Source: Gammaproteobacteria bacterium (GTDB taxonomy: Bacteria > Pseudomonadota > Gammaproteobacteria > Steroidobacterales > Woeseiaceae). Taken from it: 64,000 nt of DNA. The DNA lies in assembly GCA_009937615.1 (NCBI GenBank), contig JAACFB010000009.1, forward strand, positions 1 through 64,000. Direction: 5' to 3'. A model generated the notes under the pieces. It made no database searches and was not told the DNA's origin. It saw nothing but the letters and a program-made list of their open reading frames with translations. The translations under genes were made by a program, and so were the position numbers. The stretch's first letter is position 1; the number at the start of each line of letters is the position of its first letter. Shown piece after piece: positions 1-64,000 of this stretch.

Positions 1-185
1 TCTGCCGCATACAGAGACGCAGCGTTGCTGGCCGACATAGCCACCGCTACTTCTGAGCTTCCTGACCCGCCGCGTTAGAAACGCATGCTTGGCTGCCCGC
101 TCTGCCGCCGTTTGTTTCGGGCTTCCTGATCTTCCGCGTATTGAGACGCGGCATTGCCTGCTGACTCAGCCGCCGCCCGTTTTGA
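1..185 (-). repeat. Degenerate tandem hairpin repeat, 64-65 nt period
   Basis: Three diverged copies are visible, with hairpin centres near 13, 78 and 143. Each has a 5-6 bp stem (for example CCGCGT at 134-139 and ACGCGG at 146-151), a 5-6 nt loop, and a shared flank GCTTCCTGA on the plus strand. The stems pair better as minus-strand RNA: copy 1 needs G-U pairs that only exist on that strand. This fits transcription as the 3' end of the tad operon. The last unit runs into the 3' end of tadD, and the array appears to continue past the left edge. Function unknown. Confidence 0.6.
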
Positions 186-1104
186 GCTTCAGCTGCGCGA
201 GATTCTCTTCTGCTGCAGGGAAGTAGGTGGGTGAGAGCCGGATTGCCTGCTCGAGCAATGTCTCTGCCGTCGTGTAGTCGCCTTTTTGAATTGATGCCTC
301 GGCAACCTTGTTGAAAGCTTCGGCCTCCGGCAATACTTTTTCAAACGCTTCCACGGCGAGGTCGTAGCGACCCAGGCGCGCATATAGCGTGCCGAGATTC
401 ACCCAGGCCTGCTTGTGGCCATGCGTTTCGGCGGCCATCCGCAGGTCGATCTCGGCACCAAGGTACTTGTGCGCGAGCAGCTGTGAATAGCCGCGATTGT
501 TTAGGATGGCGCCTGAATTCGGATTCAACGCTAGCGCCTTGTCGTAATGGCCTATGGCGACGTCATGATTGCCGGCCCGATCTGCGAGCAGTCCCAGGCC
601 GTTATGTGCCTGCCACGAATCGGGGGCGATTTCTGCCGCGCGGGTAAGGTCGGCAAGCGCGCGTTCATTTTCCTCGTGAGCCAGATAGATGAGGCCCCGT
701 GCCTCCAGTACCTTGGCGTAGTCGGGCTTCGCATCCAGGGCCATCGTATAAGCGCGGGCAGCAAGTTCGTCGTTACCCTGGTACTGGTGGAGCAGACCGA
801 TTGCGGCAAGCAGATCGGCGTCCTTCGGGTCGAACTGCAGCGCCTTAACGTAGAAGAACAGGGCTTTGTCGATCTCGCCGGATTTTCGTGCCGTATCGGC
901 ACGCAGCAGCGCGTCCGCCTTGTTGGCTACCGGAAATTCCGTCGAAAAAATGAGGTCGCGGTCGGTGTCACGCAGTTCATCGTCGGCAAACGCGCCATTA
1001 GGGGTGGAAGGCGCGCTGGCGCAGCCCGCCGTAATCGCCGTAAACGCCAGCAAAATCAGCGTGTTATAGTAAGAATGTTGGCGCATCAAATTGGTCCATC
1101 TCAC
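166..1104 (-). CDS. tadD: TadD-like TPR lipoprotein of the Tad pilus
   Basis: Last gene of the tad operon. The N-terminus has a hydrophobic segment ending in the lipobox TAGC, followed by several tetratricopeptide repeats with typical spacing (motifs such as AKVLEARGLIYLAHEE and AILNNRGYSQLLAHKY). TadD proteins are outer-membrane-associated TPR lipoproteins needed for Flp pilus assembly, probably helping secretin assembly. The start is uncertain: a GTG at 1104 opens the frame, but an ATG at 1086 gives a compact 22-residue lipoprotein signal. The final codons overlap the hairpin-repeat array, so the C-terminal GGG tail may be repeat-derived. Confidence 0.85.
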   Translation of the reverse strand: MRWTNLMRQHSYYNTLILLAFTAITAGCASAPSTPNGAFADDELRDTDRDLIFSTEFPVANKADALLRADTARKSGEIDKALFFYVKALQFDPKDADLLAAIGLLHQYQGNDELAARAYTMALDAKPDYAKVLEARGLIYLAHEENERALADLTRAAEIAPDSWQAHNGLGLLADRAGNHDVAIGHYDKALALNPNSGAILNNRGYSQLLAHKYLGAEIDLRMAAETHGHKQAWVNLGTLYARLGRYDLAVEAFEKVLPEAEAFNKVAEASIQKGDYTTAETLLEQAIRLSPTYFPAAEENLAQLKLKTGGG

Positions 1105-1122
1105 CCAGATGGTTGAACTAGA

Positions 1123-2082
1123 TCACATCTGACTGAAAGCGTCCATGATGCGGATCACAGCCGGGCCGACCGCTACGACAAAGAACATCGGAAACATGCA
1201 CAGTACCAGTGGAAATATGAGTTTGGTGCCCATTTTCGCGGCCATTTCCTCGGCTTTCTGGGTACGCTTGTCACGAAACTCCTCGGAATAGACACGAAGC
1301 GCGTCTGCGACACCGGTGCCAAAGCGCATGGTTTGCACGAGCAGGCCGACAAGACCCCGAATATCCTCAAGCCCGGTGCGCTCGGCGAGGTTTTTCAGCG
1401 CCTGCTCCCGCGGTACACCGACCCGGACCTCCGCGTTGACGGTAGCCAACTCATAGGCGAGTTCCGGATGGCTGACGCCGAGTTCATCCGACACGCGTTG
1501 AAGCGCGGCGGCAAGTCCAAGGCCTGATTCAACGCAGACCACAAGCAGATCGAGCGCATCCGGGAATGCATTCGTCAGTGCCCGAGCTCTGCTTTCCACA
1601 AGTTTGTCGAGAACGTAGCTCGGTAAAATAAAGCCGATGCCGCCCGCGATCAACGAATAGACCAGGATCTTGTTTGACTCGATATCAGGCATCCAGTTGC
1701 CGGCCACGACAACCATCAGTGGCAACAGCAGGATTATCATGATCTTGATCAGGTAGAAGGCCTGCAGCGCGATCGGTGTTCGAAAGCCTGCGCGGTGCAG
1801 CTTGAGCATGACGGTATTACGCTCCAGCTCGTTCTGGGGCAGAACGAAGGCGGCAACCGGCCCGACCGCAGTCGCAACCTTCAAGACCAGGCGCTGCTCT
1901 TTGTGGGCCTTACCTGCTAACGTGTTGACTCGCCGGCGTAATGGATCAAAGTAATTGATTGCCAATACGGCGCCGCCTAATACCAATATAAAAACCGACA
2001 GCGCAGACAGCCATACCACCATCTGCCTCAGGATGATTGGATCATCTGAAGCGATTAATAGCTGATCGAGAATTGATTCCAT
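1123..2082 (-). CDS. tadC: Tad inner-membrane platform protein TadC (T2SSF family)
   Basis: A type II secretion F-domain protein of 319 residues. It has an N-terminal membrane segment, a central cytoplasmic F domain (DALDLLVVCVESGLGLAAAL, then a stretch rich in Glu and Arg ending LRVYSEEFRDKRTQKAEE), and C-terminal hydrophobic helices around LIFPLVLCMFPMFFVVAVGP. With TadB it forms the inner-membrane platform that couples the TadA motor to pilin extraction. It starts 3 nt after the tadB stop codon, so the pair is translationally linked. Length and order match the family. Confidence 0.92.
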   Translation of the reverse strand: MESILDQLLIASDDPIILRQMVVWLSALSVFILVLGGAVLAINYFDPLRRRVNTLAGKAHKEQRLVLKVATAVGPVAAFVLPQNELERNTVMLKLHRAGFRTPIALQAFYLIKIMIILLLPLMVVVAGNWMPDIESNKILVYSLIAGGIGFILPSYVLDKLVESRARALTNAFPDALDLLVVCVESGLGLAAALQRVSDELGVSHPELAYELATVNAEVRVGVPREQALKNLAERTGLEDIRGLVGLLVQTMRFGTGVADALRVYSEEFRDKRTQKAEEMAAKMGTKLIFPLVLCMFPMFFVVAVGPAVIRIMDAFSQM

Positions 2083-2085
2083 GCT

Positions 2086-3060
2086 CTACACCTGAACTCT
2101 GATGATGCGACGAATCCATATAATGCCTACGAAACCCGAGACACAGCCATAGATGATCGCGTTATGTCCACGCTCGTCTTCTATCAGCACAGGAAGGTAT
2201 TCCGGTGAGATCACCCACATTGCGGCAAACAGAACAAGCGGCACGAGCGCCAAAACCCACGCTGACATGCGGCCTTCCGCTGTCATCGTCTTTACCTTTC
2301 GCTGAAACCGGAATCGACCGCGAATGACTTTCGCAATTTGCTCAAGGACCTCGGCGAGGTTGCCACCAGTTTCCTTTTGCACGAGGATCGACGTGACGAG
2401 AGCCATCACCGTGACGCTGGGCACTCGGGCCAATAGACTGAGCATCGCGCGGCGAACATCGCTTCCGTAGCTGATGTCGTTGAACGTGGTTTCGAATTCT
2501 TTGGCAATTGGATCGTTTAGTTCTTCCGCTACCAGTTTCAGTGTCGAAGCGAAAGGATGCCCGGCTTTCAGGGCGCGTTTCATGATATCGATGCCATCGG
2601 GCAGCTGTTCTTCGAACCTCGCGATACGGGCGGCTCTGTCCTGGCGGATCTTCATGTACGGGATCGCGGCGAGCACAATCGTGATGAGGACGGTTACCAA
2701 CGGCATCCGTAATGCGGTCCAGCTTACATAGCAACCGGCCGCACCAAGTAGAATGCTGAGTAGGACCAGCCGATAAGCAAGAACTGTATGGCCTGATTGC
2801 TCTATCAGTTTGGCCAGCGATTCCATCGTGGAGAAGCTCTCGAGAAAGCGCTCCACCGGAGTGAGCTTCTTGAGATATTTCTTACGAAGAATCGACTGGT
2901 AAGATTGCTCTTCGTCATTCGCGTCAATGTCCTGGAGCCGCTTTTCAAGTCGCTTCCTGGCCTTGGCCGATTCCCCGAAGACGGGCACAACCATGCCCTG
3001 CATCAAAAGGAACACGGTAACAAAGATCAATAATACGAAAATTGTCGCTCCGCTCAGCAT
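2086..3060 (-). CDS. tadB: Tad inner-membrane platform protein TadB (T2SSF family)
   Basis: A 324-residue type II secretion F-domain protein. It opens with a transmembrane helix (ATIFVLLIFVTVFLLMQGM), then a charged cytoplasmic stretch, a second hydrophobic segment, the F domain (EQLPDGIDIMKRALKAGHPF) and two C-terminal helices. It partners TadC as the membrane platform for Flp pilus extrusion. A good ribosome site (GGGAGAAG) lies just upstream of the ATG. It is flanked by cpaF upstream and tadC downstream, the usual tad order. Confidence 0.92.
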   Translation of the reverse strand: MLSGATIFVLLIFVTVFLLMQGMVVPVFGESAKARKRLEKRLQDIDANDEEQSYQSILRKKYLKKLTPVERFLESFSTMESLAKLIEQSGHTVLAYRLVLLSILLGAAGCYVSWTALRMPLVTVLITIVLAAIPYMKIRQDRAARIARFEEQLPDGIDIMKRALKAGHPFASTLKLVAEELNDPIAKEFETTFNDISYGSDVRRAMLSLLARVPSVTVMALVTSILVQKETGGNLAEVLEQIAKVIRGRFRFQRKVKTMTAEGRMSAWVLALVPLVLFAAMWVISPEYLPVLIEDERGHNAIIYGCVSGFVGIIWIRRIIRVQV

Positions 3061-3086
3061 GTTCTTCTCCCTTGCGACCTAATTCT

Positions 3087-4424
<1,338 letters not shown>

Positions 4425-4427
4425 GTT

Positions 4428-5603
4428 TTATCTCCGAAACAGGCTGTGCAATGAGCGGGGCGAGCTGCTGCTGTCGCCTTCATTAGATCCGCCAATGCTC
4501 TGGTAGAAATCCTTGAGACCCTTGACGACCGATGCTTTGCGGGTTACCTCCGACAAAGGGACCCCCGCGTTTACGCTTTCCGCAGTCAGCCGATAGTGGT
4601 TCGGGATCTTGACGAGGTTGTCTACGTGCAGTGCATTTTCGATATCTTTAAGGAGGATCGCGGAGTCCTTTGAGTACCGATTAACGACTACATTCAGCCG
4701 CGATCTGTTGATGCCAAGCTCGTCTCGCATGATATGTAGCAATCGGGCGGTATCGTGCAAATGCGGAAAAGACTGCTGCATCACGATCGAAATGCGATCG
4801 GCATTTTCGAGTACTGCGGCACTCAGCAGGTCGACATGGCGGGGCAAATCGACAATAACAAAGTCATTGAAGGACTGGTAAACCTGCAGCATCGATATCA
4901 GCTGTTCAGGTGCTATATCGTTATTCAGATGTAACTTGTCCGTATTGCAGGACAACAGTCGCAGGCCGCTGTCATGTTTCGTCGTGAACGCCTCGGCTGA
5001 CATTTCGTCCATTTCGTCAACCGCCTGTATCGCCTCGAGCAAGTCTCGCTCAGGGGTCAGGTCAAGATAGCGGCACAGGCCGGCAAACTGAAAATCAAGA
5101 TCAACCAGGGTCACCTTGTGATTGTTGCTGGCAAGACCGTGGGCAACATTTGTCGCGAGAAAGGTTGCCCCTGACCCGCCTTTGCCGTTTATAAATACGT
5201 GCAGGCTGCCTGACTTACGGACATCGCTCTTTGTTTGTTCTTCGGCGATTTGGTCTATGAGTTCATTCACGTCCTGTTCGTTCAGTGGCAGCGTCAGGTA
5301 GTCACGGGCACCCGCTCGCATTGCCAGACGGATAGACGCGGGATCGTCTCCTGGTCCGAAAACGACAATCGCGGGGCGCTCGTCTGCGGGCGTGTCCGCA
5401 AGAGACTGGAGTTCTCCATAGCCCTGGATATCGCACAGCAAAAGGAGATCAGGCAATGTTGACAATCCATGCAGAGGATCAACATGACCGTTTGCTATGA
5501 CGCGGCCTTCGACTCGGCACAGTGAATTGCCAGCCAGCATGTCGACAGCTGTCTGAACCTCTTCACGAGATCGGCCGGATACTAAGACGTTCACTTTGGG
5601 CAT
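4428..5603 (-). CDS. cpaE: TadZ/CpaE-like localisation ATPase
   Basis: A 391-residue protein of the MinD/ParA-related TadZ/CpaE family, which positions the Tad machine at the pole or membrane. The N-terminal 130 residues form a receiver-like domain (LLLCDIQGYGEL, then RAGARDYLTLPLNEQDV). The C-terminal domain is ParA-like: NGKGGSGATFLATNVAHGL, then VTLVDLDFQFAGL and FVIVDLPRH. The deviant Walker A keeps the signature Lys (KGG) but has Ala where canonical MinD has the second Lys before Thr. This occurs in atypical TadZ proteins and may weaken ATP hydrolysis. A clear AGGAG site precedes the start. Confidence 0.9.
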   Translation of the reverse strand: MPKVNVLVSGRSREEVQTAVDMLAGNSLCRVEGRVIANGHVDPLHGLSTLPDLLLLCDIQGYGELQSLADTPADERPAIVVFGPGDDPASIRLAMRAGARDYLTLPLNEQDVNELIDQIAEEQTKSDVRKSGSLHVFINGKGGSGATFLATNVAHGLASNNHKVTLVDLDFQFAGLCRYLDLTPERDLLEAIQAVDEMDEMSAEAFTTKHDSGLRLLSCNTDKLHLNNDIAPEQLISMLQVYQSFNDFVIVDLPRHVDLLSAAVLENADRISIVMQQSFPHLHDTARLLHIMRDELGINRSRLNVVVNRYSKDSAILLKDIENALHVDNLVKIPNHYRLTAESVNAGVPLSEVTRKASVVKGLKDFYQSIGGSNEGDSSSSPRSLHSLFRR

Positions 5604-5619
5604 TCAATAACTCCTAACT

Positions 5620-6108
5620 TCAACAGGGCGTGACCGCGCCTTCCCGTGGTATACCGAGACTTTCGCGCGGCAGTATCGAGACAAACTGTGGCATCTGTAT
5701 GCTTGTGCCACCTCCAACAAAAGGCGCTATGATCGTGTGGGAATAATCGATGACGCGCGCCCGAACATAGCGAATCTCTCCGAATTGGATCGGGTCCGTC
5801 GGCGTCGTGACAACGCCGTTGTTATCATCAAGATAGTCGATAACGACATGCCCGGGAGTCAACCCGTTGACAAGCGGGCTGTCAGAAGCGTTTCCGGAAT
5901 TGTTGTAAATCGCCATCTGAGCAATCGCCGGGTCGTCGATCGGGCAAACGGCGGCCAGTCTTGCGCCACGCCGCGCAACGTCGTCGAGCATTGCATACAC
6001 GTAGTAACCGCGGCCGATTTCCAAGACACCGAAAATCATCGTCAACACAACGGCGGCAACGATTGCGAATTCGACGGTAGTGGTTCCTTTTTGACACCGG
6101 GTAATCAT
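5620..6108 (-). CDS. tadE: TadE-like minor pseudopilin (second copy)
   Basis: A 162-residue pseudopilin. The N-terminus KGTTTVEFAIVAAVVLTMIF is a TadE-type prepilin segment with the conserved Glu five residues into the hydrophobic stretch. The rest is a periplasmic domain with Cys residues and a C-terminal Cys. It is probably processed by the prepilin peptidase of this operon. It starts just after the stop of the neighbouring TadE-like gene, so the two pseudopilins are made together. Which copy corresponds to TadE and which to TadF cannot be decided by sequence alone. Confidence 0.85.
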   Translation of the reverse strand: MITRCQKGTTTVEFAIVAAVVLTMIFGVLEIGRGYYVYAMLDDVARRGARLAAVCPIDDPAIAQMAIYNNSGNASDSPLVNGLTPGHVVIDYLDDNNGVVTTPTDPIQFGEIRYVRARVIDYSHTIIAPFVGGGTSIQMPQFVSILPRESLGIPREGAVTPC

Positions 6109-6109
6109 G

Positions 6110-6577
6110 TCAAAGCGCCCGCATCGAAACCGTGGCCTGCAGATTCATCACCAGATTAATATCTGCGCCAATTCCAAGGGTAGGCAGGACATCGCCAAGT
6201 ATTCCCGAGTACGGATAGGTTGCCGTAACCTGTACGCGCTTGTTGCCGATATCGGTGACCTGCACATTTCCAGTGGTCAGCCCGGGCAGGATCGGACTGC
6301 CGGTGCCGGCAGCATTTCCGAAAACGACGAGATTCCGCGTGTCGCTGACTTTTTGAGCGGTCAGCACGATGATGCCGGTTGTGCCGAGCGCAGCATTCGA
6401 CGCCAGGTACCGGGCCCCGTTGCGCGCCGATTTCGACAGCGTGTTGTGATCGACGAAAGCGTGAGTCACCTCCGCTGTCAGGAGAATGAGAAACAAGAGC
6501 AGCGGCGTCATTATAACGGTCTCAACGAGAGCGACGCCGCGCTGCCGGCTGACGGTGTTGAGATTCAGCGTCATCAT
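6110..6577 (-). CDS. TadE-like minor pseudopilin (first copy)
   Basis: A 155-residue protein with the prepilin-like N-terminus QRGVALVETVIMTPLLLFLI, where the Glu after VALV is the conserved pseudopilin residue. A small, mostly beta, periplasmic domain follows, ending in LQATVSMRAL. The start codon overlaps the stop of the upstream tadG-like gene (ATGA), so translation is coupled. It is likely a TadE or TadF minor pilin needed for Flp pilus assembly. Confidence 0.82.
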   Translation of the reverse strand: MMTLNLNTVSRQRGVALVETVIMTPLLLFLILLTAEVTHAFVDHNTLSKSARNGARYLASNAALGTTGIIVLTAQKVSDTRNLVVFGNAAGTGSPILPGLTTGNVQVTDIGNKRVQVTATYPYSGILGDVLPTLGIGADINLVMNLQATVSMRAL

Positions 6578-7869
6578 CAGGAATCTCCTGAATCCGGATC
6601 TTTATAGAGCTGAATCAGGTATGGATCGGGGCCGGACATTGGATCCGGACCGGGGGTACCGTTGGCCGTGCAGCCCTCGATGAACTGACCGAAGATATGG
6701 GCTAGATTTCCCGCTTGTTCTACGGTCTGGAGAATGAAGTAGCAGCCAAAACCGACGACGTCGAGCGTGGACTGGCCGTTATCTTCGCCGTCGCAGCGCG
6801 CGATAGGAATGGTAAGCACCCGCCGCTCGTACTCGCCAGCCGGAGGGATGTTCGTAAGCTGAGCGGTTTGAATATTGAACAGATAGTCGTCCCAACTGAA
6901 GTCGATCGTCTCTGCGGTCACGAGATCCTGGGTATCCGTCCGTCTTATTCTGCATTCGTTGCTTGTGTCGCTCTTTCCATAAAACAGGCGCGATGACGGC
7001 TCGGCTGTCACAACGTCCGGCGGATACAGCGCTTCGGTCCCCTGCATGGCGCCTGTGTACACACCGAAGCGCGTATTCAATCCCATCACGGTCGGTCCGA
7101 CCGTATTGCCAGGCTCGGTCTCCACCGTCTGGTCAATAGTCGCACAGCTGTCGTAGGTGCCCGCAAGGTTCTCACGAACACATTTGCCACCCGCACCGCA
7201 ATCAAGCCTGATGAGCTGGAAGTTGCCTGGACCAACCTCAGGGTTTTCGGGGTCTGCGGGGCAGTTTGGATCGGACCCGGCTTTCAAAACCTCGAGCTGA
7301 TTAGGCTGAAAACCAAACAGATTGGTGTCTTCCGGATCCTTGGCGCAGGCGACCAAGGGAGCAATATTGCAGGCCCTCTTTATTGCAGGACTGGGACCCG
7401 CGACGGCGGATGCGCCTATGCCAATCTCGCTGATTCCGACTACCGCGGAAAGCGAGGTATCGATATCGTAATCGGTTGCGACAACCCGCACGTAAGGCCC
7501 GACACCGGTATTGATGAACGGATTGAGAGTTTCGGACCACTCGATTCTGATGGTTATCTCGCCAATATCATAGGCGGCGTTGAGCTCATGGTTACCAGCT
7601 CCATCGGCATTGATGCCGAAGATGCTGAGCGCCTCGGCATTGGCCGCAATAATATCGTTCGCCAGATCATATTCCTTGGCTGCCGCAAGCGCGGCAGCGT
7701 CGGTCGTGTTCTGCAGCCGTGTCTTGTTGGTGAGCGCATGGCTGGCATCCAGCGCCAGGCCCGCGACCGCCAGCATTGCCAAAAGGCCGATGGCGACCAA
7801 TGGCAATGCGACGCCCCGCTGCCTGTGACGACAGATTTTTCGATTAAAGTCCGTTGTTCTCGTAAGCAT
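6577..7869 (-). CDS. tadG: TadG-like pilus assembly protein
   Basis: A 430-residue protein with the TadG/TadE-like N-terminus QRGVALPLVAIGLLAMLAVA, followed by LALDASHALTNKTRLQNTTD and an Ala-rich run, typical of Tad-associated proteins that join an inner-membrane helix to a large periplasmic domain. The C-terminal 300 residues are Cys- and Pro-rich (for example GAGGKCVRENLAGTYDSC) with no recognised enzyme motif. It overlaps the next gene by 4 nt. TadG proteins are thought to act as membrane-anchored assembly or surface factors of the pilus. Confidence 0.82.
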   Translation of the reverse strand: MLTRTTDFNRKICRHRQRGVALPLVAIGLLAMLAVAGLALDASHALTNKTRLQNTTDAAALAAAKEYDLANDIIAANAEALSIFGINADGAGNHELNAAYDIGEITIRIEWSETLNPFINTGVGPYVRVVATDYDIDTSLSAVVGISEIGIGASAVAGPSPAIKRACNIAPLVACAKDPEDTNLFGFQPNQLEVLKAGSDPNCPADPENPEVGPGNFQLIRLDCGAGGKCVRENLAGTYDSCATIDQTVETEPGNTVGPTVMGLNTRFGVYTGAMQGTEALYPPDVVTAEPSSRLFYGKSDTSNECRIRRTDTQDLVTAETIDFSWDDYLFNIQTAQLTNIPPAGEYERRVLTIPIARCDGEDNGQSTLDVVGFGCYFILQTVEQAGNLAHIFGQFIEGCTANGTPGPDPMSGPDPYLIQLYKDPDSGDS

Positions 7870-7910
7870 TGTTTTTTCCAGGCAGTCTGCTAAATCACAG
7901 CTTTACCCCG

Positions 7911-8192
7911 TTAATTGCCGGCAATACCGAAGTCAATCGGCTTCTGGACCTGTTGCGAATTGGCAACATCGCCAGTATGTGCCTCGACAACGTTTTCCAG
8001 GCGATTTCCGTTACCGCCGGTTACCGCCTCCTTCTCCGGGTAGAGCGCCGCGCCTGAGTCATATATCTGGCTGGCGGTCACGGCGCGAACCGAATTTCCG
8101 AAGTCGCGCTCGGTCCCGGTTTGTGATGCACAGCCCGTTATAAGCGTAAATCCGAGCGCTAACGTTGCGGTAAGTCTCAATTTGCTATTCAT
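7911..8192 (-). CDS. Small Tad-associated lipoprotein
   Basis: A 93-residue lipoprotein: MNSKLRLTATLALGFTLITG with the lipobox ITGCAS. The mature part carries the segment ERDFGNSVRAVTASQIYDSG, a pattern I associate with small lipoproteins found beside the secretin in Tad loci. It occupies the position of CpaD/RcpB and may be an outer-membrane partner of the secretin. It is far shorter than CpaD, so it is not a clear homologue. A good ribosome site (AAGGAA) precedes the ATG. Confidence 0.75.
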   Translation of the reverse strand: MNSKLRLTATLALGFTLITGCASQTGTERDFGNSVRAVTASQIYDSGAALYPEKEAVTGGNGNRLENVVEAHTGDVANSQQVQKPIDFGIAGN

Positions 8193-8212
8193 TTTTCTAT
8201 TCCTTTATCCAA

Positions 8213-9718
8213 TTAGTCGCTGGATGCAGCGGATGCAGAGGAACTGCCTTCCGTACGGCCCATCAGAAACCAGCTCAGTTCACTAGGCTCGGCAAAGCCC
8301 TCAGTCGGGAGACGAATTTCCTCAGGACCTATAGGTTTCGCGAGATGCGGCGTAACCAGGATCAGCAATTCCGTTTCACCCTTGACGAATTCCTGGCTGC
8401 GAAACAGTGCGCCGATTCCAGGGATGCTGCCGAGGCCCGGGAACTTCGTCACGACCTCCCGGAGGTTCTCGTTGATGAGTCCCGCGATACCAATGGTCTG
8501 TCCGTCGGCGAGCTCAACCGTCGAAATCGCGCTGCGTTTCGTCAGTGACGGGATAACAAAGGACGAAGAGGAGTCGCTCGAACCGACGCCGACGGTATTG
8601 CCCGAGTTCAGTTCGCTGACGCTGATGTTAAGCTGCAGGTTGATACGGCCACTATCGAGTACAACAGGCAGGAATTTGACGCCTACGCCGAACTCTTTGA
8701 ACTCGATCGTCACGGCATCGCTATTTCCACCGCCACCAGGGACAGGAATCGGAAATTCCCCGCCCGAGAGGAACTCGGCAACCTGGCCGGTTTGTGTCGT
8801 CAAGGTCGGTTCCGCGAGAATCTTCGCAAGACCGTTTTCCTTGGCAGCGTCGAATGCCACGTTGAACATGGCCGTATTTGTCAACAAGCTAGCAAAGAAG
8901 CCCTTGTCGTCGATGGCCAAGTCGTTGGGCGCGAAGTCCGGCGGCGTAATGCCGCCAGGCCCGATTCCGTTGAAGAGCGGTCCGCCTCCGTCCGTAAGTG
9001 ATGAGCCGCCATTCGCGCCGCCCCAGTTCCAACGCGTGCTGTTCTGCACGATGGCATTGAATCGCACATCGAGTCGGCGTAATTCAGTGCGGGAGATCTC
9101 GGCGACTTTGACTTCCAGCATGACCTGCTGCACGCCGCCGACTGCCATCAGGTTAATCACTTCGCCGCCCGAGTCACTGTCCCCGCCACCGGAACCGCCT
9201 TGCTGGAACTCGGTAGTATCGACAGCGCTGAAGTGAGCGAAATAGCCGCGCGCAATCTTAAGTGCGGCGTCCATGTTGCTGACATTCGAGACGTTGCCGG
9301 ACAGGATGATGTTGCGCTGTGCCGAGTGCACTTCGATGCCTTCATTGGGAAGCAAATCGTGCAGCTTCTTCTTCAGCGACTGCAGGTCATGAGTTACCTC
9401 GACCTCAACCGTGTCGACCAGGCGGTCTTCGCGGTCCCAAAGCAGTACATTGGTCGTACCGAGGTCTTTACCCAGAACGTAGAGCTGAGTGGCTCTCAAG
9501 ATAAGGATGTCTGCGACATCGGGGTTACCAACCGAGACCCGTGTTGCCGGTGCATTGAGCGCGATCAGGCGGGACTTGTAGAGAGGCACATTCAGCGCCC
9601 GGGTCCGCATGTTCGTGCTGGATGCATCTGCGCCCTGTGCGACAGCCTGCTCAAAATGCAGCATGCAGACGCAGAGCAATCCTGCCAGTTTCCATTTCCA
9701 TTGGTTTGATTTGTTCAT
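8213..9718 (-). CDS. cpaC: Outer-membrane secretin CpaC/RcpA
   Basis: A 501-residue type II/III-family secretin forming the outer-membrane channel for the Flp pilus. It has a signal peptide ending in AVAQG, the pilus/secretin N-terminal domain (residues 35-110, LNAPATRVSVGNPDVADILI), a BON-like segment (residues 110-165), and the secretin core (residues 195-470) with EVKVAEISRTELRRLDVRF and the terminal ELLILVTPHLAKPIGPEE. A Gly-rich loop lies around residue 240. CpaB is encoded immediately upstream. Confidence 0.94.
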   Translation of the reverse strand: MNKSNQWKWKLAGLLCVCMLHFEQAVAQGADASSTNMRTRALNVPLYKSRLIALNAPATRVSVGNPDVADILILRATQLYVLGKDLGTTNVLLWDREDRLVDTVEVEVTHDLQSLKKKLHDLLPNEGIEVHSAQRNIILSGNVSNVSNMDAALKIARGYFAHFSAVDTTEFQQGGSGGGDSDSGGEVINLMAVGGVQQVMLEVKVAEISRTELRRLDVRFNAIVQNSTRWNWGGANGGSSLTDGGGPLFNGIGPGGITPPDFAPNDLAIDDKGFFASLLTNTAMFNVAFDAAKENGLAKILAEPTLTTQTGQVAEFLSGGEFPIPVPGGGGNSDAVTIEFKEFGVGVKFLPVVLDSGRINLQLNISVSELNSGNTVGVGSSDSSSSFVIPSLTKRSAISTVELADGQTIGIAGLINENLREVVTKFPGLGSIPGIGALFRSQEFVKGETELLILVTPHLAKPIGPEEIRLPTEGFAEPSELSWFLMGRTEGSSSASAASSD

Positions 9719-9755
9719 GACTTTGTTCCTTCAGAGGTCACTTGCCGGGCAGTGA

Positions 9756-10562
9756 TCAGGTTTTGGTCTTGGTTGTGTCTACTTTTGTGCCGCGGATTAC
9801 GGTCACTGTCGATGACGTGTTTACGGGGCGAGTCGGTGCTTTTTTTGCAACGACGGGCTTCCGTGCAACTGGCGCGGGCTCTGGCTCGGGTTCGGGTTCA
9901 TCGGCCATTTGTTGCTCCATCGGATTTCGCAGCGTTAACTGGATTGAACCTTCCGTGCGGGCTTTAACAAGAATTTCAGCCTGCTCAGGAGTCATCTCGA
10001 GCGTAACCGCGCGTACGATCACCGGTTCGTTCTCCTGCGTTGTCGCCGTCTGGTCCACGGCGAGAACTTTGATGTTTCGAAGGATGGTTTCAGTCACCGC
10101 GCGGCGATTCGTCGATTTACGCGATGACAGGACATCGACGCGGTTGCCAGGTAACAGGAAGCCAGCGACGCCGATAACGTCATTAACCCGAACGGTAAGC
10201 GCACGCATGTTTTCGGCCACCAGCGCAGCAAGCGTGCTGCCCTGGTCATGAGCGGCAAATCGATCTGCAATCAGTATTTCGCCGCGCGAAATCGATATCT
10301 TCGCCACGGTACCTTCGACATCTTCCAGCGCCGTAAAATAGCCAGCGGGTGCCACAGCTTCCGGTATCTCAACCAGCTTGATATGACGGGAGTCGACTTT
10401 GGTGCCGTAAGGAATAGACATCGCGGCTGCGACGACATGTGTGCCTTGGGCGTCATCGTCGCCGACCACCTGCGCGGTCACCCAGCGATTAGCTGTGTAT
10501 GCGGCACCGACACCCATGATGAGTGACAGTACAACCAGAATAAATCCTCTTTTCTTAAACAT
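9756..10562 (-). CDS. cpaB: Pilus assembly protein CpaB/RcpC
   Basis: A 268-residue periplasmic protein with an N-terminal hydrophobic anchor (GFILVVLSLIMGVGAAYTAN). An SAF-like domain follows (HVVAAAMSIPYGTKVDSRHI), then the RcpC/CpaB domain with RALTVRVNDVIGVAGFLLPG and NRVDVL. The C-terminal tail is low complexity: an EPEPEPEPAP run and a basic Lys/Arg/Thr-rich end, possibly peptidoglycan-facing. It assists secretin assembly. The strong site AGGAG precedes the ATG, and the secretin follows. Confidence 0.92.
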   Translation of the reverse strand: MFKKRGFILVVLSLIMGVGAAYTANRWVTAQVVGDDDAQGTHVVAAAMSIPYGTKVDSRHIKLVEIPEAVAPAGYFTALEDVEGTVAKISISRGEILIADRFAAHDQGSTLAALVAENMRALTVRVNDVIGVAGFLLPGNRVDVLSSRKSTNRRAVTETILRNIKVLAVDQTATTQENEPVIVRAVTLEMTPEQAEILVKARTEGSIQLTLRNPMEQQMADEPEPEPEPAPVARKPVVAKKAPTRPVNTSSTVTVIRGTKVDTTKTKT

Positions 10563-10598
10563 TTTCGGCTCCTAACAGAGTGATCGACCGTTTGCCTT

Positions 10599-11933
10599 TT
10601 ATAAGGTGGTGTCCAGTGAGACGAAGTAATTACGCCAAGCCCAGTGCATCGCTTCGATATCGATTGAACGTTCATTCTTCGTATAAAGTGTGTGGTCCAC
10701 GGCCATGCCGATCAGATCGCGCGGGTGGCAGGGCAACAGATGAACCTTGTTTCTGGCATGCAGTTCGTTGATGACGTATTCGAGGACCTGGTGGTCGTAA
10801 TCGATCTCAAATTCGACACACGTGTCCCGCCAGACGCGCTCATAAGCTTCTGCGTTCATGGGCGTGAATTCGATCTTGTAGCCGATACGACGCAGGAACG
10901 CCTCGTCCGCGAGTTCCAGTGGATGAATGTTGGTCGAGAAAATCAGGACGACGTCAAACGGAACTGAGAAATGTCTCCCTGAATGCAGGGTCAGGTAGTC
11001 CTTGCGCTCCTCAAGTGGAACAATCCATCGATTGAAGAGAGTCTTGGGATCGACTCGTTGCCGGCCCAGGTCGTCGATAATAAATATGCCGTTATTCGCC
11101 CGCATTTGCAGCGGCGCCTCAAACAGTTTCGCCGATGGCTCATACATCACTTCCAGCATCTCTGCGGTCAGTTCGCCAGCGGTGATAACTGTTGGTCGCT
11201 TGCATATGTTGAAACGGCGGTCATGACCTTTGTTGAGCACGTAGGCCTCTTCTGATGCGCTGTCATCGATAACTTCGTGCATGAGCGGGTCGAACAGCTG
11301 CACGATGTGGTTGTCGATGGATACCGCATGAGGTACCAAGGTGAGATCGGGAAACAGCTTGGCCAGGCGCTGAGAGATGTAAGTCTTGCCCGTTCCTGCG
11401 TGTCCATAGAGAAAAATTGCTCTGCCCGAATTCACCGATGAGCCGAGCTGGTCGAGTAATGTCTGCTCAATCACAACGCCCTGAAAAGAACGCTCCATCG
11501 CAGCACGCGAAACCTTCTGCTTGTGGATCGACTGGGACCGGGTCACGATCGAATAATGTCCGAGCGAAACGGGCGCCGGTCCCACGTATCCACTGCGCAT
11601 CATTGCGTCAAGAGCCGTTGCGCGACCACGATCAGTCAGGGCGTAAATTAGGCCGGGGTCTTCCGACCGGTTGGGTCGTACCTCGATCAAGGCCTCAGTG
11701 CGCATGAAGCCGAGCTGGGTTTCAATGATCGCTCCAGGAAGACAGAGTGAGTTGGCAAGCGCAGCGAGCGAGAGATTGCCCTGGTCCAGAAGGTGCTTGG
11801 CGATCAGGTCCGTTACCAGTTCGCGTGACAAGCCTGTGTCTTGAAGGTTCTTCGGCCGCGGCGCGAGCCTCGAAAGGCGCATAAAACCGAGCTGGTCCGG
11901 AATCGAATATTCAGTATTTACATTTTTGTTCAT
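10599..11933 (-). CDS. MoxR-like AAA+ ATPase with N-terminal winged-helix-like domain, in the tad operon
   Basis: A 444-residue AAA+ protein. The start chosen is the ATG at 11933, 5 nt after the prepilin-peptidase stop. Residues 40-130 look like a winged helix (TDLIAKHLLDQGNLSLAALA, then LIYALTDRGRATALDAMM). The ATPase part has Walker A GHAGTGKT, Walker B IFIIDDLG, sensor 1 STN and an Arg-rich sensor region. The family and role are not established for pilus assembly; a chaperone-like or regulatory role is inferred from position only. It is an extra gene relative to the Caulobacter and Aggregatibacter tad clusters. Confidence 0.8.
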   Translation of the reverse strand: MNKNVNTEYSIPDQLGFMRLSRLAPRPKNLQDTGLSRELVTDLIAKHLLDQGNLSLAALANSLCLPGAIIETQLGFMRTEALIEVRPNRSEDPGLIYALTDRGRATALDAMMRSGYVGPAPVSLGHYSIVTRSQSIHKQKVSRAAMERSFQGVVIEQTLLDQLGSSVNSGRAIFLYGHAGTGKTYISQRLAKLFPDLTLVPHAVSIDNHIVQLFDPLMHEVIDDSASEEAYVLNKGHDRRFNICKRPTVITAGELTAEMLEVMYEPSAKLFEAPLQMRANNGIFIIDDLGRQRVDPKTLFNRWIVPLEERKDYLTLHSGRHFSVPFDVVLIFSTNIHPLELADEAFLRRIGYKIEFTPMNAEAYERVWRDTCVEFEIDYDHQVLEYVINELHARNKVHLLPCHPRDLIGMAVDHTLYTKNERSIDIEAMHWAWRNYFVSLDTTL

Positions 11934-11938
11934 GATGA

Positions 11939-12496
11939 TTATCCCAGGACCAGCGGGAATAAAGATCCCTGCTGCCAAATTGCAAATGTGGCTCCAATCG
12001 CGACCGCAGGTGCGTACGCGAAAGAATCGGATTTTCGTGGCGATTCGGATTTTTCGCCGGCTTCTGTCAATGAGCCGCGCGCATCCATCAATCTCGCCAC
12101 GTAGTATTCAATGCTGGGTCGAGCACAGCGCCATGCGATCCACATAAGCCCGAGAATGGCGCCGGCGATGAACGTCGTCAGCCCGGCTATCAGCGCGCCT
12201 TGGGGACCAAGAAAGGCACCTGCAACACCGAGCAACTTGACGTCACCCGCGCCCATCATGCCCATTGCATACATCGGCAGTAACATGGCCAGGCCGACCC
12301 CAAGGCCTGCGAGGCACATGAGAAGCCCCCCGGCACCCGCGGTATATCCGCCGATCAGCAGGGCGACGCTCAGCGCCGGCACGATCAGCATGTTGGGGAT
12401 GCGGTGAGAGATAATGTCGGTAAAAGTAGCGATAAGCATGATTGCGATCAGGCAATAGCCCGGCAGGAAAGCAAGCACTTGGAATTCGTCATTCAT
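11939..12496 (-). CDS. cpaA: Prepilin peptidase TadV/CpaA (A24 family)
   Basis: A 185-residue polytopic membrane aspartyl protease that cleaves the Flp prepilin and pseudopilins. Both catalytic Asp motifs are present: TDIISHRIPN near residue 26 and GMMGAGDVKLLG near residue 85. It lacks the N-terminal methylase domain of PilD, as expected for the short TadV type. A hydrophilic loop (residues 135-160, RLMDARGSLTEAGEKSESPR) precedes the last helix. It lies downstream of flp, separated by a strong stem-loop. Confidence 0.92.
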   Translation of the reverse strand: MNDEFQVLAFLPGYCLIAIMLIATFTDIISHRIPNMLIVPALSVALLIGGYTAGAGGLLMCLAGLGVGLAMLLPMYAMGMMGAGDVKLLGVAGAFLGPQGALIAGLTTFIAGAILGLMWIAWRCARPSIEYYVARLMDARGSLTEAGEKSESPRKSDSFAYAPAVAIGATFAIWQQGSLFPLVLG

Positions 12497-12524
12497 TTAC
12501 TAGTCTCAATGTGGCAGATATGAC

Positions 12525-12567
12525 CCGTGCGAACCGGCAGGCCGTTAGTGGCCCGCCGGTCGCACGG
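12525..12567 (-). promoter_or_regulatory. Long stem-loop between flp and the prepilin peptidase gene
   Basis: Inverted repeat with arms CCGTGCGA / TCGCACGG, CCGGC / GCCGG and GGCC / GGCC around a 6 nt loop, with one bulge and one mismatch. It lacks a T-run on the minus strand, so it is not a standard terminator. It probably stabilises or partly separates the abundant pilin transcript from the downstream operon. Confidence 0.6.
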
Positions 12568-12580
12568 TGGCTCACGATTT

Positions 12581-12754
12581 TTAGGTAGCTGTACTTATCG
12601 CGGAAGTAAGGCCAGTGATAACACCCCTTACTCCATCGCCAAGCTCGCCGAAGGCGACGACCAACGTCGCAGCAACCAGTCCGCCAGCAACCGCGTATTC
12701 AACGGTTGTCAAACCTTCTTCGTCACGAAGAAACTTCATTACTTGCTTAATCAT
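12581..12754 (-). CDS. flp: Flp family type IVb pilin
   Basis: A 57-residue prepilin. The start at 12754 has a strong ribosome site (GAGGAGA, 8 nt upstream). The sequence has the Flp hallmark EEGLTTVEYAVAGG: processing after the Gly leaves a mature pilin whose Glu-Tyr pair matches the Flp consensus. The rest is one hydrophobic helix with a short Thr/Ser-rich tail. It is the major subunit of the Tad pilus and the first gene of the locus, so the main promoter should lie just upstream. Confidence 0.95.
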   Translation of the reverse strand: MIKQVMKFLRDEEGLTTVEYAVAGGLVAATLVVAFGELGDGVRGVITGLTSAISTAT

Positions 12755-13149
12755 TGTGGTTCTCCTCATTTTTAACTTTTGGAACTCATATGAGCTCGGT
12801 CTCCAAGTCGGATTGCCGTCTGACGCACCGGAACTCTGTGACCGAGGCAAACAGTAGCTGCCAACGGCTCAAAATGAGTAGGAGGTTCTTAGCAGCGGCT
12901 AGGATTATTTTGCAGGCCCCGCAGACACCGCATCGCTGAAGGTGTTGCAGGCCGCGCAGGCTACGGATCAACTAAAAATCAATTTCCTGTTTTGTGACCT
13001 GTATCAAGACCGTTAACCCGCAGTGCGCCACAATGCCAGTCCTGCTTGTCAATACGGTGAAGAGGCCTCAGACAAGCCTGCGTGACCAGGAAAGGACTCG
13101 TCATTGGATTATGTAATGTGTAAGCGTTTCTTGAATAAACGGAATTATT
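12755..13149. promoter_or_regulatory. Divergent control region of flp and the receiver-AraC gene
   Basis: A gene-free stretch of 395 nt. It holds a 17 nt direct repeat TTGCAGGCC(C/G)CGCAG(A/G)C at 12910-12926 and 12945-12961, with an inverted repeat ACACC / GGTGT between the copies. It also holds a half-good CRP-like site TGTGA-N6-TCAAG at 12993-13008. I saw no well-spaced sigma54 or sigma70 promoter with confidence. The repeats are candidate operators for the pilus locus. Confidence 0.5.
12910..12961. repeat. Paired 17 nt direct repeat upstream of flp
   Basis: Two copies starting 35 nt apart share 15 of 17 positions and flank the inverted repeat ACACC / GGTGT. They could be a tandem binding site for a regulator of the tad operon. 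The adjacent AraC-type gene is the obvious candidate. Confidence 0.5.
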
Positions 13150-14016
13150 TTGGATAAGCCGACGTTATTCTGGGTGGAGCAACTGGTGGCATCTCGCGGT
13201 TCAGAGATCCCGGGCGTTCTCATTGACAACTTTTCCGTCCGCTCGATCGCAACGACTAACAGCCTCGAGCTAATGATCGCCGACATAAAGCCTGCCGCTG
13301 TTTTCTTCGATTATGACTACCCGGACAGGCGCCGACTTTCCGAGTTTTCACGGATCAAGAGTGCTTGCCCGTCGATGCCCGTCGTCATGGTAACCCTGCA
13401 GCACTCGGAGTCATTAGCGATCTGGGCCTACCGGCACGGCGCACTGGATTTTCTGATCAAGCCGATAGATCCCTCCGAGTTAGGCATGTGCGTTGGCCGG
13501 CTCCTTGAAATCGTCTCGTTCCAGAAATCTCAGGGGAACCGTAACGCGAACAGATTCAAGCCGCCGATTCCCAGCGACGTGCCAAATACGCCGCGAAGCA
13601 AGAAAGACCGGCTGTCTCCGGCCATATACTTCGTCCAGCAGAACTACAGTGAACGAATATACAGTGACGCAATGGCGCGGCTTTGCGGGATGAGCGCGAC
13701 ACATTTCAGCCGCGCGTTCAAGCAAACTTACGACCTGACTTTTCAGGAATTCCTGCTCAGGTACAGGGTCCGCAAGGCCTGCCAGCAACTGCAGGGACCG
13801 ACGGCCAATATCGCGGATATCGCTTATAACGTCGGTTTTTCCGACCCATCCTACTTTACGCGGGTTTTCAAGCGTTTTGTCGGCATCGCGCCGTCGGATT
13901 TTACGGCCGCGAACGACGACGCCGATATCGAATCGGCCGTCGCCGAAAATTCGGATGAGAAAATGAGTTCAACCAGTCAGATCGTCAGGGCCCTGTCCAC
14001 ATCGTTCCGACCTTAG
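13150..14016 (+). CDS. Atypical receiver-AraC transcriptional regulator
   Basis: A 288-residue protein starting at TTG (13150) with a weak ribosome site. Residues 1-115 resemble a response-regulator receiver: a probable phosphoacceptor Asp in AVFFDYDYPD, the Thr region MVTLQHSES and the Lys in FLIKPIDPSEL. The usual acidic pair near the N-terminus is replaced by WVEQ. Residues 158-255 form an AraC-type double helix-turn-helix (MARLCGMSATHFSRAFKQTY, then IADIAYNVGFSDPSYFTRVF). No sensor kinase is adjacent. Position suggests it controls the divergent tad operon; this is inference. Confidence 0.8.
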   Translation: MDKPTLFWVEQLVASRGSEIPGVLIDNFSVRSIATTNSLELMIADIKPAAVFFDYDYPDRRRLSEFSRIKSACPSMPVVMVTLQHSESLAIWAYRHGALDFLIKPIDPSELGMCVGRLLEIVSFQKSQGNRNANRFKPPIPSDVPNTPRSKKDRLSPAIYFVQQNYSERIYSDAMARLCGMSATHFSRAFKQTYDLTFQEFLLRYRVRKACQQLQGPTANIADIAYNVGFSDPSYFTRVFKRFVGIAPSDFTAANDDADIESAVAENSDEKMSSTSQIVRALSTSFRP

Positions 14017-14116
14017 CAAGCATGCTGGCGAGCCCGGCGTGATGGCCGATATGCCACAGCAATGTGCACGCAACCTCTTCTCGTAAATGGTCGGTCTATT
14101 ACACCTGCCGCACGAC

Positions 14117-16324
14117 CTAAAGCCTGTAAGTCAATCCGAGATACAGTGTCCTTGGCAAGCCAGGCCGCACGCCAGCGGGCCGCCTGGCGGCGACATAGGT
14201 TTCGTCGAACAGGTTGTCGACCTTGACGTAGGTCGACAGCTTCGGCGTGAACGACCAGGCCGCCACGAGGTCCCAGACGACGTGTGAGTCGATCGACTCC
14301 GACGGCTCGAATGCTCCCTGGCCGGCACGTGTTCGCAGCGTGCCGATGTAGTTGGCAGCGAGGTTGAAACGCCACGGCGGGTTGACGACTCCTGCCGACG
14401 CGCGCAGCTGGTGCTCCGGCACGTAAGGCAGCTCATCGCCTGCTTCGACGGTTCCCCATGGATCGAAGCCGCTTTCGAATGCGCTTTGAAATTCAGCCTC
14501 GTGGGTCCATGTGTACTCGACATCGACAGGAATGCGGACCTGGCCCGCGCCCCATTCGTACGCCGCGCTGAGCTCGAGCCCTTTGACGGAAACCTTGCCG
14601 CCGTCGTACTGGTCCCCGATCTCGCCGCCGCCCGTGGACTCGGTGACGGTCCCGACGAGGTTGTCGTAATCGTTGACGAAATAAATGGCTTCGAAGCTCA
14701 GGGATTCATTGTCGTAACGCGTGCCGGCCTCGACATTCAGGCTCGACTCTTCTTCGACCGTACTGCCGGGAGCGGGCGGGTTAAAGCCCTTATGAATCCC
14801 GGCCAGCAGTCGCCACTCGGAGCTCAGCCGGTACAGCGCTCCCATACCCGGGATGACGGCGGAGACCGAGTTTCGCCTGGTGCGTGCCGGTCCGTCATCG
14901 CGTGACGGGTCGCTGGTCGAATAATCCAGCCGCTGCATGTCGGCGTGCTCGAATCGCAGGCCCGGTGTCAGTATCCATCTGCCGCTGCGAATTTCGGTGT
15001 CCGCGAAAAACGCCTGGACATCCGCATCCGAAACGCGATTCGTATTCGAGCCGGGCGCAGCCGCGGTGGTCACCACGAGCCGGCCGTCTTCCATGCGGTA
15101 GGCGTCTTCGTGCTGAAAGCGATCTTCCTCGTCCCTGTGAATGCGTAATCCCGTCGTCAGTGCGACCTCGGCATCACCGAATCCGAAGTCCCACTCGAGG
15201 CTCGCCTGTATGCCCTGCGAATAATAGCTGCGCTTGTTGGCGCGCTTCGCAATCGCATCGTCGGGGCTGGTATCACCTTTGAGGTAGGCAAGTTCCGTGG
15301 CAAATGTCGCGGCATCGTCGAGTATGCTGCCAATACCGGTGCCGTTCACCGACTGCAGCTTGTACCAGTTGCGTTTGAATTCATTGCGATACGCGGTGAT
15401 CTCGGCGCGCCAGCTATTACCGGGGTCTAACGCATAGCTTAGCTGGTACTGGGCATGTTCGCTGTCGAATACGTCACCGGCCGATGCCGCGTAACGCAGG
15501 TTCGGATCGCTGGCGAAGTCGGCGTCGGTCAGGCCGAGATACGTTTCATCGGAGGTCTGCTCCGTATACCCGAGCTTGAACCGCAGACTCTGGTACAGCG
15601 ATGCGGACGGATCGCTGTCGAGCCGAAGTTTGGCGACATAGTCCTCGAGATCGTAGCCTGTCGGGCCACCGACCGGCCCGTCGATGTGCTTGAAGCCGTC
15701 GCTAGCGCTTTGCACGGTCTCGAGCAGCCAGGAGATGCGTTCGCCATGATGGCCGAAATTGATGTGCGCGTCATTCGTGTGATGCTGGCCGACGCGCAGA
15801 TCGATCGCGCCGCCTGACTCAGCCGGAATCGGTGTCGAGATCAAGTTGATGGCACCACCGGTCGTGCGCGGCCCGATCACGATCGCGGCGGGGCCCTTCA
15901 GCACCTCCAGCGCGTGCATGCGCCGCTGCGTCGGAAAATAGTAAGCGGATGGCGCGGAGTAGGGCGCCGGCGCGATCAGCACGCCGTCCTCGAGCAGCGC
16001 TATCCGAGCGCTGCGGTCGAGCCCAGAGCCGCGGATGCCGATATTCGGTCGCAGCCCAAATCCTTCCTCTTCCTGTAGGTATACGCCGGGTACCGTGCGC
16101 AATACCCGAAGGATGTCGCTCTCGATGAATACCTCGAGCGATTCGTTGTCGATGACGTGTGCCGAGCCCGGGACATCGGCCACGTCGGTTCGGTGACCAA
16201 TGATGGTTACCGTATCGATGGGCTCTTTTGTCTCGGTGTGGTCGGTTTGCTGACCCTGCGCGGTCATCGAAATGACAGAAACGGCCGCAGTCACTAGCGT
16301 GCAACCGAGTCGAAGGTGTTGCAT
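14117..16324 (-). CDS. TonB-dependent receptor, FecA-like (iron uptake)
   Basis: A 735-residue outer-membrane receptor. A signal peptide of about 24 residues is followed by a TonB-box-like DTVTI near residue 38. The plug domain (to about residue 160) contains DILRVLRTVPGVYLQEEEGF, GLRPNIGIRGSGLDRSARIA, LEVLKGPAAI and TTGGAINLISTPIP, a set typical of the FecA/COG4772 group. A beta-barrel ends YLGLTYRL with an aromatic-rich C-terminus. The ribosome site AGGAAAG is good. A Fur-type palindrome 53 nt upstream supports iron regulation. No periplasmic transport or FecIR genes are adjacent, so the ligand is unknown. Confidence 0.9.
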   Translation of the reverse strand: MQHLRLGCTLVTAAVSVISMTAQGQQTDHTETKEPIDTVTIIGHRTDVADVPGSAHVIDNESLEVFIESDILRVLRTVPGVYLQEEEGFGLRPNIGIRGSGLDRSARIALLEDGVLIAPAPYSAPSAYYFPTQRRMHALEVLKGPAAIVIGPRTTGGAINLISTPIPAESGGAIDLRVGQHHTNDAHINFGHHGERISWLLETVQSASDGFKHIDGPVGGPTGYDLEDYVAKLRLDSDPSASLYQSLRFKLGYTEQTSDETYLGLTDADFASDPNLRYAASAGDVFDSEHAQYQLSYALDPGNSWRAEITAYRNEFKRNWYKLQSVNGTGIGSILDDAATFATELAYLKGDTSPDDAIAKRANKRSYYSQGIQASLEWDFGFGDAEVALTTGLRIHRDEEDRFQHEDAYRMEDGRLVVTTAAAPGSNTNRVSDADVQAFFADTEIRSGRWILTPGLRFEHADMQRLDYSTSDPSRDDGPARTRRNSVSAVIPGMGALYRLSSEWRLLAGIHKGFNPPAPGSTVEEESSLNVEAGTRYDNESLSFEAIYFVNDYDNLVGTVTESTGGGEIGDQYDGGKVSVKGLELSAAYEWGAGQVRIPVDVEYTWTHEAEFQSAFESGFDPWGTVEAGDELPYVPEHQLRASAGVVNPPWRFNLAANYIGTLRTRAGQGAFEPSESIDSHVVWDLVAAWSFTPKLSTYVKVDNLFDETYVAARRPAGVRPGLPRTLYLGLTYRL

Positions 16325-16376
16325 TGCGTCTTTCCTGAAGCCTAATACTGAAGCCAGCTTGGGACATTAATGCAAA

Positions 16377-16391
16377 TGCGAATGATTCGCA
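16377..16391. promoter_or_regulatory. Fur-type operator (perfect 7-1-7 palindrome)
   Basis: TGCGAAT-G-ATTCGCA is a perfect inverted repeat with the 7-1-7 geometry of Fur boxes and the GAATGATTC core common in GC-rich gammaproteobacteria. It lies 53 nt upstream of the FecA-like receptor start and 158 nt upstream of the divergent PrsR-type gene. Confidence 0.65.
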
Positions 16392-16548
16392 ATAGCGGTA
16401 AATACGTACGGATGGCGGCGCCATTGCCAATACCTGGGCAGGCAAATCGACAGCGCGGTCAGCGGTTCCGACTGTGATGCAAGACCTCCACAGGACCGCG
16501 GCAACGTGGCACCATTGGCGCTCGCGTGGTTGGCGTCAGAAGGACAGC

Positions 16549-17934
16549 ATGAGCGAAAGCAGCCGCAAGCTATTGATTGTCGAGGACGACCCGGGGCTCC
16601 TGAACCAGCTCAAGTGGTGCTTCGAAGACTACGATGTGTTCACGGCCGAGGACCGGGAGTCGGCGATCGCCGAACTCCGGCGCCATGAGCCGATGGTCGT
16701 GCTGCAGGATCTGGGCCTGCCTCCCAGACCCGAAGGGGTCGAAGAGGGTCTCCTGACCCTCGCCGAGATGCTCAAGCTTGCTCCGCACACGAAAATCATC
16801 GTCGTAACGGGCAACGGCGACCAGGAGAACGCGCTGACCGCGGTCGGGCAGGGCGCCTACGATTTTTACGAGAAACCGGTCGATACCGACACGTTGAAAC
16901 TGCTCGTGGACCGGGCATTCAATATTTCAGAACTCGAAGCCCAGATTCGCCGGCTGCAAAACCAGGTCGGTGATTCACCCCTCGACGGTATCGTGGCGGC
17001 CAGCGAGGGCATGCTGGCCGTGTGCCGAATGATCGAAAAAGTGGCGCCCACGGACGTTACGGCGCTATTGCTCGGCGAAAGCGGCACGGGCAAGGAATTG
17101 CTGGCGCGCGCGCTGCACCGGCTCAGTCCACGTGCCGAGAAAAATTTCGTTGCGATCAACTGCGCGGCGATCCCTGAAAACCTGCTCGAGTCCGAACTGT
17201 TCGGCCATGAGAAAGGTGCCTTCACGGGAGCGCACAAGCAGACTCTCGGCAAAATCGAACTCGCAGACGGCGGCACGCTGTTCCTCGACGAGATCGGTGA
17301 CATGCCGGTCTCGCTGCAGGCGAAGATGCTGCGTTTCCTGCAGGAGCGCGTCATCGAACGGGTAGGCGGGCGCGAGCTGATATCCGTCGATGTCCGCGTG
17401 GTGTGCGCAACCAATCAGAATCCCGAGGCGTTGATCAAGACTGGCGATTTCCGTGAAGATCTCTACTACCGGGTCAGTGAGATCACGGTCAACATACCGC
17501 CCTTCCGGGAGCGTGAAGAGGGTCGGCTGATACTGGCGCGAAACCTGCTGCAGAAATACAGCAAGCAGCAGAGCCGGGCGCTGAACGGCTTCGCCGAGGA
17601 TGCGGTTCAGGCGATCGAGTCCTATTCCTGGCCCGGTAACGTCCGGGAACTCGAGAACAAGATCAAGGGAGCCGTCATCATGGCCGACGGCAAGCTGGTT
17701 ACAGCGGCCGATCTCGGCATCGCGCCCGGCGATGCCGGGGAAGAATCGCTAAATTTGCGCGAAGTGCGCCAGCATGCGGAATCGAAGGCGATTCGGGTCG
17801 CGCTAACCCGAAGCTACGGCAATATCTCGAAAGCGGCCGAGATGCTGGGGATCACGAGGCCGACTCTTTACGACCTGCTCAACAAGTACGGTGTGTCGGC
17901 GGAGACGTATTCGAAGAAGAATGTTGCGTCGTAA
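16549..17934 (+). CDS. prsR: PrsR-type sigma54-dependent response regulator (orphan)
   Basis: A 461-residue NtrC-class regulator starting at the ATG 16549 (AGGA site upstream). The receiver (residues 7-120) has LLIVEDDPGLLNQLKWCFED and YDFYEKPVDTDTLKLLVDRA, closely matching the PEP-CTERM-box response regulator PrsR. Phosphoacceptor Asp lies in VVLQDLGLPP. The AAA+ domain has Walker A GESGTGKE and the sigma54-contact loop GAFTGA; a Fis-type helix-turn-helix ends the protein (ISKAAEMLGITRPTLYDLLN). No exosortase, PEP-CTERM substrate or PrsK kinase is in the window, so its partner must be elsewhere. Confidence 0.87.
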   Translation: MSESSRKLLIVEDDPGLLNQLKWCFEDYDVFTAEDRESAIAELRRHEPMVVLQDLGLPPRPEGVEEGLLTLAEMLKLAPHTKIIVVTGNGDQENALTAVGQGAYDFYEKPVDTDTLKLLVDRAFNISELEAQIRRLQNQVGDSPLDGIVAASEGMLAVCRMIEKVAPTDVTALLLGESGTGKELLARALHRLSPRAEKNFVAINCAAIPENLLESELFGHEKGAFTGAHKQTLGKIELADGGTLFLDEIGDMPVSLQAKMLRFLQERVIERVGGRELISVDVRVVCATNQNPEALIKTGDFREDLYYRVSEITVNIPPFREREEGRLILARNLLQKYSKQQSRALNGFAEDAVQAIESYSWPGNVRELENKIKGAVIMADGKLVTAADLGIAPGDAGEESLNLREVRQHAESKAIRVALTRSYGNISKAAEMLGITRPTLYDLLNKYGVSAETYSKKNVAS

Positions 17935-17997
17935 CGCCGGAATACGGACAAAGGGCGATAGTTCGATAGTGCGGGAGCTGTACCTGGCACTCTCGAT

Positions 17998-19350
17998 CTA
18001 GCGGGTCTTGAACTGGTCCGGGTTCAAGTCGTGGCGCGCGAGCAGCTTGTAGAAGTCCGTCCGATTGCGTTTTGCGAGCCGTGCGGCCTGGCTGACGTTA
18101 CCCATCGTGATCTGAAGGATCTGCGATAGATAATTGCGCGTGAATTCATCGCGGGCGTCGGTGAAGGACATCAGTTTGCCTGCGTGCTCGCCGAGTGACT
18201 GCTGAACGATTTCGGCCGAAATCACAGGCGACCTCGACAAGGCGACATTCTGGCGTACGACGTTGTAAAGCTGGCGAACGTTGCCCGGCCACTCGGCAAT
18301 GACGAGCATTTCGACAGCCTCCGGGGCATAGACCTTGCGTTCCTGGTCGGCCTCCCGGGATATCTCCTGCAGGAAACGGGCTACGAGCAGCGGTATGTCT
18401 TCGCGACGCTTGTCGAGCGTCGGCAGCTTGATATTCACGACGTTGAGCCTGTAGTAGAGGTCCTCCCGAAAACCGCCGCCCCTCATCATTTCCTGAAGGT
18501 CGCGATGGGTTGCCGAGATCACGCGCACGTCGATCTGGATCGCCTCGGTGCTGCCAACGGGCCGAACCTGGTTTTCCTGCAATACGCGCAGCAGCTTCAC
18601 CTGCAGGCGCATCGGCATGTCGCCGATTTCGTCAAGCAGAAGGGTGCCGCCCTCGGCGGCCTGGAACAGCCCCTTGTGAGCTCTTGTCGCCCCGGTGAAC
18701 GCGCCTTTCTCGTGGCCGAACAGTTCGGATTCGAGGAGATTCTCGGCCATTGCGCTGCAGTTGATCGCCGTGAACGGCTTGTCGTGACGGGGACTCGCAT
18801 TGTGAATCGCCCGGGCCAGTAGCTCCTTGCCGGTCCCGGACTCGCCGGTGATCAACACGCGTGCGTCGGTTGCGGCAACCATTTTCGCCTGCTGGAGGAT
18901 TTCCTTCATGCCCTTGTTGCGCGTGATGATTTCGGAGGCCCACGCTGCATCGACACTGGCGAGGCCAGAGACTTTCAATGCTTTCGCAACGGTCACCATG
19001 AGTTCGTCTTTGTCGATCGGCTTGGTCAGAAAGCCGAACGCGCCGCTTTGTGTCGCAAGTACGGCGTCCGGGATCGTTCCATGCGCCGTGATGATCACGA
19101 CCCGTAGTCCGGGTGAACGCGTTTGCAGCTCCTTGAGCAAACCGATACCGTCCATTTTGTCCATTCGAAGGTCGGTAATCACGAGATCGGGGCTGAATCG
19201 GTTCAATGTCGCAAGCGCACTGTGCGCACTGTCGACTGCCTCGACGTCGTGCCCCTCGGCTCGCAGCCGGATACTCAGCAGGCGCAGCAGCCCCGGATCG
19301 TCATCGACGAGCAGGATTTTGCCAGTTTGCTTGGGGCTAACGGCCGACAT
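17998..19350 (-). CDS. glrR: GlrR/QseF-like sigma54-dependent response regulator
   Basis: A 450-residue NtrC-class regulator. The receiver spans residues 10-125 (LLVDDDPGLLRLLSIRLRAE, phosphoacceptor in VITDLRMDKMDG). The AAA+ domain has Walker A GESGTGKE and GAFTGA. A C-terminal Fis-type helix-turn-helix (VSQAARLAKRNRTDFYKLLA) binds DNA; the RNRTDFYKLL end is typical of GlrR. The start is the ATG at 19350. It is last in the order kinase, lipoprotein, regulator, the same as E. coli glrK-qseG-glrR, which controls envelope and GlmY functions there. Confidence 0.9.
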   Translation of the reverse strand: MSAVSPKQTGKILLVDDDPGLLRLLSIRLRAEGHDVEAVDSAHSALATLNRFSPDLVITDLRMDKMDGIGLLKELQTRSPGLRVVIITAHGTIPDAVLATQSGAFGFLTKPIDKDELMVTVAKALKVSGLASVDAAWASEIITRNKGMKEILQQAKMVAATDARVLITGESGTGKELLARAIHNASPRHDKPFTAINCSAMAENLLESELFGHEKGAFTGATRAHKGLFQAAEGGTLLLDEIGDMPMRLQVKLLRVLQENQVRPVGSTEAIQIDVRVISATHRDLQEMMRGGGFREDLYYRLNVVNIKLPTLDKRREDIPLLVARFLQEISREADQERKVYAPEAVEMLVIAEWPGNVRQLYNVVRQNVALSRSPVISAEIVQQSLGEHAGKLMSFTDARDEFTRNYLSQILQITMGNVSQAARLAKRNRTDFYKLLARHDLNPDQFKTR

Positions 19351-19416
19351 CAATACAGATTAGTGAGATTGAGTTAAATCGGCAACAGGTGCCTGGCAAC
19401 CGGGGCAGCATCGTGT

Positions 19417-20046
19417 TCACTGATCCTGCTCCCGGATCGAGCGTTCGATCGTCGTTATCGCCTCGAGCTTTTGTTCTGCATCCTCGAGTTCACGGCGCAG
19501 GCGGCGATTCTCCTCTTCGACTATCGCCAGTCGCTGGTTGACGGCGGCCTCTTCAGTTCGAGCCGCGTGGGACGTCGATTCGCGCAGCTGGCGCGTCTCG
19601 GACTTCAAAACAATAAGTTCCTCAGAGGACTTCAGGTGTAACGTGGCCAGCGAGATTTCTGCAGGCGTCATGAGTTCCGGCTGTGCGAGGACATCGCGGA
19701 GCAGGCCCTGGGCCTGCTGTGGGTCGGACTCCGCGTGTCCCGGCGTTGCAAGAATAAGCGCAAAGCGCAGTTTGGTCTGTGGCCCCGGCGTCAGCGTCGC
19801 CGCGGACTTCGCGTCCGCGACTATTTCGGCTTGCGTGGCCGGATCGCCGCTCGCGAGCCGATACAGTTCGCCCAGGTAATGCTCCGAATCAGGTGCGTCG
19901 GCAATGTCCGGCTCAGCGGACGAGGCCGGTGCACCGCGCATGCTGTCCATCCAGCTCGCCGTCTGGGCGCAGCCCTGCAGCAGGATCATGAGCAGCAGCA
20001 ACACCGGCAACCCGGTGGCGGGCGTTGCCGGACACCTGCTACGCAT
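19417..20046 (-). CDS. qseG: QseG-like lipoprotein of the GlrK-GlrR system
   Basis: A 209-residue lipoprotein between the GlrK-like kinase and the GlrR-like regulator. The ATG at 20046 overlaps the kinase stop codon. The signal segment (VLLLLMILLQGCAQ) has a clear lipobox LQGC. The C-terminal 90 residues form a coiled coil rich in Glu, Arg and Leu (EEENRRLRRELEDAEQKLEA). In E. coli the QseG (YfhG) outer-membrane lipoprotein sits at this position and tunes the kinase. Sequence similarity is weak; the call rests on position and architecture. Confidence 0.72.
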   Translation of the reverse strand: MRSRCPATPATGLPVLLLLMILLQGCAQTASWMDSMRGAPASSAEPDIADAPDSEHYLGELYRLASGDPATQAEIVADAKSAATLTPGPQTKLRFALILATPGHAESDPQQAQGLLRDVLAQPELMTPAEISLATLHLKSSEELIVLKSETRQLRESTSHAARTEEAAVNQRLAIVEEENRRLRRELEDAEQKLEAITTIERSIREQDQ

Positions 20047-21502
20047 TGGCCACCAACTTTTGCCGATCGACGGCACGTTGCTGCGGAATTTCGATCCGGA
20101 AGTGCGCGCCCGGGAATTCGTCCGAATCGACCAGCTCCACTGAACCCTGATGTGCCTGGATGCATTCGAGAACGACCGACAGCCCGATCCCGGTTCCCGC
20201 AACCTGGCCGCCCTGCTCGCGGCGGCCCTGGAAGAACGCGTCGAAAATTCGCGGGCTTTCGTCGTCAGGGATGCCGGGCCCGGAATCGCCAAATTCGATT
20301 CGAAAGCTCCGGGGCTGACGGCTCGCCCGAATCGTGATGCTGCCCCCTCTCGGCGTGAACTTGAGCGCGTTCGACAGCAAGTTGTCGAGTACCGTGCGCA
20401 TCTTTTCGCGGTCGGCGTTGACGGTGAGGTCCTCTATCTCCAGTTTGAGATCGATGTCCGCGGCCTGCAGCGCCAGGCGCTGCGACTTGGCGACAGATTC
20501 TGCCAGCGCCCGGATGGGGAAGTCCGACAGAGCCAATACCTCGGTCTTGGCCTGCCAGGCCGAAAAGCTCAGCAGATTTTCGATCAGCTGCTGCAGCTTC
20601 AGGCCGTTCATGCGCAGGATATCGGTCACCTCGCGCTGCGGTTTCGCGAGTTCGCCGACCGTGCCGTCCAGCAAGAGTTCGGTGCCTTCGCGAATATTCG
20701 CCAGCGGCGTTTTGAGCTCATGCGACATGTGCCGCAGGAACCTGTTTTTTTCCTGGGCCAGTTCGAGCAGGCGGACACGCAGCCACTCGAGCTGTCGGCC
20801 GAGGCGTTCGAGATCGCTCGGGCCCCTAACCTCGATCGGCTTGGAGAAGCCGCTCTGGCCGAGCTGATCGATTGCGGAATCGAGCTGCCGTATCGGTTTC
20901 GCGACCAGCAGCGTGAAGAACAGCGCAAGGATCAGTGTGCCGGGAACCAGCGCGGCGACCTGCCAGGCGGATACCTGTTGCGCCCGGCGCGTATTTGCCT
21001 GCAGATTACGCAACTCGCTGTCGACGTAGGCAGTCAGCTCCGCCGTAAGCTCGGTGACCTGCCTGCGCAGCTCCGGGAACCTGTCGACGGCGGCCTGCGC
21101 CTCGGTCTCGCTGAGGCCGGCATCCTCAAGGGTGTCGATGACTCCATGCGCGGTCGCGCTGATCGACGTTGCGAGCGGTGCCGCGCCGGCCAGTTGAGTC
21201 AGCTGCGCCATTTCAGCGAGCTGCTCGTCGAAGGCGCCGAGGTCCTGGCGCATGAGCTGCCGGCTATCGTCGTTCCCAAGCACCTGGTACTGGCGCGCGA
21301 CGCGCTCCAGCGAGCCGAGCTGCTCGGTCAAAAGACGGTTGTTCTCGGCCGTTGCGACCCCCGTGAACACCAGTTGCTCGCTTTGCGCCGCAAGCCGGTC
21401 AAGGTTGACGAGCGCCCAGATCACGGCGAGCAGCAGCGGCAGGCCTACGATGCCAAAGCCGACGAGAATCAGGCCATTAAGGGATCTTGGGCGACGGATC
21501 AT
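20039..21502 (-). CDS. glrK: GlrK/QseE-like sensor histidine kinase
   Basis: A 487-residue membrane kinase. A transmembrane segment near residue 10 (LILVGFGIVGLPLLLAVIWA), a periplasmic helical sensor, and a second transmembrane segment near residue 195 precede a HAMP-like region. The H box is RHMSHELKTPLANI (residues 265-280). The ATP-binding domain has LDNLLSNALKFTP (N box), GDSGPGIP (G1) and GTGIGLSVV (G2). It overlaps the qseG-like gene by 8 nt. It is the sensor partner of the GlrR-like regulator. The start has no strong ribosome site. Confidence 0.9.
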   Translation of the reverse strand: MIRRPRSLNGLILVGFGIVGLPLLLAVIWALVNLDRLAAQSEQLVFTGVATAENNRLLTEQLGSLERVARQYQVLGNDDSRQLMRQDLGAFDEQLAEMAQLTQLAGAAPLATSISATAHGVIDTLEDAGLSETEAQAAVDRFPELRRQVTELTAELTAYVDSELRNLQANTRRAQQVSAWQVAALVPGTLILALFFTLLVAKPIRQLDSAIDQLGQSGFSKPIEVRGPSDLERLGRQLEWLRVRLLELAQEKNRFLRHMSHELKTPLANIREGTELLLDGTVGELAKPQREVTDILRMNGLKLQQLIENLLSFSAWQAKTEVLALSDFPIRALAESVAKSQRLALQAADIDLKLEIEDLTVNADREKMRTVLDNLLSNALKFTPRGGSITIRASRQPRSFRIEFGDSGPGIPDDESPRIFDAFFQGRREQGGQVAGTGIGLSVVLECIQAHQGSVELVDSDEFPGAHFRIEIPQQRAVDRQKLVANA

Positions 21503-21541
21503 AATGCATTGAGTGTAGCACCGGTAAGACGGAACTACGGG

Positions 21542-22552
21542 TCAGGCGGCCCAGTAGGCGCTTTCGTCCTCAGCCGCGATCTTGCGTTCCCAGTCGAGGC
21601 TGGTTCGGACAATGGTATCGAGGTCGTCATACCGAGGTGTCCAGCCGAGCACGGTCCGGATTTTATCGGCTACGGCAATGAGTTCTGGCGGATCGCCGGC
21701 GCGGCGCGGTTCCTCGGTGATGTTCAGGGGCAGCCCATGAGCCCGCTCGACCGCGGCGAGCACCTCGCGCACGCTGTACCCGTGGCCATAGCCGCAGTTC
21801 AGCGTGGCCGACTCACCGCCTTCGCGCAGGTAATTCAATGCATCAAGATGCGCCGTTGCGAGGTCCTCGACATGAATGTAGTCCCGCAGTCCCGTACCGT
21901 CAGGCGTCGGGTAATCGGTGCCGAAAATAAAGACGCCGGGCCGGCGGCCAACGGCTGCTTCACACGCAACCTTGACGAGCAGTGTCGCTTTTGGCGTTGA
22001 CTGGCCAATGGTGCCGCCAGGTTCGCAGCCCGCGACGTTGAAGTAGCGCAAAGCCACGTAACTTGGTCCGCCCGCGATCGCGAGGTCGCGCAGCATCCAC
22101 TCGGTCATGAGCTTCGAGCTGCCGTAGGGGTTGATAGGCTGTGTCGGCGATGCTTCCGAGGCATGGCCGTCGGGCGGGATGCCGTATACCGCGGCCGTTG
22201 ACGAGAACACGATGTGTTTTACACCGTGGGCGTTCGCGCGTTCGAGCAGCGTGCGGCTGCTCGCGGTGTTGTTGCCATAGTATTTCAGCGGATCGGCAAC
22301 CGATTCGGGCACGATCGTATGGGCGGCGAAATGCATGACCGTGTCGATGTCGTGATCGGCAAAAATCCGGTCGAGCAGGGCGGCATCACCGGTATCGCCG
22401 ATGACGAGTTCGCCCGCCGTTACGGCCGCTTCGAATCCGGTCGACAGGTTATCGAGCGTGACCACGCCCTCGCCGGCGGCGCCGAGCTGGCGGACGACAT
22501 GACTGCCGATATAACCGGCTCCCCCGGTCACGAGTATCTTCTTGTGGCCCAT
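21542..22552 (-). CDS. galE: UDP-glucose 4-epimerase
   Basis: A 336-residue short-chain dehydrogenase-type epimerase interconverting UDP-glucose and UDP-galactose for surface polysaccharide. The start at 22552 has the ribosome site GAGGAAGT. The NAD-binding motif GGAGYIGS is at residues 9-16, the catalytic Tyr lies in NPYGSSKLMTEWM, and the Ser/Thr region is VFSSTAAVYG. DNCGYG-like LNCGYGHGYSVREVL and RRAGDPPELIA are typical GalE features. It lies downstream of no clear polysaccharide cluster here. Confidence 0.93.
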   Translation of the reverse strand: MGHKKILVTGGAGYIGSHVVRQLGAAGEGVVTLDNLSTGFEAAVTAGELVIGDTGDAALLDRIFADHDIDTVMHFAAHTIVPESVADPLKYYGNNTASSRTLLERANAHGVKHIVFSSTAAVYGIPPDGHASEASPTQPINPYGSSKLMTEWMLRDLAIAGGPSYVALRYFNVAGCEPGGTIGQSTPKATLLVKVACEAAVGRRPGVFIFGTDYPTPDGTGLRDYIHVEDLATAHLDALNYLREGGESATLNCGYGHGYSVREVLAAVERAHGLPLNITEEPRRAGDPPELIAVADKIRTVLGWTPRYDDLDTIVRTSLDWERKIAAEDESAYWAA

Positions 22553-22782
22553 ACTTCCTCCGTAACTATTTGTAACCGGCGCCGAAAATTGTGAACTTGG
22601 CGCGCATTTCTGTGCCAAAGTTTAACAATATTGGGATCAATTATTGGGACCTGAATCGCACAATGGATTGCGAGGCGGGTATCGACTGTCGCCAAAGACG
22701 GACGCTACCCGTTATACCGTCGTTCAGGCTCGACAGTTATCATTGAGCACATACGACGCCGGCGGATGCTTGGGCAAGCACG

Positions 22783-24882
22783 ATGGATCGACCTGTGAAC
22801 ATTGAAATGGCTGTGAAGTCGTCAAGGCGAATGGCGCTGTGTGCCGCGACGCTGATCGCTACTGCTGTGCTGGTCACGGCCTGTGGCGGCGGGAGTGACA
22901 GCAGCAAAGACAGTGGCGGCGGCAGCGGCACGCCGGTCAACTCGGCACCGACCGCAAACGCGGGAAGCGACCAGTCCGTCAGCGAACTGACGGTCGTTAC
23001 GCTGAGCGGCAGCGGGACCGACGCAAACGGCGATACGCTGACGTTTTCCTGGGACCAGATAGCGGGCGCGGCAGTGACGATCGCCGATGCCGGTTCGGCC
23101 CAGGCGACCTTTACCGCACCCGATGTCGCTGCCGGGGCGCCCGAGATTCTGACGTTCGAGCTCACTGTCAGCGATGGCGCCGCAAGCGCGACCGACACGG
23201 TCAACGTTACGGTGGAGGAACCGGCAGACGCCGTGCGGGTTTTCGGAACCGTCGACTACGAGTTCGTGCCGCCGAACGACGTTTGCCGTGGCCTCGACTT
23301 TGGCAGCACGATTGCTCGGCCTGTTCGTGGCGCGACCGTGCAGCTGATCGACGTAGCGACGCTTGGCGTCCTGTCGCAGACCCAGTCGAGCAATACCGGC
23401 GAGTACTCGTTCGCGGGTATCGACACCAACCTGACGGTTCGCCTGCGCGTGCGCGCGGAGCTCAAGAAGACCACCGGAACATCGCGCTGGGATGTCGACG
23501 TACGTGACAACTTCGTCGAAGTCGCTGATCGCGGCACTCCGCCGCCGCTAAGCCAGCGCCCCCTGTACGTGATCGAGAGCGGTGATTTCGACACGGGTAC
23601 GACCGACGTCAACCGCAACTTGACGGCGACGACCGGCTGGACCGGTACGTCTTACGGCGAACCGCGCGCGGCCGCGCCGTTCGCGATTCTCGATGCGATC
23701 TATTCGGCCATGCGGTTTGTGTTAGCAACGGATCCGAGCGCCGTATTCCCGCCGCTGGACGCATTCTGGAGCGTCAACAACACTCTTACGAGCCCCACGG
23801 ACATTGACGCCGGTGAGCTGGGCGCATCCTTCTACAACGGCGGCATCGATTCGCTGTTCCTGCTGGGCGACGCCGACGTCGACACCGAGGAGTTCGACGA
23901 TCACGTGATCGTGCACGAGTGGGGCCACTATTTCGAGGATAAATTTTCGCGATCGGATTCTTTTGGTGGCCCGCATTCGATCGGCGATCGGCTCGATCTG
24001 CGGCTGGCTTTCGGCGAAGGCTGGGCGACGGCGCTGTCCGGCATGGCGCTGGACAACCCGCTGTACTGCGACACCGGCGTTGCCGGCACCTCGGGCGGCT
24101 TCGGTATTGGCGCCGAGTCGGGTTCATACAATGCGCGCGGCTGGTATGACGAGATCTCGGTGCTGCGGTTCATCTACGACATGTGGGACGATGCCGATGA
24201 CGGCGGTGGCGCCGACACGGTCTCGGTCGGATTCGGCCCTATCTACGAGGTCATGACGGGACGCCAGAAGACGACCGAGGCGTTCACGACGATCTTCTCG
24301 TTTGCGACCGAGCTGCGCGCGATCCTCAACTCCGGTGACCAGGCCGGGCTCGACGCCCAGCTTGCTCGTGAGGATGTCCCGTCGACCGGTCTTGATATCT
24401 GGGGCAGCAACGTGACCAGCATCGATCCGTCGGTCGATGCGTTTGCCGCCGGTAAACCCGATGTTTTCCCCATCTACACGGACATCGTCGCCGACGGCTC
24501 CGTGCTGAACATCTGTTTCAACAGCCAGTTCGATGACGGCCGCGACGGCAACAAGCTCTCCGAGGACCGTTACCTGCGGATTTCGGTTCCCGTGACCGAC
24601 CAGTACGATGTCGAGATTGCGACAACGACGCCGACACCGGTAACCGACGATCCGGATGATCGCGACCAGAGCGACCCGGACATCTACATTTTTCGTGGCG
24701 CGCAGTTCATCACGGCCGGAACCGGGCCGGATGACAACATCGAGACTTTCACGACACCGACGTTACAGGCCGGCCAGACCTATATCGCGGCCATCGAGGA
24801 ATGGCGCTTTGATGACGAGGAAGCAGCCGCGAGTTATCCTGACCGGATCTGCATGAACGTCTCATTCTCGCCGACACCCTGA
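22783..24882 (+). CDS. HExxH lipoprotein with PKD-like domain (probable gluzincin peptidase)
   Basis: A 699-residue exported lipoprotein. The lipobox is LVTAC near residue 34; an ATG at 22807 is an alternative start. A Gly/Ser linker precedes a PKD/REJ-like domain (residues 50-145, APTANAGSDQSVSEL and FTAPDV). A carboxypeptidase-regulatory-like domain follows (residues 150-220, VRGATVQLIDV and NTGEYSFAGI). The core has HEWGH near residue 377 and GEGWA about 32 residues later, the HExxH...E arrangement of gluzincin zinc peptidases. Activity and substrate are unknown. The next two genes also encode lipoproteins. Confidence 0.75.
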   Translation: MDRPVNIEMAVKSSRRMALCAATLIATAVLVTACGGGSDSSKDSGGGSGTPVNSAPTANAGSDQSVSELTVVTLSGSGTDANGDTLTFSWDQIAGAAVTIADAGSAQATFTAPDVAAGAPEILTFELTVSDGAASATDTVNVTVEEPADAVRVFGTVDYEFVPPNDVCRGLDFGSTIARPVRGATVQLIDVATLGVLSQTQSSNTGEYSFAGIDTNLTVRLRVRAELKKTTGTSRWDVDVRDNFVEVADRGTPPPLSQRPLYVIESGDFDTGTTDVNRNLTATTGWTGTSYGEPRAAAPFAILDAIYSAMRFVLATDPSAVFPPLDAFWSVNNTLTSPTDIDAGELGASFYNGGIDSLFLLGDADVDTEEFDDHVIVHEWGHYFEDKFSRSDSFGGPHSIGDRLDLRLAFGEGWATALSGMALDNPLYCDTGVAGTSGGFGIGAESGSYNARGWYDEISVLRFIYDMWDDADDGGGADTVSVGFGPIYEVMTGRQKTTEAFTTIFSFATELRAILNSGDQAGLDAQLAREDVPSTGLDIWGSNVTSIDPSVDAFAAGKPDVFPIYTDIVADGSVLNICFNSQFDDGRDGNKLSEDRYLRISVPVTDQYDVEIATTTPTPVTDDPDDRDQSDPDIYIFRGAQFITAGTGPDDNIETFTTPTLQAGQTYIAAIEEWRFDDEEAAASYPDRICMNVSFSPTP

Positions 24883-24897
24883 AATGCATGCAGCCAG

Positions 24898-25500
24898 GTG
24901 AAAACTATGTATCGAACGATGCTCCCCTTTTTAATGTCGATGGCGCTGATTGCCGCCTGCGGTGACGAGGCTGGCAACGGCAGTGCGGCGACGAGCGACG
25001 CCAATGTGATCGAGCCATCGACCAGCGCGCCGAAGGTCACGTTCGAACCCGGCGGCACCGATGTGACGACGGTCAAGCCGAGCAGCCCGATTCAAATCAG
25101 CTACCGGATCATTGGTCAGCCAATCATCGGCCAGCCCGTGGCGATCGACCTGCAGTTCGACTCCGCGCTCGGAGCAACGTCGTTCAACGTCAACTACCGT
25201 GTCAATGACTCGACGGCACTGCAGCTCCCGGAGTCGCAGGCATCGCGAGTCGCCGTGTCGCCAACCATTGCCGAAGAGCGCGGCAAAGCGGCGCAGCAGG
25301 TGCGGGTAATCCCGCTGCGGGAAGGGAGGCTGTACCTGAATGTCGCCGCCGAGGTCGAAACCGAATCAGGCTCGTTCTCCAGCGTGACGGCCGTGCCCAT
25401 ACAGGTCGGCCCCGCGGTTCGCGAACTCCAGGAAAACGGCGTGGTTACGACGGACGAAAACGGTGAGCTGATCCGGACACTGCCGGCGAGGACCGACTAA
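24898..25500 (+). CDS. Predicted lipoprotein of unknown function
   Basis: A 200-residue lipoprotein with signal MLPFLMSMALIAACGDEAG (lipobox IAAC). It starts at GTG 24898 or ATG 24907, 15-24 nt after the HExxH lipoprotein, so both are probably one operon. The mature part is predicted beta-rich (IIGQPVAIDLQFDSALGATS, then VRVIPLREGRLYLNVAAEVE), like an immunoglobulin-type fold. No catalytic motif seen. It may be an accessory subunit for the upstream protease-like protein. Confidence 0.7.
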   Translation: MKTMYRTMLPFLMSMALIAACGDEAGNGSAATSDANVIEPSTSAPKVTFEPGGTDVTTVKPSSPIQISYRIIGQPIIGQPVAIDLQFDSALGATSFNVNYRVNDSTALQLPESQASRVAVSPTIAEERGKAAQQVRVIPLREGRLYLNVAAEVETESGSFSSVTAVPIQVGPAVRELQENGVVTTDENGELIRTLPARTD

Positions 25501-25509
25501 CGGCGATGA

Positions 25510-25908
25510 ATGATGAAGCCCACTAAGATTGTTCTCCTGCCCCTGCTGCTTTCAGGCTGTGCTCACGGCCTGTTAGGAGGCCTGTCGGCCGTAGATACCT
25601 CTGGGTTTGGTTCTGGCTTAGGCCCGGATTCTACGGAAACAGCGCATCCCGGCGAACATCCCCCGGATCCTAGCACCCCCCTTGATACAAGGTTTATGGT
25701 GGGTGGCAAGGAGTATACCTATGAAATGCTTGGCTTTAAAAATGCGCGTGAGTATGCTCGGTACCATGATCGGAAGGATCCGTCGGCATCCAGTTTCAGC
25801 GCCGATGAGTATAAATCCGGTGCGTATCGATACGCTAAATCTGGTGAGCGTGGCAGCGTTAGCTGGCGTATTTCCCAATATAAGCACAGGGGAGAAGGCG
25901 ATGATTAG
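25510..25908 (+). CDS. Small hypothetical lipoprotein
   Basis: A 132-residue protein with MKPTKIVLLPLLLSGCAHG (lipobox LSGC) and no recognised domain. The mature part is Gly-, Ser- and Tyr-rich (EYTYEMLGFKNAREYARYHD and SSFSADEYKSGAYRYAKSGE). Its base use is less GC-rich than its neighbours, which may mark recent acquisition. A GGGGAGAAGG stretch at its 3' end precedes ATG 25901 and GTG 25909, so a tiny downstream gene is possible. Confidence 0.65.
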   Translation: MMKPTKIVLLPLLLSGCAHGLLGGLSAVDTSGFGSGLGPDSTETAHPGEHPPDPSTPLDTRFMVGGKEYTYEMLGFKNAREYARYHDRKDPSASSFSADEYKSGAYRYAKSGERGSVSWRISQYKHRGEGDD

Positions 25909-26209
25909 GTGTCAACGGAAGGCAGGGTCTGCGATACCGATGATCCTCGGGACATCGATAACATCATAGAAGTTTTTAATTCTCCAGAACGGTCTCCCCG
26001 CCAAGCTTTACTCTCCGTTCTAAATTCTGAAATTGAGTCAGTCATCGCCGTTGCGTCTTGGTCCGTTATCACTGTAAGGCGTCGATCATAATCGGGAATA
26101 ATTTCCCAAAATAAAGCTGAAAATCGGACCTGCGTCACAGATTCGGATGCGCCGCGGCCCGTAGAGTACGACCTTGGAATCGTTCTCAACGGATTGAGCG
26201 GGTCGCCCG
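25909..26209. other. Low-GC gap with doubtful short ORFs
   Basis: About 300 nt with base use less GC-rich than either side. Two short frames start behind a ribosome-like GGGGAGAAGG: ATG 25901 (22 codons) and GTG 25909 (60 codons). Neither resembles a known family. No convincing terminator or promoter was seen. Confidence 0.35.
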
Positions 26210-29200
26210 ATGCAAAAGGAGCTTCGCGACAGGATCAGACAGGCGACCGAGTCGTCTGCGATCGAGAAGCCGGACTTCGTCGCGTTGCTACGGTTGATCG
26301 ACCAGCATTATGACAGGATGGAGGCGACGATCACGCAGTCGCTGGCCGTCTCGACACCTCTCGAAGCGATCTTCGACAGCGTCACCGAGGCGCTGCTCTC
26401 GGTCAGTGAAGGCGGCGTCATTTGCAGCGCCAACAAGATCTGCTCGCACTACTTCGATCTCACCCGCGAGGAACTGATTGGTTCCCGGATCGAGCGCATA
26501 CTGCCCGACAGCAATACATGCTCCCTCGCTGAATTCCTCGATCCCTTCATGTCCCGCCTCGATGATACCCGGGTCAGGGTCGAGGGCGGCCGGGTCGAAG
26601 CGCAGCGCGCCGGAGGCGAACGCTTTGTCGCTGAAATCAGTGCGAGCGAACTGCAGGTCGGCGCAAGCAGGACGTTCGTGATCAGTCTGCGGGATGTAAC
26701 CGGTCAGCAGAGAGAACAGAGCGTGCTCAAGGAAAGTGAAGAGCGCTACCGTGCGCTTGTCGAAAACGCGCCCGAGGCAATCGTTGTCTTTGACATTGAC
26801 GAGAACCGCCTGGTGGATGCCAATGAGCAAGCCTGCGAATTGTTCAACCTGTCGCATGCGCGACTCCTGACGGTTGGCCCGGAGGAGATAAGCCCCAGGA
26901 TGCAGGCCGATGGGCTGCCGTCTTTCGGCGTTCGGCGCGGCTACGTGGATAGGGCGCTGAACGGAGAACATCCGACATTCGAATGGATGCACCTGAACTC
27001 GGATGGCGACGAAATTCCATGCGAGGTTCGCTTCTCGAGACTGCCATCGGCCGACCGCCGGCTGATCCGCGCAACGATCACCGACATCGCCGAGCGCAAG
27101 CGCAATGAAACGATAGCATTTGCAGAAAACAAGATACTGGAGATGATCGCCGCGAGCGTACCCTATGAGCGCACGCTACGCGCGATATGTCGCGGCGTCG
27201 AACGCATCAACTCCGGTTTTCGTGCCGCGGTGATGGAACTGGACGGAGACAGTCGAACGCTGCGCGTCAGCCAGGCGCCTGGACTCCCGGAATCGTTGAA
27301 GAGCTGCATGGCTTGCGTCAGGGTTGGTAGCCGCAGCATAAGCTGCGGTGCAGCCGTGCATCATGAGAGGGATACGTTTTGCGAAGACCTCGCCGCCGAG
27401 CCGGCCTGGGCAACAGTGAATGCAGGAACCGGGGAACATGCTACGGCGGCCGCATGGTCGTTTCTCCTGCGCGGTGAGGCCGACAACGTCATCGGCACGC
27501 TGGATGTGTTCGTCGATGAGAAACGCGGACCTTCCACCGATGAGTTGGACAAGCTCAATCGCGTGGCCCGCCTTGCCGGCATCGCGATCAAGCGCCATCA
27601 CGACGAAAGCAGGCTGCGCGACTCGGAGTCGCGCTATCGGGGCCTGTTCGAGAATGTCGTCGACGGAGTGTATATCGCGCGGCGGAGCGGCGAACTGATC
27701 GCCGCGAATCCCGCGCTCGTCGAGATGCTTGGCTTCGGAAATGCGGAGGAACTCAAGGAAATCGGCAACACGGCAAAGCTTTACGTCAATCCGGTCGATC
27801 GGGAACGCGTATTCGCGCGGTTGGAAGCACAGGGTTACGTCAAGAACTTCGAGTACCGTCTGCGGCGCAAAGACGGGCGTGAAATCGTCGTCCTCGAGAA
27901 CGCGCGCGCTGTCTGCGATGACGAAGGCAATGTCGTTGCGCACGAGGGCACGATTACCGATATCACGGATCGCAAAAGAGCCGAGACGCGTGTTTTCGAG
28001 GAGAAAGAGCGTGCCCAGGTCACGCTTCAATCCATCGGCGACGGAGTGATCACGACCGATGCTGAAGGCCGGGTCGACTATATCAACCCGATGGCACAGG
28101 ACCTGACGGGATTCGACATGCGCGGCGCCCTGGGCCGGCCCATTACCGAGATAATGACCTTTACCAAAGAGCATCTGCACGCGCCAATCGATAACCCGGT
28201 GATGCGCTGCCTCCGGGAGGGAAGAGTAATTTCGCTTGACGAAACCTGCGTTCTGATTAACGCCAGCGGCGACAAGATACCGATTCAGGACTCGGCGGCC
28301 CCTATTCGGGACCGGGTCGGCAACATTATTGGCTCGGTCATCGTGTTCCATGACGTCAGCAAGGAGTCGCGGTTATTTCGGCAGCTGAGCTACCAGGCAT
28401 CCCACGATGCGCTAACCGACCTGATCAACCGGCGCGAGTTCGAAACCCGCCTCTTTACCGCACTCGATAAACTGCGTGGGGACACCGAGTCCGCACACGC
28501 ACTGCTGTACCTGGATCTCGATCAGTTCAAGGTCGTCAACGACACTTTTGGGCACACGGCGGGTGATGCGCTGCTCAAACAGCTGGCTGATCTCGTGTAC
28601 GCCAAGATTCGCTCGACTGACGTAATGGCCCGGCTAAGCGGCGACGAGTTCGGGATTTTGCTCGAAGGTTGCAACGAGGCTCGAGCGATGCAGGTGGCGG
28701 AATCGATTCGTGGCGAGGTCGAAGGCTATCGCTTCGAGTGGAAAGACTCGTTCACGTCAATTCGCTGCTCGATAGGCGTCGTAATGGTAACGAGTGACAG
28801 CGACGACGTAGCTTCGCTCATGAGCTCTGCCGACGTTGCCTGTTATTCCGCCAAAGAGATGGGCCGCAACAAGGTGCATATGTACCAGGACAGCGATGCC
28901 TCTCTGCGTCACGAGGAGATGAAGTGGGTGTCCCGCATCACCAGTGCGGTGGAAGACGACCGGTTCGAGCTGTTTTTCCAGCCCATCGTGGGCATTTCGG
29001 AAGGCAGCGACAAGCGCAACGGGCATTACGAATTGCTGTTGCGCATGCGTGACGAGAACGGCGAACTCGTCGGCCCTGACCAGTTCATACCTGCTGCCGA
29101 GCGCTACAACCTGATGTCGACGCTGGATCGGTGGGTTATACGCGAGGCAATGTCGAAGCTGGCCGACCGCGATTCCGGCGGAGAAGCACGCTACACGCTC

Positions 29201-29707
29201 GCGATCAACCTGTCCGGGACGTCGCTTAGCGAGGATCGCTTTCTTGAAGACGTCATCCTGGAGTTCGAAAAGCAGGACCTGCCGCCGGGCGCGATCTGTT
29301 TCGAGATTACGGAGACCGCGGCGATCTCGAACCTCTCGCGCGTCGTGCACTTCATGCAGGCGCTCAAAGCCCTGGGCTGCAAGTTCTCGCTTGACGATTT
29401 CGGCAGCGGCCTGTCTTCGTTTACCTACCTGAAGAATCTGCCTGTCGACTTCCTCAAGATCGATGGCCATTTCATACGCAATGTAGCTTGTGACAATGTC
29501 GATGAGAGCATGGTGAAAGCGATTCGTGAAGTCGGGTCCGCCATGGGGATCGAGACGATTGCCGAGCGTGTGGAAACGAAGCAGGTGCTCGACAAGCTCG
29601 GCACGCTCGGCGTCGGCTTTGCCCAGGGCTATTACATCGCGCGGCCGACTTCTGTCCGCTCGTTCGAGCCGTGGGGCCGCAGTCGCTTCTCGGAAGTCCC
29701 CGCCTGA
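26210..29707 (+). CDS. Multi-PAS/GAF diguanylate cyclase-phosphodiesterase
   Basis: A 1165-residue signalling protein. Approximate order: PAS (55-165), PAS (177-295), GAF (303-463), PAS (473-590), PAS (604-725), GGDEF (732-885), EAL (907-1150). The GGDEF signature is SGDEF with an I-site RSTD five residues upstream, so cyclase activity and product inhibition are plausible. The EAL motif is ELL, but the metal and catalytic residues are present (NLSG, ITET, LDDFGSG, LKIDG, AERVE). No transmembrane helix was seen, so it is probably cytoplasmic. It would turn over c-di-GMP, perhaps affecting surface attachment. Confidence 0.9.
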   Translation: MQKELRDRIRQATESSAIEKPDFVALLRLIDQHYDRMEATITQSLAVSTPLEAIFDSVTEALLSVSEGGVICSANKICSHYFDLTREELIGSRIERILPDSNTCSLAEFLDPFMSRLDDTRVRVEGGRVEAQRAGGERFVAEISASELQVGASRTFVISLRDVTGQQREQSVLKESEERYRALVENAPEAIVVFDIDENRLVDANEQACELFNLSHARLLTVGPEEISPRMQADGLPSFGVRRGYVDRALNGEHPTFEWMHLNSDGDEIPCEVRFSRLPSADRRLIRATITDIAERKRNETIAFAENKILEMIAASVPYERTLRAICRGVERINSGFRAAVMELDGDSRTLRVSQAPGLPESLKSCMACVRVGSRSISCGAAVHHERDTFCEDLAAEPAWATVNAGTGEHATAAAWSFLLRGEADNVIGTLDVFVDEKRGPSTDELDKLNRVARLAGIAIKRHHDESRLRDSESRYRGLFENVVDGVYIARRSGELIAANPALVEMLGFGNAEELKEIGNTAKLYVNPVDRERVFARLEAQGYVKNFEYRLRRKDGREIVVLENARAVCDDEGNVVAHEGTITDITDRKRAETRVFEEKERAQVTLQSIGDGVITTDAEGRVDYINPMAQDLTGFDMRGALGRPITEIMTFTKEHLHAPIDNPVMRCLREGRVISLDETCVLINASGDKIPIQDSAAPIRDRVGNIIGSVIVFHDVSKESRLFRQLSYQASHDALTDLINRREFETRLFTALDKLRGDTESAHALLYLDLDQFKVVNDTFGHTAGDALLKQLADLVYAKIRSTDVMARLSGDEFGILLEGCNEARAMQVAESIRGEVEGYRFEWKDSFTSIRCSIGVVMVTSDSDDVASLMSSADVACYSAKEMGRNKVHMYQDSDASLRHEEMKWVSRITSAVEDDRFELFFQPIVGISEGSDKRNGHYELLLRMRDENGELVGPDQFIPAAERYNLMSTLDRWVIREAMSKLADRDSGGEARYTLAINLSGTSLSEDRFLEDVILEFEKQDLPPGAICFEITETAAISNLSRVVHFMQALKALGCKFSLDDFGSGLSSFTYLKNLPVDFLKIDGHFIRNVACDNVDESMVKAIREVGSAMGIETIAERVETKQVLDKLGTLGVGFAQGYYIARPTSVRSFEPWGRSRFSEVPA

Positions 29708-29748
29708 TGGGTTACACTGCCTGACAAAGAATTCTAACCTATCGATTC

Positions 29749-30561
29749 ATGTCAGACGGCCTCGACGACAAACCCAATGAACCGCTGCTGTCCAGCCGCG
29801 AACCGTCGCCGTTTTATGTGCTTAACGCACTCTCCGAGACGCCTGTCATGCTGGTCTGCGACCATGCGAGCTGCCGTTTTCCTGAGAGTCTTGGTGACAT
29901 GGGGCTCGATCCGTTCGCAAGGCGGTGTCACCTGGCGATCGACATTGGCGCCGGTTCCCTGACCGAGAGGCTTTCCCGCAGCCTGGGCGTAACCGCCATT
30001 TTGGCGCAGTATTCGCGCCTTGTCGTCGACTGTAACCGGGAGCTCATGGATCCCGGCGCGTTCCTGGAATACGGCGACGGGATCCTCGTGCCTGGCAACC
30101 GCAATCTTCATCAGAGCGACAAGGATCGCCGTGCCGATGCGATTTACTGGCCATACCATCACGCAATCGACCAGCAGGTCCAGCGGCTGCGGTCAGTCGG
30201 ACCTCCGCCTGCGTTCATTTCGATACACAGCTTCACGCCTGTCCTTAACGGCGAATCTCGGCAGTGGCAAATCGGCGTGCTGTGGGACAAGGACCAGCGG
30301 CTGTCGGACATATTTATCGAGGAGTTTCGCGCTGCAGGTTTCCTGACCGGCGACAATGAACCTTATTCCGGAAAGGCGCCACAGGACTTTACGATCGATC
30401 ATCATGCCGAGGAGATCGGACTGCCGCATGTTGGTATCGAGATTCGACAGGACCTGATCAACGACGTCGAGGGTGTTGAAAAGATCGCGGCGGTCATGCA
30501 CAAAATAATCGAAGCGATACCTGAGCGCATTGGCCTGCGCGAGGACCGAATTCCGGCCTGA
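29749..30561 (+). CDS. N-formylglutamate amidohydrolase family protein
   Basis: A 270-residue protein of the COG3931 amidohydrolase group. Conserved features include MLVCDHASCRFPESLGDMGL near residue 35, AIDIGAGSLTERLS, the core SRLVVDCNRELMDPGAF, the SIHSFTPVL segment and HVGIEIRQDLINDVEG near the C-terminus. Family members hydrolyse N-formylglutamate or related amides; without a hut operon the physiological substrate is uncertain. It starts 41 nt after the GGDEF-EAL gene and precedes a YbdK-like ligase. Confidence 0.87.
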   Translation: MSDGLDDKPNEPLLSSREPSPFYVLNALSETPVMLVCDHASCRFPESLGDMGLDPFARRCHLAIDIGAGSLTERLSRSLGVTAILAQYSRLVVDCNRELMDPGAFLEYGDGILVPGNRNLHQSDKDRRADAIYWPYHHAIDQQVQRLRSVGPPPAFISIHSFTPVLNGESRQWQIGVLWDKDQRLSDIFIEEFRAAGFLTGDNEPYSGKAPQDFTIDHHAEEIGLPHVGIEIRQDLINDVEGVEKIAAVMHKIIEAIPERIGLREDRIPA

Positions 30562-30599
30562 ACGCGGGCCTAAGAGCGGACTGCCACCTGGGGGGCACA

Positions 30600-31736
30600 A
30601 TGAGCAATACTGAGCCGAAGTTCACCATAGGCGTCGAAGAAGAATACCTGCTCGTCGATCGCGAGTCGCGCGGCCTAATCATTGATCCGCCGGCCAGCCT
30701 GATGAAAGAGTGCGAGGAACGCTGCGGGAGCCAGGTGACCGCGGAGTTGTTGCGATCGCAAATCGAGATCGGCACCAAGGTATGCCGGAACGTGCAGGAG
30801 GCCCGGGAGGATCTCACGCGCCTGCGCAAGATTATTATCGAGGTGGCCAACAGTCATGGCCTCGCCCCGATTGCTGCATCGACACATCCATTCAGCAGCT
30901 GGGTCGACCAAAAGCAAACGCCGAAGGATCGTTACGAAGAGCTGACGATCGAGATGCAGGCCGCAGCGCGGCGCCTGTTGATTTGCGGAATGCATGTTCA
31001 TGTCGGGATCGACGATGACGAACTGCGTATCGACCTCATGAACCAGATGTCGTATTTCCTGCCGCACCTGCTGGCGCTGTCCTGTTCGTCGCCGTTCTGG
31101 GAGGGGCACAACACGGGGTTGAAAAGCTACCGGCTGACCGTGTTCGACGCATTGCCGCGGACCGGGATTCCTGAACGGTTTGCCAGCTTCGCCGAGTACC
31201 AGCGCCACGTTAAGATTCTCATCGACGCGGGCCTTATCGAGGATTCCACCCGCATTTGGTGGGACTTGCGGCCCAGCGCCCGCTTTCCGACGCTGGAAAC
31301 GCGCGTGATGGACGTTTGCACGCGACTCGATGATACGGTCGCATTGACGGCTCTGCTCGTTTGTATCCTGCGCATGCTGTATCGGCTACGTTCCGCCAAC
31401 CAGCGCTGGCGCATCTATACGCCCATGCTGATCCGCGAGAACCGCTGGCGCGCAATGCGCTATAGCTTCGATGAAGGCCTGATCGACCTGGCGAAAGGCG
31501 AGGTAGTGCCGTTCGAGGTGCTGCTCGAGGAACTGTTCGATCTTGTCGCCGAGGATGCCGAAGCGCTCGGCTGCACCGAGGAGATTGCTTCGTTGCACAA
31601 TATCCTCGCGCGTGGCACAAGCGCACACCGGCAGTTGCAGCGTTTCGAACTCGAGCGTTCCAATGGTGCCGATGAACAGACGGCCCTTATAGCCGTCGTC
31701 GATACCCTGATCGAGGATACCCAGAACGGTCTTTAG
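30600..31736 (+). CDS. ybdK: YbdK-like carboxylate-amine ligase (GCS2 family)
   Basis: A 378-residue ATP-dependent ligase of the glutamate-cysteine ligase type 2 family. Recognisable motifs are the N-terminal TIGVEEEYLLVD, CGMHVHVGIDDDELRID (metal and substrate site), SSPFWEGHNTGLKSYRLTVF and RFPTLETRVMDVCTRLDDTV. YbdK-type enzymes show weak gamma-glutamylcysteine synthetase activity, but natural substrates are unclear. It has a GGGGGG ribosome site and lies 38 nt after the amidohydrolase gene, so the two amide-chemistry enzymes may share a transcript. Confidence 0.88.
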   Translation: MSNTEPKFTIGVEEEYLLVDRESRGLIIDPPASLMKECEERCGSQVTAELLRSQIEIGTKVCRNVQEAREDLTRLRKIIIEVANSHGLAPIAASTHPFSSWVDQKQTPKDRYEELTIEMQAAARRLLICGMHVHVGIDDDELRIDLMNQMSYFLPHLLALSCSSPFWEGHNTGLKSYRLTVFDALPRTGIPERFASFAEYQRHVKILIDAGLIEDSTRIWWDLRPSARFPTLETRVMDVCTRLDDTVALTALLVCILRMLYRLRSANQRWRIYTPMLIRENRWRAMRYSFDEGLIDLAKGEVVPFEVLLEELFDLVAEDAEALGCTEEIASLHNILARGTSAHRQLQRFELERSNGADEQTALIAVVDTLIEDTQNGL

Positions 31737-31888
31737 GGACTGACTGCAATTCCAGGCTCGGGGAACATCCTTGACCGAGCGTTGCCGGTGCATTTATGCC
31801 GGATAACCGGCTGCGACGCGCGCTGCCGCCGCGATCTCGCAGGAAAGGAATGACAGCCTGGCGTATCGGTCGCTGATCTCTCGACAGG

Positions 31889-33229
31889 TCAGGGAGCCGG
31901 CACGGTCACCAGGTCGACGGTGTTTGGGTCTACGGTATCCAGCGCAATCAGGTCCAGCACGTCACCGGCGCCGACAGTGATCCGGTTGGGGCCGGCAACA
32001 ATCGTTTCCTCGCCGGAAACGGTCAAATAGATGTCGTAGCTCCCCGGTATCAGGTTCGTGAAATAGGGTTCGCTCCCCAGATCTAATCCTGGTCTGGAAG
32101 GGAACTTGTCGACGATGCCTTCGTCCGGTTCGACTATGTAGACGTCAACAGCGTTCTGGTTAGTTGAAGCGTTGAACAGGGTAAACTTGCCCGAAATGAC
32201 AACGGACCGGCGATCGGGAAGATAGCTCAGACCGGCGAGCGCACCGGTTGGGCCGATGACGTAGAAATTAACGAACCTGCCCGGTAAACCCGTAGCCTCA
32301 GCTTCAAACAGGATCGAGCCGACATTCATCTCGGCCGTATAGGTCAGAGGATTGATGCCCGTGGCCACCTCGATGTCACCGCTGACATCGCCAAACGCAT
32401 GCCCGGAGAGCAGGGGTACGGTCAGTGTTTCGTCCGCATAGACGTCGACGGTGCCGAGCGCGATGGACGTATTGAAGAACCTAAGGGTTGGAGAGAATCG
32501 AGCATCCGGCAAGTTGAAGGTTGCCCCGGGCTGCAATCCGCGTGCCACGTATGGGCTTGGATCGTCTTCGTCGCCATCGAAAACCGTAAAGATCGTCGAT
32601 GATTGCGATGGGCGGCTGCCGGCCAGGGAAACGAAATGAACCGTCAATGGGTCGCCGGCAGCCGTGACCGTCAGTACGTAATCGCCAGCCTCAAAGTCGG
32701 TGGCTTCGAGGATTTCGCCGAACGCCAGTGTGCCGACCAGGTTTTCAGGCGCAATCGTGGTACCCGTAGCGGCGAAATACACGTCGATATCGCCCAGCGA
32801 AGCAGCCGTATGCCCGAAGCGGGCCTCGAATACGGTTTCAGTACCACTCCACTCCCGTGTCGGCGCCTCCCAGACCGTGATCGCCGGGCTCTTGTAATTG
32901 CCGCTGATGACGAAGGTATATTCAACGTCCTTGACCACAGTCAGCGCTTTTCTTGCGACGCGCGTCAGTTCCGTGTCGGTCGCGGCTACCTGCACGTCAA
33001 AATTGAAAACGTAATCGAGGTCGTCGAACTGGCTCGATGTCGTTGAGTTTTTGTACTCGGCCGCTCCGATCAGGCGCTCTTCGATCAGGAAGCGGAAAGC
33101 GGGTGACGACTTTATTGCGTTGACGGCGCGAACAGTCCCCTTGCCGGTTGCGACAGGCAGTTTCGTTTCGCCGGCGCAGCCCGTAAGGGTTATGGCCAGG
33201 GCGGCCAGTACACAGAGCAATGATCTCAT
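31889..33229 (-). CDS. DUF4397-type lipoprotein
   Basis: A 446-residue lipoprotein. The ATG at 33229 opens MRSLLCVLAALAITLTGCAG with lipobox LTGC. The mature region is beta-rich, with two or more repeats of the VRAVNA/VRFFNTS type seen in DUF4397 proteins (GKGTVRAVNAIKSSPAFRFL; LGTVDVYADE; NAVDVYIVEPDEG). Function unknown; probably on the outer membrane. A 7 bp inverted repeat lies just upstream. Confidence 0.72.
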   Translation of the reverse strand: MRSLLCVLAALAITLTGCAGETKLPVATGKGTVRAVNAIKSSPAFRFLIEERLIGAAEYKNSTTSSQFDDLDYVFNFDVQVAATDTELTRVARKALTVVKDVEYTFVISGNYKSPAITVWEAPTREWSGTETVFEARFGHTAASLGDIDVYFAATGTTIAPENLVGTLAFGEILEATDFEAGDYVLTVTAAGDPLTVHFVSLAGSRPSQSSTIFTVFDGDEDDPSPYVARGLQPGATFNLPDARFSPTLRFFNTSIALGTVDVYADETLTVPLLSGHAFGDVSGDIEVATGINPLTYTAEMNVGSILFEAEATGLPGRFVNFYVIGPTGALAGLSYLPDRRSVVISGKFTLFNASTNQNAVDVYIVEPDEGIVDKFPSRPGLDLGSEPYFTNLIPGSYDIYLTVSGEETIVAGPNRITVGAGDVLDLIALDTVDPNTVDLVTVPAP

Positions 33230-33253
33230 TCGATTTTCCCGGTAGTCCGTCGG

Positions 33254-33277
33254 GTATGTGCTCTTCCGGTCACATAC
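33254..33277. promoter_or_regulatory. Inverted repeat GTATGTG-N10-CACATAC
   Basis: A perfect 7 bp palindrome with a 10 nt spacer, between the aldehyde dehydrogenase stop and the DUF4397 lipoprotein start. It could be an operator or an RNA hairpin. No T-run follows, so it is not a standard terminator. Confidence 0.4.
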
Positions 33278-33295
33278 GCAGTTCATCGACAGTAT

Positions 33296-34729
33296 CTAGC
33301 TGCCCGCCTCGAAACCGTAGATGGATTTGACCTCGAGATACTCGTCGATTCCGTAAGCACCCCATTCACGACCGTTACCTGACTGCTTGTAGCCGCCGAA
33401 AGGCGCCATCGAATTACCTTCTGCGCCGTTGATGTGGACCATGCCCGTCCGCAGGCGAGACGCGACTGCTCGCGCGCGGTCGAGGCTCCCTGACGAAACG
33501 TAGCCCGACAAACCGTAAGGGGTATCATTGGCAATTCGGACAGCCTCGTCTTCATCGTCGTAAGGGATGATTGACAGCACCGGCCCGAATATTTCCTCAC
33601 GCGCGATCGCCATGTCATTCGTGACGTTTGCGAATACGGTCGGGCGGACATAGTAACCTTTACCGAGGCCCTCTGGTCTGCCGGTACCGCCGGCTGCCAG
33701 CGTTGCGCCTTCGTCGATGCCTTTCTGGATCAGCGCCTGCACTTTGTTCCACTGCACGTCAGATACCAGCGGGCCGACTTGGACACCCGCTTCGCGGGGG
33801 TTGCCAACAACGGTTGCATTTGCGACCTTGGCCGCAAGCGCGGCCGCTTCCTCCATCCGGTCCCGGGGGACGAGCATGCGTGAGGGAGCATCGCAGGATT
33901 GTCCGGTGTTGAAGAATATTTCTTCGGCGCCGCCTTTCACCGCAGTTTCGAAGTCGGCATCGTCGAGCAGAATATTGGCCGATTTGCCACCGAGCTCCTG
34001 CGCGACGCGCTTGACCGTCGGTGCCGCATTTTGTGCGACCAATACCCCGGCGCGCGTGGATCCTGTGAACGACACCATATCGATTCCGGGATGTTCCGAC
34101 AAAGCCGTACCAACGCCGGGACCGTCGCCATTGACCAGGTTGAACACCCCCGCGGGCACACCCGCCGCATCCACGATCTCGGCGAAGATTGCTGCGTCGA
34201 AAGGCGCTATCTCGCTCGGCTTCAGCACCATCGTGCAGCCGGCCGCGAGTGCAGGCGCGACTTTGCAGGCAACCTGGTTCACGGGCCAGTTCCAGGGCGT
34301 GATCATGCCGCAGACACCGATGGGTTCCCTGACGATCAACGTATCGCGATTGCGCTCCTCGAACTCATAGGCTTTGAGTGCACGAATCGTTGCTTTGATG
34401 TGTTGTGGGCCGCTCCCGGCCTGCGGGCCATTCGCGACGTCCCACGGTGCGCCCATTTCGTCCATGATGGCCTCGGCCACATCCTTGTAGCGTTTCGTGA
34501 ACTCATCGAGGATGGCCTGCAGCAGGTCGATTCGCTGCTCACGCGTTGTCTTCGAGTAGCTTTCGAAGGCCCGCCTGGCCGCAGTGACGGCCTTGTCGAC
34601 GTCCGCCGTCGAGCCGAGGCTGATGCGTCCGCAGACTTCCTCCGTAGCCGGGTTGATCACGTCTAGAGTGCGCGGCTCGACCGGATCGACCCACGCCCCA
34701 TCAATATAAAACTGCAGCACTTCGCGCAT
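33296..34729 (-). CDS. NAD(P)-dependent aldehyde dehydrogenase
   Basis: A 477-residue aldehyde dehydrogenase. Motifs: PWNWPVNQVACKVAPALAAG, KPSEIAPFDAA, FTGSTRAG (cofactor loop), the general-base Glu in QELGGKSANIL and the nucleophile Cys near residue 280 in NTGQSCDAPSR. The C-terminal MVHINGAEGNSMAPFGGYKQ is typical. It faces an aminotransferase gene across 103 nt; if the pair handles GABA, the product would be succinate semialdehyde then succinate, but the substrate cannot be read from sequence. Confidence 0.9.
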   Translation of the reverse strand: MREVLQFYIDGAWVDPVEPRTLDVINPATEEVCGRISLGSTADVDKAVTAARRAFESYSKTTREQRIDLLQAILDEFTKRYKDVAEAIMDEMGAPWDVANGPQAGSGPQHIKATIRALKAYEFEERNRDTLIVREPIGVCGMITPWNWPVNQVACKVAPALAAGCTMVLKPSEIAPFDAAIFAEIVDAAGVPAGVFNLVNGDGPGVGTALSEHPGIDMVSFTGSTRAGVLVAQNAAPTVKRVAQELGGKSANILLDDADFETAVKGGAEEIFFNTGQSCDAPSRMLVPRDRMEEAAALAAKVANATVVGNPREAGVQVGPLVSDVQWNKVQALIQKGIDEGATLAAGGTGRPEGLGKGYYVRPTVFANVTNDMAIAREEIFGPVLSIIPYDDEDEAVRIANDTPYGLSGYVSSGSLDRARAVASRLRTGMVHINGAEGNSMAPFGGYKQSGNGREWGAYGIDEYLEVKSIYGFEAGS

Positions 34730-34832
34730 TAAACGTCCTCCTCAGCGAGCCGCGAATGATAGCCTAAATTCAATATTTCGGGGCGCTTTCGGTTTGTCTT
34801 CGCAATATACTACCCGCAAGGGAGGATCAGAA

Positions 34833-36131
34833 ATGACAACAAATAAAGAACTCTTGGAGACCCGCATCAACAATACGCCGCAGGGTGTCGGCACACAGAC
34901 CACGGTATTTGCCGACCGCGCCAGGAACGCCGAACTCTGGGATGTCGAGGGCAACCGGTACATCGATCTTGCGGCCGGCATCGCGGTCGTCAATACCGGG
35001 CACAACCACCCCGATGTCATTGCCGCCGTGCGCAGCCAGCTCGATCGTTTCAGCCACACCTGTTTCCAGGTTGCCCCTTACGACGTCTACGTGCAGCTGG
35101 CCGAACGGCTCAATGCGGCGGCGCCGGGTCCGTCGCCAAAGAAAACAATCTTCCTCACAACTGGCGCGGAAGCCGTTGAAAATGCAGTAAAAATAGCAAG
35201 GCGCCACACGGGACGCAGCGGCGTTATCGCGTTTTCAGGGGCGTTCCATGGCCGGACGATGATGGGTATGGCGCTGACCGGCAAGGTCGTGCCTTACAAG
35301 GTCGGGTTCGGGCCGTTTCCTGCCGAAGTGTTTCACGTGCCGTTTCCGATCGAATACCACGGCGTGAGCGTCGAGGATTCGCTGGCCGCGCTCGGCACGT
35401 TGTTCAAATCGGACGTCGAGCCCGACCGGGTTGCGGCAATGATAATTGAGCCGGTGCAGGGCGAGGGCGGGTTCTACCCGGCGCCTCTCGAATTCCTGCA
35501 AAAACTGCGCGCGATCTGTGATGAGCACGGCATCTTGCTCATCGTTGACGAGGTGCAATCGGGCTTCGGGCGGACCGGTACATTGTTCTGCTGCGAGCAG
35601 GCCGGCATTGAGCCTGACCTGATGCCGGTGGCGAAGAGCCTGGCCGGCGGTTTCCCGCTGTCCGGAGTGATCGGCAAGGCGGACATCATGGATTCCGTGC
35701 CGCCCGGAGGCCTCGGCGGTACCTACGGCGGTTCGCCCATAGCCTGCGCGGCCGGTCTTGCCGTACTCGACGTCATAGAAAAAGAGAATCTCTGTGCAAA
35801 GGCGCGCGCCATTGGCGAGGAGATTCGCAGCTGGGCCACGGAACTGCAGGCGGTCAACAACTGCATCGGCGATATTCGCATCACCGGGGCTATGTGTGCG
35901 ATCGAACTCGTAAAGAACGGCGAAGCGGATAGTCCTGACCCTGACCTGACCAAGGCGATCGCCGCGGAAGCACTGACAGAAGGTGTGCTCTTATTGACCT
36001 GTGGGGTACGGGGTAACGTGATACGTTTTCTGCCGCCGCTGACAATCGAACCGGAAATGCTGCAGGAGGCGCTCAATGTGGTCGGCGAGGTTATCAGCCG
36101 CTTGACTCAGGACGTTCGCAAGGCAGGTTGA
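34833..36131 (+). CDS. gabT: 4-aminobutyrate aminotransferase-like (class III, PLP)
   Basis: A 432-residue class III aminotransferase starting at ATG 34833 behind GGGAGG. Features include AAGIAVVNTGHNHPDVIAAV, the FLTTGAEAVENAVKIARR PLP-phosphate region, SGAFHGRTMMGMALTGK, DEVQSGFGRTGTLF and the PLP-binding Lys near residue 268 in MPVAKSLAGGFPLSG. Best fit is GABA:2-oxoglutarate aminotransferase; related omega-aminotransferases are possible. It faces an aldehyde dehydrogenase gene and precedes a liv-type transporter operon. Confidence 0.88.
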   Translation: MTTNKELLETRINNTPQGVGTQTTVFADRARNAELWDVEGNRYIDLAAGIAVVNTGHNHPDVIAAVRSQLDRFSHTCFQVAPYDVYVQLAERLNAAAPGPSPKKTIFLTTGAEAVENAVKIARRHTGRSGVIAFSGAFHGRTMMGMALTGKVVPYKVGFGPFPAEVFHVPFPIEYHGVSVEDSLAALGTLFKSDVEPDRVAAMIIEPVQGEGGFYPAPLEFLQKLRAICDEHGILLIVDEVQSGFGRTGTLFCCEQAGIEPDLMPVAKSLAGGFPLSGVIGKADIMDSVPPGGLGGTYGGSPIACAAGLAVLDVIEKENLCAKARAIGEEIRSWATELQAVNNCIGDIRITGAMCAIELVKNGEADSPDPDLTKAIAAEALTEGVLLLTCGVRGNVIRFLPPLTIEPEMLQEALNVVGEVISRLTQDVRKAG

Positions 36132-36177
36132 TTGCGCCAGCGGCAGGGGAGCGCGATTAACGGTCACGGGAAATAGT

Positions 36178-37056
36178 ATGCTGCCGCTGGGTGACTTCAT
36201 CCATTTGGGCATCACCGGCATAGCGCAAGGCTGCGCTTACGGGCTGATCGCGCTCGGCTTTGTCCTTATTTACAAGGCAACCGAGGTCGTCAACTTCGCT
36301 CATGGCGAGTTCATGATGCTTGGCGCCTTTGCCGTCCTCACTTTTTCTGAAGTGCTCGGATGGGGCTTCTGGCCCGCTTTCGTTCTCGGCTGCCTGTCGA
36401 TCGCGGTCGTCGGCTACCTCGTCGATGCGCATATCATGCGTCGTATCATCGGCGAATCGCAGGCGAGCATCTTTATCCTGACTGTCGCTTTCGGTTTTAT
36501 CTTCCGGGCGCTTGCCGGGATGATTTTCGGCTGGAATACGCATTCACTCGATACGCCGTTCGACGGCAAGATCGCATTTGGCAGCCTCGTCGAGGTCAAC
36601 GTCGACCGCATTGCTATTATCGTTGCGACCGTGATTCTCGTCGCCGCGATCTATGCATTTTTCGGACGCACTCGCTACGGCATTGCCATGCAGGCGGCGT
36701 CGCAAAATCAGCTGGCGGCCTATTACATGGGTATTCCGGTCAAGCGCCTGGTCTCGGCAACCTGGGCGATCGGCGCATTCATCGCCGCGGCTGCAGGCGC
36801 CTTGCTGGCCCCCGTCACGCAAATCGATACGACGATCGGGCTGCTCGGTATCAAAGCCCTCGCCGGGGCAATCGTCGGCGGCTTCGGCTCGATTCCGGGC
36901 GCACTCCTGGGCTGCATACTGATAGGCGTGATCGAGCCGTTCGCCGATTACTACCTGCCCGGTATCAAGGGCGTGTCGGCCTACGTTGTCATGCTGGTCG
37001 TCCTGTTTGTGCGGCCCGAAGGGTTGATCGTGCAGACCTACCAGAAGAAGGTCTGA
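36178..37056 (+). CDS. livH: Branched-chain amino-acid-type ABC permease LivH
   Basis: A 292-residue LivH-family permease with about eight transmembrane helices. Conserved stretches: ITGIAQGCAYGLIALGFVLI and ATEVVNFAHGEFMMLGAF at the N-terminus and GGFGSIPGALLGCILIG near the end, the EAA-like coupling region. First gene of a six-gene run (livH, livM, livG, livF, acyl-CoA ligase, binding protein). The substrate may be an amino acid, but the ligase in the operon suggests an acid that is converted to its CoA ester. Confidence 0.92.
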   Translation: MLPLGDFIHLGITGIAQGCAYGLIALGFVLIYKATEVVNFAHGEFMMLGAFAVLTFSEVLGWGFWPAFVLGCLSIAVVGYLVDAHIMRRIIGESQASIFILTVAFGFIFRALAGMIFGWNTHSLDTPFDGKIAFGSLVEVNVDRIAIIVATVILVAAIYAFFGRTRYGIAMQAASQNQLAAYYMGIPVKRLVSATWAIGAFIAAAAGALLAPVTQIDTTIGLLGIKALAGAIVGGFGSIPGALLGCILIGVIEPFADYYLPGIKGVSAYVVMLVVLFVRPEGLIVQTYQKKV

Positions 37057-37059
37057 GCG

Positions 37060-38136
37060 ATGCAGTTTCTTTTCAAGACGCATTACAACGACGATATTCG
37101 CTTTCTGGCGAAGACCGGGGAAAAGATTCGTGTCGCATTGGTGATCGGTCTGCTGCTCGTCGCTCCGCTCCTGTTTTCGGATTACTACCTGGCCGAGCTC
37201 GGGCTGCTGCTCGTTTACGCGATTGCCGGCGTCGGCCTGATGGTCCTGACGGGCCATACGGGGCAGGTCAGTTTCGGGCACGCGGGCTTTCTCGGTATCG
37301 GCGCCTACACGCACGCGATACTGACGTCGCACGGCATGCCCTTCAGCCTTTCGATCCTGCTGACGATATTGTTAGCCGGCGCCCTCGGCATGGTAATCGG
37401 CCGGTCGGCGTCGAAGATGCACGGATTCTATCTCGCCATCGCGACGCTCGCTTTCGGTATCCTGATCGAAACCGTCTTCGGCGAATGGACGGCCCTGACC
37501 GGCGGGCATGCCGGATTCGCCGTGCCGGGTCTGAAGGTCTTCGGCGTATCGCTCGCCGCGGCGTGGCAGCAGTATTACGTCGACCTGTTATTCGCCGTGG
37601 TCGTCATCGGCGGCGCATCAAACCTGTTCCGCTCGCCGACCGGGCGCTCTTTCGTCGCCGTGCGCGACTCGGAGCTCTCCGCGCGCTGTCTCGGCGTCAA
37701 CGTCGAGTGGGTCAAGATCCAGTCGTTCGGCGTCAGTGCTGCGATCACGGGACTGGCAGGCGCGCTGCTAGCGCACCACCTTACCTACATCGTGCCCGAG
37801 ACGTTCGGGGTTCTTGAATCACTCAAGCTGCTGCTGATGATCGTCGTCGGCGGGCTCGGCAGTATTCTCGGGGCGGTGCTCGGTGCGATCTTTATCTCGG
37901 TGTTGCCGGTCGCGCTGAGCTTTCTGAAAGACATCCTGCCACCGTCCATCGGGCAGACCGCCGGGCTCGAGCCGCTGCTCTTCGGAGTGATCATCGTCGT
38001 CGTCATCGTTTTCGAACCGCTTGGCTTGTATGGGCGCTGGATGAAGCTGCGCTTCTTTTTCGAGACGTTCCCGTATTACCGCAAGTCGTCATTCGTGCGG
38101 CAGAAGTCTTACCTGAAAACGGAGCGACTGCGATGA
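37060..38136 (+). CDS. livM: Branched-chain amino-acid-type ABC permease LivM
   Basis: A 358-residue LivM-family permease starting 3 nt after livH. Core motif LTGHTGQVSFGHAGFLGIGA with the usual helices, and the coupling loop VVGGLGSILGAVLGAIFI. A C-terminal extension (WMKLRFFFETFPYYRKSSFV) is longer and more basic than in E. coli LivM. It overlaps livG by 4 nt (ATGA). Confidence 0.92.
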   Translation: MQFLFKTHYNDDIRFLAKTGEKIRVALVIGLLLVAPLLFSDYYLAELGLLLVYAIAGVGLMVLTGHTGQVSFGHAGFLGIGAYTHAILTSHGMPFSLSILLTILLAGALGMVIGRSASKMHGFYLAIATLAFGILIETVFGEWTALTGGHAGFAVPGLKVFGVSLAAAWQQYYVDLLFAVVVIGGASNLFRSPTGRSFVAVRDSELSARCLGVNVEWVKIQSFGVSAAITGLAGALLAHHLTYIVPETFGVLESLKLLLMIVVGGLGSILGAVLGAIFISVLPVALSFLKDILPPSIGQTAGLEPLLFGVIIVVVIVFEPLGLYGRWMKLRFFFETFPYYRKSSFVRQKSYLKTERLR

Positions 38137-38906
38137 GGCCGCGGCAAACGCTGTCGGTGCGCAACCTGTCGATCGAGTTCGGCGGCGTGCACGCCGTCGA
38201 GGATGTGTCGTTCGACGTCGAGCCCGGCGAGGTGTTTGCAATAATCGGTCCTAACGGGGCGGGCAAAAGCACTATTTTCAACCTCATAAGCCGCCTGTAC
38301 GAGCCGACCGCAGGCACGATTCAATATGGCGATCAGGACCTGCTGCAACTGCCGGCGCACAAGGTGGTGCAGGCCGGCATCGGCAGGACGTTTCAGAACA
38401 TCGAGCTGTTCGAGCACGCCACCGTGCTGCAGAATCTTCTCGTCGGCCGCCACTGCCACGCTCGTGCCAACCCGTTCACAAATTTCCTGTTCTGGCCAGG
38501 CGTGCGGGCAGCCGAAATTGAGCACCGCAGGAAGATCGAGGACATCATCGACCTGATGGAGATTGCTCAGTATCGCGATGTAAAGATTTCGGATCTCTCC
38601 TACGGCGCGCGCAAGAATGTCGAACTCGCGCGGGCGCTTTGCGCCGAGCCCTCGCTGCTGCTGCTCGATGAGCCGGCGTCCGGACTCAATAACGAGGAAA
38701 CCGACGACGTCTCCTTCTGGCTCGAGGACATCAAGCACGATCTCGGCGTGACGATCATCATGGTCGAGCACGACATGAATCTCGTCGGTCGCGTGGCGGA
38801 TCGGGTCATGGCGGTCAACGACGGAAAACTGGTCGCGATCGGCACGCCGGATGAGATTCGTGACGATGCCGAAGTCCAGCGCGCCTATCTCGGGGTCGCC
38901 ACATGA
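38133..38906 (+). CDS. livG: ABC transporter ATP-binding protein LivG
   Basis: A 257-residue ATPase. Walker A GPNGAGKST near residue 45, Walker B LLLLDEP near residue 175. The signature is LSYGARKNVELARAL, where the usual Gln/Arg-rich stretch is replaced by ARKN, a small deviation common in LivG. It overlaps livM and livF by 4 nt each, so the operon is tightly coupled. Confidence 0.93.
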   Translation: MRPRQTLSVRNLSIEFGGVHAVEDVSFDVEPGEVFAIIGPNGAGKSTIFNLISRLYEPTAGTIQYGDQDLLQLPAHKVVQAGIGRTFQNIELFEHATVLQNLLVGRHCHARANPFTNFLFWPGVRAAEIEHRRKIEDIIDLMEIAQYRDVKISDLSYGARKNVELARALCAEPSLLLLDEPASGLNNEETDDVSFWLEDIKHDLGVTIIMVEHDMNLVGRVADRVMAVNDGKLVAIGTPDEIRDDAEVQRAYLGVAT

Positions 38907-39676
38907 CGCCGCCGCTTTTGGAAATGCGCAACATCGAGACCTACTACGGTCCGATCATGGCGATTCGCGGCGTCAGCCTGATTGTCGAAGAGGGCGAGAT
39001 TGTGACGGTGCTCGGGGCCAACGGGGCTGGCAAGACCACGCTGTTGAAGACCGCAACCGGCGCGCTCGACAGTAACAAGGGCCAGGTCCTGCTCGACGGT
39101 CACGAGATACAGTGCCGCGATCCGGACTGGGTTGCGCGCCAGGGCATCGCCCACGTGCCGGAGGGTCGCGAGGTGTTCCCGTTTCTGACGGTTGCCGAAA
39201 ATCTCGCGATGGGCGCCTACAATCGCCGCGACAAAAAAGCGATCGCCGCCGATCTTGAAACGGTCTACGATTATTTCCCGGTGCTGCGCAAGCTGCGCCA
39301 CAAGATGTCGACGTATCTTTCGGGCGGTCAACAGCAGATGCTCGCAATCGGGCGCGGTTTCATGGCGCGGCCGCGGCTCTTGTTGCTCGACGAACCCTCA
39401 CTGGGTCTGTCGCCCGTGCTGGTGCAGGAGATTTTTGACATCATCACCCGCCTCAACCAGGAGCAGGGCTTGACGATTCTCCTCGTCGAGCAGAACGCAA
39501 ACGTCGCACTCAACGTGTCGCAGCGTGGCTACGTCATGGAAGTGGGTGGCATGGTTATGGACGGGCCCAGCGACAAGCTTCTCGACAGCGAGGACATAAA
39601 GGAATTTTATCTCGGCAAGAAAGACGAGGGCGTGCGCGGGCGGCGGCGCTGGAAGAAGAGGAAGACCTGGCGTTGA
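38903..39676 (+). CDS. livF: ABC transporter ATP-binding protein LivF
   Basis: A 257-residue ATPase. Walker A GANGAGKTT, signature LSGGQQQMLAIGR, Walker B LLLLDEPSLGL and an intact H loop. The C-terminus ends in an Arg/Lys-rich tail (GVRGRRRWKKRKTWR) beyond the usual LivF end. Its stop overlaps the TTG start of the acyl-CoA ligase. Confidence 0.93.
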   Translation: MTPPLLEMRNIETYYGPIMAIRGVSLIVEEGEIVTVLGANGAGKTTLLKTATGALDSNKGQVLLDGHEIQCRDPDWVARQGIAHVPEGREVFPFLTVAENLAMGAYNRRDKKAIAADLETVYDYFPVLRKLRHKMSTYLSGGQQQMLAIGRGFMARPRLLLLDEPSLGLSPVLVQEIFDIITRLNQEQGLTILLVEQNANVALNVSQRGYVMEVGGMVMDGPSDKLLDSEDIKEFYLGKKDEGVRGRRRWKKRKTWR

Positions 39677-41508
39677 ACGACGGGGTGCCGGGCAAATTCA
39701 TCGAGATCGACGGCTGTGACACGCTGCCGAAATTATTCCTCAAGCGGTCGATCGAGCGTGGTGAGCGGATTGCGATGCGCGAGAAGGACTTTGGCATCTG
39801 GCAGAGCTACTCGTGGAATGACTATCGCGAGCGCGCTTTCGAGATAGCTCATGGCCTGCTGTCGCTCGGCTTGCAGCGCGGCGACGTCGTCTCGATCCAG
39901 AGCGAGGATTGCCGCGAATGGCTATGGGCCGACATCGGCGCGATGCTGGCCGGCGGCGTCGTGAACGGCATTTATCCGACCTACCAGTCGCGCCAGGTCG
40001 AGCATGCGCTCAGCGACTCGAACTGCCGGTTTCTGTTCGTCGAGGACGAGGAGCAACTCGATAAATACCTCGAAATCGAGGCATCGCTGCCCGGCATCGA
40101 GAAAGTCTATGTTTTCGACTGGCGGGGGCTGCGCGGCTTCCAGCACGACAAGGTTGCCCCGATCGAGAAGCTTTACAAGATCGGCGACAGGTTCGGGCGC
40201 GACAACCGGGGACTGATCGAGACGATCGCCGCGGAGGGCAGTGGCGACGATCTTGCCGCGCTGGTCTATACATCGGGCACGACCGGCATGCCAAAGGGGG
40301 CGATGCTCTCGCAACGCTACATCGTCTTCCAGATGCGGCTCGCACCCGAGTATCTGCGGCAGACGGCGGACGACGAGCTTCTGACCTACCTGCCGCTCTG
40401 CCACATCGCCGAACGGGTCTTTTCGTGCTGGCTGCCGCTAGCGCACGGCGCGACGATTAATTTCGCGGAGAGTCCCGAGACCGTCATGCAGAACCTGCAG
40501 GAGGTTTCACCGACCTATATGTTCGCCGTACCCCGGGTCTGGGAGAAGTTTTACTCGCGGGTCACGACGGCGATGTCCGAGGCGACCTGGGTCGGCAGAA
40601 AGGCCTTCGGGTTGGCGCTGGCGGTCGGCAGGCGGCGCGCCGACAAGCTACAGCGACAGCAATCGCTGACGATCGTCGACAAGCTGCTGTTCGAGATCGC
40701 CGATCGCACGGTGTTTCGCAATATCAAGCGGGTGCTTGGGCTCGATCGGGCAAAAAAAGCCGCGACTGCGGCAGCTCCCATATCCCCGGATCTCCTCAAG
40801 TGGTTCCTCGCAATTGGCATCGAGATCGATGAGCTTTGGGGCCAGACCGAGATCGGCATCGTGACGAGCACGAAGCAGGGCGTATTTCGTTTCGGCAAGG
40901 TCGGCGTGCCGTTCCCGGGCACGGAAGTGCGCATTGACGACAACGGCGAAATCATTGCGCGCTCGGATGGCCAGTTCGACGGTTATCTGAATCTTCCCGA
41001 CAAAACCGCCGAGACGATCGTCGACGGCTGGATTCGAACGGGAGATGTCGGCAAGCTTGACGAGGAAGGTTACCTGTCGCTCACCGACCGGCTCAAGGAC
41101 ATTATCATCACGGCCGGCGGCAAAAACATCACACCGTCGGTCATGGAGAATGAACTAAAGTTCTCTCCGTACATATCGGATGCCGTCATCATCGGCGACG
41201 CGCGCAAGTACCTGACCTGCCTCGTCATGATCGATCAGGAGAACGTCGAGCATTATGCCCAGACGCATTCGGTGCCATTCACCGATTACCGATCGCTATG
41301 CGCGCGTCCCGAGATCGTCGAATTGATTGACAAGGAAGTGACGCGCGTCAACCATGGCTTTTCGAGCGTCGAGCAGGTCAAGAAGTTCAGGCTGATCGAT
41401 GTATTATTGACGGCAGAAGACGAAGAGCTGACGCCGACGATGAAGCTCAAACGCAGCTACGTCAGCCGGAAGTACAGCGATCTAATCGAATCGATGTATT
41501 CGGGCTGA
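39673..41508 (+). CDS. AMP-forming acyl-CoA synthetase (long-chain type)
   Basis: A 611-residue adenylate-forming ligase starting at TTG 39673. Motifs: YTSGTTGMPKGAMLS (AMP binding), DELLTYLPLCHIAERVF, DELWGQTEIG (acyl-adenylate motif), WIRTGDVGKLDEEGYLSLTD and KNITPSVMENELKFSPYISD. It resembles long-chain or medium-chain acyl-CoA ligases. Its place inside a liv-type operon suggests it activates the imported substrate. Its stop overlaps the next start by 1 nt. Confidence 0.9.
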   Translation: MNDGVPGKFIEIDGCDTLPKLFLKRSIERGERIAMREKDFGIWQSYSWNDYRERAFEIAHGLLSLGLQRGDVVSIQSEDCREWLWADIGAMLAGGVVNGIYPTYQSRQVEHALSDSNCRFLFVEDEEQLDKYLEIEASLPGIEKVYVFDWRGLRGFQHDKVAPIEKLYKIGDRFGRDNRGLIETIAAEGSGDDLAALVYTSGTTGMPKGAMLSQRYIVFQMRLAPEYLRQTADDELLTYLPLCHIAERVFSCWLPLAHGATINFAESPETVMQNLQEVSPTYMFAVPRVWEKFYSRVTTAMSEATWVGRKAFGLALAVGRRRADKLQRQQSLTIVDKLLFEIADRTVFRNIKRVLGLDRAKKAATAAAPISPDLLKWFLAIGIEIDELWGQTEIGIVTSTKQGVFRFGKVGVPFPGTEVRIDDNGEIIARSDGQFDGYLNLPDKTAETIVDGWIRTGDVGKLDEEGYLSLTDRLKDIIITAGGKNITPSVMENELKFSPYISDAVIIGDARKYLTCLVMIDQENVEHYAQTHSVPFTDYRSLCARPEIVELIDKEVTRVNHGFSSVEQVKKFRLIDVLLTAEDEELTPTMKLKRSYVSRKYSDLIESMYSG

Positions 41509-41531
41509 TGAGCCCGGGAGATAGTGGTCAA

Positions 41532-42716
41532 ATGAAGAAATGGATCGCACTGATAGCTGTCGTTATCGCGGGTTGCGGGGGGCAGGAGGGCGCGCCGCAG
41601 GGCGAGACGACGCGCGGCGTCACAGCCGATGAAATAGTGATAGGAACGCATACCGACCTGTCGGGTGGCCTGGCGATACTGGGCGTGCCGATAACCATTG
41701 GTCAGCGCATGCGTTACGAGGAGGCTAACGACGCGGGCGGTATACACGGCCGGAAGATTCGGCTTGTCGCCGAAGATTCGCAATACCAGATGCCGATAGC
41801 GGTGAAAGCGACGAACAAGCTGCTTAACGTCGACAATATCTTCCTGATGGTCGGCAGCATGGGCACGCCGATGAACATCGCCTTGATGCCACGCATGTTC
41901 GAGGCGGGTGTACCGAGCTTGTTTCCCGTGACGGCCGCGACGCAGATGTACGAGCCGCTGCATCCGATGAAGTTCGCGTACTTTGTCAGTTACCGCGACC
42001 AGATTCGCGGCGCCATGGCGCACCTGATCAAGCAGCACGACTACGGGAAAGTATGTGCACAGGTTCTTGCTAACGACTATGGCGGGGAGGTCGAGGTAGG
42101 CTACCGACAAGTGGTTGAGGAACATGGCCTCGAGTCCGTCTATCTCGGCCGGCACAAAGCCGGCGAGACCGACTTCGTTGGCACGGTGACGGCCATCAAA
42201 AATTCGGGTTGCGAATTGCTGGCGCTTGGCCCCCTGGTCAAGGACGCGATCCTCATTTACACCGCCGCGCGGGACGCGGGCTGGGACGCGCCAATCGTGT
42301 CGAACATGGTGCCTTACGTGCCCGAAGTCGCAGCCGCGGCAGACGGCGCCATGGATGGGTTTTACGTGGCTGCGTCATACTATTTTCCCGACTTCGAGAC
42401 GGAAAGGGCGGCTGGCTCATGGGCCGGAGACTGGTCCGGGAGATACATGGAGAAGTATGGTGAGGAGCCGGCGCCACAAACGGTCGTTGGCTACGTTATG
42501 GGCGATCTCGTCGTAAGTGCGCTTCAAGCCGCGGGGCCCGATCCGACGGTCGATAAAGTGCTGGCTGCGCTCGAAACGGTCGACTATTACGAGGACCCGT
42601 TCGGCGGCCCGTCACTGTCCTTCAGCCCGACCAAGCACCAGGGTGGCGATTACCTGTACCTGTACCAGGTCAGGGATGGAAAATGGGAGATTGTCGAGAA
42701 GAACCTGCCGTATTAG
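41532..42716 (+). CDS. Liv-type substrate-binding lipoprotein
   Basis: A 394-residue periplasmic binding protein (Peripla_BP_6 type). Start at ATG 41532 with GGGAG 11 nt upstream; ATG 41508 would give an 8-residue extension. The lipobox is VIAGC, so the protein is lipid-anchored, as expected for some binding proteins. Core: IVIGTHTDLSGGLAILGVPI, NDAGGIHGRKIRLVAEDSQY and the C-terminal lobe. It feeds the LivHMGF transporter. Confidence 0.9.
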   Translation: MKKWIALIAVVIAGCGGQEGAPQGETTRGVTADEIVIGTHTDLSGGLAILGVPITIGQRMRYEEANDAGGIHGRKIRLVAEDSQYQMPIAVKATNKLLNVDNIFLMVGSMGTPMNIALMPRMFEAGVPSLFPVTAATQMYEPLHPMKFAYFVSYRDQIRGAMAHLIKQHDYGKVCAQVLANDYGGEVEVGYRQVVEEHGLESVYLGRHKAGETDFVGTVTAIKNSGCELLALGPLVKDAILIYTAARDAGWDAPIVSNMVPYVPEVAAAADGAMDGFYVAASYYFPDFETERAAGSWAGDWSGRYMEKYGEEPAPQTVVGYVMGDLVVSALQAAGPDPTVDKVLAALETVDYYEDPFGGPSLSFSPTKHQGGDYLYLYQVRDGKWEIVEKNLPY

Positions 42717-42740
42717 CCACGAGGTTGCGGCAGCGGCAAG

Positions 42741-43127
42741 TCAGACGTGGGGCAGGTACTTTTGCCGGTACTCGGCAGGCGGCATGTCGTACCAGGACTT
42801 GAACGCGGTCGTGAAAGAGCTGATGCTCGAGTAACCCAGCAGCATTGCAACTTCGAGCGCCTTGAGGCGGTTGTCACTCAGATAATTGACGGCGAGCACT
42901 GCCCGTACTTCGTTCAGTACTTTCTGAAAGCTTGTCTTTTCGGCGCGCAGGCGGCGTTGCAGCGTACGACGGCTGAGTTTAAGGGCCCGGCAGGCCGCAT
43001 CGGCGTTTGCCTCACCCTCCGCCAGTAATTCGGCCAGCCTGCGTTTCAGCTGCGCGGCGATATTGTCCTGTGCGTAAAGAGACCTGAGGTATTTTTCCGC
43101 TTGTTCGATGAGTTGACCGTACATCAC
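42741..43127 (-). CDS. AraC-type helix-turn-helix protein, effector domain absent
   Basis: A 128-residue protein made almost only of the AraC DNA-binding domain (NADAACRALKLSRRTLQRRL then YLSDNRLKALEVAMLLGYSS). Relatives with this domain have about 200 more N-terminal residues for effector binding. There is only 40 nt between this start and the divergent enoyl-CoA hydratase frame, so the N-terminal domain is absent, not mis-called. It may be a truncated remnant or a stand-alone regulator of the adjacent catabolic genes. Confidence 0.7.
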   Translation of the reverse strand: MMYGQLIEQAEKYLRSLYAQDNIAAQLKRRLAELLAEGEANADAACRALKLSRRTLQRRLRAEKTSFQKVLNEVRAVLAVNYLSDNRLKALEVAMLLGYSSISSFTTAFKSWYDMPPAEYRQKYLPHV

Positions 43128-43236
43128 CGGGAAATCGTACCAGAGATTAAGGGGCAGGTTTTGATTTATGGCAGAAATAAACCAGCGCCTTTTTCAATTC
43201 AGTAAACTATCCCTCGATCTGAATAAGGAAATACCA

Positions 43237-45330
43237 ATGAATTCACCCGTCAGTTACGAGATCGTCGATTCGATCGGCGTTATCACGGTCGATAATCCGC
43301 CCGTCAATGCATTATCCCACGCTGTACGCGAGGGCATCCTCGATGCGATCCACGTGACGAAGAGCGATGAGTCCAGGGCCGTTGTCATCTTGTGCGCCGG
43401 CCGTACGTTTATCGCCGGCGCCGACATCACCGAATTCGGCAAGCCGCCGTTGGAACCTTACTTGCCGGACCTCCTGAACGAGATCGAAGCCTCGGAAAAA
43501 GTCGTGATTGCGGCTCTGCACGGCACGGTACTGGGCGGCGGCTTCGAAACGGCGCTGGCTTGCCACTACCGCATTGCGCTGGATTCGGCCAAGGTGGGTT
43601 TTCCAGAGGTCAAGCTGGGCCTGTTCCCGGGCGCGGGCGGCACACAGCGCGTACCGAGGCTCACGGGCATCGAAGCGGCTGTCGAACTGATGGCTAGCGG
43701 CAACCCGATCGGCGCCGCGCAGGCCGCGGACCTGGGGCTTGTCGATAAGGTGGTCTCGGACGACCTGCGCCAGGCGGCGCTGGAGTATGCCGCCGATCTG
43801 GTCGCGAGCGGCGCACCGATCCGTCGCACGCGCGACCTCGACGTCGAGGCCGTTGACGACGGCGTGTTCGTTGCTATGCAGGCTGAGCTTGCGAAGCGGG
43901 CGCGCGGCCAGATTGCGCCGCTCAAGATGCTCGAGGCCGTAAAAGGCGCCGTGACAATGCCGTTCGAGGAGGGCCTGTTACAGGAACGCGCGCTGTTCTG
44001 GGAACTAATGCAGGGCTCCCAGTCGAGAGCGCTCAGGCATATCTTCTTTGCCGAACGCGAAGCGGCCAAGATCAAGGGGTTGCCTCGGGATGCCACGAGG
44101 CGCGAGATACAGAGCGTCGGCATTATCGGTGGCGGCACGATGGGGGGCGGTATCGCGATGAGTTTCGCCAATGCCGGGTTCGCGGTCACGATGCTGGAAA
44201 TCGATGATGAGGCGCTTGAGCGTGGCCTCTCGATAATCGACAGGAATTATGGCGGCAGCGTCAAGCGCGGCAAGTTAAGCGAGGATCAGGCGAAAACGTG
44301 CCGGGACCGGATCGCAGGCGCGACCGATTACGCGTCCCTGGCCGACTGCGACCTGGTCATCGAGGCTGTTTTCGAAGACCCGCAGCTTAAGAAAACAATC
44401 TTTGCAAAACTCGACGGCGTTTGTAAGGACGGCGCGATCCTTGCGACCAACACGTCCTACCAGGATGTTGACGCAATCGCGGCGGCGACCGGGCGACCTC
44501 AAGATGTGCTCGGCATGCATTTCTTCAGCCCGGCGCACATCATGAAGCTGCTCGAGGTCGTGCGCGGTGCAAAAACGGCTGACGATGTGCTTGCCACGGT
44601 CATGGCGCTGGCCAAAAAGATTCGCAAGGTGCCCGTGATGTCGGGTGTCTGTTATGGATTTATCGGCAATCGCATGCTCGGGCCGTATATGCGCGAAGGA
44701 CAGCTCTGCTTGATTGAAGGCAGCACGCCTTCGGACATCGATACGGCGATGCAGGAATGGGGTATGGCAATGGGTCCGTTAAGCGTTGGCGATCTTGCGG
44801 GACTCGATATTGGCTACAAGGCGCGCGCGGCGCTGCCCGTCGAAGAGCGCGGTGATCCGAAAAGTTACCGCGTATCGGATGCCCTTGTCGAAATGGGGCG
44901 ACTAGGGCAAAAAAGCGGCGCCGGCTTTTACAGCTACGATCCCGAGACTCGCAAGAAGCTCTCGGATCCTGCCGTTTTAGAGATCGTAGAGCGAGAGGCA
45001 GCGGCGCTGGGCATCGAGCGGCGCAACATCGATGCGGGTGAAATAGTCGATCGGTTGATCTATGCGCTCGTCAATGAAGGACTGAAAATCGTAGAGGAGG
45101 GCATCGCGCAGCGGCCCGGCGATATCGACGTTGTCTACGTTTACGGATACGGGTTTCCGGCCTGGCGCGGCGGTCCGATGCACTATGCGGATGAAGTCGG
45201 GCTCGAAAAGGTGCTATCGAGAATCAACGAGTTTCGCCAGCGCTTTGGTGACCACTGGGCGCCGGCGCCTTTGCTCGTGCAACTCGTCGAGGAAGACCTG
45301 ACGCTCGCGGAATGGGCCGCACGCCAATAA
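43237..45330 (+). CDS. Fused enoyl-CoA hydratase / 3-hydroxyacyl-CoA dehydrogenase (FadJ/FadB-like)
   Basis: A 697-residue bifunctional beta-oxidation enzyme starting at ATG 43237 (AAGGAA upstream). The hydratase domain is residues 1-190, with the catalytic Glu pair in GGGFETALAC and VGFPEVKLGL. The dehydrogenase NAD-binding motif is GIIGGGTMGGGIAMSFANAG near residue 295; the catalytic His lies in GMHFFSPAHIMKLLEVV. Two C-terminal 3HCDH domains complete the peroxisomal-type architecture. No thiolase is adjacent. Confidence 0.9.
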   Translation: MNSPVSYEIVDSIGVITVDNPPVNALSHAVREGILDAIHVTKSDESRAVVILCAGRTFIAGADITEFGKPPLEPYLPDLLNEIEASEKVVIAALHGTVLGGGFETALACHYRIALDSAKVGFPEVKLGLFPGAGGTQRVPRLTGIEAAVELMASGNPIGAAQAADLGLVDKVVSDDLRQAALEYAADLVASGAPIRRTRDLDVEAVDDGVFVAMQAELAKRARGQIAPLKMLEAVKGAVTMPFEEGLLQERALFWELMQGSQSRALRHIFFAEREAAKIKGLPRDATRREIQSVGIIGGGTMGGGIAMSFANAGFAVTMLEIDDEALERGLSIIDRNYGGSVKRGKLSEDQAKTCRDRIAGATDYASLADCDLVIEAVFEDPQLKKTIFAKLDGVCKDGAILATNTSYQDVDAIAAATGRPQDVLGMHFFSPAHIMKLLEVVRGAKTADDVLATVMALAKKIRKVPVMSGVCYGFIGNRMLGPYMREGQLCLIEGSTPSDIDTAMQEWGMAMGPLSVGDLAGLDIGYKARAALPVEERGDPKSYRVSDALVEMGRLGQKSGAGFYSYDPETRKKLSDPAVLEIVEREAAALGIERRNIDAGEIVDRLIYALVNEGLKIVEEGIAQRPGDIDVVYVYGYGFPAWRGGPMHYADEVGLEKVLSRINEFRQRFGDHWAPAPLLVQLVEEDLTLAEWAARQ

Positions 45331-45355
45331 CCGTACGCTTACTTTAAAAATTGCA

Positions 45356-45377
45356 CAATCCGGAAATCTACGGATTG
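45356..45377. promoter_or_regulatory. Inverted repeat CAATCCG-N8-CGGATTG
   Basis: A perfect 7 bp inverted repeat 25 nt after the beta-oxidation gene, partly overlapping the TGGCAATTGCCA palindrome. It could end the upstream transcript or act as an operator for hsp20. No T-run follows. Confidence 0.4.
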
Positions 45378-45387
45378 GCAATTGCCA
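45376..45387. promoter_or_regulatory. 12 bp palindrome TGGCAATTGCCA upstream of hsp20
   Basis: A perfect palindrome about 68 nt before the hsp20 start. It overlaps a plausible -35 (TTGGCA, then a -10 near ATATAC 18 nt downstream), so it could be a repressor operator. No classical sigma32 or CIRCE element was seen. Confidence 0.45.
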
Positions 45388-45408
45388 TTGAGGGCGCAAT
45401 ATACCTAT

Positions 45409-45450
45409 CGCCGGAGGAATGCCTCCGGCGGGTGACCCAAAGGAGGTGAG
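45409..45450 (+). promoter_or_regulatory. Hsp20 leader hairpin with possible RNA-thermometer logic
   Basis: A perfect 9 bp stem (CGCCGGAGG / CCTCCGGCG, loop AATG) at 45409-45430, then the Shine-Dalgarno AAAGGAGGTGAG. CCTCC in the 3' arm can pair either with GGAGG in the 5' arm or with the GGAGG of the ribosome site, so the two structures exclude each other. This is typical of leaders that sense temperature or binding factors. Not a known ROSE or fourU sequence. Confidence 0.5.
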
Positions 45451-45454
45451 CGAA

Positions 45455-45964
45455 ATGCCCAACGTACGTAACATTCTACCGAAGAAACAGCGTGAAGCTG
45501 GTGCCGGCAGGGCGATGAGGCCGTTCACCCACAGCATGGAAGAGTTCTTCGAGAACCGATTCCCGCGCCGCTGGATGGAAGGCTTCTTTGACCCCGAGGC
45601 TTGGAAAGGCCCGTTCTGGAACGACTTCGACGAGACGTTTGAGGTTTTCCCGAAAGTCGACATCCTTGACAGGGACGACTCCCTGGTCATTCGCGCAGAA
45701 ATGCCTGGCATTAAGAAGGATGATATTGACATCACGATCGCAGGTGATCGACTGACCTTTGAAGCCAAGCGGGAATTCAAGGAAGAAGAGAAGAAAGACG
45801 AGTTCTATCGTCATGAAATGGCCTATGGCCGTCTGTTCAGAAGCGTCCACCTTCCGGTGGAAGTCATGACTGACGACGCAAAAGCCGAACTCAAGGACGG
45901 CATCCTTGAGATCTATCTGCCTAAAGTCGAAGCAACGACGCCTTACAGGGTTAAAGTTGCCTGA
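45455..45964 (+). CDS. Hsp20 family small heat-shock protein
   Basis: A 169-residue small heat-shock protein starting at ATG 45455 behind the excellent site AAAGGAGGTGAG. The N-terminal 65 residues are aromatic-rich (RRWMEGFFDPEAWKGPFWND). The alpha-crystallin domain follows, with VIRAEMPGIKKDDIDITIAG and the C-terminal LKDGILEIYLPKVEATTPYR. It holds unfolding proteins in the cytoplasm. The leader hairpin and terminator point to a monocistronic transcript. Confidence 0.92.
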   Translation: MPNVRNILPKKQREAGAGRAMRPFTHSMEEFFENRFPRRWMEGFFDPEAWKGPFWNDFDETFEVFPKVDILDRDDSLVIRAEMPGIKKDDIDITIAGDRLTFEAKREFKEEEKKDEFYRHEMAYGRLFRSVHLPVEVMTDDAKAELKDGILEIYLPKVEATTPYRVKVA

Positions 45965-45990
45965 TCGACCGGGTACGATGGTTAATTCGC

Positions 45991-46018
45991 GGGGCGGTGT
46001 TCACCGCCCCCTTTTTTT
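45991..46018 (+). terminator. Rho-independent terminator after hsp20
   Basis: GGGGCGGTG / CACCGCCCC stem with a tight loop, followed by CTTTTTTT, 27 nt after the hsp20 stop. Confidence 0.92.
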
Positions 46019-46103
46019 GTGCCTGTAGAATTGCTTCGGACATGATCGTACCTTTGTCAGAACAGGCTGCCGCGGACAGCGTCTATCTCAGAGAGGAGTA
46101 ACC

Positions 46104-46442
46104 ATGTCGCAGATTACCTGGACCGATTTTCAAGCCGTTGAGATTCGAGTGGGCACGATCACTGAAGCCGTCGAATTCCCCGAGGCGCGCAGGCCGGCGT
46201 GGAAGTTAACGGTCGATTTTGGAAATAAGGTCGGTACGCGCCGTTCATCGGCACAGATTACCGATCTTTATGGGCGAGAAGAGCTTGTTGGCAAGCAGGT
46301 CGTAGCGGTCGTCAATTTTCCGCCGAAGCAAATCGGGCCGTTCTCCTCCGAGTGCCTCGTGACGGGGTTCGTCCAGGCTGACGGCAGCGTTGTGCTGGCC
46401 GTGCCCGACAAGCCGGTAGCGAACGGGCTGCGTTTAGCGTAG
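46104..46442 (+). CDS. csaA: CsaA-like tRNA-binding chaperone
   Basis: A 112-residue single-domain EMAP/tRNA-binding OB-fold protein. Signature: FQAVEIRVGTITEAVEFPEA, RRSSAQITDLYGREELVGKQ and VVNFPPKQIGPFSSECLVTG. CsaA binds tRNA and unfolded or preprotein chains. The ribosome site GAGAGGAG precedes the ATG, 85 nt after the hsp20 terminator, so it has its own promoter. Confidence 0.92.
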   Translation: MSQITWTDFQAVEIRVGTITEAVEFPEARRPAWKLTVDFGNKVGTRRSSAQITDLYGREELVGKQVVAVVNFPPKQIGPFSSECLVTGFVQADGSVVLAVPDKPVANGLRLA

Positions 46443-46608
46443 ACACGGGGCGGTCATTCGGAATAAGTTGGCAAGGTTGAAGCGTGTGGCGCCTGCCAGG
46501 GCGCTGACAGGCGTCCGAGACGGCGATTTGCGTCGCCAATGGTCAGAGGCAGCATCAGCCCGGCCCGAAACTAGCTTCGAATAAACAAGAGATTTATTTA
46601 ATAAATAT

Positions 46609-47574
46609 ATGATTAATAAAATAAATATAGCGCCGATGATGGACTGGACTGACCGCCACTGCCGGTACTTCATGCGGCTCCTGAGCCCAAGCGTCCGGCT
46701 GTATACGGAGATGGTAACGGCCGCAGCTGTTGTGCATGGCGACCGCCGGAGCCTGCTGCGCTATGACGAATCCGAACACCCGATCGCGGTGCAGCTCGGC
46801 GGCAGCAACGTTGACTGGATGGCGTCGGCGGCGAGATATGCGAACGAATGCGGCTTTGACGAGATCAATATCAATATCGGCTGTCCGAGCGATCGCGTGC
46901 AAAGCGGTCAGTTCGGTGCCTGCCTGATGGCACAGCCGGGTCTCGTGGCGGAATGTTTCTCGGCGATGCGGGACGAAGTCGACGTACCGGTAACGGTAAA
47001 GACACGCATCGGTATCGACGATCAGGATAGCTACGATTTCCTGCGAGGCTTTGTCGACACGCTCGCGTCGGCTGGCTGCCGAAAGTTCATCGTGCACGCG
47101 CGAATCGCCATTCTCGATGGTTTGAGCCCAAAGGAAAATCGTTCCGTTCCACCGCTGAACTACGAGCGCGTATTCAGGCTCAAGCAGGATTACCCGGAAC
47201 TCGATATCGTGCTTAACGGCGGCGTACAGGAACTCAGCCAGATCGATACGCTGCTGGAGCGCGTCGACGGCGTCATGATAGGCCGCCAGGCTTATCACCA
47301 TCCCTACCTGCTCGCCGAGATCGAAAAGCAGCTGCATCCGGATCGTCCGCTGCCAGATAGACGCAATGTCGTCGATCGTATGCTGCCGTATATCGAGCAG
47401 GAGCTGGCTGACGGGGAGCGTTTGATCCGCATTACGCGCCACATGCTGGGGCTGTTTGCAGGTCAACCCGGAGCGCGGGCGTGGCGACGGTACCTGTCCG
47501 AAAATGCTCATCGTGAAGGCGCGGGCGCCGAAGTTGTTGCAGCCGCGCTCGACGCGATGCCGGTCGCGGCCTGA
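46609..47574 (+). CDS. dusA: tRNA-dihydrouridine synthase A
   Basis: A 321-residue FMN enzyme reducing uridines 20/20a of tRNA. The N-terminus INIAPMMDWTDRHCRYFMRL is DusA-specific. The catalytic Cys lies near residue 105 in FGACLMAQP; the FMN and substrate motifs NINIGCPSDRV and VLNGGVQ are present. The start falls in an unusually AT-rich leader (46590-46630) and the ribosome site is weak. Confidence 0.94.
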   Translation: MINKINIAPMMDWTDRHCRYFMRLLSPSVRLYTEMVTAAAVVHGDRRSLLRYDESEHPIAVQLGGSNVDWMASAARYANECGFDEININIGCPSDRVQSGQFGACLMAQPGLVAECFSAMRDEVDVPVTVKTRIGIDDQDSYDFLRGFVDTLASAGCRKFIVHARIAILDGLSPKENRSVPPLNYERVFRLKQDYPELDIVLNGGVQELSQIDTLLERVDGVMIGRQAYHHPYLLAEIEKQLHPDRPLPDRRNVVDRMLPYIEQELADGERLIRITRHMLGLFAGQPGARAWRRYLSENAHREGAGAEVVAAALDAMPVAA

Positions 47575-47815
47575 ATCGGGTTTTGGGATGCTTTGGGTCG
47601 CCACCGACTTGGAGTGTTCAATAGCGGCATAATCCTGAAGGGATACACGCTTGGACCGGCTCACAAGTACCGGTTGCGGCGAGACTTGCGTCTGACCCGG
47701 GTGTCTTGAAGAACCGAATCGTGAGTTGGGCTCCTTGCACATTTCATTGATAGCGCCGCGACCTGTCGGCCGCTACAATGCAGGCCCGATTTTCACAGTA
47801 AGGATTGCCCTGGAC

Positions 47816-48643
47816 ATGAGCGCCAAGACCGCGAATAAAACAAAGAAGCCGACGATGGCCGACAAGGCCGATATCCATGAACTCTATGAAGAGTCGGTCC
47901 AGAATGTCGCGAACGAGGTCGAATTCCTGTCCAAAACGTTCAGGGCGGTCACGGGCAGAACCGGCTATTTATTCCGCGAGGACTTCTGCGGCACGGCAAG
48001 TCTTGCCTGTGAGTGGGCGAAGCAGGGCCCGGAGTTCTCGGCTATCGGTGTCGATATCGACCCGTCCGTGCTTGACTGGGGCCGCAAGAACCGCGTCGGC
48101 CGCCTGGACACTGCGGATCAAACCCGGGTAAGCCTTATCGAATCGAATGTTCTTACGGTCGAGACGCCAAAAGTCGATCTCCTGGCCGCGTTCAATTTCA
48201 GCTACTGGATCTTTGAAGAACGGGCCACGATGTTGAATTACTTCCGGCGCTGTTTTGATGCGCTGAAAGACGACGGCGTCCTGTTCCTCGACATGTTCGG
48301 CGGCGCCGAGTCGTTCGAGGAGACCAGGGAAAAGACCAAGCAAGACGGGTTTACCTACATATGGGATCAAGCGGAGTTTTATCCGGTGACCAACCACATG
48401 CAGTGCTATATCCATTTCAAGTTTCCGGACGGGTCGAAGCTCAAGCGTGCGTTCAGTTATGCCTGGCGCCTTTGGACAGCCCCAGAGATCCGGGATCTGC
48501 TGATGGAGGCCGGGTTCAGCAATGTGACCGTCTACTGGGAGGGCGAGGACGAGGATGGCGAGGGCAACGGCGAGTTCACGCCAAACGACAAGGGCGAGGC
48601 AGATCTGGCCTGGATAGCGTATATTGTTGCCGAAAAGCGGTAG
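47816..48643 (+). CDS. Class I SAM-dependent methyltransferase
   Basis: A 275-residue methyltransferase starting at ATG 47816 (AAGGA 11 nt upstream). The SAM-binding start is FREDFCGTASLACEWAKQGP, then IGVDIDPSVLDWG and an acidic end DVLAAFNFSYWIF-like motif (VDLLAAFNFSYWIF). Substrate unknown. An N-terminal Lys/Thr tail precedes the core. A TACAAT -10 lies at 47774. Confidence 0.85.
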   Translation: MSAKTANKTKKPTMADKADIHELYEESVQNVANEVEFLSKTFRAVTGRTGYLFREDFCGTASLACEWAKQGPEFSAIGVDIDPSVLDWGRKNRVGRLDTADQTRVSLIESNVLTVETPKVDLLAAFNFSYWIFEERATMLNYFRRCFDALKDDGVLFLDMFGGAESFEETREKTKQDGFTYIWDQAEFYPVTNHMQCYIHFKFPDGSKLKRAFSYAWRLWTAPEIRDLLMEAGFSNVTVYWEGEDEDGEGNGEFTPNDKGEADLAWIAYIVAEKR

Positions 48644-48691
48644 CTGTTCATCCTTTAATAGCTATATTTTCTAGGTAGTTATTGGCTTCCT

Positions 48692-49588
48692 ATGGCAAAA
48701 GATCTTGAAGTTGCGATTCTGTTTGCCGACGTTGTCGGCAGCACACAGCTGTATGACAAGTATGGCGACACCAAGGCCAGCGAGACCGTCGCCCTGTGCC
48801 TGGACGTCATGAAGGAAGCGACGCATCAGTTCAACGGCAGCGTGATCAAGACGATCGGCGACGAGGTCATGTCGACGTTCCCGAGCGTCGACGACGCGAT
48901 GCGCGCAGCGATGCAGATGCAGTCGCGTATTTCCGTTGACAGCAAGGATGAAGATCGCATTCCGGTCTCCATTCGCATCGGCTGTCATTACGGGCCAGTG
49001 GTGCAGGAGCAGAACGACATATTCGGTGCTGCCGTTCACACGGCCAACCGAATGACCTCGCAGGCAAAATCGCGGCAGATCGTCATTTCGGGCGAGACAG
49101 TCGCAAAAATGAGCGAAGATCTCAAAAAACAAACGCGGCAGATCGATCTCGCGACCGTTCGCGGGAAGCTCGACGAAGTCGCTTTGTATGAACTACTTTG
49201 GAATCCCGACGAGGCAACGAGCATGTTGCCGACAATCGAGTGGGAGAGTCAGCAGCGAAACGTGTCGAAAGTCGTGCTGACGTTTCGCGACCAGACGTGT
49301 GAAGTCGACGACCAACACAAGAGCGTCATCATGGGGCGCGCGGACGACAACGATCTCGTCATAAAGGGCAACCTGATCTCGCGCATTCACGCAAAGGTCG
49401 AGATGCGGCGCGGCAAGTTCATTCTCGTGGACCAGAGCACGAACGGCACGTTTCTGCAGAACGTGCAGGGCGAGGAAAAGTTCGTTCGCCGTGACAGCAC
49501 AGAACTGACCGGCGAGGGGACAATCGGACTTGGGCGGCTCGAACAGCCGGGTTCGCCGCTTGCGGTGCACTACAAGACAATCGAATAG
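48692..49588 (+). CDS. Class III nucleotide cyclase fused to an FHA domain
   Basis: A 298-residue protein. Residues 5-175 are a class III cyclase: metal Asp in FADVVGST and in IKTIGDEVMSTF, the Lys of IKTIGD and Asp of NDIFGAAV fit adenylate specificity. The transition-state Asn of the usual VNxAxR is His (VHTANR), so activity may be altered. Residues 200-290 form an FHA domain with GRADDND, SRIHAKVE and STNGTFL, which binds phosphothreonine. A link between Ser/Thr phosphorylation and cAMP is inferred. No kinase is adjacent. Confidence 0.88.
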   Translation: MAKDLEVAILFADVVGSTQLYDKYGDTKASETVALCLDVMKEATHQFNGSVIKTIGDEVMSTFPSVDDAMRAAMQMQSRISVDSKDEDRIPVSIRIGCHYGPVVQEQNDIFGAAVHTANRMTSQAKSRQIVISGETVAKMSEDLKKQTRQIDLATVRGKLDEVALYELLWNPDEATSMLPTIEWESQQRNVSKVVLTFRDQTCEVDDQHKSVIMGRADDNDLVIKGNLISRIHAKVEMRRGKFILVDQSTNGTFLQNVQGEEKFVRRDSTELTGEGTIGLGRLEQPGSPLAVHYKTIE

Positions 49589-49608
49589 CGCCGCGCTGAA
49601 CGCCGGTT

Positions 49609-51357
49609 TCAGAGTTTTTCTAGTTTTTGAGCGAGTCGCTGCTGTTCGACGCGGAGTGCCTCAGGCACACGGTCGCCAAACGTGTCCAGGTAGTCGCCGA
49701 AATGCTGATTCTCGGTCCTCCACCGCTCGACATCGATCCTGAGCAGCTCTTTCATGGTCTCGTCGCTGATATCCAGTTCGGCCGTATCGATGCCACCGTC
49801 CTCGGGAAGGAAGCCGATCGGCGTTTCCTTTGCGCCGATATCGCCTTCGCAGCGGTCGATGATCCAGCGGAGAACTCTCAGATTCTCGCCGAAACCTGGC
49901 CAGAGGAACTTCCCGTCCTGGTCTTGCCGAAACCAGTTGACATGGAAAATCTTCGGCAGCTTGTCGGTCCGATCCGGAAACGACATCCAGTGCGCCCAGT
50001 AATCGGCAAAGTTATAGCCGCAAAAGGGCTTCATCGCCATCGGGTCGCGTCGGACAACGCCGACCTCGCCAATGGCGGCCGCCGTGGTTTCTGATCCGAC
50101 GCTGGCCCCGACCATGACACCGTGCTGCCAGTTTTTGGCCTCGTAGACAAGGGGCGCGAGCCTGGCGCGCCTGCCGCCGAATACGATCGCCGAAATCGGC
50201 ACGCCCTCCGGGGCATCCGCCAGTGCCGAGTAACTCGGGTTGTTTTTGGCCGCAACCGTGAATCGTGAATTCGGGTGCGCCGCTTTACCAATTTGCGGAT
50301 CGTACTCGCGGCCCTGCCAGTCAAAAGCGGGCTCGCCGGTTTGCTTATCCTCCCACCACGGTTCGTTGTCCGCGGTCCGCGCGACGTTGGTAAAGATCGT
50401 GTCGTGGGTGATCATATCGAACGCGTTTTTATTGGTCTTGGCATTCGTGCCGGGGACGACGCCGAAATAGCCCGATTCCGGATTGATGGCGCGCAGCCTG
50501 CCGCTATCGTCCAGGTGCAGCCAGGCGATGTCGTCACCCAGGGTCCAGACCTTCCAGCCAGGCATGGAGTGAGGCGGTATCAGCATCGCGAGGTTGGTCT
50601 TGCCGCAAGCCGAGGGAAACGCGCACGCAAGATAGTGAACCGAGCCATTCGGGCTTTCCAACCCCACGATAAGCATATGTTCGGCAAGCCAGCCCTCGTT
50701 TCGCGCCTGGTAACTGGCGATACGCAGTGCGTGGCACTTCTTGCCGAGCAGCGCATTGCCCCCGTAGCCAGAGCCGACGCTCATTATCGACAGCTCGTCC
50801 GGGAAATGCATGATGAAGCGTCGTTCCGGATCAAGGTCGCCGGTCGAGTGCAGGCCCTTGACGAATTTGCCTTCGCGCTCGATTCGTTCGAGAGCGGCCG
50901 ATCCCATGCGTGTCATCAGCCTCATGTTGACGGCCACGTAGGGGCTGTCGGTAATTTCGACGCCACAGCGGGCGTACGGAGAATCGATTGGACCCATGCA
51001 GTACGGGATCACATACATCGTGCGCCCGCGCATCGCGCCTTCGAACAGGGCGTCCATCTTCGCGCGCGCCTCGGCCGGGTCCATCCAGTTGTTATTCGGA
51101 CCAGCGTCCTCCTGCTTTCGCGTGCAAACGAAAGTGAGATGCTCGACGCGCGCGACATCGCTGGGATCCGAGAGGTGCAAATAGCAGTTCGGATAGGTCT
51201 CCGGGTTTAGCGCTGACAGCGTGCCACTGACCGTCATTTCATCGACGAGCTGCTGGAACTCGGCATCGCTGCCGTTGCACCAGTGGATTTCGTTCGGCTG
51301 CGTATGGTCGGCAACCTCGTCTACCCAATCCTGCAGGGCCGAAAGTTTCGATGTCAT
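49609..51357 (-). CDS. pckG: Phosphoenolpyruvate carboxykinase, GTP type
   Basis: A 582-residue enzyme making PEP from oxaloacetate and GTP, central to gluconeogenesis. The start is the ATG at 51357. Motifs: CAFPSACGKTNLAMLIPPHS (P-loop), WTLGDDIAWL (metal), the HALRIASYQARNEGWLAEHM region and GRRARLAPLVYEAKNWQHGV (guanine-binding type). A TATAAT -10 sits 52 nt upstream. The CRP-type site beyond it could serve this gene too. Confidence 0.94.
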   Translation of the reverse strand: MTSKLSALQDWVDEVADHTQPNEIHWCNGSDAEFQQLVDEMTVSGTLSALNPETYPNCYLHLSDPSDVARVEHLTFVCTRKQEDAGPNNNWMDPAEARAKMDALFEGAMRGRTMYVIPYCMGPIDSPYARCGVEITDSPYVAVNMRLMTRMGSAALERIEREGKFVKGLHSTGDLDPERRFIMHFPDELSIMSVGSGYGGNALLGKKCHALRIASYQARNEGWLAEHMLIVGLESPNGSVHYLACAFPSACGKTNLAMLIPPHSMPGWKVWTLGDDIAWLHLDDSGRLRAINPESGYFGVVPGTNAKTNKNAFDMITHDTIFTNVARTADNEPWWEDKQTGEPAFDWQGREYDPQIGKAAHPNSRFTVAAKNNPSYSALADAPEGVPISAIVFGGRRARLAPLVYEAKNWQHGVMVGASVGSETTAAAIGEVGVVRRDPMAMKPFCGYNFADYWAHWMSFPDRTDKLPKIFHVNWFRQDQDGKFLWPGFGENLRVLRWIIDRCEGDIGAKETPIGFLPEDGGIDTAELDISDETMKELLRIDVERWRTENQHFGDYLDTFGDRVPEALRVEQQRLAQKLEKL

Positions 51358-51408
51358 TTTGTCAGTTCCCGGTTGCCGCGTTACGGCACAACTGCTGCAG
51401 GGTGCCGA

Positions 51409-51414
51409 ATTATA
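51409..51414 (-). promoter_or_regulatory. Probable -10 box of pckG (TATAAT)
   Basis: Perfect TATAAT on the minus strand, 52 nt upstream of the start. No good -35 is seen at standard spacing, so an activator may be needed. Confidence 0.5.
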
Positions 51415-51602
51415 CAGACGCAGCATCAAAGTTCAGTAATCAAGTTACGCGAGAAATGGTTTTGGACGCCGAATCAGCAAGTTGTCGAGTCCAGGGGAGA
51501 ATTTAACAGAAGCCGTGGTGACGAAGACTGAGTCGAGCCGAATCGGCTGGGAAGAGTGCCTCGCCTCGCCTCGAACACCTTCGCTGCTATCGATCTCAGC
51601 CA

Positions 51603-51618
51603 TGTGAGCCATTTCACA
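51603..51618. promoter_or_regulatory. Perfect CRP/Vfr-type site TGTGA-N6-TCACA
   Basis: An exact consensus palindrome in the pckG/DUF11 intergenic region. Class I geometry would place a +1 near 51672 with the A/T-rich AAATTAT at 51662-51668 as -10. This would put ATG 51667 inside the promoter and favour the TTG at 51769 as the start of the first DUF11 gene. A CRP gene is not in the window. Confidence 0.6.
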
Positions 51619-51646
51619 GTTACATCGTGAGGACGGTCACAGTTCG

Positions 51647-51736
51647 ACCGGAAATCCGGCCAAATTATGGAAACACTGGCCCCCGTCCCGGAAAGTTGTC
51701 ACCAACCGGGCAGGGCGGTGAGATCCGCCCTGTTTT
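51647..51736 (+). promoter_or_regulatory. Structured leader of the first DUF11 gene (attenuator-like)
   Basis: Three stems in series: CCGG / CCGG, CCCGG / CCGGG (51687-51710) and CAGGGCGG / CCGCCCTG (51711-51732), the last followed by TTTT. The last stem is terminator-like, suggesting attenuation. No match to a known riboswitch was recognised. Confidence 0.45.
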
Positions 51737-51768
51737 GCTATCGGCTGCACGACGATTTGGGACTAAAA

Positions 51769-52785
51769 TTGGACAAACATCCGACAATCACGGATACCGG
51801 AAACCGAGGTCTGCCGTTGGCTGCCGCCCTGGCAGTCATTGGTCTATTTGGCGCGATGCCGGTACTTGCGGCAGGGACGCCAGCCGGCACGCTGATCGAG
51901 AACACCGCGACCGTCAGTTTCGACCTTGCCGGCACGCCGATATCGCTGCAGTCGAATACGACGACGATCACCGTGGTTGAGCGCATTGACGTCGTCGTAA
52001 CCCTGCAGAGCTCCCAGCTGCTCGTCTCGCCGAGTGCGGTAGACCAGGCCGTATTGTTTCGGGTGACAAATACCGGCAACGGCAACGAAACATTCAGCCT
52101 TCTAATCGACAGTACCCTGGTTGGTGACGACTTCGATCCGGTTCCGGCCGTGCCGGCGATCTACTTCGACAGCGACGGCAGCGGTGACTTCAATGTCGGT
52201 GACCTGGCCTACGATCCAGGGGTCAATGATCCCGTGCTGACCGCCGATGCGTCGGTCGATGTGTTTCTTGTGAATGACATCCCGGGCACGGCGCTGAACG
52301 GCCAGGTCGGCTTTACCCAGCTGACAGCGACATCGACCACTGGCACGGGCGTGCCGGGCACGTCGTATGCGGGCCTCGGCGACGGTGGAGTAGACGCGAT
52401 TATCGGCACGACCCAGGGGGAGGCAGCCGCGGTCGGCGAGTACCTGGTCTCGAACGTCGAGCTCAGTTTCGTCAAGACGCAGGCCGTTGCAGACCCTTTC
52501 GGCGGTACTGAACCGGTCCCGGGCGCCACGATCACCTACACGGTTACGGTCGAAGTGACGAGCGCGGGCATCGCCTCCGCGAGCGCGCTCAGTGACCCAA
52601 TTCCGGTTTATACAACTTACGTACCCGACAGCATCAGGTTGAATGCCGCCGCTATCTCGGACGGTGCCGATGCGGACGCGGGTGAACTGGATACCTCGGG
52701 CGCGCCGACCGTCGTCGTGCGCCTGGGTGACCTGACCCAGGCAGACGGCATTCAGACCGTCGTCTTCCAGGTGACGATTGATTAA
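51769..52785 (+). CDS. Exported DUF11-repeat protein (first of cluster)
   Basis: About 338 residues. I favour the TTG at 51769 (GGGA 6 nt upstream); an ATG at 51667 opens the same frame. The signal peptide ends AMPVLAAG. Then comes the module AGTPAGTLIENTATVSFDLA, shared with two other proteins of this cluster, a Ca-binding-like acidic stretch (YFDSDGSGDFNVGDLAYDPG) and a C-terminal DUF11 repeat (PGATITYTVTVEVTSAGIAS). It ends right after the repeat, with no anchor. Function unknown; probably surface-exposed or secreted. Confidence 0.72.
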   Translation: MDKHPTITDTGNRGLPLAAALAVIGLFGAMPVLAAGTPAGTLIENTATVSFDLAGTPISLQSNTTTITVVERIDVVVTLQSSQLLVSPSAVDQAVLFRVTNTGNGNETFSLLIDSTLVGDDFDPVPAVPAIYFDSDGSGDFNVGDLAYDPGVNDPVLTADASVDVFLVNDIPGTALNGQVGFTQLTATSTTGTGVPGTSYAGLGDGGVDAIIGTTQGEAAAVGEYLVSNVELSFVKTQAVADPFGGTEPVPGATITYTVTVEVTSAGIASASALSDPIPVYTTYVPDSIRLNAAAISDGADADAGELDTSGAPTVVVRLGDLTQADGIQTVVFQVTID

Positions 52786-52822
52786 CGCAATGATCTTTCA
52801 GGAGCGATAGGAGCGGACCACT

Positions 52823-53305
52823 ATGAAAATTTTAACGACTTTGATGGTTTTGATGATGGTGTCGAGCACGCATGCGCTGGCTCAGCAGCAAGGGCATCTG
52901 GATGTAACCACGAGCGTGCAGAAAGAAGAGGTCACCGTCGATGAAAGTGGCCAGTCCGAGACGAAGCTGGTCGAGGCAAACACGGTTGTGCCCGGGGACC
53001 GGGTCATTTACACGATCACGTTTCGTAACACTAGCGAAGAAACCGCGGAAAACGTCGTGATCACGAATCCGATTGCGGAATCGCTGACCTACGTTGCGGG
53101 CTCTGCATTCGGTCCCGGAGCCATCATCGAGTTTTCGGTCGATGGCGGCCAAACCTACGCCCTGGCCGAAGAACTGACCGTCACCGAGGACGGCGAGACA
53201 CGTTCGGCGCACCCCGGTGATTTCACACACATACGCTGGGCCATGCAGAACGAGTTGGCCGCCGGGGCCCAGGGAACCGCGCGTTTCGCCGCCGTATTGG
53301 ACTAG
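52823..53305 (+). CDS. Exported single-module DUF11 protein
   Basis: A 160-residue protein with signal peptide (MKILTTLMVLMMVSSTHALA). The mature part is one DUF11 repeat: VVPGDRVIYTITFRNTSEET, AENVVITNPIAESLTYVAGS. It lacks the N-terminal module of its neighbours and any anchor. AGGAG-like site upstream. It is 37 nt after the first gene, so part of one operon. Confidence 0.78.
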   Translation: MKILTTLMVLMMVSSTHALAQQQGHLDVTTSVQKEEVTVDESGQSETKLVEANTVVPGDRVIYTITFRNTSEETAENVVITNPIAESLTYVAGSAFGPGAIIEFSVDGGQTYALAEELTVTEDGETRSAHPGDFTHIRWAMQNELAAGAQGTARFAAVLD

Positions 53306-53371
53306 CTGCATGGCCTGGCACCCGTTTTTTACGAATGGAAAGGAAGTTTTGATAAACCAAGGAGTACCGTG

Positions 53372-54514
53372 ATGAAAACTGTAATACAAAGAGGCGGCCT
53401 GTTTCTCAGGCTGGGGATGACGGCGGCTGCGTTGTTGCTCGGGCAACACGCGTTTGCGGCCGGCACCACGGCGGGAACTGTCGTATCGAACCAGGCAACT
53501 GTCGCCTACGCTGTGGCTGGCAATGGGCAGACTCCGATTCTTTCGACTGCGGCAGGATCGGCGCCGGGAACGTTTGATCCGACAACGTTTGTGGTTGATA
53601 ACAGAGTCGATTTCTCGCTGGTGACGGTCGATACCGCACTGCAAACGACCGGCCTCGGTCAGGCCAACGTTCCAACGCGTTTCACGCTGACAAACGAAGG
53701 CAACCTGGTGCAGGATTTCCGGCTTGATCCGGCCAACCTTCCAGACACCACGGCGGATCCGTTCGGCGGAGCGCAGGATGACAACATCGATATGGCCGCA
53801 CTCACAGCCTATGTCGATGACGGTGATGGTGTTTGGGAGCCGGCTAGCGATGTTGCTACATACGTAGACGAGCTCGCACCGGATGCGAGCGTAACAATCT
53901 GGGTGGCTGCTACCGGGCCGGCAGCAGGCATAACCGGGGACGTCGCAGTTGTCGACCTGGACGCAACGGTTCGCGAGGGCGGCGTCGCTAACGCGGAAGG
54001 TGGGCCTGTCACGGACGACATCGGTGTCGCGGACGATCCGGACACGGTTCAGGTCGTCTTTGCGGACGGTGCCGGGCCCGGGCCTGGTGACGGCGTCGAG
54101 ACCGCTCTAAGCGGCTACCAGGTTGCCACCGCCGCGCTGGAGGTTAGAAAGGACGTTACGGTCATCAGCGATCCGTTCAACGGCACGACGAATCCCAAGG
54201 CTATTCCCGGTGCTATCGTCGAATTCTCGGTGCAGGTCACAAACAATGGCACTCAGGCTGCGACCGGAGTCGTTGTTACCGACGCGATCGACGCGCTGGT
54301 GACGTTTCTGCCGGACGCCTATGGTGCCGGCCAGGATGTTCGCTACGACATCGATGGTGGTGCCGATCAATTCTGTGATGCAACCGATGGCACGGCGACG
54401 GATTGTGATCTCGCCGGTACCAGTCTGACAGTCGGCGGTTCGACACTTTCCCTCGATGTGAATCCGTCTGAAACGCTGACGGTCAGCTTCAGGGTCGAAA
54501 TCCCGGCCTCCTAG
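53372..54514 (+). CDS. Exported DUF11-repeat protein (third of cluster)
   Basis: About 380 residues. ATG 53372 is preferred over GTG 53369 because AGGAG is 7 nt upstream. Signal peptide ends HAFAAG. The next residues GTTAGTVVSNQATVAYAVAG repeat the module of the first protein. The middle is an acidic beta-rich domain (LTAYVDDGDGVWEPASDVAT), and the C-terminal DUF11 repeat is PGAIVEFSVQVTNNGTQAAT with TVSFRVEIPAS at the end. Function unknown. Confidence 0.78.
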   Translation: MKTVIQRGGLFLRLGMTAAALLLGQHAFAAGTTAGTVVSNQATVAYAVAGNGQTPILSTAAGSAPGTFDPTTFVVDNRVDFSLVTVDTALQTTGLGQANVPTRFTLTNEGNLVQDFRLDPANLPDTTADPFGGAQDDNIDMAALTAYVDDGDGVWEPASDVATYVDELAPDASVTIWVAATGPAAGITGDVAVVDLDATVREGGVANAEGGPVTDDIGVADDPDTVQVVFADGAGPGPGDGVETALSGYQVATAALEVRKDVTVISDPFNGTTNPKAIPGAIVEFSVQVTNNGTQAATGVVVTDAIDALVTFLPDAYGAGQDVRYDIDGGADQFCDATDGTATDCDLAGTSLTVGGSTLSLDVNPSETLTVSFRVEIPAS

Positions 54515-54534
54515 GCGCTGACCGAACGATCACG

Positions 54535-57500
54535 GTGCTAGAAAGACGGTACAAGCCGGACCGGCGCCAGGCCACCCGAAAGGGTGGCGGGCACCGCGTC
54601 ACGCACTGGCTGGCGCCACCTGGCGCGGGCCAGTGCGGCCTTGTACAAGAACGGTCTCGGGGGGAACAGCAGTTCCCCCCGAGGCATTTATGGCGTTCTG
54701 CCAAAGCGGCAGTAAACGGCCGATTCAGCCTGCTTTTTACCGCGATTTTCATGACTGGAACCGCCCTCGCAAGTCCCCCGGGCGCCATCATTTCCAGTAC
54801 GGCGTCGCTCAGTTACCTGGACTCGGGCGGAACCGGCACGATCATTACGAGCAACACGGTCGAGCTCATTACCGCGGTTTTGCGAACCCCGGCCAGCGTC
54901 GAGTTTACGCGTGTCGTTGCTGCGGGCAGCGGTGACTACGAGGAGACCGTGGGACCAGCTGCCTGCAGTCAGGGCGGCGAATTTGTCGCCCTGGCGGATC
55001 CCGTTCTGAGTGGCGGGGCAGCGGTAGACCCGGCGCAGGTTCAGGACGTCAGGGTTGCGTCGTCCTACAACGGCGGCGAACCGTTGTTTCTGAGGCTCGA
55101 TGACGCGGACCAGAACCTGGATTTCCAGGTTTTGGATACGGCGGCCGTAACCGTTGTCAATGTTGCGACCGGAGACGCCGAGGCGATCCAGCTGACTGAG
55201 ACCGGGCCAAATACCGGTATTTTTGCCGGTTTCGTACCATCGGCGAACGCTGCCGCGATATCGACTGACTGCGTGCTCCAGGGAAGCCTGGATTCATCCG
55301 TGCGGGTTACTTACACAGACCCTGTCGATGCGGCCGATGTTGCGGAGGCCAATGCGATTCTGGATCCGGTGAGCATTGTCTTCGAGTCGCGTAGCGGCTC
55401 AATCGTCGATGGGGTCCAGATCGAGCTTGTCAATGCGCTGACCGGCGCTCCGGCTGTCGTGTACGGCAATGATGGAATCAGTGCGTTCCCGGCATCAATC
55501 ACAGCGGGCGCGACCGTCACCGATAGCTCCGGAACGAGTTATGCATTCGGTCCCGGCGAGTACCGGTTCCCGGTTGTTCCCGACGGTGACTACCGGCTGA
55601 TAGTCACCCCGCCTGACGATTACGCAGCGCCCTCGAGTGCGAACATCTCCGATTTGCAGCGGCTTCCAGGCGCACCGTTCGCGTTGGGTCCTGCATCTTT
55701 CGGAGAACCATTTACCCAAAGCGGCGATTTCTCGTTTGACTGGGATATCCCGTTAGACCCGCAGGAATCGGCGCTTTTCCTGCAGAAGCGTACGACGACT
55801 ACGATAGCAGCGCCCGGGGACTTTGTGCGCTACGAACTGGTGCTTGAAAACGCTTCTGTGGTTGGCGCTGTCGCAAATATTCAAATCGTCGACCGGTTGC
55901 CGACAGGCATGCGTTTCGTGCCAGGTTCCGTGTCCATCGACGGAGAAGATGCGCCCGATCCCGAAACAGGCCCGGACCCGGGTTTACTGGAATTCACGCT
56001 ACCAGTGCTGGCCATTGACGAGCGAGCCAGCATTTTCTATGTCGTCGAGGTTGTCAGCGGCACGCGCGAGGACGAACTGGTCAATCGCGCGACGGCTTTC
56101 GCAGGCGGCGGCCTGGTCTCGAACGAAGCGACGGCGACGATTCGTCTCAAAGAGGACCTGTTTCGATCAACCGGAACGATTATCGGCCGCGTACTCGAGG
56201 GCGATTGCGGCCAGGTGGCGTTCAGTGAGGAACAAGGTGTCGCCGACGTGCGCGTCTACCTCGAGGACGGCCGCTACGCCGTGACCGATGCGGGCGGCAG
56301 ATTTCATTTCGAAGGCCTCAAGCCCGGCACCCATGTTGCGCAGCTGGATACCACGACCGTCCCCGATTATCTTGACGTGGCTGGCTGCGATGATGCGCCC
56401 GGGTTTGCCGGGCGAGCCGACTCCCAGTTCGTCAGGTTGTCTCGTGGCAGCCTGCTGCGGGCCGATTTCTATCTGCTCCGTAAACCCCGCCCGGAGGGCC
56501 GTATCGACCTGGAGCTCAAAAACCTCGGCACCGACAACGCGGAGCAGGTCGCCTATGAGCTGAATCTCAGCGGTACGGGCAATGTCTCGATCGGGAATAT
56601 CAATCTAATGCTGTTGCTCCCGGACGGCGTTGATTACCTGCCCGGATCGATGCGTGTCGACGGCACCCAGGCTGGAGATCCGGATGTTCAGGATACCTAC
56701 CTTTCATTGTCGATCGATGACCGGGCGGGCAACTGGACGAGCAAAGTCGAGTTTCTTGCCGCTATCGGCAGGAGTGTTAGCGGCGAAATGACGACCAAAG
56801 CGATGGCCAAATTTGACTCGCCGGTCGCGGCCGGTCAGCAGACCCCGGTTGCCGAGACAAAAATGACCAGGGAACAGGCTGTGAGCAAGAACGAGGGTTA
56901 CGTTCTCGATCTCAAGTTCGCCGTAATGTCCGACACGCTGTCCGTGGACGACAAGCGGCAGCTCGACCGGCTTGTACAGGACTGGCAGGGCGTAAGCGAT
57001 GTCCAGATCGGTGCGATCGGCCATAGCGACAGTCAGCCGATCGCCAGACGTAACCGGCACCTGTTCGCCGATAACTACGCGTTATCGCAGGCAAGGGCGA
57101 TGGCGGCAGCCTTCTACGTTGCCGACGCGCTTGGCGTGCCGCCTGAGAATATCCGCGTGGAGGGCCGCGGACCCGACAACCCCATCGCCAGTAATGCGGA
57201 CCCGGCGGGCCGGTTGGCGAATCGTCGAGTGGAGATGGTCTTGTCCGGGACAAGGTTCAGCAATCCTTCATTCCTCGAAGTGACGCAGGCGTCGAGCGGG
57301 ATGCAGGTTATCGCGACGCAGGGCGCGATCCCGGGTACGGAAGCGGAGCCGGACCGCAAGGCCGGGGGTGGCGATGAAAATGCCGGGATGCCGTCGTCCC
57401 AGATCGAACCACCCATCGATTCGCTCGAGCCGGGTATCGCGATGCTGCTGCCTGAACGCTCGTTCCAGCCGGCCATCCCATCGACCAAGATATCGATTCA

Positions 57501-60500
57501 GCATGAGCCGCAGCAGAGCGTAAAACTCTACCTCAACGAGTTGCCGGTCAGCCCGTTGAACTTCGACGCGCTGGCAGTCAACGCTGCTCGCAGCGTCGCC
57601 GTATCGCGCTGGAAGGGCGTCGATCTTCAGGATGGCAACAATGTGATTCGAGCTATCGTATCGAACGCGGATGGCAGCCGCGCGAAATCGATTCGACGCG
57701 AAATTTACTATGCGGGAGCGGCGATACGCGGCGAGTTTGTCGAGGAGCTGTCGACACTGGTAGCCGATGGCAAGACTCGACCGATCATCGCAGTACGCCT
57801 GTTCGACCGGACCGGGCAACCCTCGCGAGCGGGCACGATTGGCACTTTCCGAGTCGACGCGCCCTATCGATCGCAGTGGGATGTCGAGAATGAGCGGAAA
57901 AACGAGATCGTTTCGATCGGCGCACGCGAACCCGGTTACCGGGTCGGGGCAGACGGAATCGCCTATGTCGAGCTTGCGCCGACTACGCGGTCCGGCGAGG
58001 TAACGCTGAATCTTAAATTCGAGCGCCAGCGAGAACAGCAGCTGCGCACCTGGCTCAGGCCGGCCGCGCGCGACTGGATACTCGTCGGCTTTGCCGAAGG
58101 CACCGCGGGTTACAACACGTTGTCCAAGAATGCGGGCGCAGCCCTCGCGGCAGGCCTCGAGGAGGGTTACGCCGACGAGGGGCGGATCGCGTTCTTTGCC
58201 AAGGGCAGCATCAAGGGCGAGTATCTGCTGACGCTCGCCTACGACTCGGATCGCGAGCGCAGCGACACGCGCAACAACTTTCAAACTGTCGTGGATCCGA
58301 ACGCCTACTACCCGCTGTACGCCGACACCAGTGAGCAGCGCTTCGAGGCTGCGAGCCAGCGCAAGCTTTACGTCAAGCTCGAGCGTGGTCAGTTCAATGC
58401 GCTGTTCGGTGACTTCAATTCTGGCCTGTCCGTCACGGATCTGGCGCGGTACGAGCGCTGGTTCAACGGATTCAAGAGCGAATACCGAGGCGATACGCTC
58501 GGATATACGGCCTTTGCCGCCGAGTCGAGCCAGGGTTTTCAGCGCGACGAAATTCGCGGCGACGGGACGTCAGGACTTTACCGCCTGAGCATCGCGCCGG
58601 TCATTGCCAATAGCGAGAGTGTCCGCATCGAGGTGCGTGATCGATTTGACAGCGGCATCGTGCTGCGCGAAACCAAGCTCAGCCGCTTTCTAGACTACAA
58701 CCTGGATACCCTGGATGGCACGATTTTCTTCAAGAAGCCGGTGCCGAGCCGTGACCTCGACTTCAACCCGGTTTACATCGTGATCGAATACGAGACCGCA
58801 TCAACTGCAGACGAAGATCTCGTCGCAGGCGGTCGGGTATCGGTCAGGACGGCTGGCGATGAGGTCGAGATTGGCGCAACGTATATCACCGATGACACGA
58901 GCGGAGCCGAGGCAGACCTCACGGGCGTCGATGCGCGCTGGCAAATCGGTGACCAGACGCTGCTCAAAGCCGAATACGCGCAGACGCAAGCCGTCGTCGC
59001 CGGCATCGAACAGGACGGCGAGGCTCACAGCATCGAGCTCGAGCATAACGGCGAAAAGGTCGATGTCCGGGCCTACCTTCGCGAAGTCGAGGACGGTTTC
59101 GGACTGGGCTACCAGTCCGCTGCCGACGCCGGTGTCCGCCGCCTCGGCGTAGACGCGCGGGTGGAGGTCAGGGACAGCATTTCGGTCGAAGGCGAGGCGG
59201 GCTGGCAGCAGAATCTCGAGACCGGCGATATTCGCAACCTGGTCCGCGCGCAGATGCGCTACGACCGCAAGTCGTTTTCCGGCACATTCGGCCTGACGCA
59301 CGCTGAAGACAAGTTCGAAGATGACGAGGTTCGTTCGAGCGATCTTGCCGAGATGGGGGTATCGAAGAGAATTCTCGACAGCAAAATGACCCTGCGGGCG
59401 ACCGGCAGCACTTCGTTGTCGGGAGATACCGAAAACTCGGATTTTCCATCGCGATTCGTCGTTGGTGCGGACTATTCCATCATGAGCGGTGTCGACCTCG
59501 TGGCTGAGTACGAGGAAGCAAGCGGCAGCGGAATCGACGCGACGATGAGCCGCCTGGGCGTCAAGGCGACGCCCTGGAATCGCGGCCAGATCAATACGTT
59601 TCTGACCAACGAAGTCACCGAGTTTGGCCCGAGGCTGTTTGCGAACGTCGGCCTGATTCAGGGCTTTCAGCTCAACGAGCGCTGGGTCGTCGACGTTGGC
59701 ATCGACCAGGCGAATACGCTCGTGGACGACGACGCGCGGATCTTCGATCCCGACCGCGAGCTGGTATCGGGGTCGCTGAATGAAGATTTTCTCGCCGTCT
59801 ATACGGGTGCGATGTACAGCGCCGAGGCATGGAGCGCCAACTCGAGGATCGAGTACCGCAATTCGGATACCGAGGAACGCGGCTCACTGCTGGTCGGCTG
59901 GTACCGTGAACCTACCGTCGGCCACGGCCTGTCCGCCGGCCTGACCGTGCTGTCGAGTGACAGTATCTCCGGTAATGAGCTCACGTCCGCGGATCTCAAG
60001 ATAGGCTGGGCCTACCGGATGGCTGACAGCACCTGGTCGTTTCTCAATCGGACGGATTTCATTTACGAGGATGCTGTCCTTGGCAGCGAGACCTCAAATA
60101 GCTGGCGCATGATCAATAATTTCAACGCCAACCGCCGTTTCAGCGCGGCGATGCAGATGTCCTTGCAGTATGCGTTCAAATACGTGCGCAGCGAATTTGA
60201 CGGTGACGGGTATACCGGTTACACGGATCTGGTTGGCGTTGACCTGCGTCGTGGCATCCGCAGTCGCTGGGATGTGGGCGTGAATACCAGCGTGTATCAC
60301 TCCTATCAGTCAAAGGTCATTGACTATGGACTCGGGCTTGATGTCGGCTTCAACCTGCGCGACAACATGTGGCTGACGCTGGGCTACAACATCACGGGTT
60401 TCGATGACAGCGATTTCAGCCAGGCACGATACACGGCCCAGGGGCCGTACCTGCGTTTCTCGATAAAGGCCGACCAGCACACGCTCAAACAAATCGCGGG

Positions 60501-60507
60501 CCGATAG
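54535..60507 (+). CDS. Giant DUF11/OmpA/beta-barrel outer-membrane protein
   Basis: A 1990-residue protein. After a long basic N-terminal part (residues 1-60, overlapping three RNA hairpins) comes a signal-like segment (FSLLFTAIFMTGTALASP) and the shared module PPGAIISSTASLSYLDSGGT. DUF11 repeat at residues 412-535, an SdrD-B-like beta domain at 546-605, an OmpA-type peptidoglycan-binding domain at about 790-900 (GHSDSQP, LSQARAMA, ANRRVEMVL) and a predicted beta-barrel from about 1180 to 1990 ending IKADQHTLKQIAGR. The OmpA domain is internal, which is unusual. Likely the cell-surface anchor for the three upstream proteins. Confidence 0.82.
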   Translation: MLERRYKPDRRQATRKGGGHRVTHWLAPPGAGQCGLVQERSRGEQQFPPRHLWRSAKAAVNGRFSLLFTAIFMTGTALASPPGAIISSTASLSYLDSGGTGTIITSNTVELITAVLRTPASVEFTRVVAAGSGDYEETVGPAACSQGGEFVALADPVLSGGAAVDPAQVQDVRVASSYNGGEPLFLRLDDADQNLDFQVLDTAAVTVVNVATGDAEAIQLTETGPNTGIFAGFVPSANAAAISTDCVLQGSLDSSVRVTYTDPVDAADVAEANAILDPVSIVFESRSGSIVDGVQIELVNALTGAPAVVYGNDGISAFPASITAGATVTDSSGTSYAFGPGEYRFPVVPDGDYRLIVTPPDDYAAPSSANISDLQRLPGAPFALGPASFGEPFTQSGDFSFDWDIPLDPQESALFLQKRTTTTIAAPGDFVRYELVLENASVVGAVANIQIVDRLPTGMRFVPGSVSIDGEDAPDPETGPDPGLLEFTLPVLAIDERASIFYVVEVVSGTREDELVNRATAFAGGGLVSNEATATIRLKEDLFRSTGTIIGRVLEGDCGQVAFSEEQGVADVRVYLEDGRYAVTDAGGRFHFEGLKPGTHVAQLDTTTVPDYLDVAGCDDAPGFAGRADSQFVRLSRGSLLRADFYLLRKPRPEGRIDLELKNLGTDNAEQVAYELNLSGTGNVSIGNINLMLLLPDGVDYLPGSMRVDGTQAGDPDVQDTYLSLSIDDRAGNWTSKVEFLAAIGRSVSGEMTTKAMAKFDSPVAAGQQTPVAETKMTREQAVSKNEGYVLDLKFAVMSDTLSVDDKRQLDRLVQDWQGVSDVQIGAIGHSDSQPIARRNRHLFADNYALSQARAMAAAFYVADALGVPPENIRVEGRGPDNPIASNADPAGRLANRRVEMVLSGTRFSNPSFLEVTQASSGMQVIATQGAIPGTEAEPDRKAGGGDENAGMPSSQIEPPIDSLEPGIAMLLPERSFQPAIPSTKISIQHEPQQSVKLYLNELPVSPLNFDALAVNAARSVAVSRWKGVDLQDGNNVIRAIVSNADGSRAKSIRREIYYAGAAIRGEFVEELSTLVADGKTRPIIAVRLFDRTGQPSRAGTIGTFRVDAPYRSQWDVENERKNEIVSIGAREPGYRVGADGIAYVELAPTTRSGEVTLNLKFERQREQQLRTWLRPAARDWILVGFAEGTAGYNTLSKNAGAALAAGLEEGYADEGRIAFFAKGSIKGEYLLTLAYDSDRERSDTRNNFQTVVDPNAYYPLYADTSEQRFEAASQRKLYVKLERGQFNALFGDFNSGLSVTDLARYERWFNGFKSEYRGDTLGYTAFAAESSQGFQRDEIRGDGTSGLYRLSIAPVIANSESVRIEVRDRFDSGIVLRETKLSRFLDYNLDTLDGTIFFKKPVPSRDLDFNPVYIVIEYETASTADEDLVAGGRVSVRTAGDEVEIGATYITDDTSGAEADLTGVDARWQIGDQTLLKAEYAQTQAVVAGIEQDGEAHSIELEHNGEKVDVRAYLREVEDGFGLGYQSAADAGVRRLGVDARVEVRDSISVEGEAGWQQNLETGDIRNLVRAQMRYDRKSFSGTFGLTHAEDKFEDDEVRSSDLAEMGVSKRILDSKMTLRATGSTSLSGDTENSDFPSRFVVGADYSIMSGVDLVAEYEEASGSGIDATMSRLGVKATPWNRGQINTFLTNEVTEFGPRLFANVGLIQGFQLNERWVVDVGIDQANTLVDDDARIFDPDRELVSGSLNEDFLAVYTGAMYSAEAWSANSRIEYRNSDTEERGSLLVGWYREPTVGHGLSAGLTVLSSDSISGNELTSADLKIGWAYRMADSTWSFLNRTDFIYEDAVLGSETSNSWRMINNFNANRRFSAAMQMSLQYAFKYVRSEFDGDGYTGYTDLVGVDLRRGIRSRWDVGVNTSVYHSYQSKVIDYGLGLDVGFNLRDNMWLTLGYNITGFDDSDFSQARYTAQGPYLRFSIKADQHTLKQIAGR
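54571..54683 (+). promoter_or_regulatory. Three strong hairpins in the 5' part of the giant gene
   Basis: GCCACCC-GAAA-GGGTGGC (54571-54588), CGCACTGGC / GCCAGTGCG (54602-54637) and a perfect 12 bp stem CTCGGGGGGAAC / GTTCCCCCCGAG with loop AGCA (54656-54683). They fall inside the frame from the only usable start (GTG 54535) and encode an odd Arg/Gly/Pro-rich stretch. This looks like a 5' regulatory leader or a start-site puzzle. Confidence 0.6.
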
Positions 60508-60647
60508 TCCGATACGCGTGTCGGCAGAAACTTCCTCGTCGCCATGTCTCGCTGCGCCCGATCGCCAGCCGGGCAGACTCTGATCACGACCCTTTCACCG
60601 CATTTTTCAGCCTGTGATTCGCCGGATAAACGTGTAATCCTTGTGCA

Positions 60648-62567
60648 ATGATCAGCCTTTCGGAATTTTTCGGGGACAACAGTCCGCTCAGCAAGTTGCT
60701 GCCCGGTTTTCAGCCGCGGGCGGGGCAGGCGTGGATGGCCGAAGCTGTTGCCGAAACGATCGAGAATCTCGACAAGCTCGTGGTCGAGGCGGGGACCGGC
60801 ACGGGTAAAACGTTCGCTTACCTGCTGCCAGCCCTGTTGAGCGGTCGAAAAACGATCATTTCGACCGGGACAAAGGCGCTGCAGGACCAGCTGTATCATC
60901 GGGATTTGCCGCTGATTGGCCAGGCGATCGGCCGGCCCGTATCTACCGCGCTGCTCAAAGGTCGCGCCAACTACCTGTGTCTGCACCGCCTGGACCAGGT
61001 GACCGAGCCTGCCGACGCGCTAGCCGGTGATGTCAGGGCGATACGCGAGTGGCGACATCGGACCGAAAGCGGAGACCGTGCAGAACTTGCCACGATCGCC
61101 GAGGATTCGGCAGTTTGGCCGCTCGTGACCTCGACCGCTGAAAATTGCCTTGGGCAAAAATGCCCCGACTATTCCAGGTGCCATGTCGTCAAAGCGCGGC
61201 GCGCAGCGCAGGAAGCCGATCTCGTCGTCGTGAATCACCATTTGCTGCTTGCCGATCTTGCGATGAAGGAGGAGGGTTTCGTCGAATTTCTGCCAGGGGC
61301 GGAGGCGATAATACTGGACGAGGCGCACCAGATCCCTGACCTTGCGGTACAGTTTTTCGGTGTTGCGCTCGGTACGCGCGAGCTCGAACGCCTGGTTGAC
61401 GAGGTCTGTGCCGAGACAATCGCATTCCAGCAGCCCGAGCTGCAGCGGCGTATCGACAAGGTAGCAACTGCGGTTCGAGCGTTGCGCGCAGCGGCCCCGC
61501 GCAAAGAGGGCCGTTACCAGCTCAGCGAAGTCATCGCGGCAGTCAGCGAGACTCTCGACGCGCTGCGCCTTGCGCTCGGTGATTTACACCAGGCGATCGG
61601 CGAATTTCGTGAGGCGTCTGCCGAGCTGGAGCAACTGCATCTGCAGCTGACGGGCGCCATCGAGCGGCTCGCGCTGCTCGCCAACGACGAGACCTGGGAC
61701 GGGTTGCGTTGGCTCGAGGTCAATCCCCGCAGCCTGCGCCTCAACCTGACGCCGCTGGATGTGTCGGCTACCCTCCGCGGCATGATTGAGTCCGCTCACC
61801 AGGCGTGGGTGTTCACCTCCGCCACGCTGGCCGTTGGCGAAGACTTTTCGCATTTTCTCTCACGAATGGGACTGTCGGAGACGAGCGGACTGACGTTCCC
61901 GAGTCCTTATGCGATCGAGCAGAACGGACTGGTCTACTTGCCGCCAGGGTTGCCACAGCCGTCTGATCCCGGTCATACGGACGCGGTGCTCGAGTCCGTG
62001 ACGCCGCTGCTCGAGATGACGACTGGCGGAATGTTCTGCCTGTTCACCAGTCACCGTGCCCTGAATGCCGCAAGAAAGTGGTTCCGCAAAAACAAGAAAT
62101 GCCTTCTGGGGCGCGAGCTGCTCATTCAGGGCGATTCGCCGAGAGACGACTTGCTCCGGCGATTTCGCGAGATCGGCAACGCCGTACTGCTGGGTACGGG
62201 CAGCTTCTGGGAAGGGGTGGACGTTCGGGGGCAGGCATTGACGATCGTTGCGATCGACAAGCTGCCTTTTGGCTCGCCGGGAGACCCCTTGATGATGGCG
62301 CGGCTGGAATACATTCGCCGCGAGGGCGGCAATGGCTTCACGGCCCATCAACTGCCGCAGGCCGTGCTGGCGCTGAAGCAGGGCGTCGGGCGCCTGCTGC
62401 GAGATCAGGCGGATTACGGTGTCATTGTGCTTTGTGATCCTCGAATCACCACGAAGAGCTATGGCAAAACCTTCCTCAAGAGTCTCGAGCCTATGCCGTC
62501 TACGGCGGCGCTCGCCGACGTCGCTGGTTTCCTGGCGGCGCATGAGAGGCGGAGGGGTGTGGCTTGA
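60648..62567 (+). CDS. yoaA: DinG-family ATP-dependent DNA helicase YoaA
   Basis: A 639-residue superfamily 2 helicase of the XPD/DinG type. Walker A EAGTGTGKT near residue 47, Walker B DEAH in ILDEAHQIPD, and motif VI QGVGRLLRD. Four Cys of the Fe-S cluster are visible: YLCLHRL, NCLGQKC and SRCHV. YoaA aids DNA damage tolerance in E. coli. It overlaps tsaB by 4 nt; yoaA and tsaB are also near neighbours in E. coli. Confidence 0.94.
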   Translation: MISLSEFFGDNSPLSKLLPGFQPRAGQAWMAEAVAETIENLDKLVVEAGTGTGKTFAYLLPALLSGRKTIISTGTKALQDQLYHRDLPLIGQAIGRPVSTALLKGRANYLCLHRLDQVTEPADALAGDVRAIREWRHRTESGDRAELATIAEDSAVWPLVTSTAENCLGQKCPDYSRCHVVKARRAAQEADLVVVNHHLLLADLAMKEEGFVEFLPGAEAIILDEAHQIPDLAVQFFGVALGTRELERLVDEVCAETIAFQQPELQRRIDKVATAVRALRAAAPRKEGRYQLSEVIAAVSETLDALRLALGDLHQAIGEFREASAELEQLHLQLTGAIERLALLANDETWDGLRWLEVNPRSLRLNLTPLDVSATLRGMIESAHQAWVFTSATLAVGEDFSHFLSRMGLSETSGLTFPSPYAIEQNGLVYLPPGLPQPSDPGHTDAVLESVTPLLEMTTGGMFCLFTSHRALNAARKWFRKNKKCLLGRELLIQGDSPRDDLLRRFREIGNAVLLGTGSFWEGVDVRGQALTIVAIDKLPFGSPGDPLMMARLEYIRREGGNGFTAHQLPQAVLALKQGVGRLLRDQADYGVIVLCDPRITTKSYGKTFLKSLEPMPSTAALADVAGFLAAHERRRGVA

Positions 62568-63253
62568 AGCTGCTGGCGCTGGATACCTCGTCGGTAGCCT
62601 GTACCGTCGCACTGCAAGTCGGTACGGAGAGATACGAACGGCACGAGGAACAGCCCCGCGAACATACGAAAATCCTGCTGCCGATGATCCGTTCGATTCT
62701 GGATGATGCCGCGATCGTAGCCGCCGACCTCGATGCAATTATTCTCGGCAACGGTCCGGGTTCATTTATCGGCATGCGCATCGCGGCCTCGGTGGCACAG
62801 GGCATTGCCTACGCCGCGGGCATCAAGATTGTGCCGGTCTCCTCCCTCGCGGCTGTCGCCGCGGAAGTCTTCGCGGAACACGATGCCACTGAAGTGATCG
62901 TTGCCCAGGATGCGCATATGCACGAAGTTTATCTCGGGCTATTCAGGCGGGATCAAGACGGACTGCCCGTGCCGGCTATGCCTGAGCGGCTGCAGGCGCA
63001 GGCGCCCATTGCGGAGCTCGAGCAGGGTACGACAGCCTCCCGGGTTGCGGCCGGCTTCGGCTGGCAGCATTATCCCGCGCTGCTTGATCAGAACCGTGAT
63101 CGCATCGATTCGGTTCTCGGAGTCTGGTATCCGCGGGCGCTCCATCTCTTGCAACTCGGAGCTCGTGGAATTGCCGATGCCGTCGATCCGCAGGATCTGG
63201 CGCCGGCCTATCTGAGGCAAAAGGTCGCCGAGAAATCGTCTAAGCCTTCGTAA
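62564..63253 (+). CDS. tsaB: tRNA threonylcarbamoyladenosine biosynthesis protein TsaB
   Basis: A 229-residue protein of the ASKHA family that partners TsaD and TsaE in making t6A37. The start is TTG 62564, overlapping the helicase stop. Conserved LLALDTSSVACTVALQVGTE, GNGPGSFIGMRIAASVAQGI and VIVAQDAHMHEVYLGLFRR. The usual TFTGLR is SFIGMR. Confidence 0.93.
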   Translation: MKLLALDTSSVACTVALQVGTERYERHEEQPREHTKILLPMIRSILDDAAIVAADLDAIILGNGPGSFIGMRIAASVAQGIAYAAGIKIVPVSSLAAVAAEVFAEHDATEVIVAQDAHMHEVYLGLFRRDQDGLPVPAMPERLQAQAPIAELEQGTTASRVAAGFGWQHYPALLDQNRDRIDSVLGVWYPRALHLLQLGARGIADAVDPQDLAPAYLRQKVAEKSSKPS

Positions 63254-63258
63254 CAGTT

Positions 63259-63281
63259 CTGTAATATAGTCCTGCTGTAAT
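63259..63281 (+). promoter_or_regulatory. CTGTAAT repeat pair upstream of phoB
   Basis: CTGTAAT at 63259-63265 and 63275-63281, 16 nt apart. Pho boxes use CTGTCAT-like repeats at 11 nt; these differ in spacing and in one base, so this is only a loose resemblance. The AT-rich TAATATAGT between them could be a -10. Confidence 0.35.
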
Positions 63282-63328
63282 TCGCGACTGCGGGAGCGCC
63301 AGCTGCCGGCGCGCGTGCAAGCCTGATT

Positions 63329-64000
63329 ATGACTGCCGATAAGATATTGATAGTGGAAGACGAAGCGCCTATTCGCGAGATGATTGCGTTTCATCTTGGC
63401 CGTGCGGGTTACGAGACGGTTGAAGCCGCCAACTGCGGCGCAGCCCGAGAGTTATTGGCTGATGAACGTCCGGATCTTGCCCTGATCGACTGGATGTTAC
63501 CCGACATGAGCGGTCTCGAACTCACCCGAATGCTGAAGCGCGATTCGCAGAACAGTGACCTCGCGATCATCATGCTGACCGCGCGCGCCGATGAATTCGA
63601 CAAGATCGCAGGGCTCGAGAGTGGTGCGGACGATTACGTCACTAAGCCATTTTCGCCTCGCGAACTCATAGCTCGTATTCAGGCCGTATTGCGCCGGGCC
63701 AAGGGTGACAATGATGAGACGGTGGAGGCCGGTGTTCTTGCACTGGACGCTGCCGGGCATCGCGTGACGGCCTGCGGCCGTGAGGTCCGGCTTGGCCCCA
63801 CAGAGTACCGGCTGCTTAAGTTTTTGATCACTCATCCCGACCGTGTTTTCAGTCGCGCCCAGCTGCTGGATCGTGTTTGGGGCGCCAATGTCTATGTCGA
63901 GGAGCGCACTGTTGATGTACACATTCGCCGGTTGCGTAAGGCCCTGGCGTCTGAGAGCGCGAGCGACTACATCCAGACGGTCCGTGGCGCGGGATACCGA
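63329..64000 (+). CDS. phoB: Phosphate regulon response regulator PhoB (3' end cut by window)
   Basis: The first 224 residues are present; about 5 are missing. The receiver (ILIVEDEAPIREMIAFHLGR; phosphoacceptor in LALIDWMLPDMSG; MLTARAD; VTKPFSPREL) and the winged-helix domain (LGPTEYRLLKFLITHPDRVF, ERTVDVHIRRLRKAL and VRGAGYR) match PhoB. PhoR would be expected just beyond the right edge. Confidence 0.9.
   Translation, partial: MTADKILIVEDEAPIREMIAFHLGRAGYETVEAANCGAARELLADERPDLALIDWMLPDMSGLELTRMLKRDSQNSDLAIIMLTARADEFDKIAGLESGADDYVTKPFSPRELIARIQAVLRRAKGDNDETVEAGVLALDAAGHRVTACGREVRLGPTEYRLLKFLITHPDRVFSRAQLLDRVWGANVYVEERTVDVHIRRLRKALASESASDYIQTVRGAGYR

What the first reader, a model, noticed from the sequence alone, without database searches (positions are those of the whole stretch)
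51769..60507. Possible undescribed surface system: four exported DUF11 proteins with a giant OmpA/barrel anchor
Seen: four consecutive exported proteins with DUF11-type repeats; three share the same short beta module right after the signal peptide (pattern AGTxAGTxxxNxAxVxY in two, a looser form in the giant). Only the last has an anchor (OmpA domain and barrel). The first three end just after their DUF11 repeat, as subunits might. Inference: the small proteins attach to, or are displayed through, the giant protein, forming a surface layer, fibre or matrix.
Basis: partly seen in the sequence, partly recalled or inferred. Interest (0 to 1): 0.75.

Follow-up and report, generated by a model that had tools for sequence, protein, structure and literature searches.

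The report
Split-domain protein chain with barrel anchor
Four neighbouring genes of a marine-sediment bacterium seem to encode links of a protein chain, each lacking the last strands of a domain that another link carries at its front, with a giant outer-membrane barrel protein as the base; if true it is a self-locking, possibly covalently welded bacterial fibre.

Summary
Genes A-B-C-G recur as a unit: of 80 named loci, 57 have enough upstream DNA; 56 keep B and 47 keep A-B-C before G. In a wider class sample, 16 of 17 keep B but only 7 keep A-B-C: B-C-G is the core.

The shared N-terminal module occurs in 23 of 369 gammaproteobacterial genomes; all 23 hold B.

Main result: the module matches the last beta-hairpin of a DUF11 (CLIPPER) isopeptide domain, and A, B and C stop just before that hairpin. 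CLIPPER domains bond Lys to Asn beside an Asp (PMC12617251). Here Lys and Asp sit in the C-terminal domains of A and C (137/138, 136/138), Asn in the detached hairpins (126/138). G has only the hairpin; B only a hairpin-less domain.

I infer head-to-tail hairpin exchange, probably covalent between A and C subunits, with B at one end and G as base. Exchange, bond and surface location are not shown. G ends in a predicted barrel of about 36 strands. Listings of eight paper searches showed no description of it.

The parts
51769..52785 (+). Gene A (TTG start, my reading): signal peptide, donor hairpin, middle domain, hairpin-less DUF11
   Evidence: first gene of A-B-C-G in 47 of 57 named loci with room
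51871..52002 (+). Donor hairpin (N-module) of A, with Asn29
   Evidence: Asn in 47 of 55 A proteins
52447..52782 (+). Acceptor: C-terminal DUF11 of A without its last hairpin; Lys220 and Asp260
   Evidence: Lys and Asp 55 of 55; alignment and ending
52823..53305 (+). Gene B: signal peptide and one DUF11 without the last hairpin; no N-module (acceptor only)
   Evidence: most constant small gene
53369..54514 (+). Gene C: signal peptide, donor hairpin, middle domain, hairpin-less DUF11
53459..53617 (+). Donor hairpin (N-module) of C, with Asn40
   Evidence: Asn in 79 of 83 C proteins
54134..54511 (+). Acceptor: C-terminal DUF11 of C without its last hairpin; Lys260, Asp304
   Evidence: Lys 82 of 83, Asp 81 of 83; alignment stops at position 98 of G's domain, ten residues before its Asn
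54535..60507 (+). Gene G: giant anchor (GTG start and long leader, my reading)
54769..54906 (+). Donor hairpin at the mature N-terminus of G (Ser here where all 15 aligned relatives have Asn)
55768..56148 (+). Complete DUF11/CLIPPER domain inside G, with Lys366, Asp401, Asn465
   Evidence: invariant in 16 of 16; aligns to PDB 9IFR, E 6.6e-5, Lys and Asn on the reported Lys715 and Asn806
56209..56337 (+). CarboxypepD_reg / SdrD_B-like domain of G
56917..57225 (+). OmpA-like domain of G, Asp780 and Arg802 invariant in 16 of 16
58048..60504 (+). C-terminal outer-membrane beta-barrel of G, about 36 strands predicted, with a small inserted domain after the first strands
   Evidence: AlphaFold2 model of residues 1105-1938, pLDDT 80.2, pTM 0.77

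Best explanation
A, B, C and G are parts of one head-to-tail protein chain. A, C and G begin, just after the signal peptide, with a beta-hairpin that corresponds to the last two strands of a DUF11 (CLIPPER) domain. A, B and C end in a DUF11 domain that lacks exactly this hairpin. I infer that the hairpin of one subunit fills the open domain of another (donor-hairpin complementation). In A and C the open domain holds the conserved Lys and Asp, and the incoming hairpin the conserved Asn, of the CLIPPER isopeptide triad, so the joint probably welds itself by an intermolecular Lys-Asn isopeptide bond. B can only accept, so it caps the end away from G. G can only donate, so it is the base; its OmpA domain holds peptidoglycan and its giant barrel sits in the outer membrane. 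Shown: conserved gene set, hairpin homology, endings, residue conservation. Inferred: exchange in trans, covalent bond, order B-(A/C)-G, location, any export through the barrel.
For: Gene order: 27 of 27 own-order loci and 47 of 57 named loci with at least 3.3 kb upstream of the G frame have A-B-C; B is in 56 of the 57. Module specificity: 44 hits in 23 of 369 Gammaproteobacteria, all 23 B-positive (hypergeometric p 2e-31); 14 hits in 6 of 9 named genomes, all at the cluster; 16 hits in 8 of 247 genomes of a Geobacter-type phylum, B or G beside the module in each of the 7 genomes fetched. Hairpin homology: the module HMM scores high only 75-125 aa after a DUF11 start in non-G giants (45 starts, p 2e-8 against random windows; four other offsets not significant). 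In reverse, an HMM of such last strands scores >=8 bits in 13/56 A, 12/83 C, 34/82 G, 0/93 B and 6/2288 background frames, and those six also carry the N-module. Endings: 54/56 A, 92/93 B and 70/83 C stop in the same strand motif, against 127/2863 other frames. Triad: Lys 55/55 and 82/83, Asp 55/55 and 81/83, donor Asn 47/55 and 79/83 in A and C. Precedent: archaeal threads combine strand donation and isopeptide bonds (PMC9715654 passages).
Against: The window's own G has Ser where all 15 aligned relatives have the donor Asn, so that joint cannot form the bond in this species. The donor Asn is replaced in 6 and gapped in 2 of 55 A proteins, replaced in 1 and gapped in 3 of 83 C. B lacks a conserved Lys (50 of 93) and mostly has Asn at the Asp site (69 of 93), so a joint to B would be non-covalent. 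A loose search for an Asn strand after +70 of the terminal domain still matched in 2 of 51 A and 13 of 81 C (0 of 85 B). hhalign of the short N-modules against G's own domain is not significant, and adding a module to the domain gives no clear gain in Pfam: a shuffled module did as well for C. A is missing or replaced in 10 of 17 class loci and 10 of 57 named ones. Three Desulfuromonadia-type genomes with G show no detectable module. The OmpA domain between stalk and barrel argues for a periplasmic stalk. B persists without C and G in G082, G190 and G311, unexplained by a pure cap role.
Confidence: 0.6

Rival explanations
1. Self-closure: in A and C the N-terminal hairpin folds back into the C-terminal domain of the same chain, giving closed, circularly permuted monomers, not a polymer.
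For: Both halves are in one chain, roughly 150-170 aa apart, and Lys, Asp and Asn are all in cis.
Against: G has the hairpin but its DUF11 domain is complete, and B has a hairpin-less DUF11 but no hairpin, so at least these two need partners. The genes are kept together.
Confidence: 0.15
2. A periplasmic tether: the chain stays under the outer membrane, linking the barrel protein and peptidoglycan, and forms no surface fibre. This is a rival on location and can be true together with the split-domain mechanism.
For: The OmpA domain, with Asp780 and Arg802 invariant, lies between the N-terminal stalk and the barrel; I see only Sec-type signal peptides (my reading) and no export gene in the stretch 46000-64000 that I listed.
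Against: CLIPPER domains are described as stalks of surface adhesins, one of them with an OmpA-like anchor (PMC12617251 passages). The predicted barrel is very large.
Confidence: 0.35
3. A lateral complex of ordinary adhesins: the shared hairpin is a leftover of repeat phase and the proteins meet by other faces.
For: DUF11 proteins are common adhesins (PMC12617251 passages); no contact was predicted here.
Against: Near-invariant triad residues split over donor and acceptor, the uniform stop point and restriction of the module to this system where searched.
Confidence: 0.12
4. B is a chaperone that shields the donor hairpins in the periplasm, not the tip. This is a rival on B's role only.
For: B can only accept; it lacks the conserved Lys and Asp, so its joint could be reversible; it is small, the most constant small gene, and found without C and G in some genomes.
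Against: No direct test; no PapD-type chaperone match in the Pfam scan.
Confidence: 0.35

Closest known systems
Archaeal threads of Sulfolobus acidocaldarius (Saci_0406, putative cap Saci_0405; PMC9715654, passages read)
   Same: Secreted beta subunits joined head to tail by an N-terminal donor strand and, as proposed there, covalently bonded; a co-encoded protein lacks one half of the joint
   Different: The bond proposed there is Asn57 to the amino end of Asp24 two subunits on; here Lys-Asn of a CLIPPER domain is inferred. Archaea, no outer membrane, OmpA or barrel. Sequence kinship was not tested
Chaperone-usher pili (FimC/FimD)
   Different: No Usher or PapD-type Pfam match, hhalign probability 0.2% against six K-12 ushers, more strands, OmpA domain, no recognised chaperone gene
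CLIPPER (DUF11) fibrillar adhesins such as B9T28_05395 of Acinetobacter silvestris, PDB 9IFR (PMC12617251, passages read)
   Same: Same domain family and Lys/Asp/Asn triad; OmpA-like anchor
   Different: Complete domains with bonds inside one chain; here the domain is divided between the two ends of a chain or between chains
SlpA / S-layer deinoxanthin-binding complex of Deinococcus (7zgx, 8agd)
   Same: Top Foldseek hits for the barrel (E 2.3e-9 and 8.8e-9)
   Different: TM-scores only 0.22-0.28; that SlpA binds the wall by SLH domains is recalled, not tested
Agl-Glt core complex of gammaproteobacteria (PMC3169522, passages read)
   Same: A related OmpA-plus-barrel protein and a DUF11 giant sit beside a TolQ/ExbD/TonB/TPR gene set in the same order of bacteria
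   Different: The window's cluster has no motor genes; that the second set is Agl-Glt rests on its make-up only

Membership tests
CLIPPER / DUF11 isopeptide domains | DUF11 family match | tested here: met
   B and C above the Pfam cut-off; A only by TIGR01451 (29 against 24); G 24.5 against 24.6 in Pfam and 54 for TIGR01451
CLIPPER / DUF11 isopeptide domains | Lys, Asp and Asn within one contiguous domain | tested here: not met
   For A and C: Lys and Asp only, Asn is on the detached hairpin. Met for G's internal domain in 16 of 16 near relatives; a crude pattern found it in 19 of 82 full G frames
Chaperone-usher pili | Usher family barrel (PF00577) | tested here: not met
   No match in G; none in the window genome at E<=1e-20; hhalign probability 0.2%
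Chaperone-usher pili | Donor-strand exchange between subunits | not testable with these tools
   Sequence fits a split hairpin; no complex model or experiment
Archaeal threads | Donor strand plus covalent bond between subunits | not testable with these tools
   Inferred only; chemistry differs from that proposed in PMC9715654
OmpA-like peptidoglycan anchors | PF00691 with the conserved Asp and Arg | tested here: met
   37.4 bits against 27.2; D780 and R802 invariant in 16 of 16; that these two residues contact peptidoglycan is recalled
Classical autotransporters | Autotransporter beta domain (PF03797, number seen in PMC3169522) | tested here: not met
   Not among the Pfam matches of G or its relatives
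SprA-type translocon | SprA-like 36-strand barrel fold | tested here: inconclusive
   6h3j listed at E 5.6e-6 but TM-score 0.18; strand count similar (36 for SprA is recalled)
Agl-Glt core complex | TolQ/ExbD-type motor genes in the cluster | tested here: not met
   The window cluster is flanked by pckA and dinG (names of these two are my reading of the translations)

The most novel reading that the evidence does not exclude
A Gram-negative fibre built by natural split isopeptide domains: secreted subunits lock by trading the last hairpin of a CLIPPER domain and weld themselves covalently without sortase, while a giant single-chain barrel of about 36 strands with an inserted plug-like domain acts as both usher-like exit and wall anchor. 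Its base subunit offers only the hairpin and its cap only the socket.
Probability: 0.3. Interest if true: 0.93.

Novelty: new variant of a known kind. Interest (0 to 1): 0.8.

Why it matters
Donor-strand fibres and isopeptide domains are both known, but I found no bacterial fibre described whose joints are naturally split isopeptide domains (listings of searches, judged by title and start of abstract). It would give a function to an operon that, by record titles, spans several phyla, and could offer natural tag/catcher pairs. The prediction is testable with a handful of purified proteins.

Tried and rejected
Usher homology: suggested by the FimD structural match, not supported by sequence (an LptD control gave 4.6%; the TonB-receptor alignment was made but not compared). 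Riboswitch upstream of G: SAM-IV 26.3 bits against a cut-off of 38, taken as chance. Viral origin: no relative of G in viral contigs. PDB relatives by sequence: none for A, one chance-level hit for the barrel (E 0.73), weak hits for B and C. The first barrel model with 16 sequences was poor (pLDDT 62.5) and not used. Pfam scores of domain-plus-module chimeras were inconclusive: with the A module the DUF11 match reached profile position 98 for the A, C and B tails (81, 78 and 53 without), but A fell from 19.2 to 18.4 bits and B from 33.8 to 32.7, C rose from 36.0 to 37.3, and a shuffled module gave C 36.8. hhalign of N-modules against G's domain was not significant. A pattern for the internal triad found it in 19 of 82 full G frames, so I claim that triad only for the 16 near relatives.

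Rows dropped before counts: loci with under 3.3 kb upstream of the G frame (4 of 31 own-order, 23 of 80 named, 1 of the class loci) and ten class loci without a G frame that passed the filter, one A frame of 520 aa or more, frames cut by a contig end. Named loci include genomes already seen as unnamed ones (for example L068 and L037), so these sets are not independent.
Full report
What is there. The window is contig C38 of a 3.36 Mb genome in 94 contigs. Its nearest named relatives by G (64-73% identity for the first rows) are Woeseiaceae and other gammaproteobacterial metagenome genomes. Between pckA (49609-51429, - strand) and dinG (60648-62567, +), names that are my reading of the translations, lie four + strand genes that I call A (51769-52785), B (52823-53305), C (53369-54514) and G (54535-60507). 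All four carry DUF11-type matches, A only by TIGR01451. G is a chain of N-terminal hairpin, beta domains, a complete DUF11 domain, a CarboxypepD_reg/SdrD_B-like domain, an OmpA domain, Ig-like domains (my reading) and a C-terminal barrel. The TTG start of A and GTG start of G are my reading of the frames.

It is one system. In the 80 best of 364 named loci, 57 have that much upstream sequence; 56 have B and 47 have A-B-C. Of the ten exceptions, L101 has C overlapping the G frame, L145 has no B, and most others keep B and a C-like gene with another DUF11 protein, or none, in A's place. In 28 further class loci, 17 have G and enough upstream sequence; 16 have B and only 7 A-B-C, so B-C-G is the core and A the variable part. 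Record titles include Steroidobacter, Povalibacter, Desulfuromonadales, a Nitrospiria, a Krumholzibacteriia and Marinobacterium.

Co-occurrence. Of 369 gammaproteobacterial genomes drawn from the class, 29 have B (E<=1e-15) and 26 a G-type barrel (E<=1e-60), 23 both. B without a G hit: G326, G355 and G450 have a G-like gene beside B; G082, G190 and G311 have B without C or G behind it (in G190 the contig starts 180 bases before B's frame, so A cannot be excluded). G without B: G118, G250, G287. Among 99 order-level genomes (the window's own included) 35 have B; G031, G063 and G082 have no strong G hit, and G031 is cut at a contig end after C. Four genomes have pieces of G but no B (G025, G049, G053, G078); in G049, G053 and G078 the G match starts at the first bases of the contig.

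The N-terminal module belongs to this system. HMMs of the N-termini of A, C or G find one another and not B or shuffled sequences, though C's model finds only 1 of 16 G at E<=1e-3. A 44-column model of A and C modules (A9) finds 44 places in 23 of 369 gammaproteobacterial genomes at E<=1e-4; all 23 are among the 29 with B, and by their coordinates the hits lie at the cluster or at the start of a G frame. Six B genomes have no module hit (G082, G173, G190, G209, G311, G337). In nine named genomes it finds 14 places in six, all within the cluster loci; G464, G465 and G472 have G but no hit. In 247 genomes of the phylum of a Geobacter-type genome it finds 16 places in eight. I fetched regions of seven of these; each shows B or G next to the module; the eighth is the genome of L109. 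One hit (G551 C49) lies on a contig that I did not fetch.

What the module is. In DUF11 giants of a related system (L148-L150) the module HMM touches the ends of complete DUF11 domains, for example PTGTQIVNQATV, each hit weak alone. I tested this on 45 DUF11 starts in 30 proteins of 600 aa or more that are not G: the window 75-125 aa after the start scores above random windows (median 2.9 against -0.5 bits, p 2e-8), four other offsets do not. The proteins are not independent, since several are relatives of one another, and two of the best rows (L243, L139) are themselves subunits of such systems. An HMM from 33 last-strand windows of 20 giants without a module of their own scores at least 8 bits in 13 of 56 A, 12 of 83 C, 34 of 82 G, 0 of 93 B and 6 of 2288 background frames; those six carry the N-module, five being pieces of G and one C-like. 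The training windows were picked by pattern and some are poor. B's scores are also shifted upward against background, with none at 5 bits.

Where the small proteins stop. C's terminal domain aligns to G's complete DUF11 domain up to position 98 of 143, and C ends two residues later; G's Asn465 lies ten residues beyond that position. A's alignment reaches position 86 and B's only 62, so for these two the stop point rests on the ending: 54 of 56 A, 92 of 93 B and 70 of 83 C end in the same strand motif, against 127 of 2863 other frames. Some stand-ins of 380-1027 aa in distant relatives also start with the module and stop at this motif, for example ...GQTATVQFSTKVD. A loose pattern for an Asn strand after +70 matched in 2 of 51 A and 13 of 81 C, which I did not examine one by one. 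So the subunits look like DUF11 repeats cut before the last hairpin and shifted by that much.

The chemistry. DUF11 was renamed CLIPPER after a structure (9IFR) showed a Lys715-Asn806 isopeptide bond with Asp748 nearby; in such folds the bond joins the first and penultimate strands (PMC12617251, passages). My profile of G's internal domain aligns with 9IFR at E 6.6e-5, with Lys and Asn on the reported residues; the Asp falls one residue off by my count. G's triad is invariant in 16 of 16 near relatives. In A and C the Lys (55/55, 82/83) and Asp (55/55, 81/83) of the terminal domain are almost invariant although the strand with the Asn is absent, and the Asn is kept in the detached hairpin (47/55, 79/83). 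The same paper notes that isopeptide residues are not universal in DUF11, so this conservation is telling. B keeps neither (Lys 50/93, Asp 17/93), and the window's own G has Ser for the donor Asn.

Mechanism. G offers a hairpin and no open domain; B an open domain and no hairpin; A and C both. The simplest assembly is B at one end, A and C between, G at the base. Shown: gene set, homology of the hairpin, stop point, residue conservation. Inferred: exchange between chains, bond formation, order, location. Self-closure of A and C is the main rival on mechanism; a periplasmic tether is the main rival on location.

Print. I read passages of PMC12617251, PMC9715654, PMC3169522, PMC10787695 and PMC11224092; other papers were seen only as search listings. 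Archaeal threads combine donor strands with a proposed isopeptide bond and a one-sided cap, a close functional precedent. Searches whose listings showed no description of this operon; the library lacks most subscription papers.

Noticed in passing
L148 with L235, L149 with L236, L150 with L237: A related second system in the same order: a ~1730 aa OmpA-plus-barrel protein next to a DUF11 giant. In L235/L148 they follow TPR proteins, a MotA/TolQ/ExbB, two ExbD and a TonB_C protein (Pfam); L236 looks alike by eye, L237 was only partly read. It resembles the Agl-Glt core complex that PMC3169522 calls of unknown function in gammaproteobacteria; the DUF11/barrel pair may be its outer-membrane end.
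   Followed up: partly
L158 (G082), L160 (G094), L159 (G063), L162 (G060), L197 (G190), L201 (G311): B alone, or B with a truncated A, persists where the rest of the cluster is gone: between pckA and dinG (G082, G094), beside pckA (G063, near a contig end; G060), or beside motA/motB-like genes (G190, G311). Suggests B has some use of its own.
   Followed up: partly
window 54656-54683: The C-G junction holds a perfect inverted repeat (ctcggggggaa / ttccccccgag) inside the long leader of G; just upstream is a sub-threshold SAM-IV match (54535-54641, 26.3 bits, cut-off 38).
   Followed up: no
L154 2667-18434, L152, L153, L155, L156: The G-type barrel profile also matches most of the C-terminal end of other giants of 1484 to 5256 aa in the same order, some with OmpA-like matches.
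   Followed up: partly
L137 616-7014, L133, L128, L202, L214, L217, L108 (and L215, placed differently): A further large protein gene within about 2-3 kb upstream of G recurs in loci of distant relatives (eight loci in one similarity cluster).
   Followed up: no
L069, L081, L090, L094, L112: In some relatives a gene that I read as a sigma-54-type response regulator ends about 3 kb before G, that is just before A.
   Followed up: no
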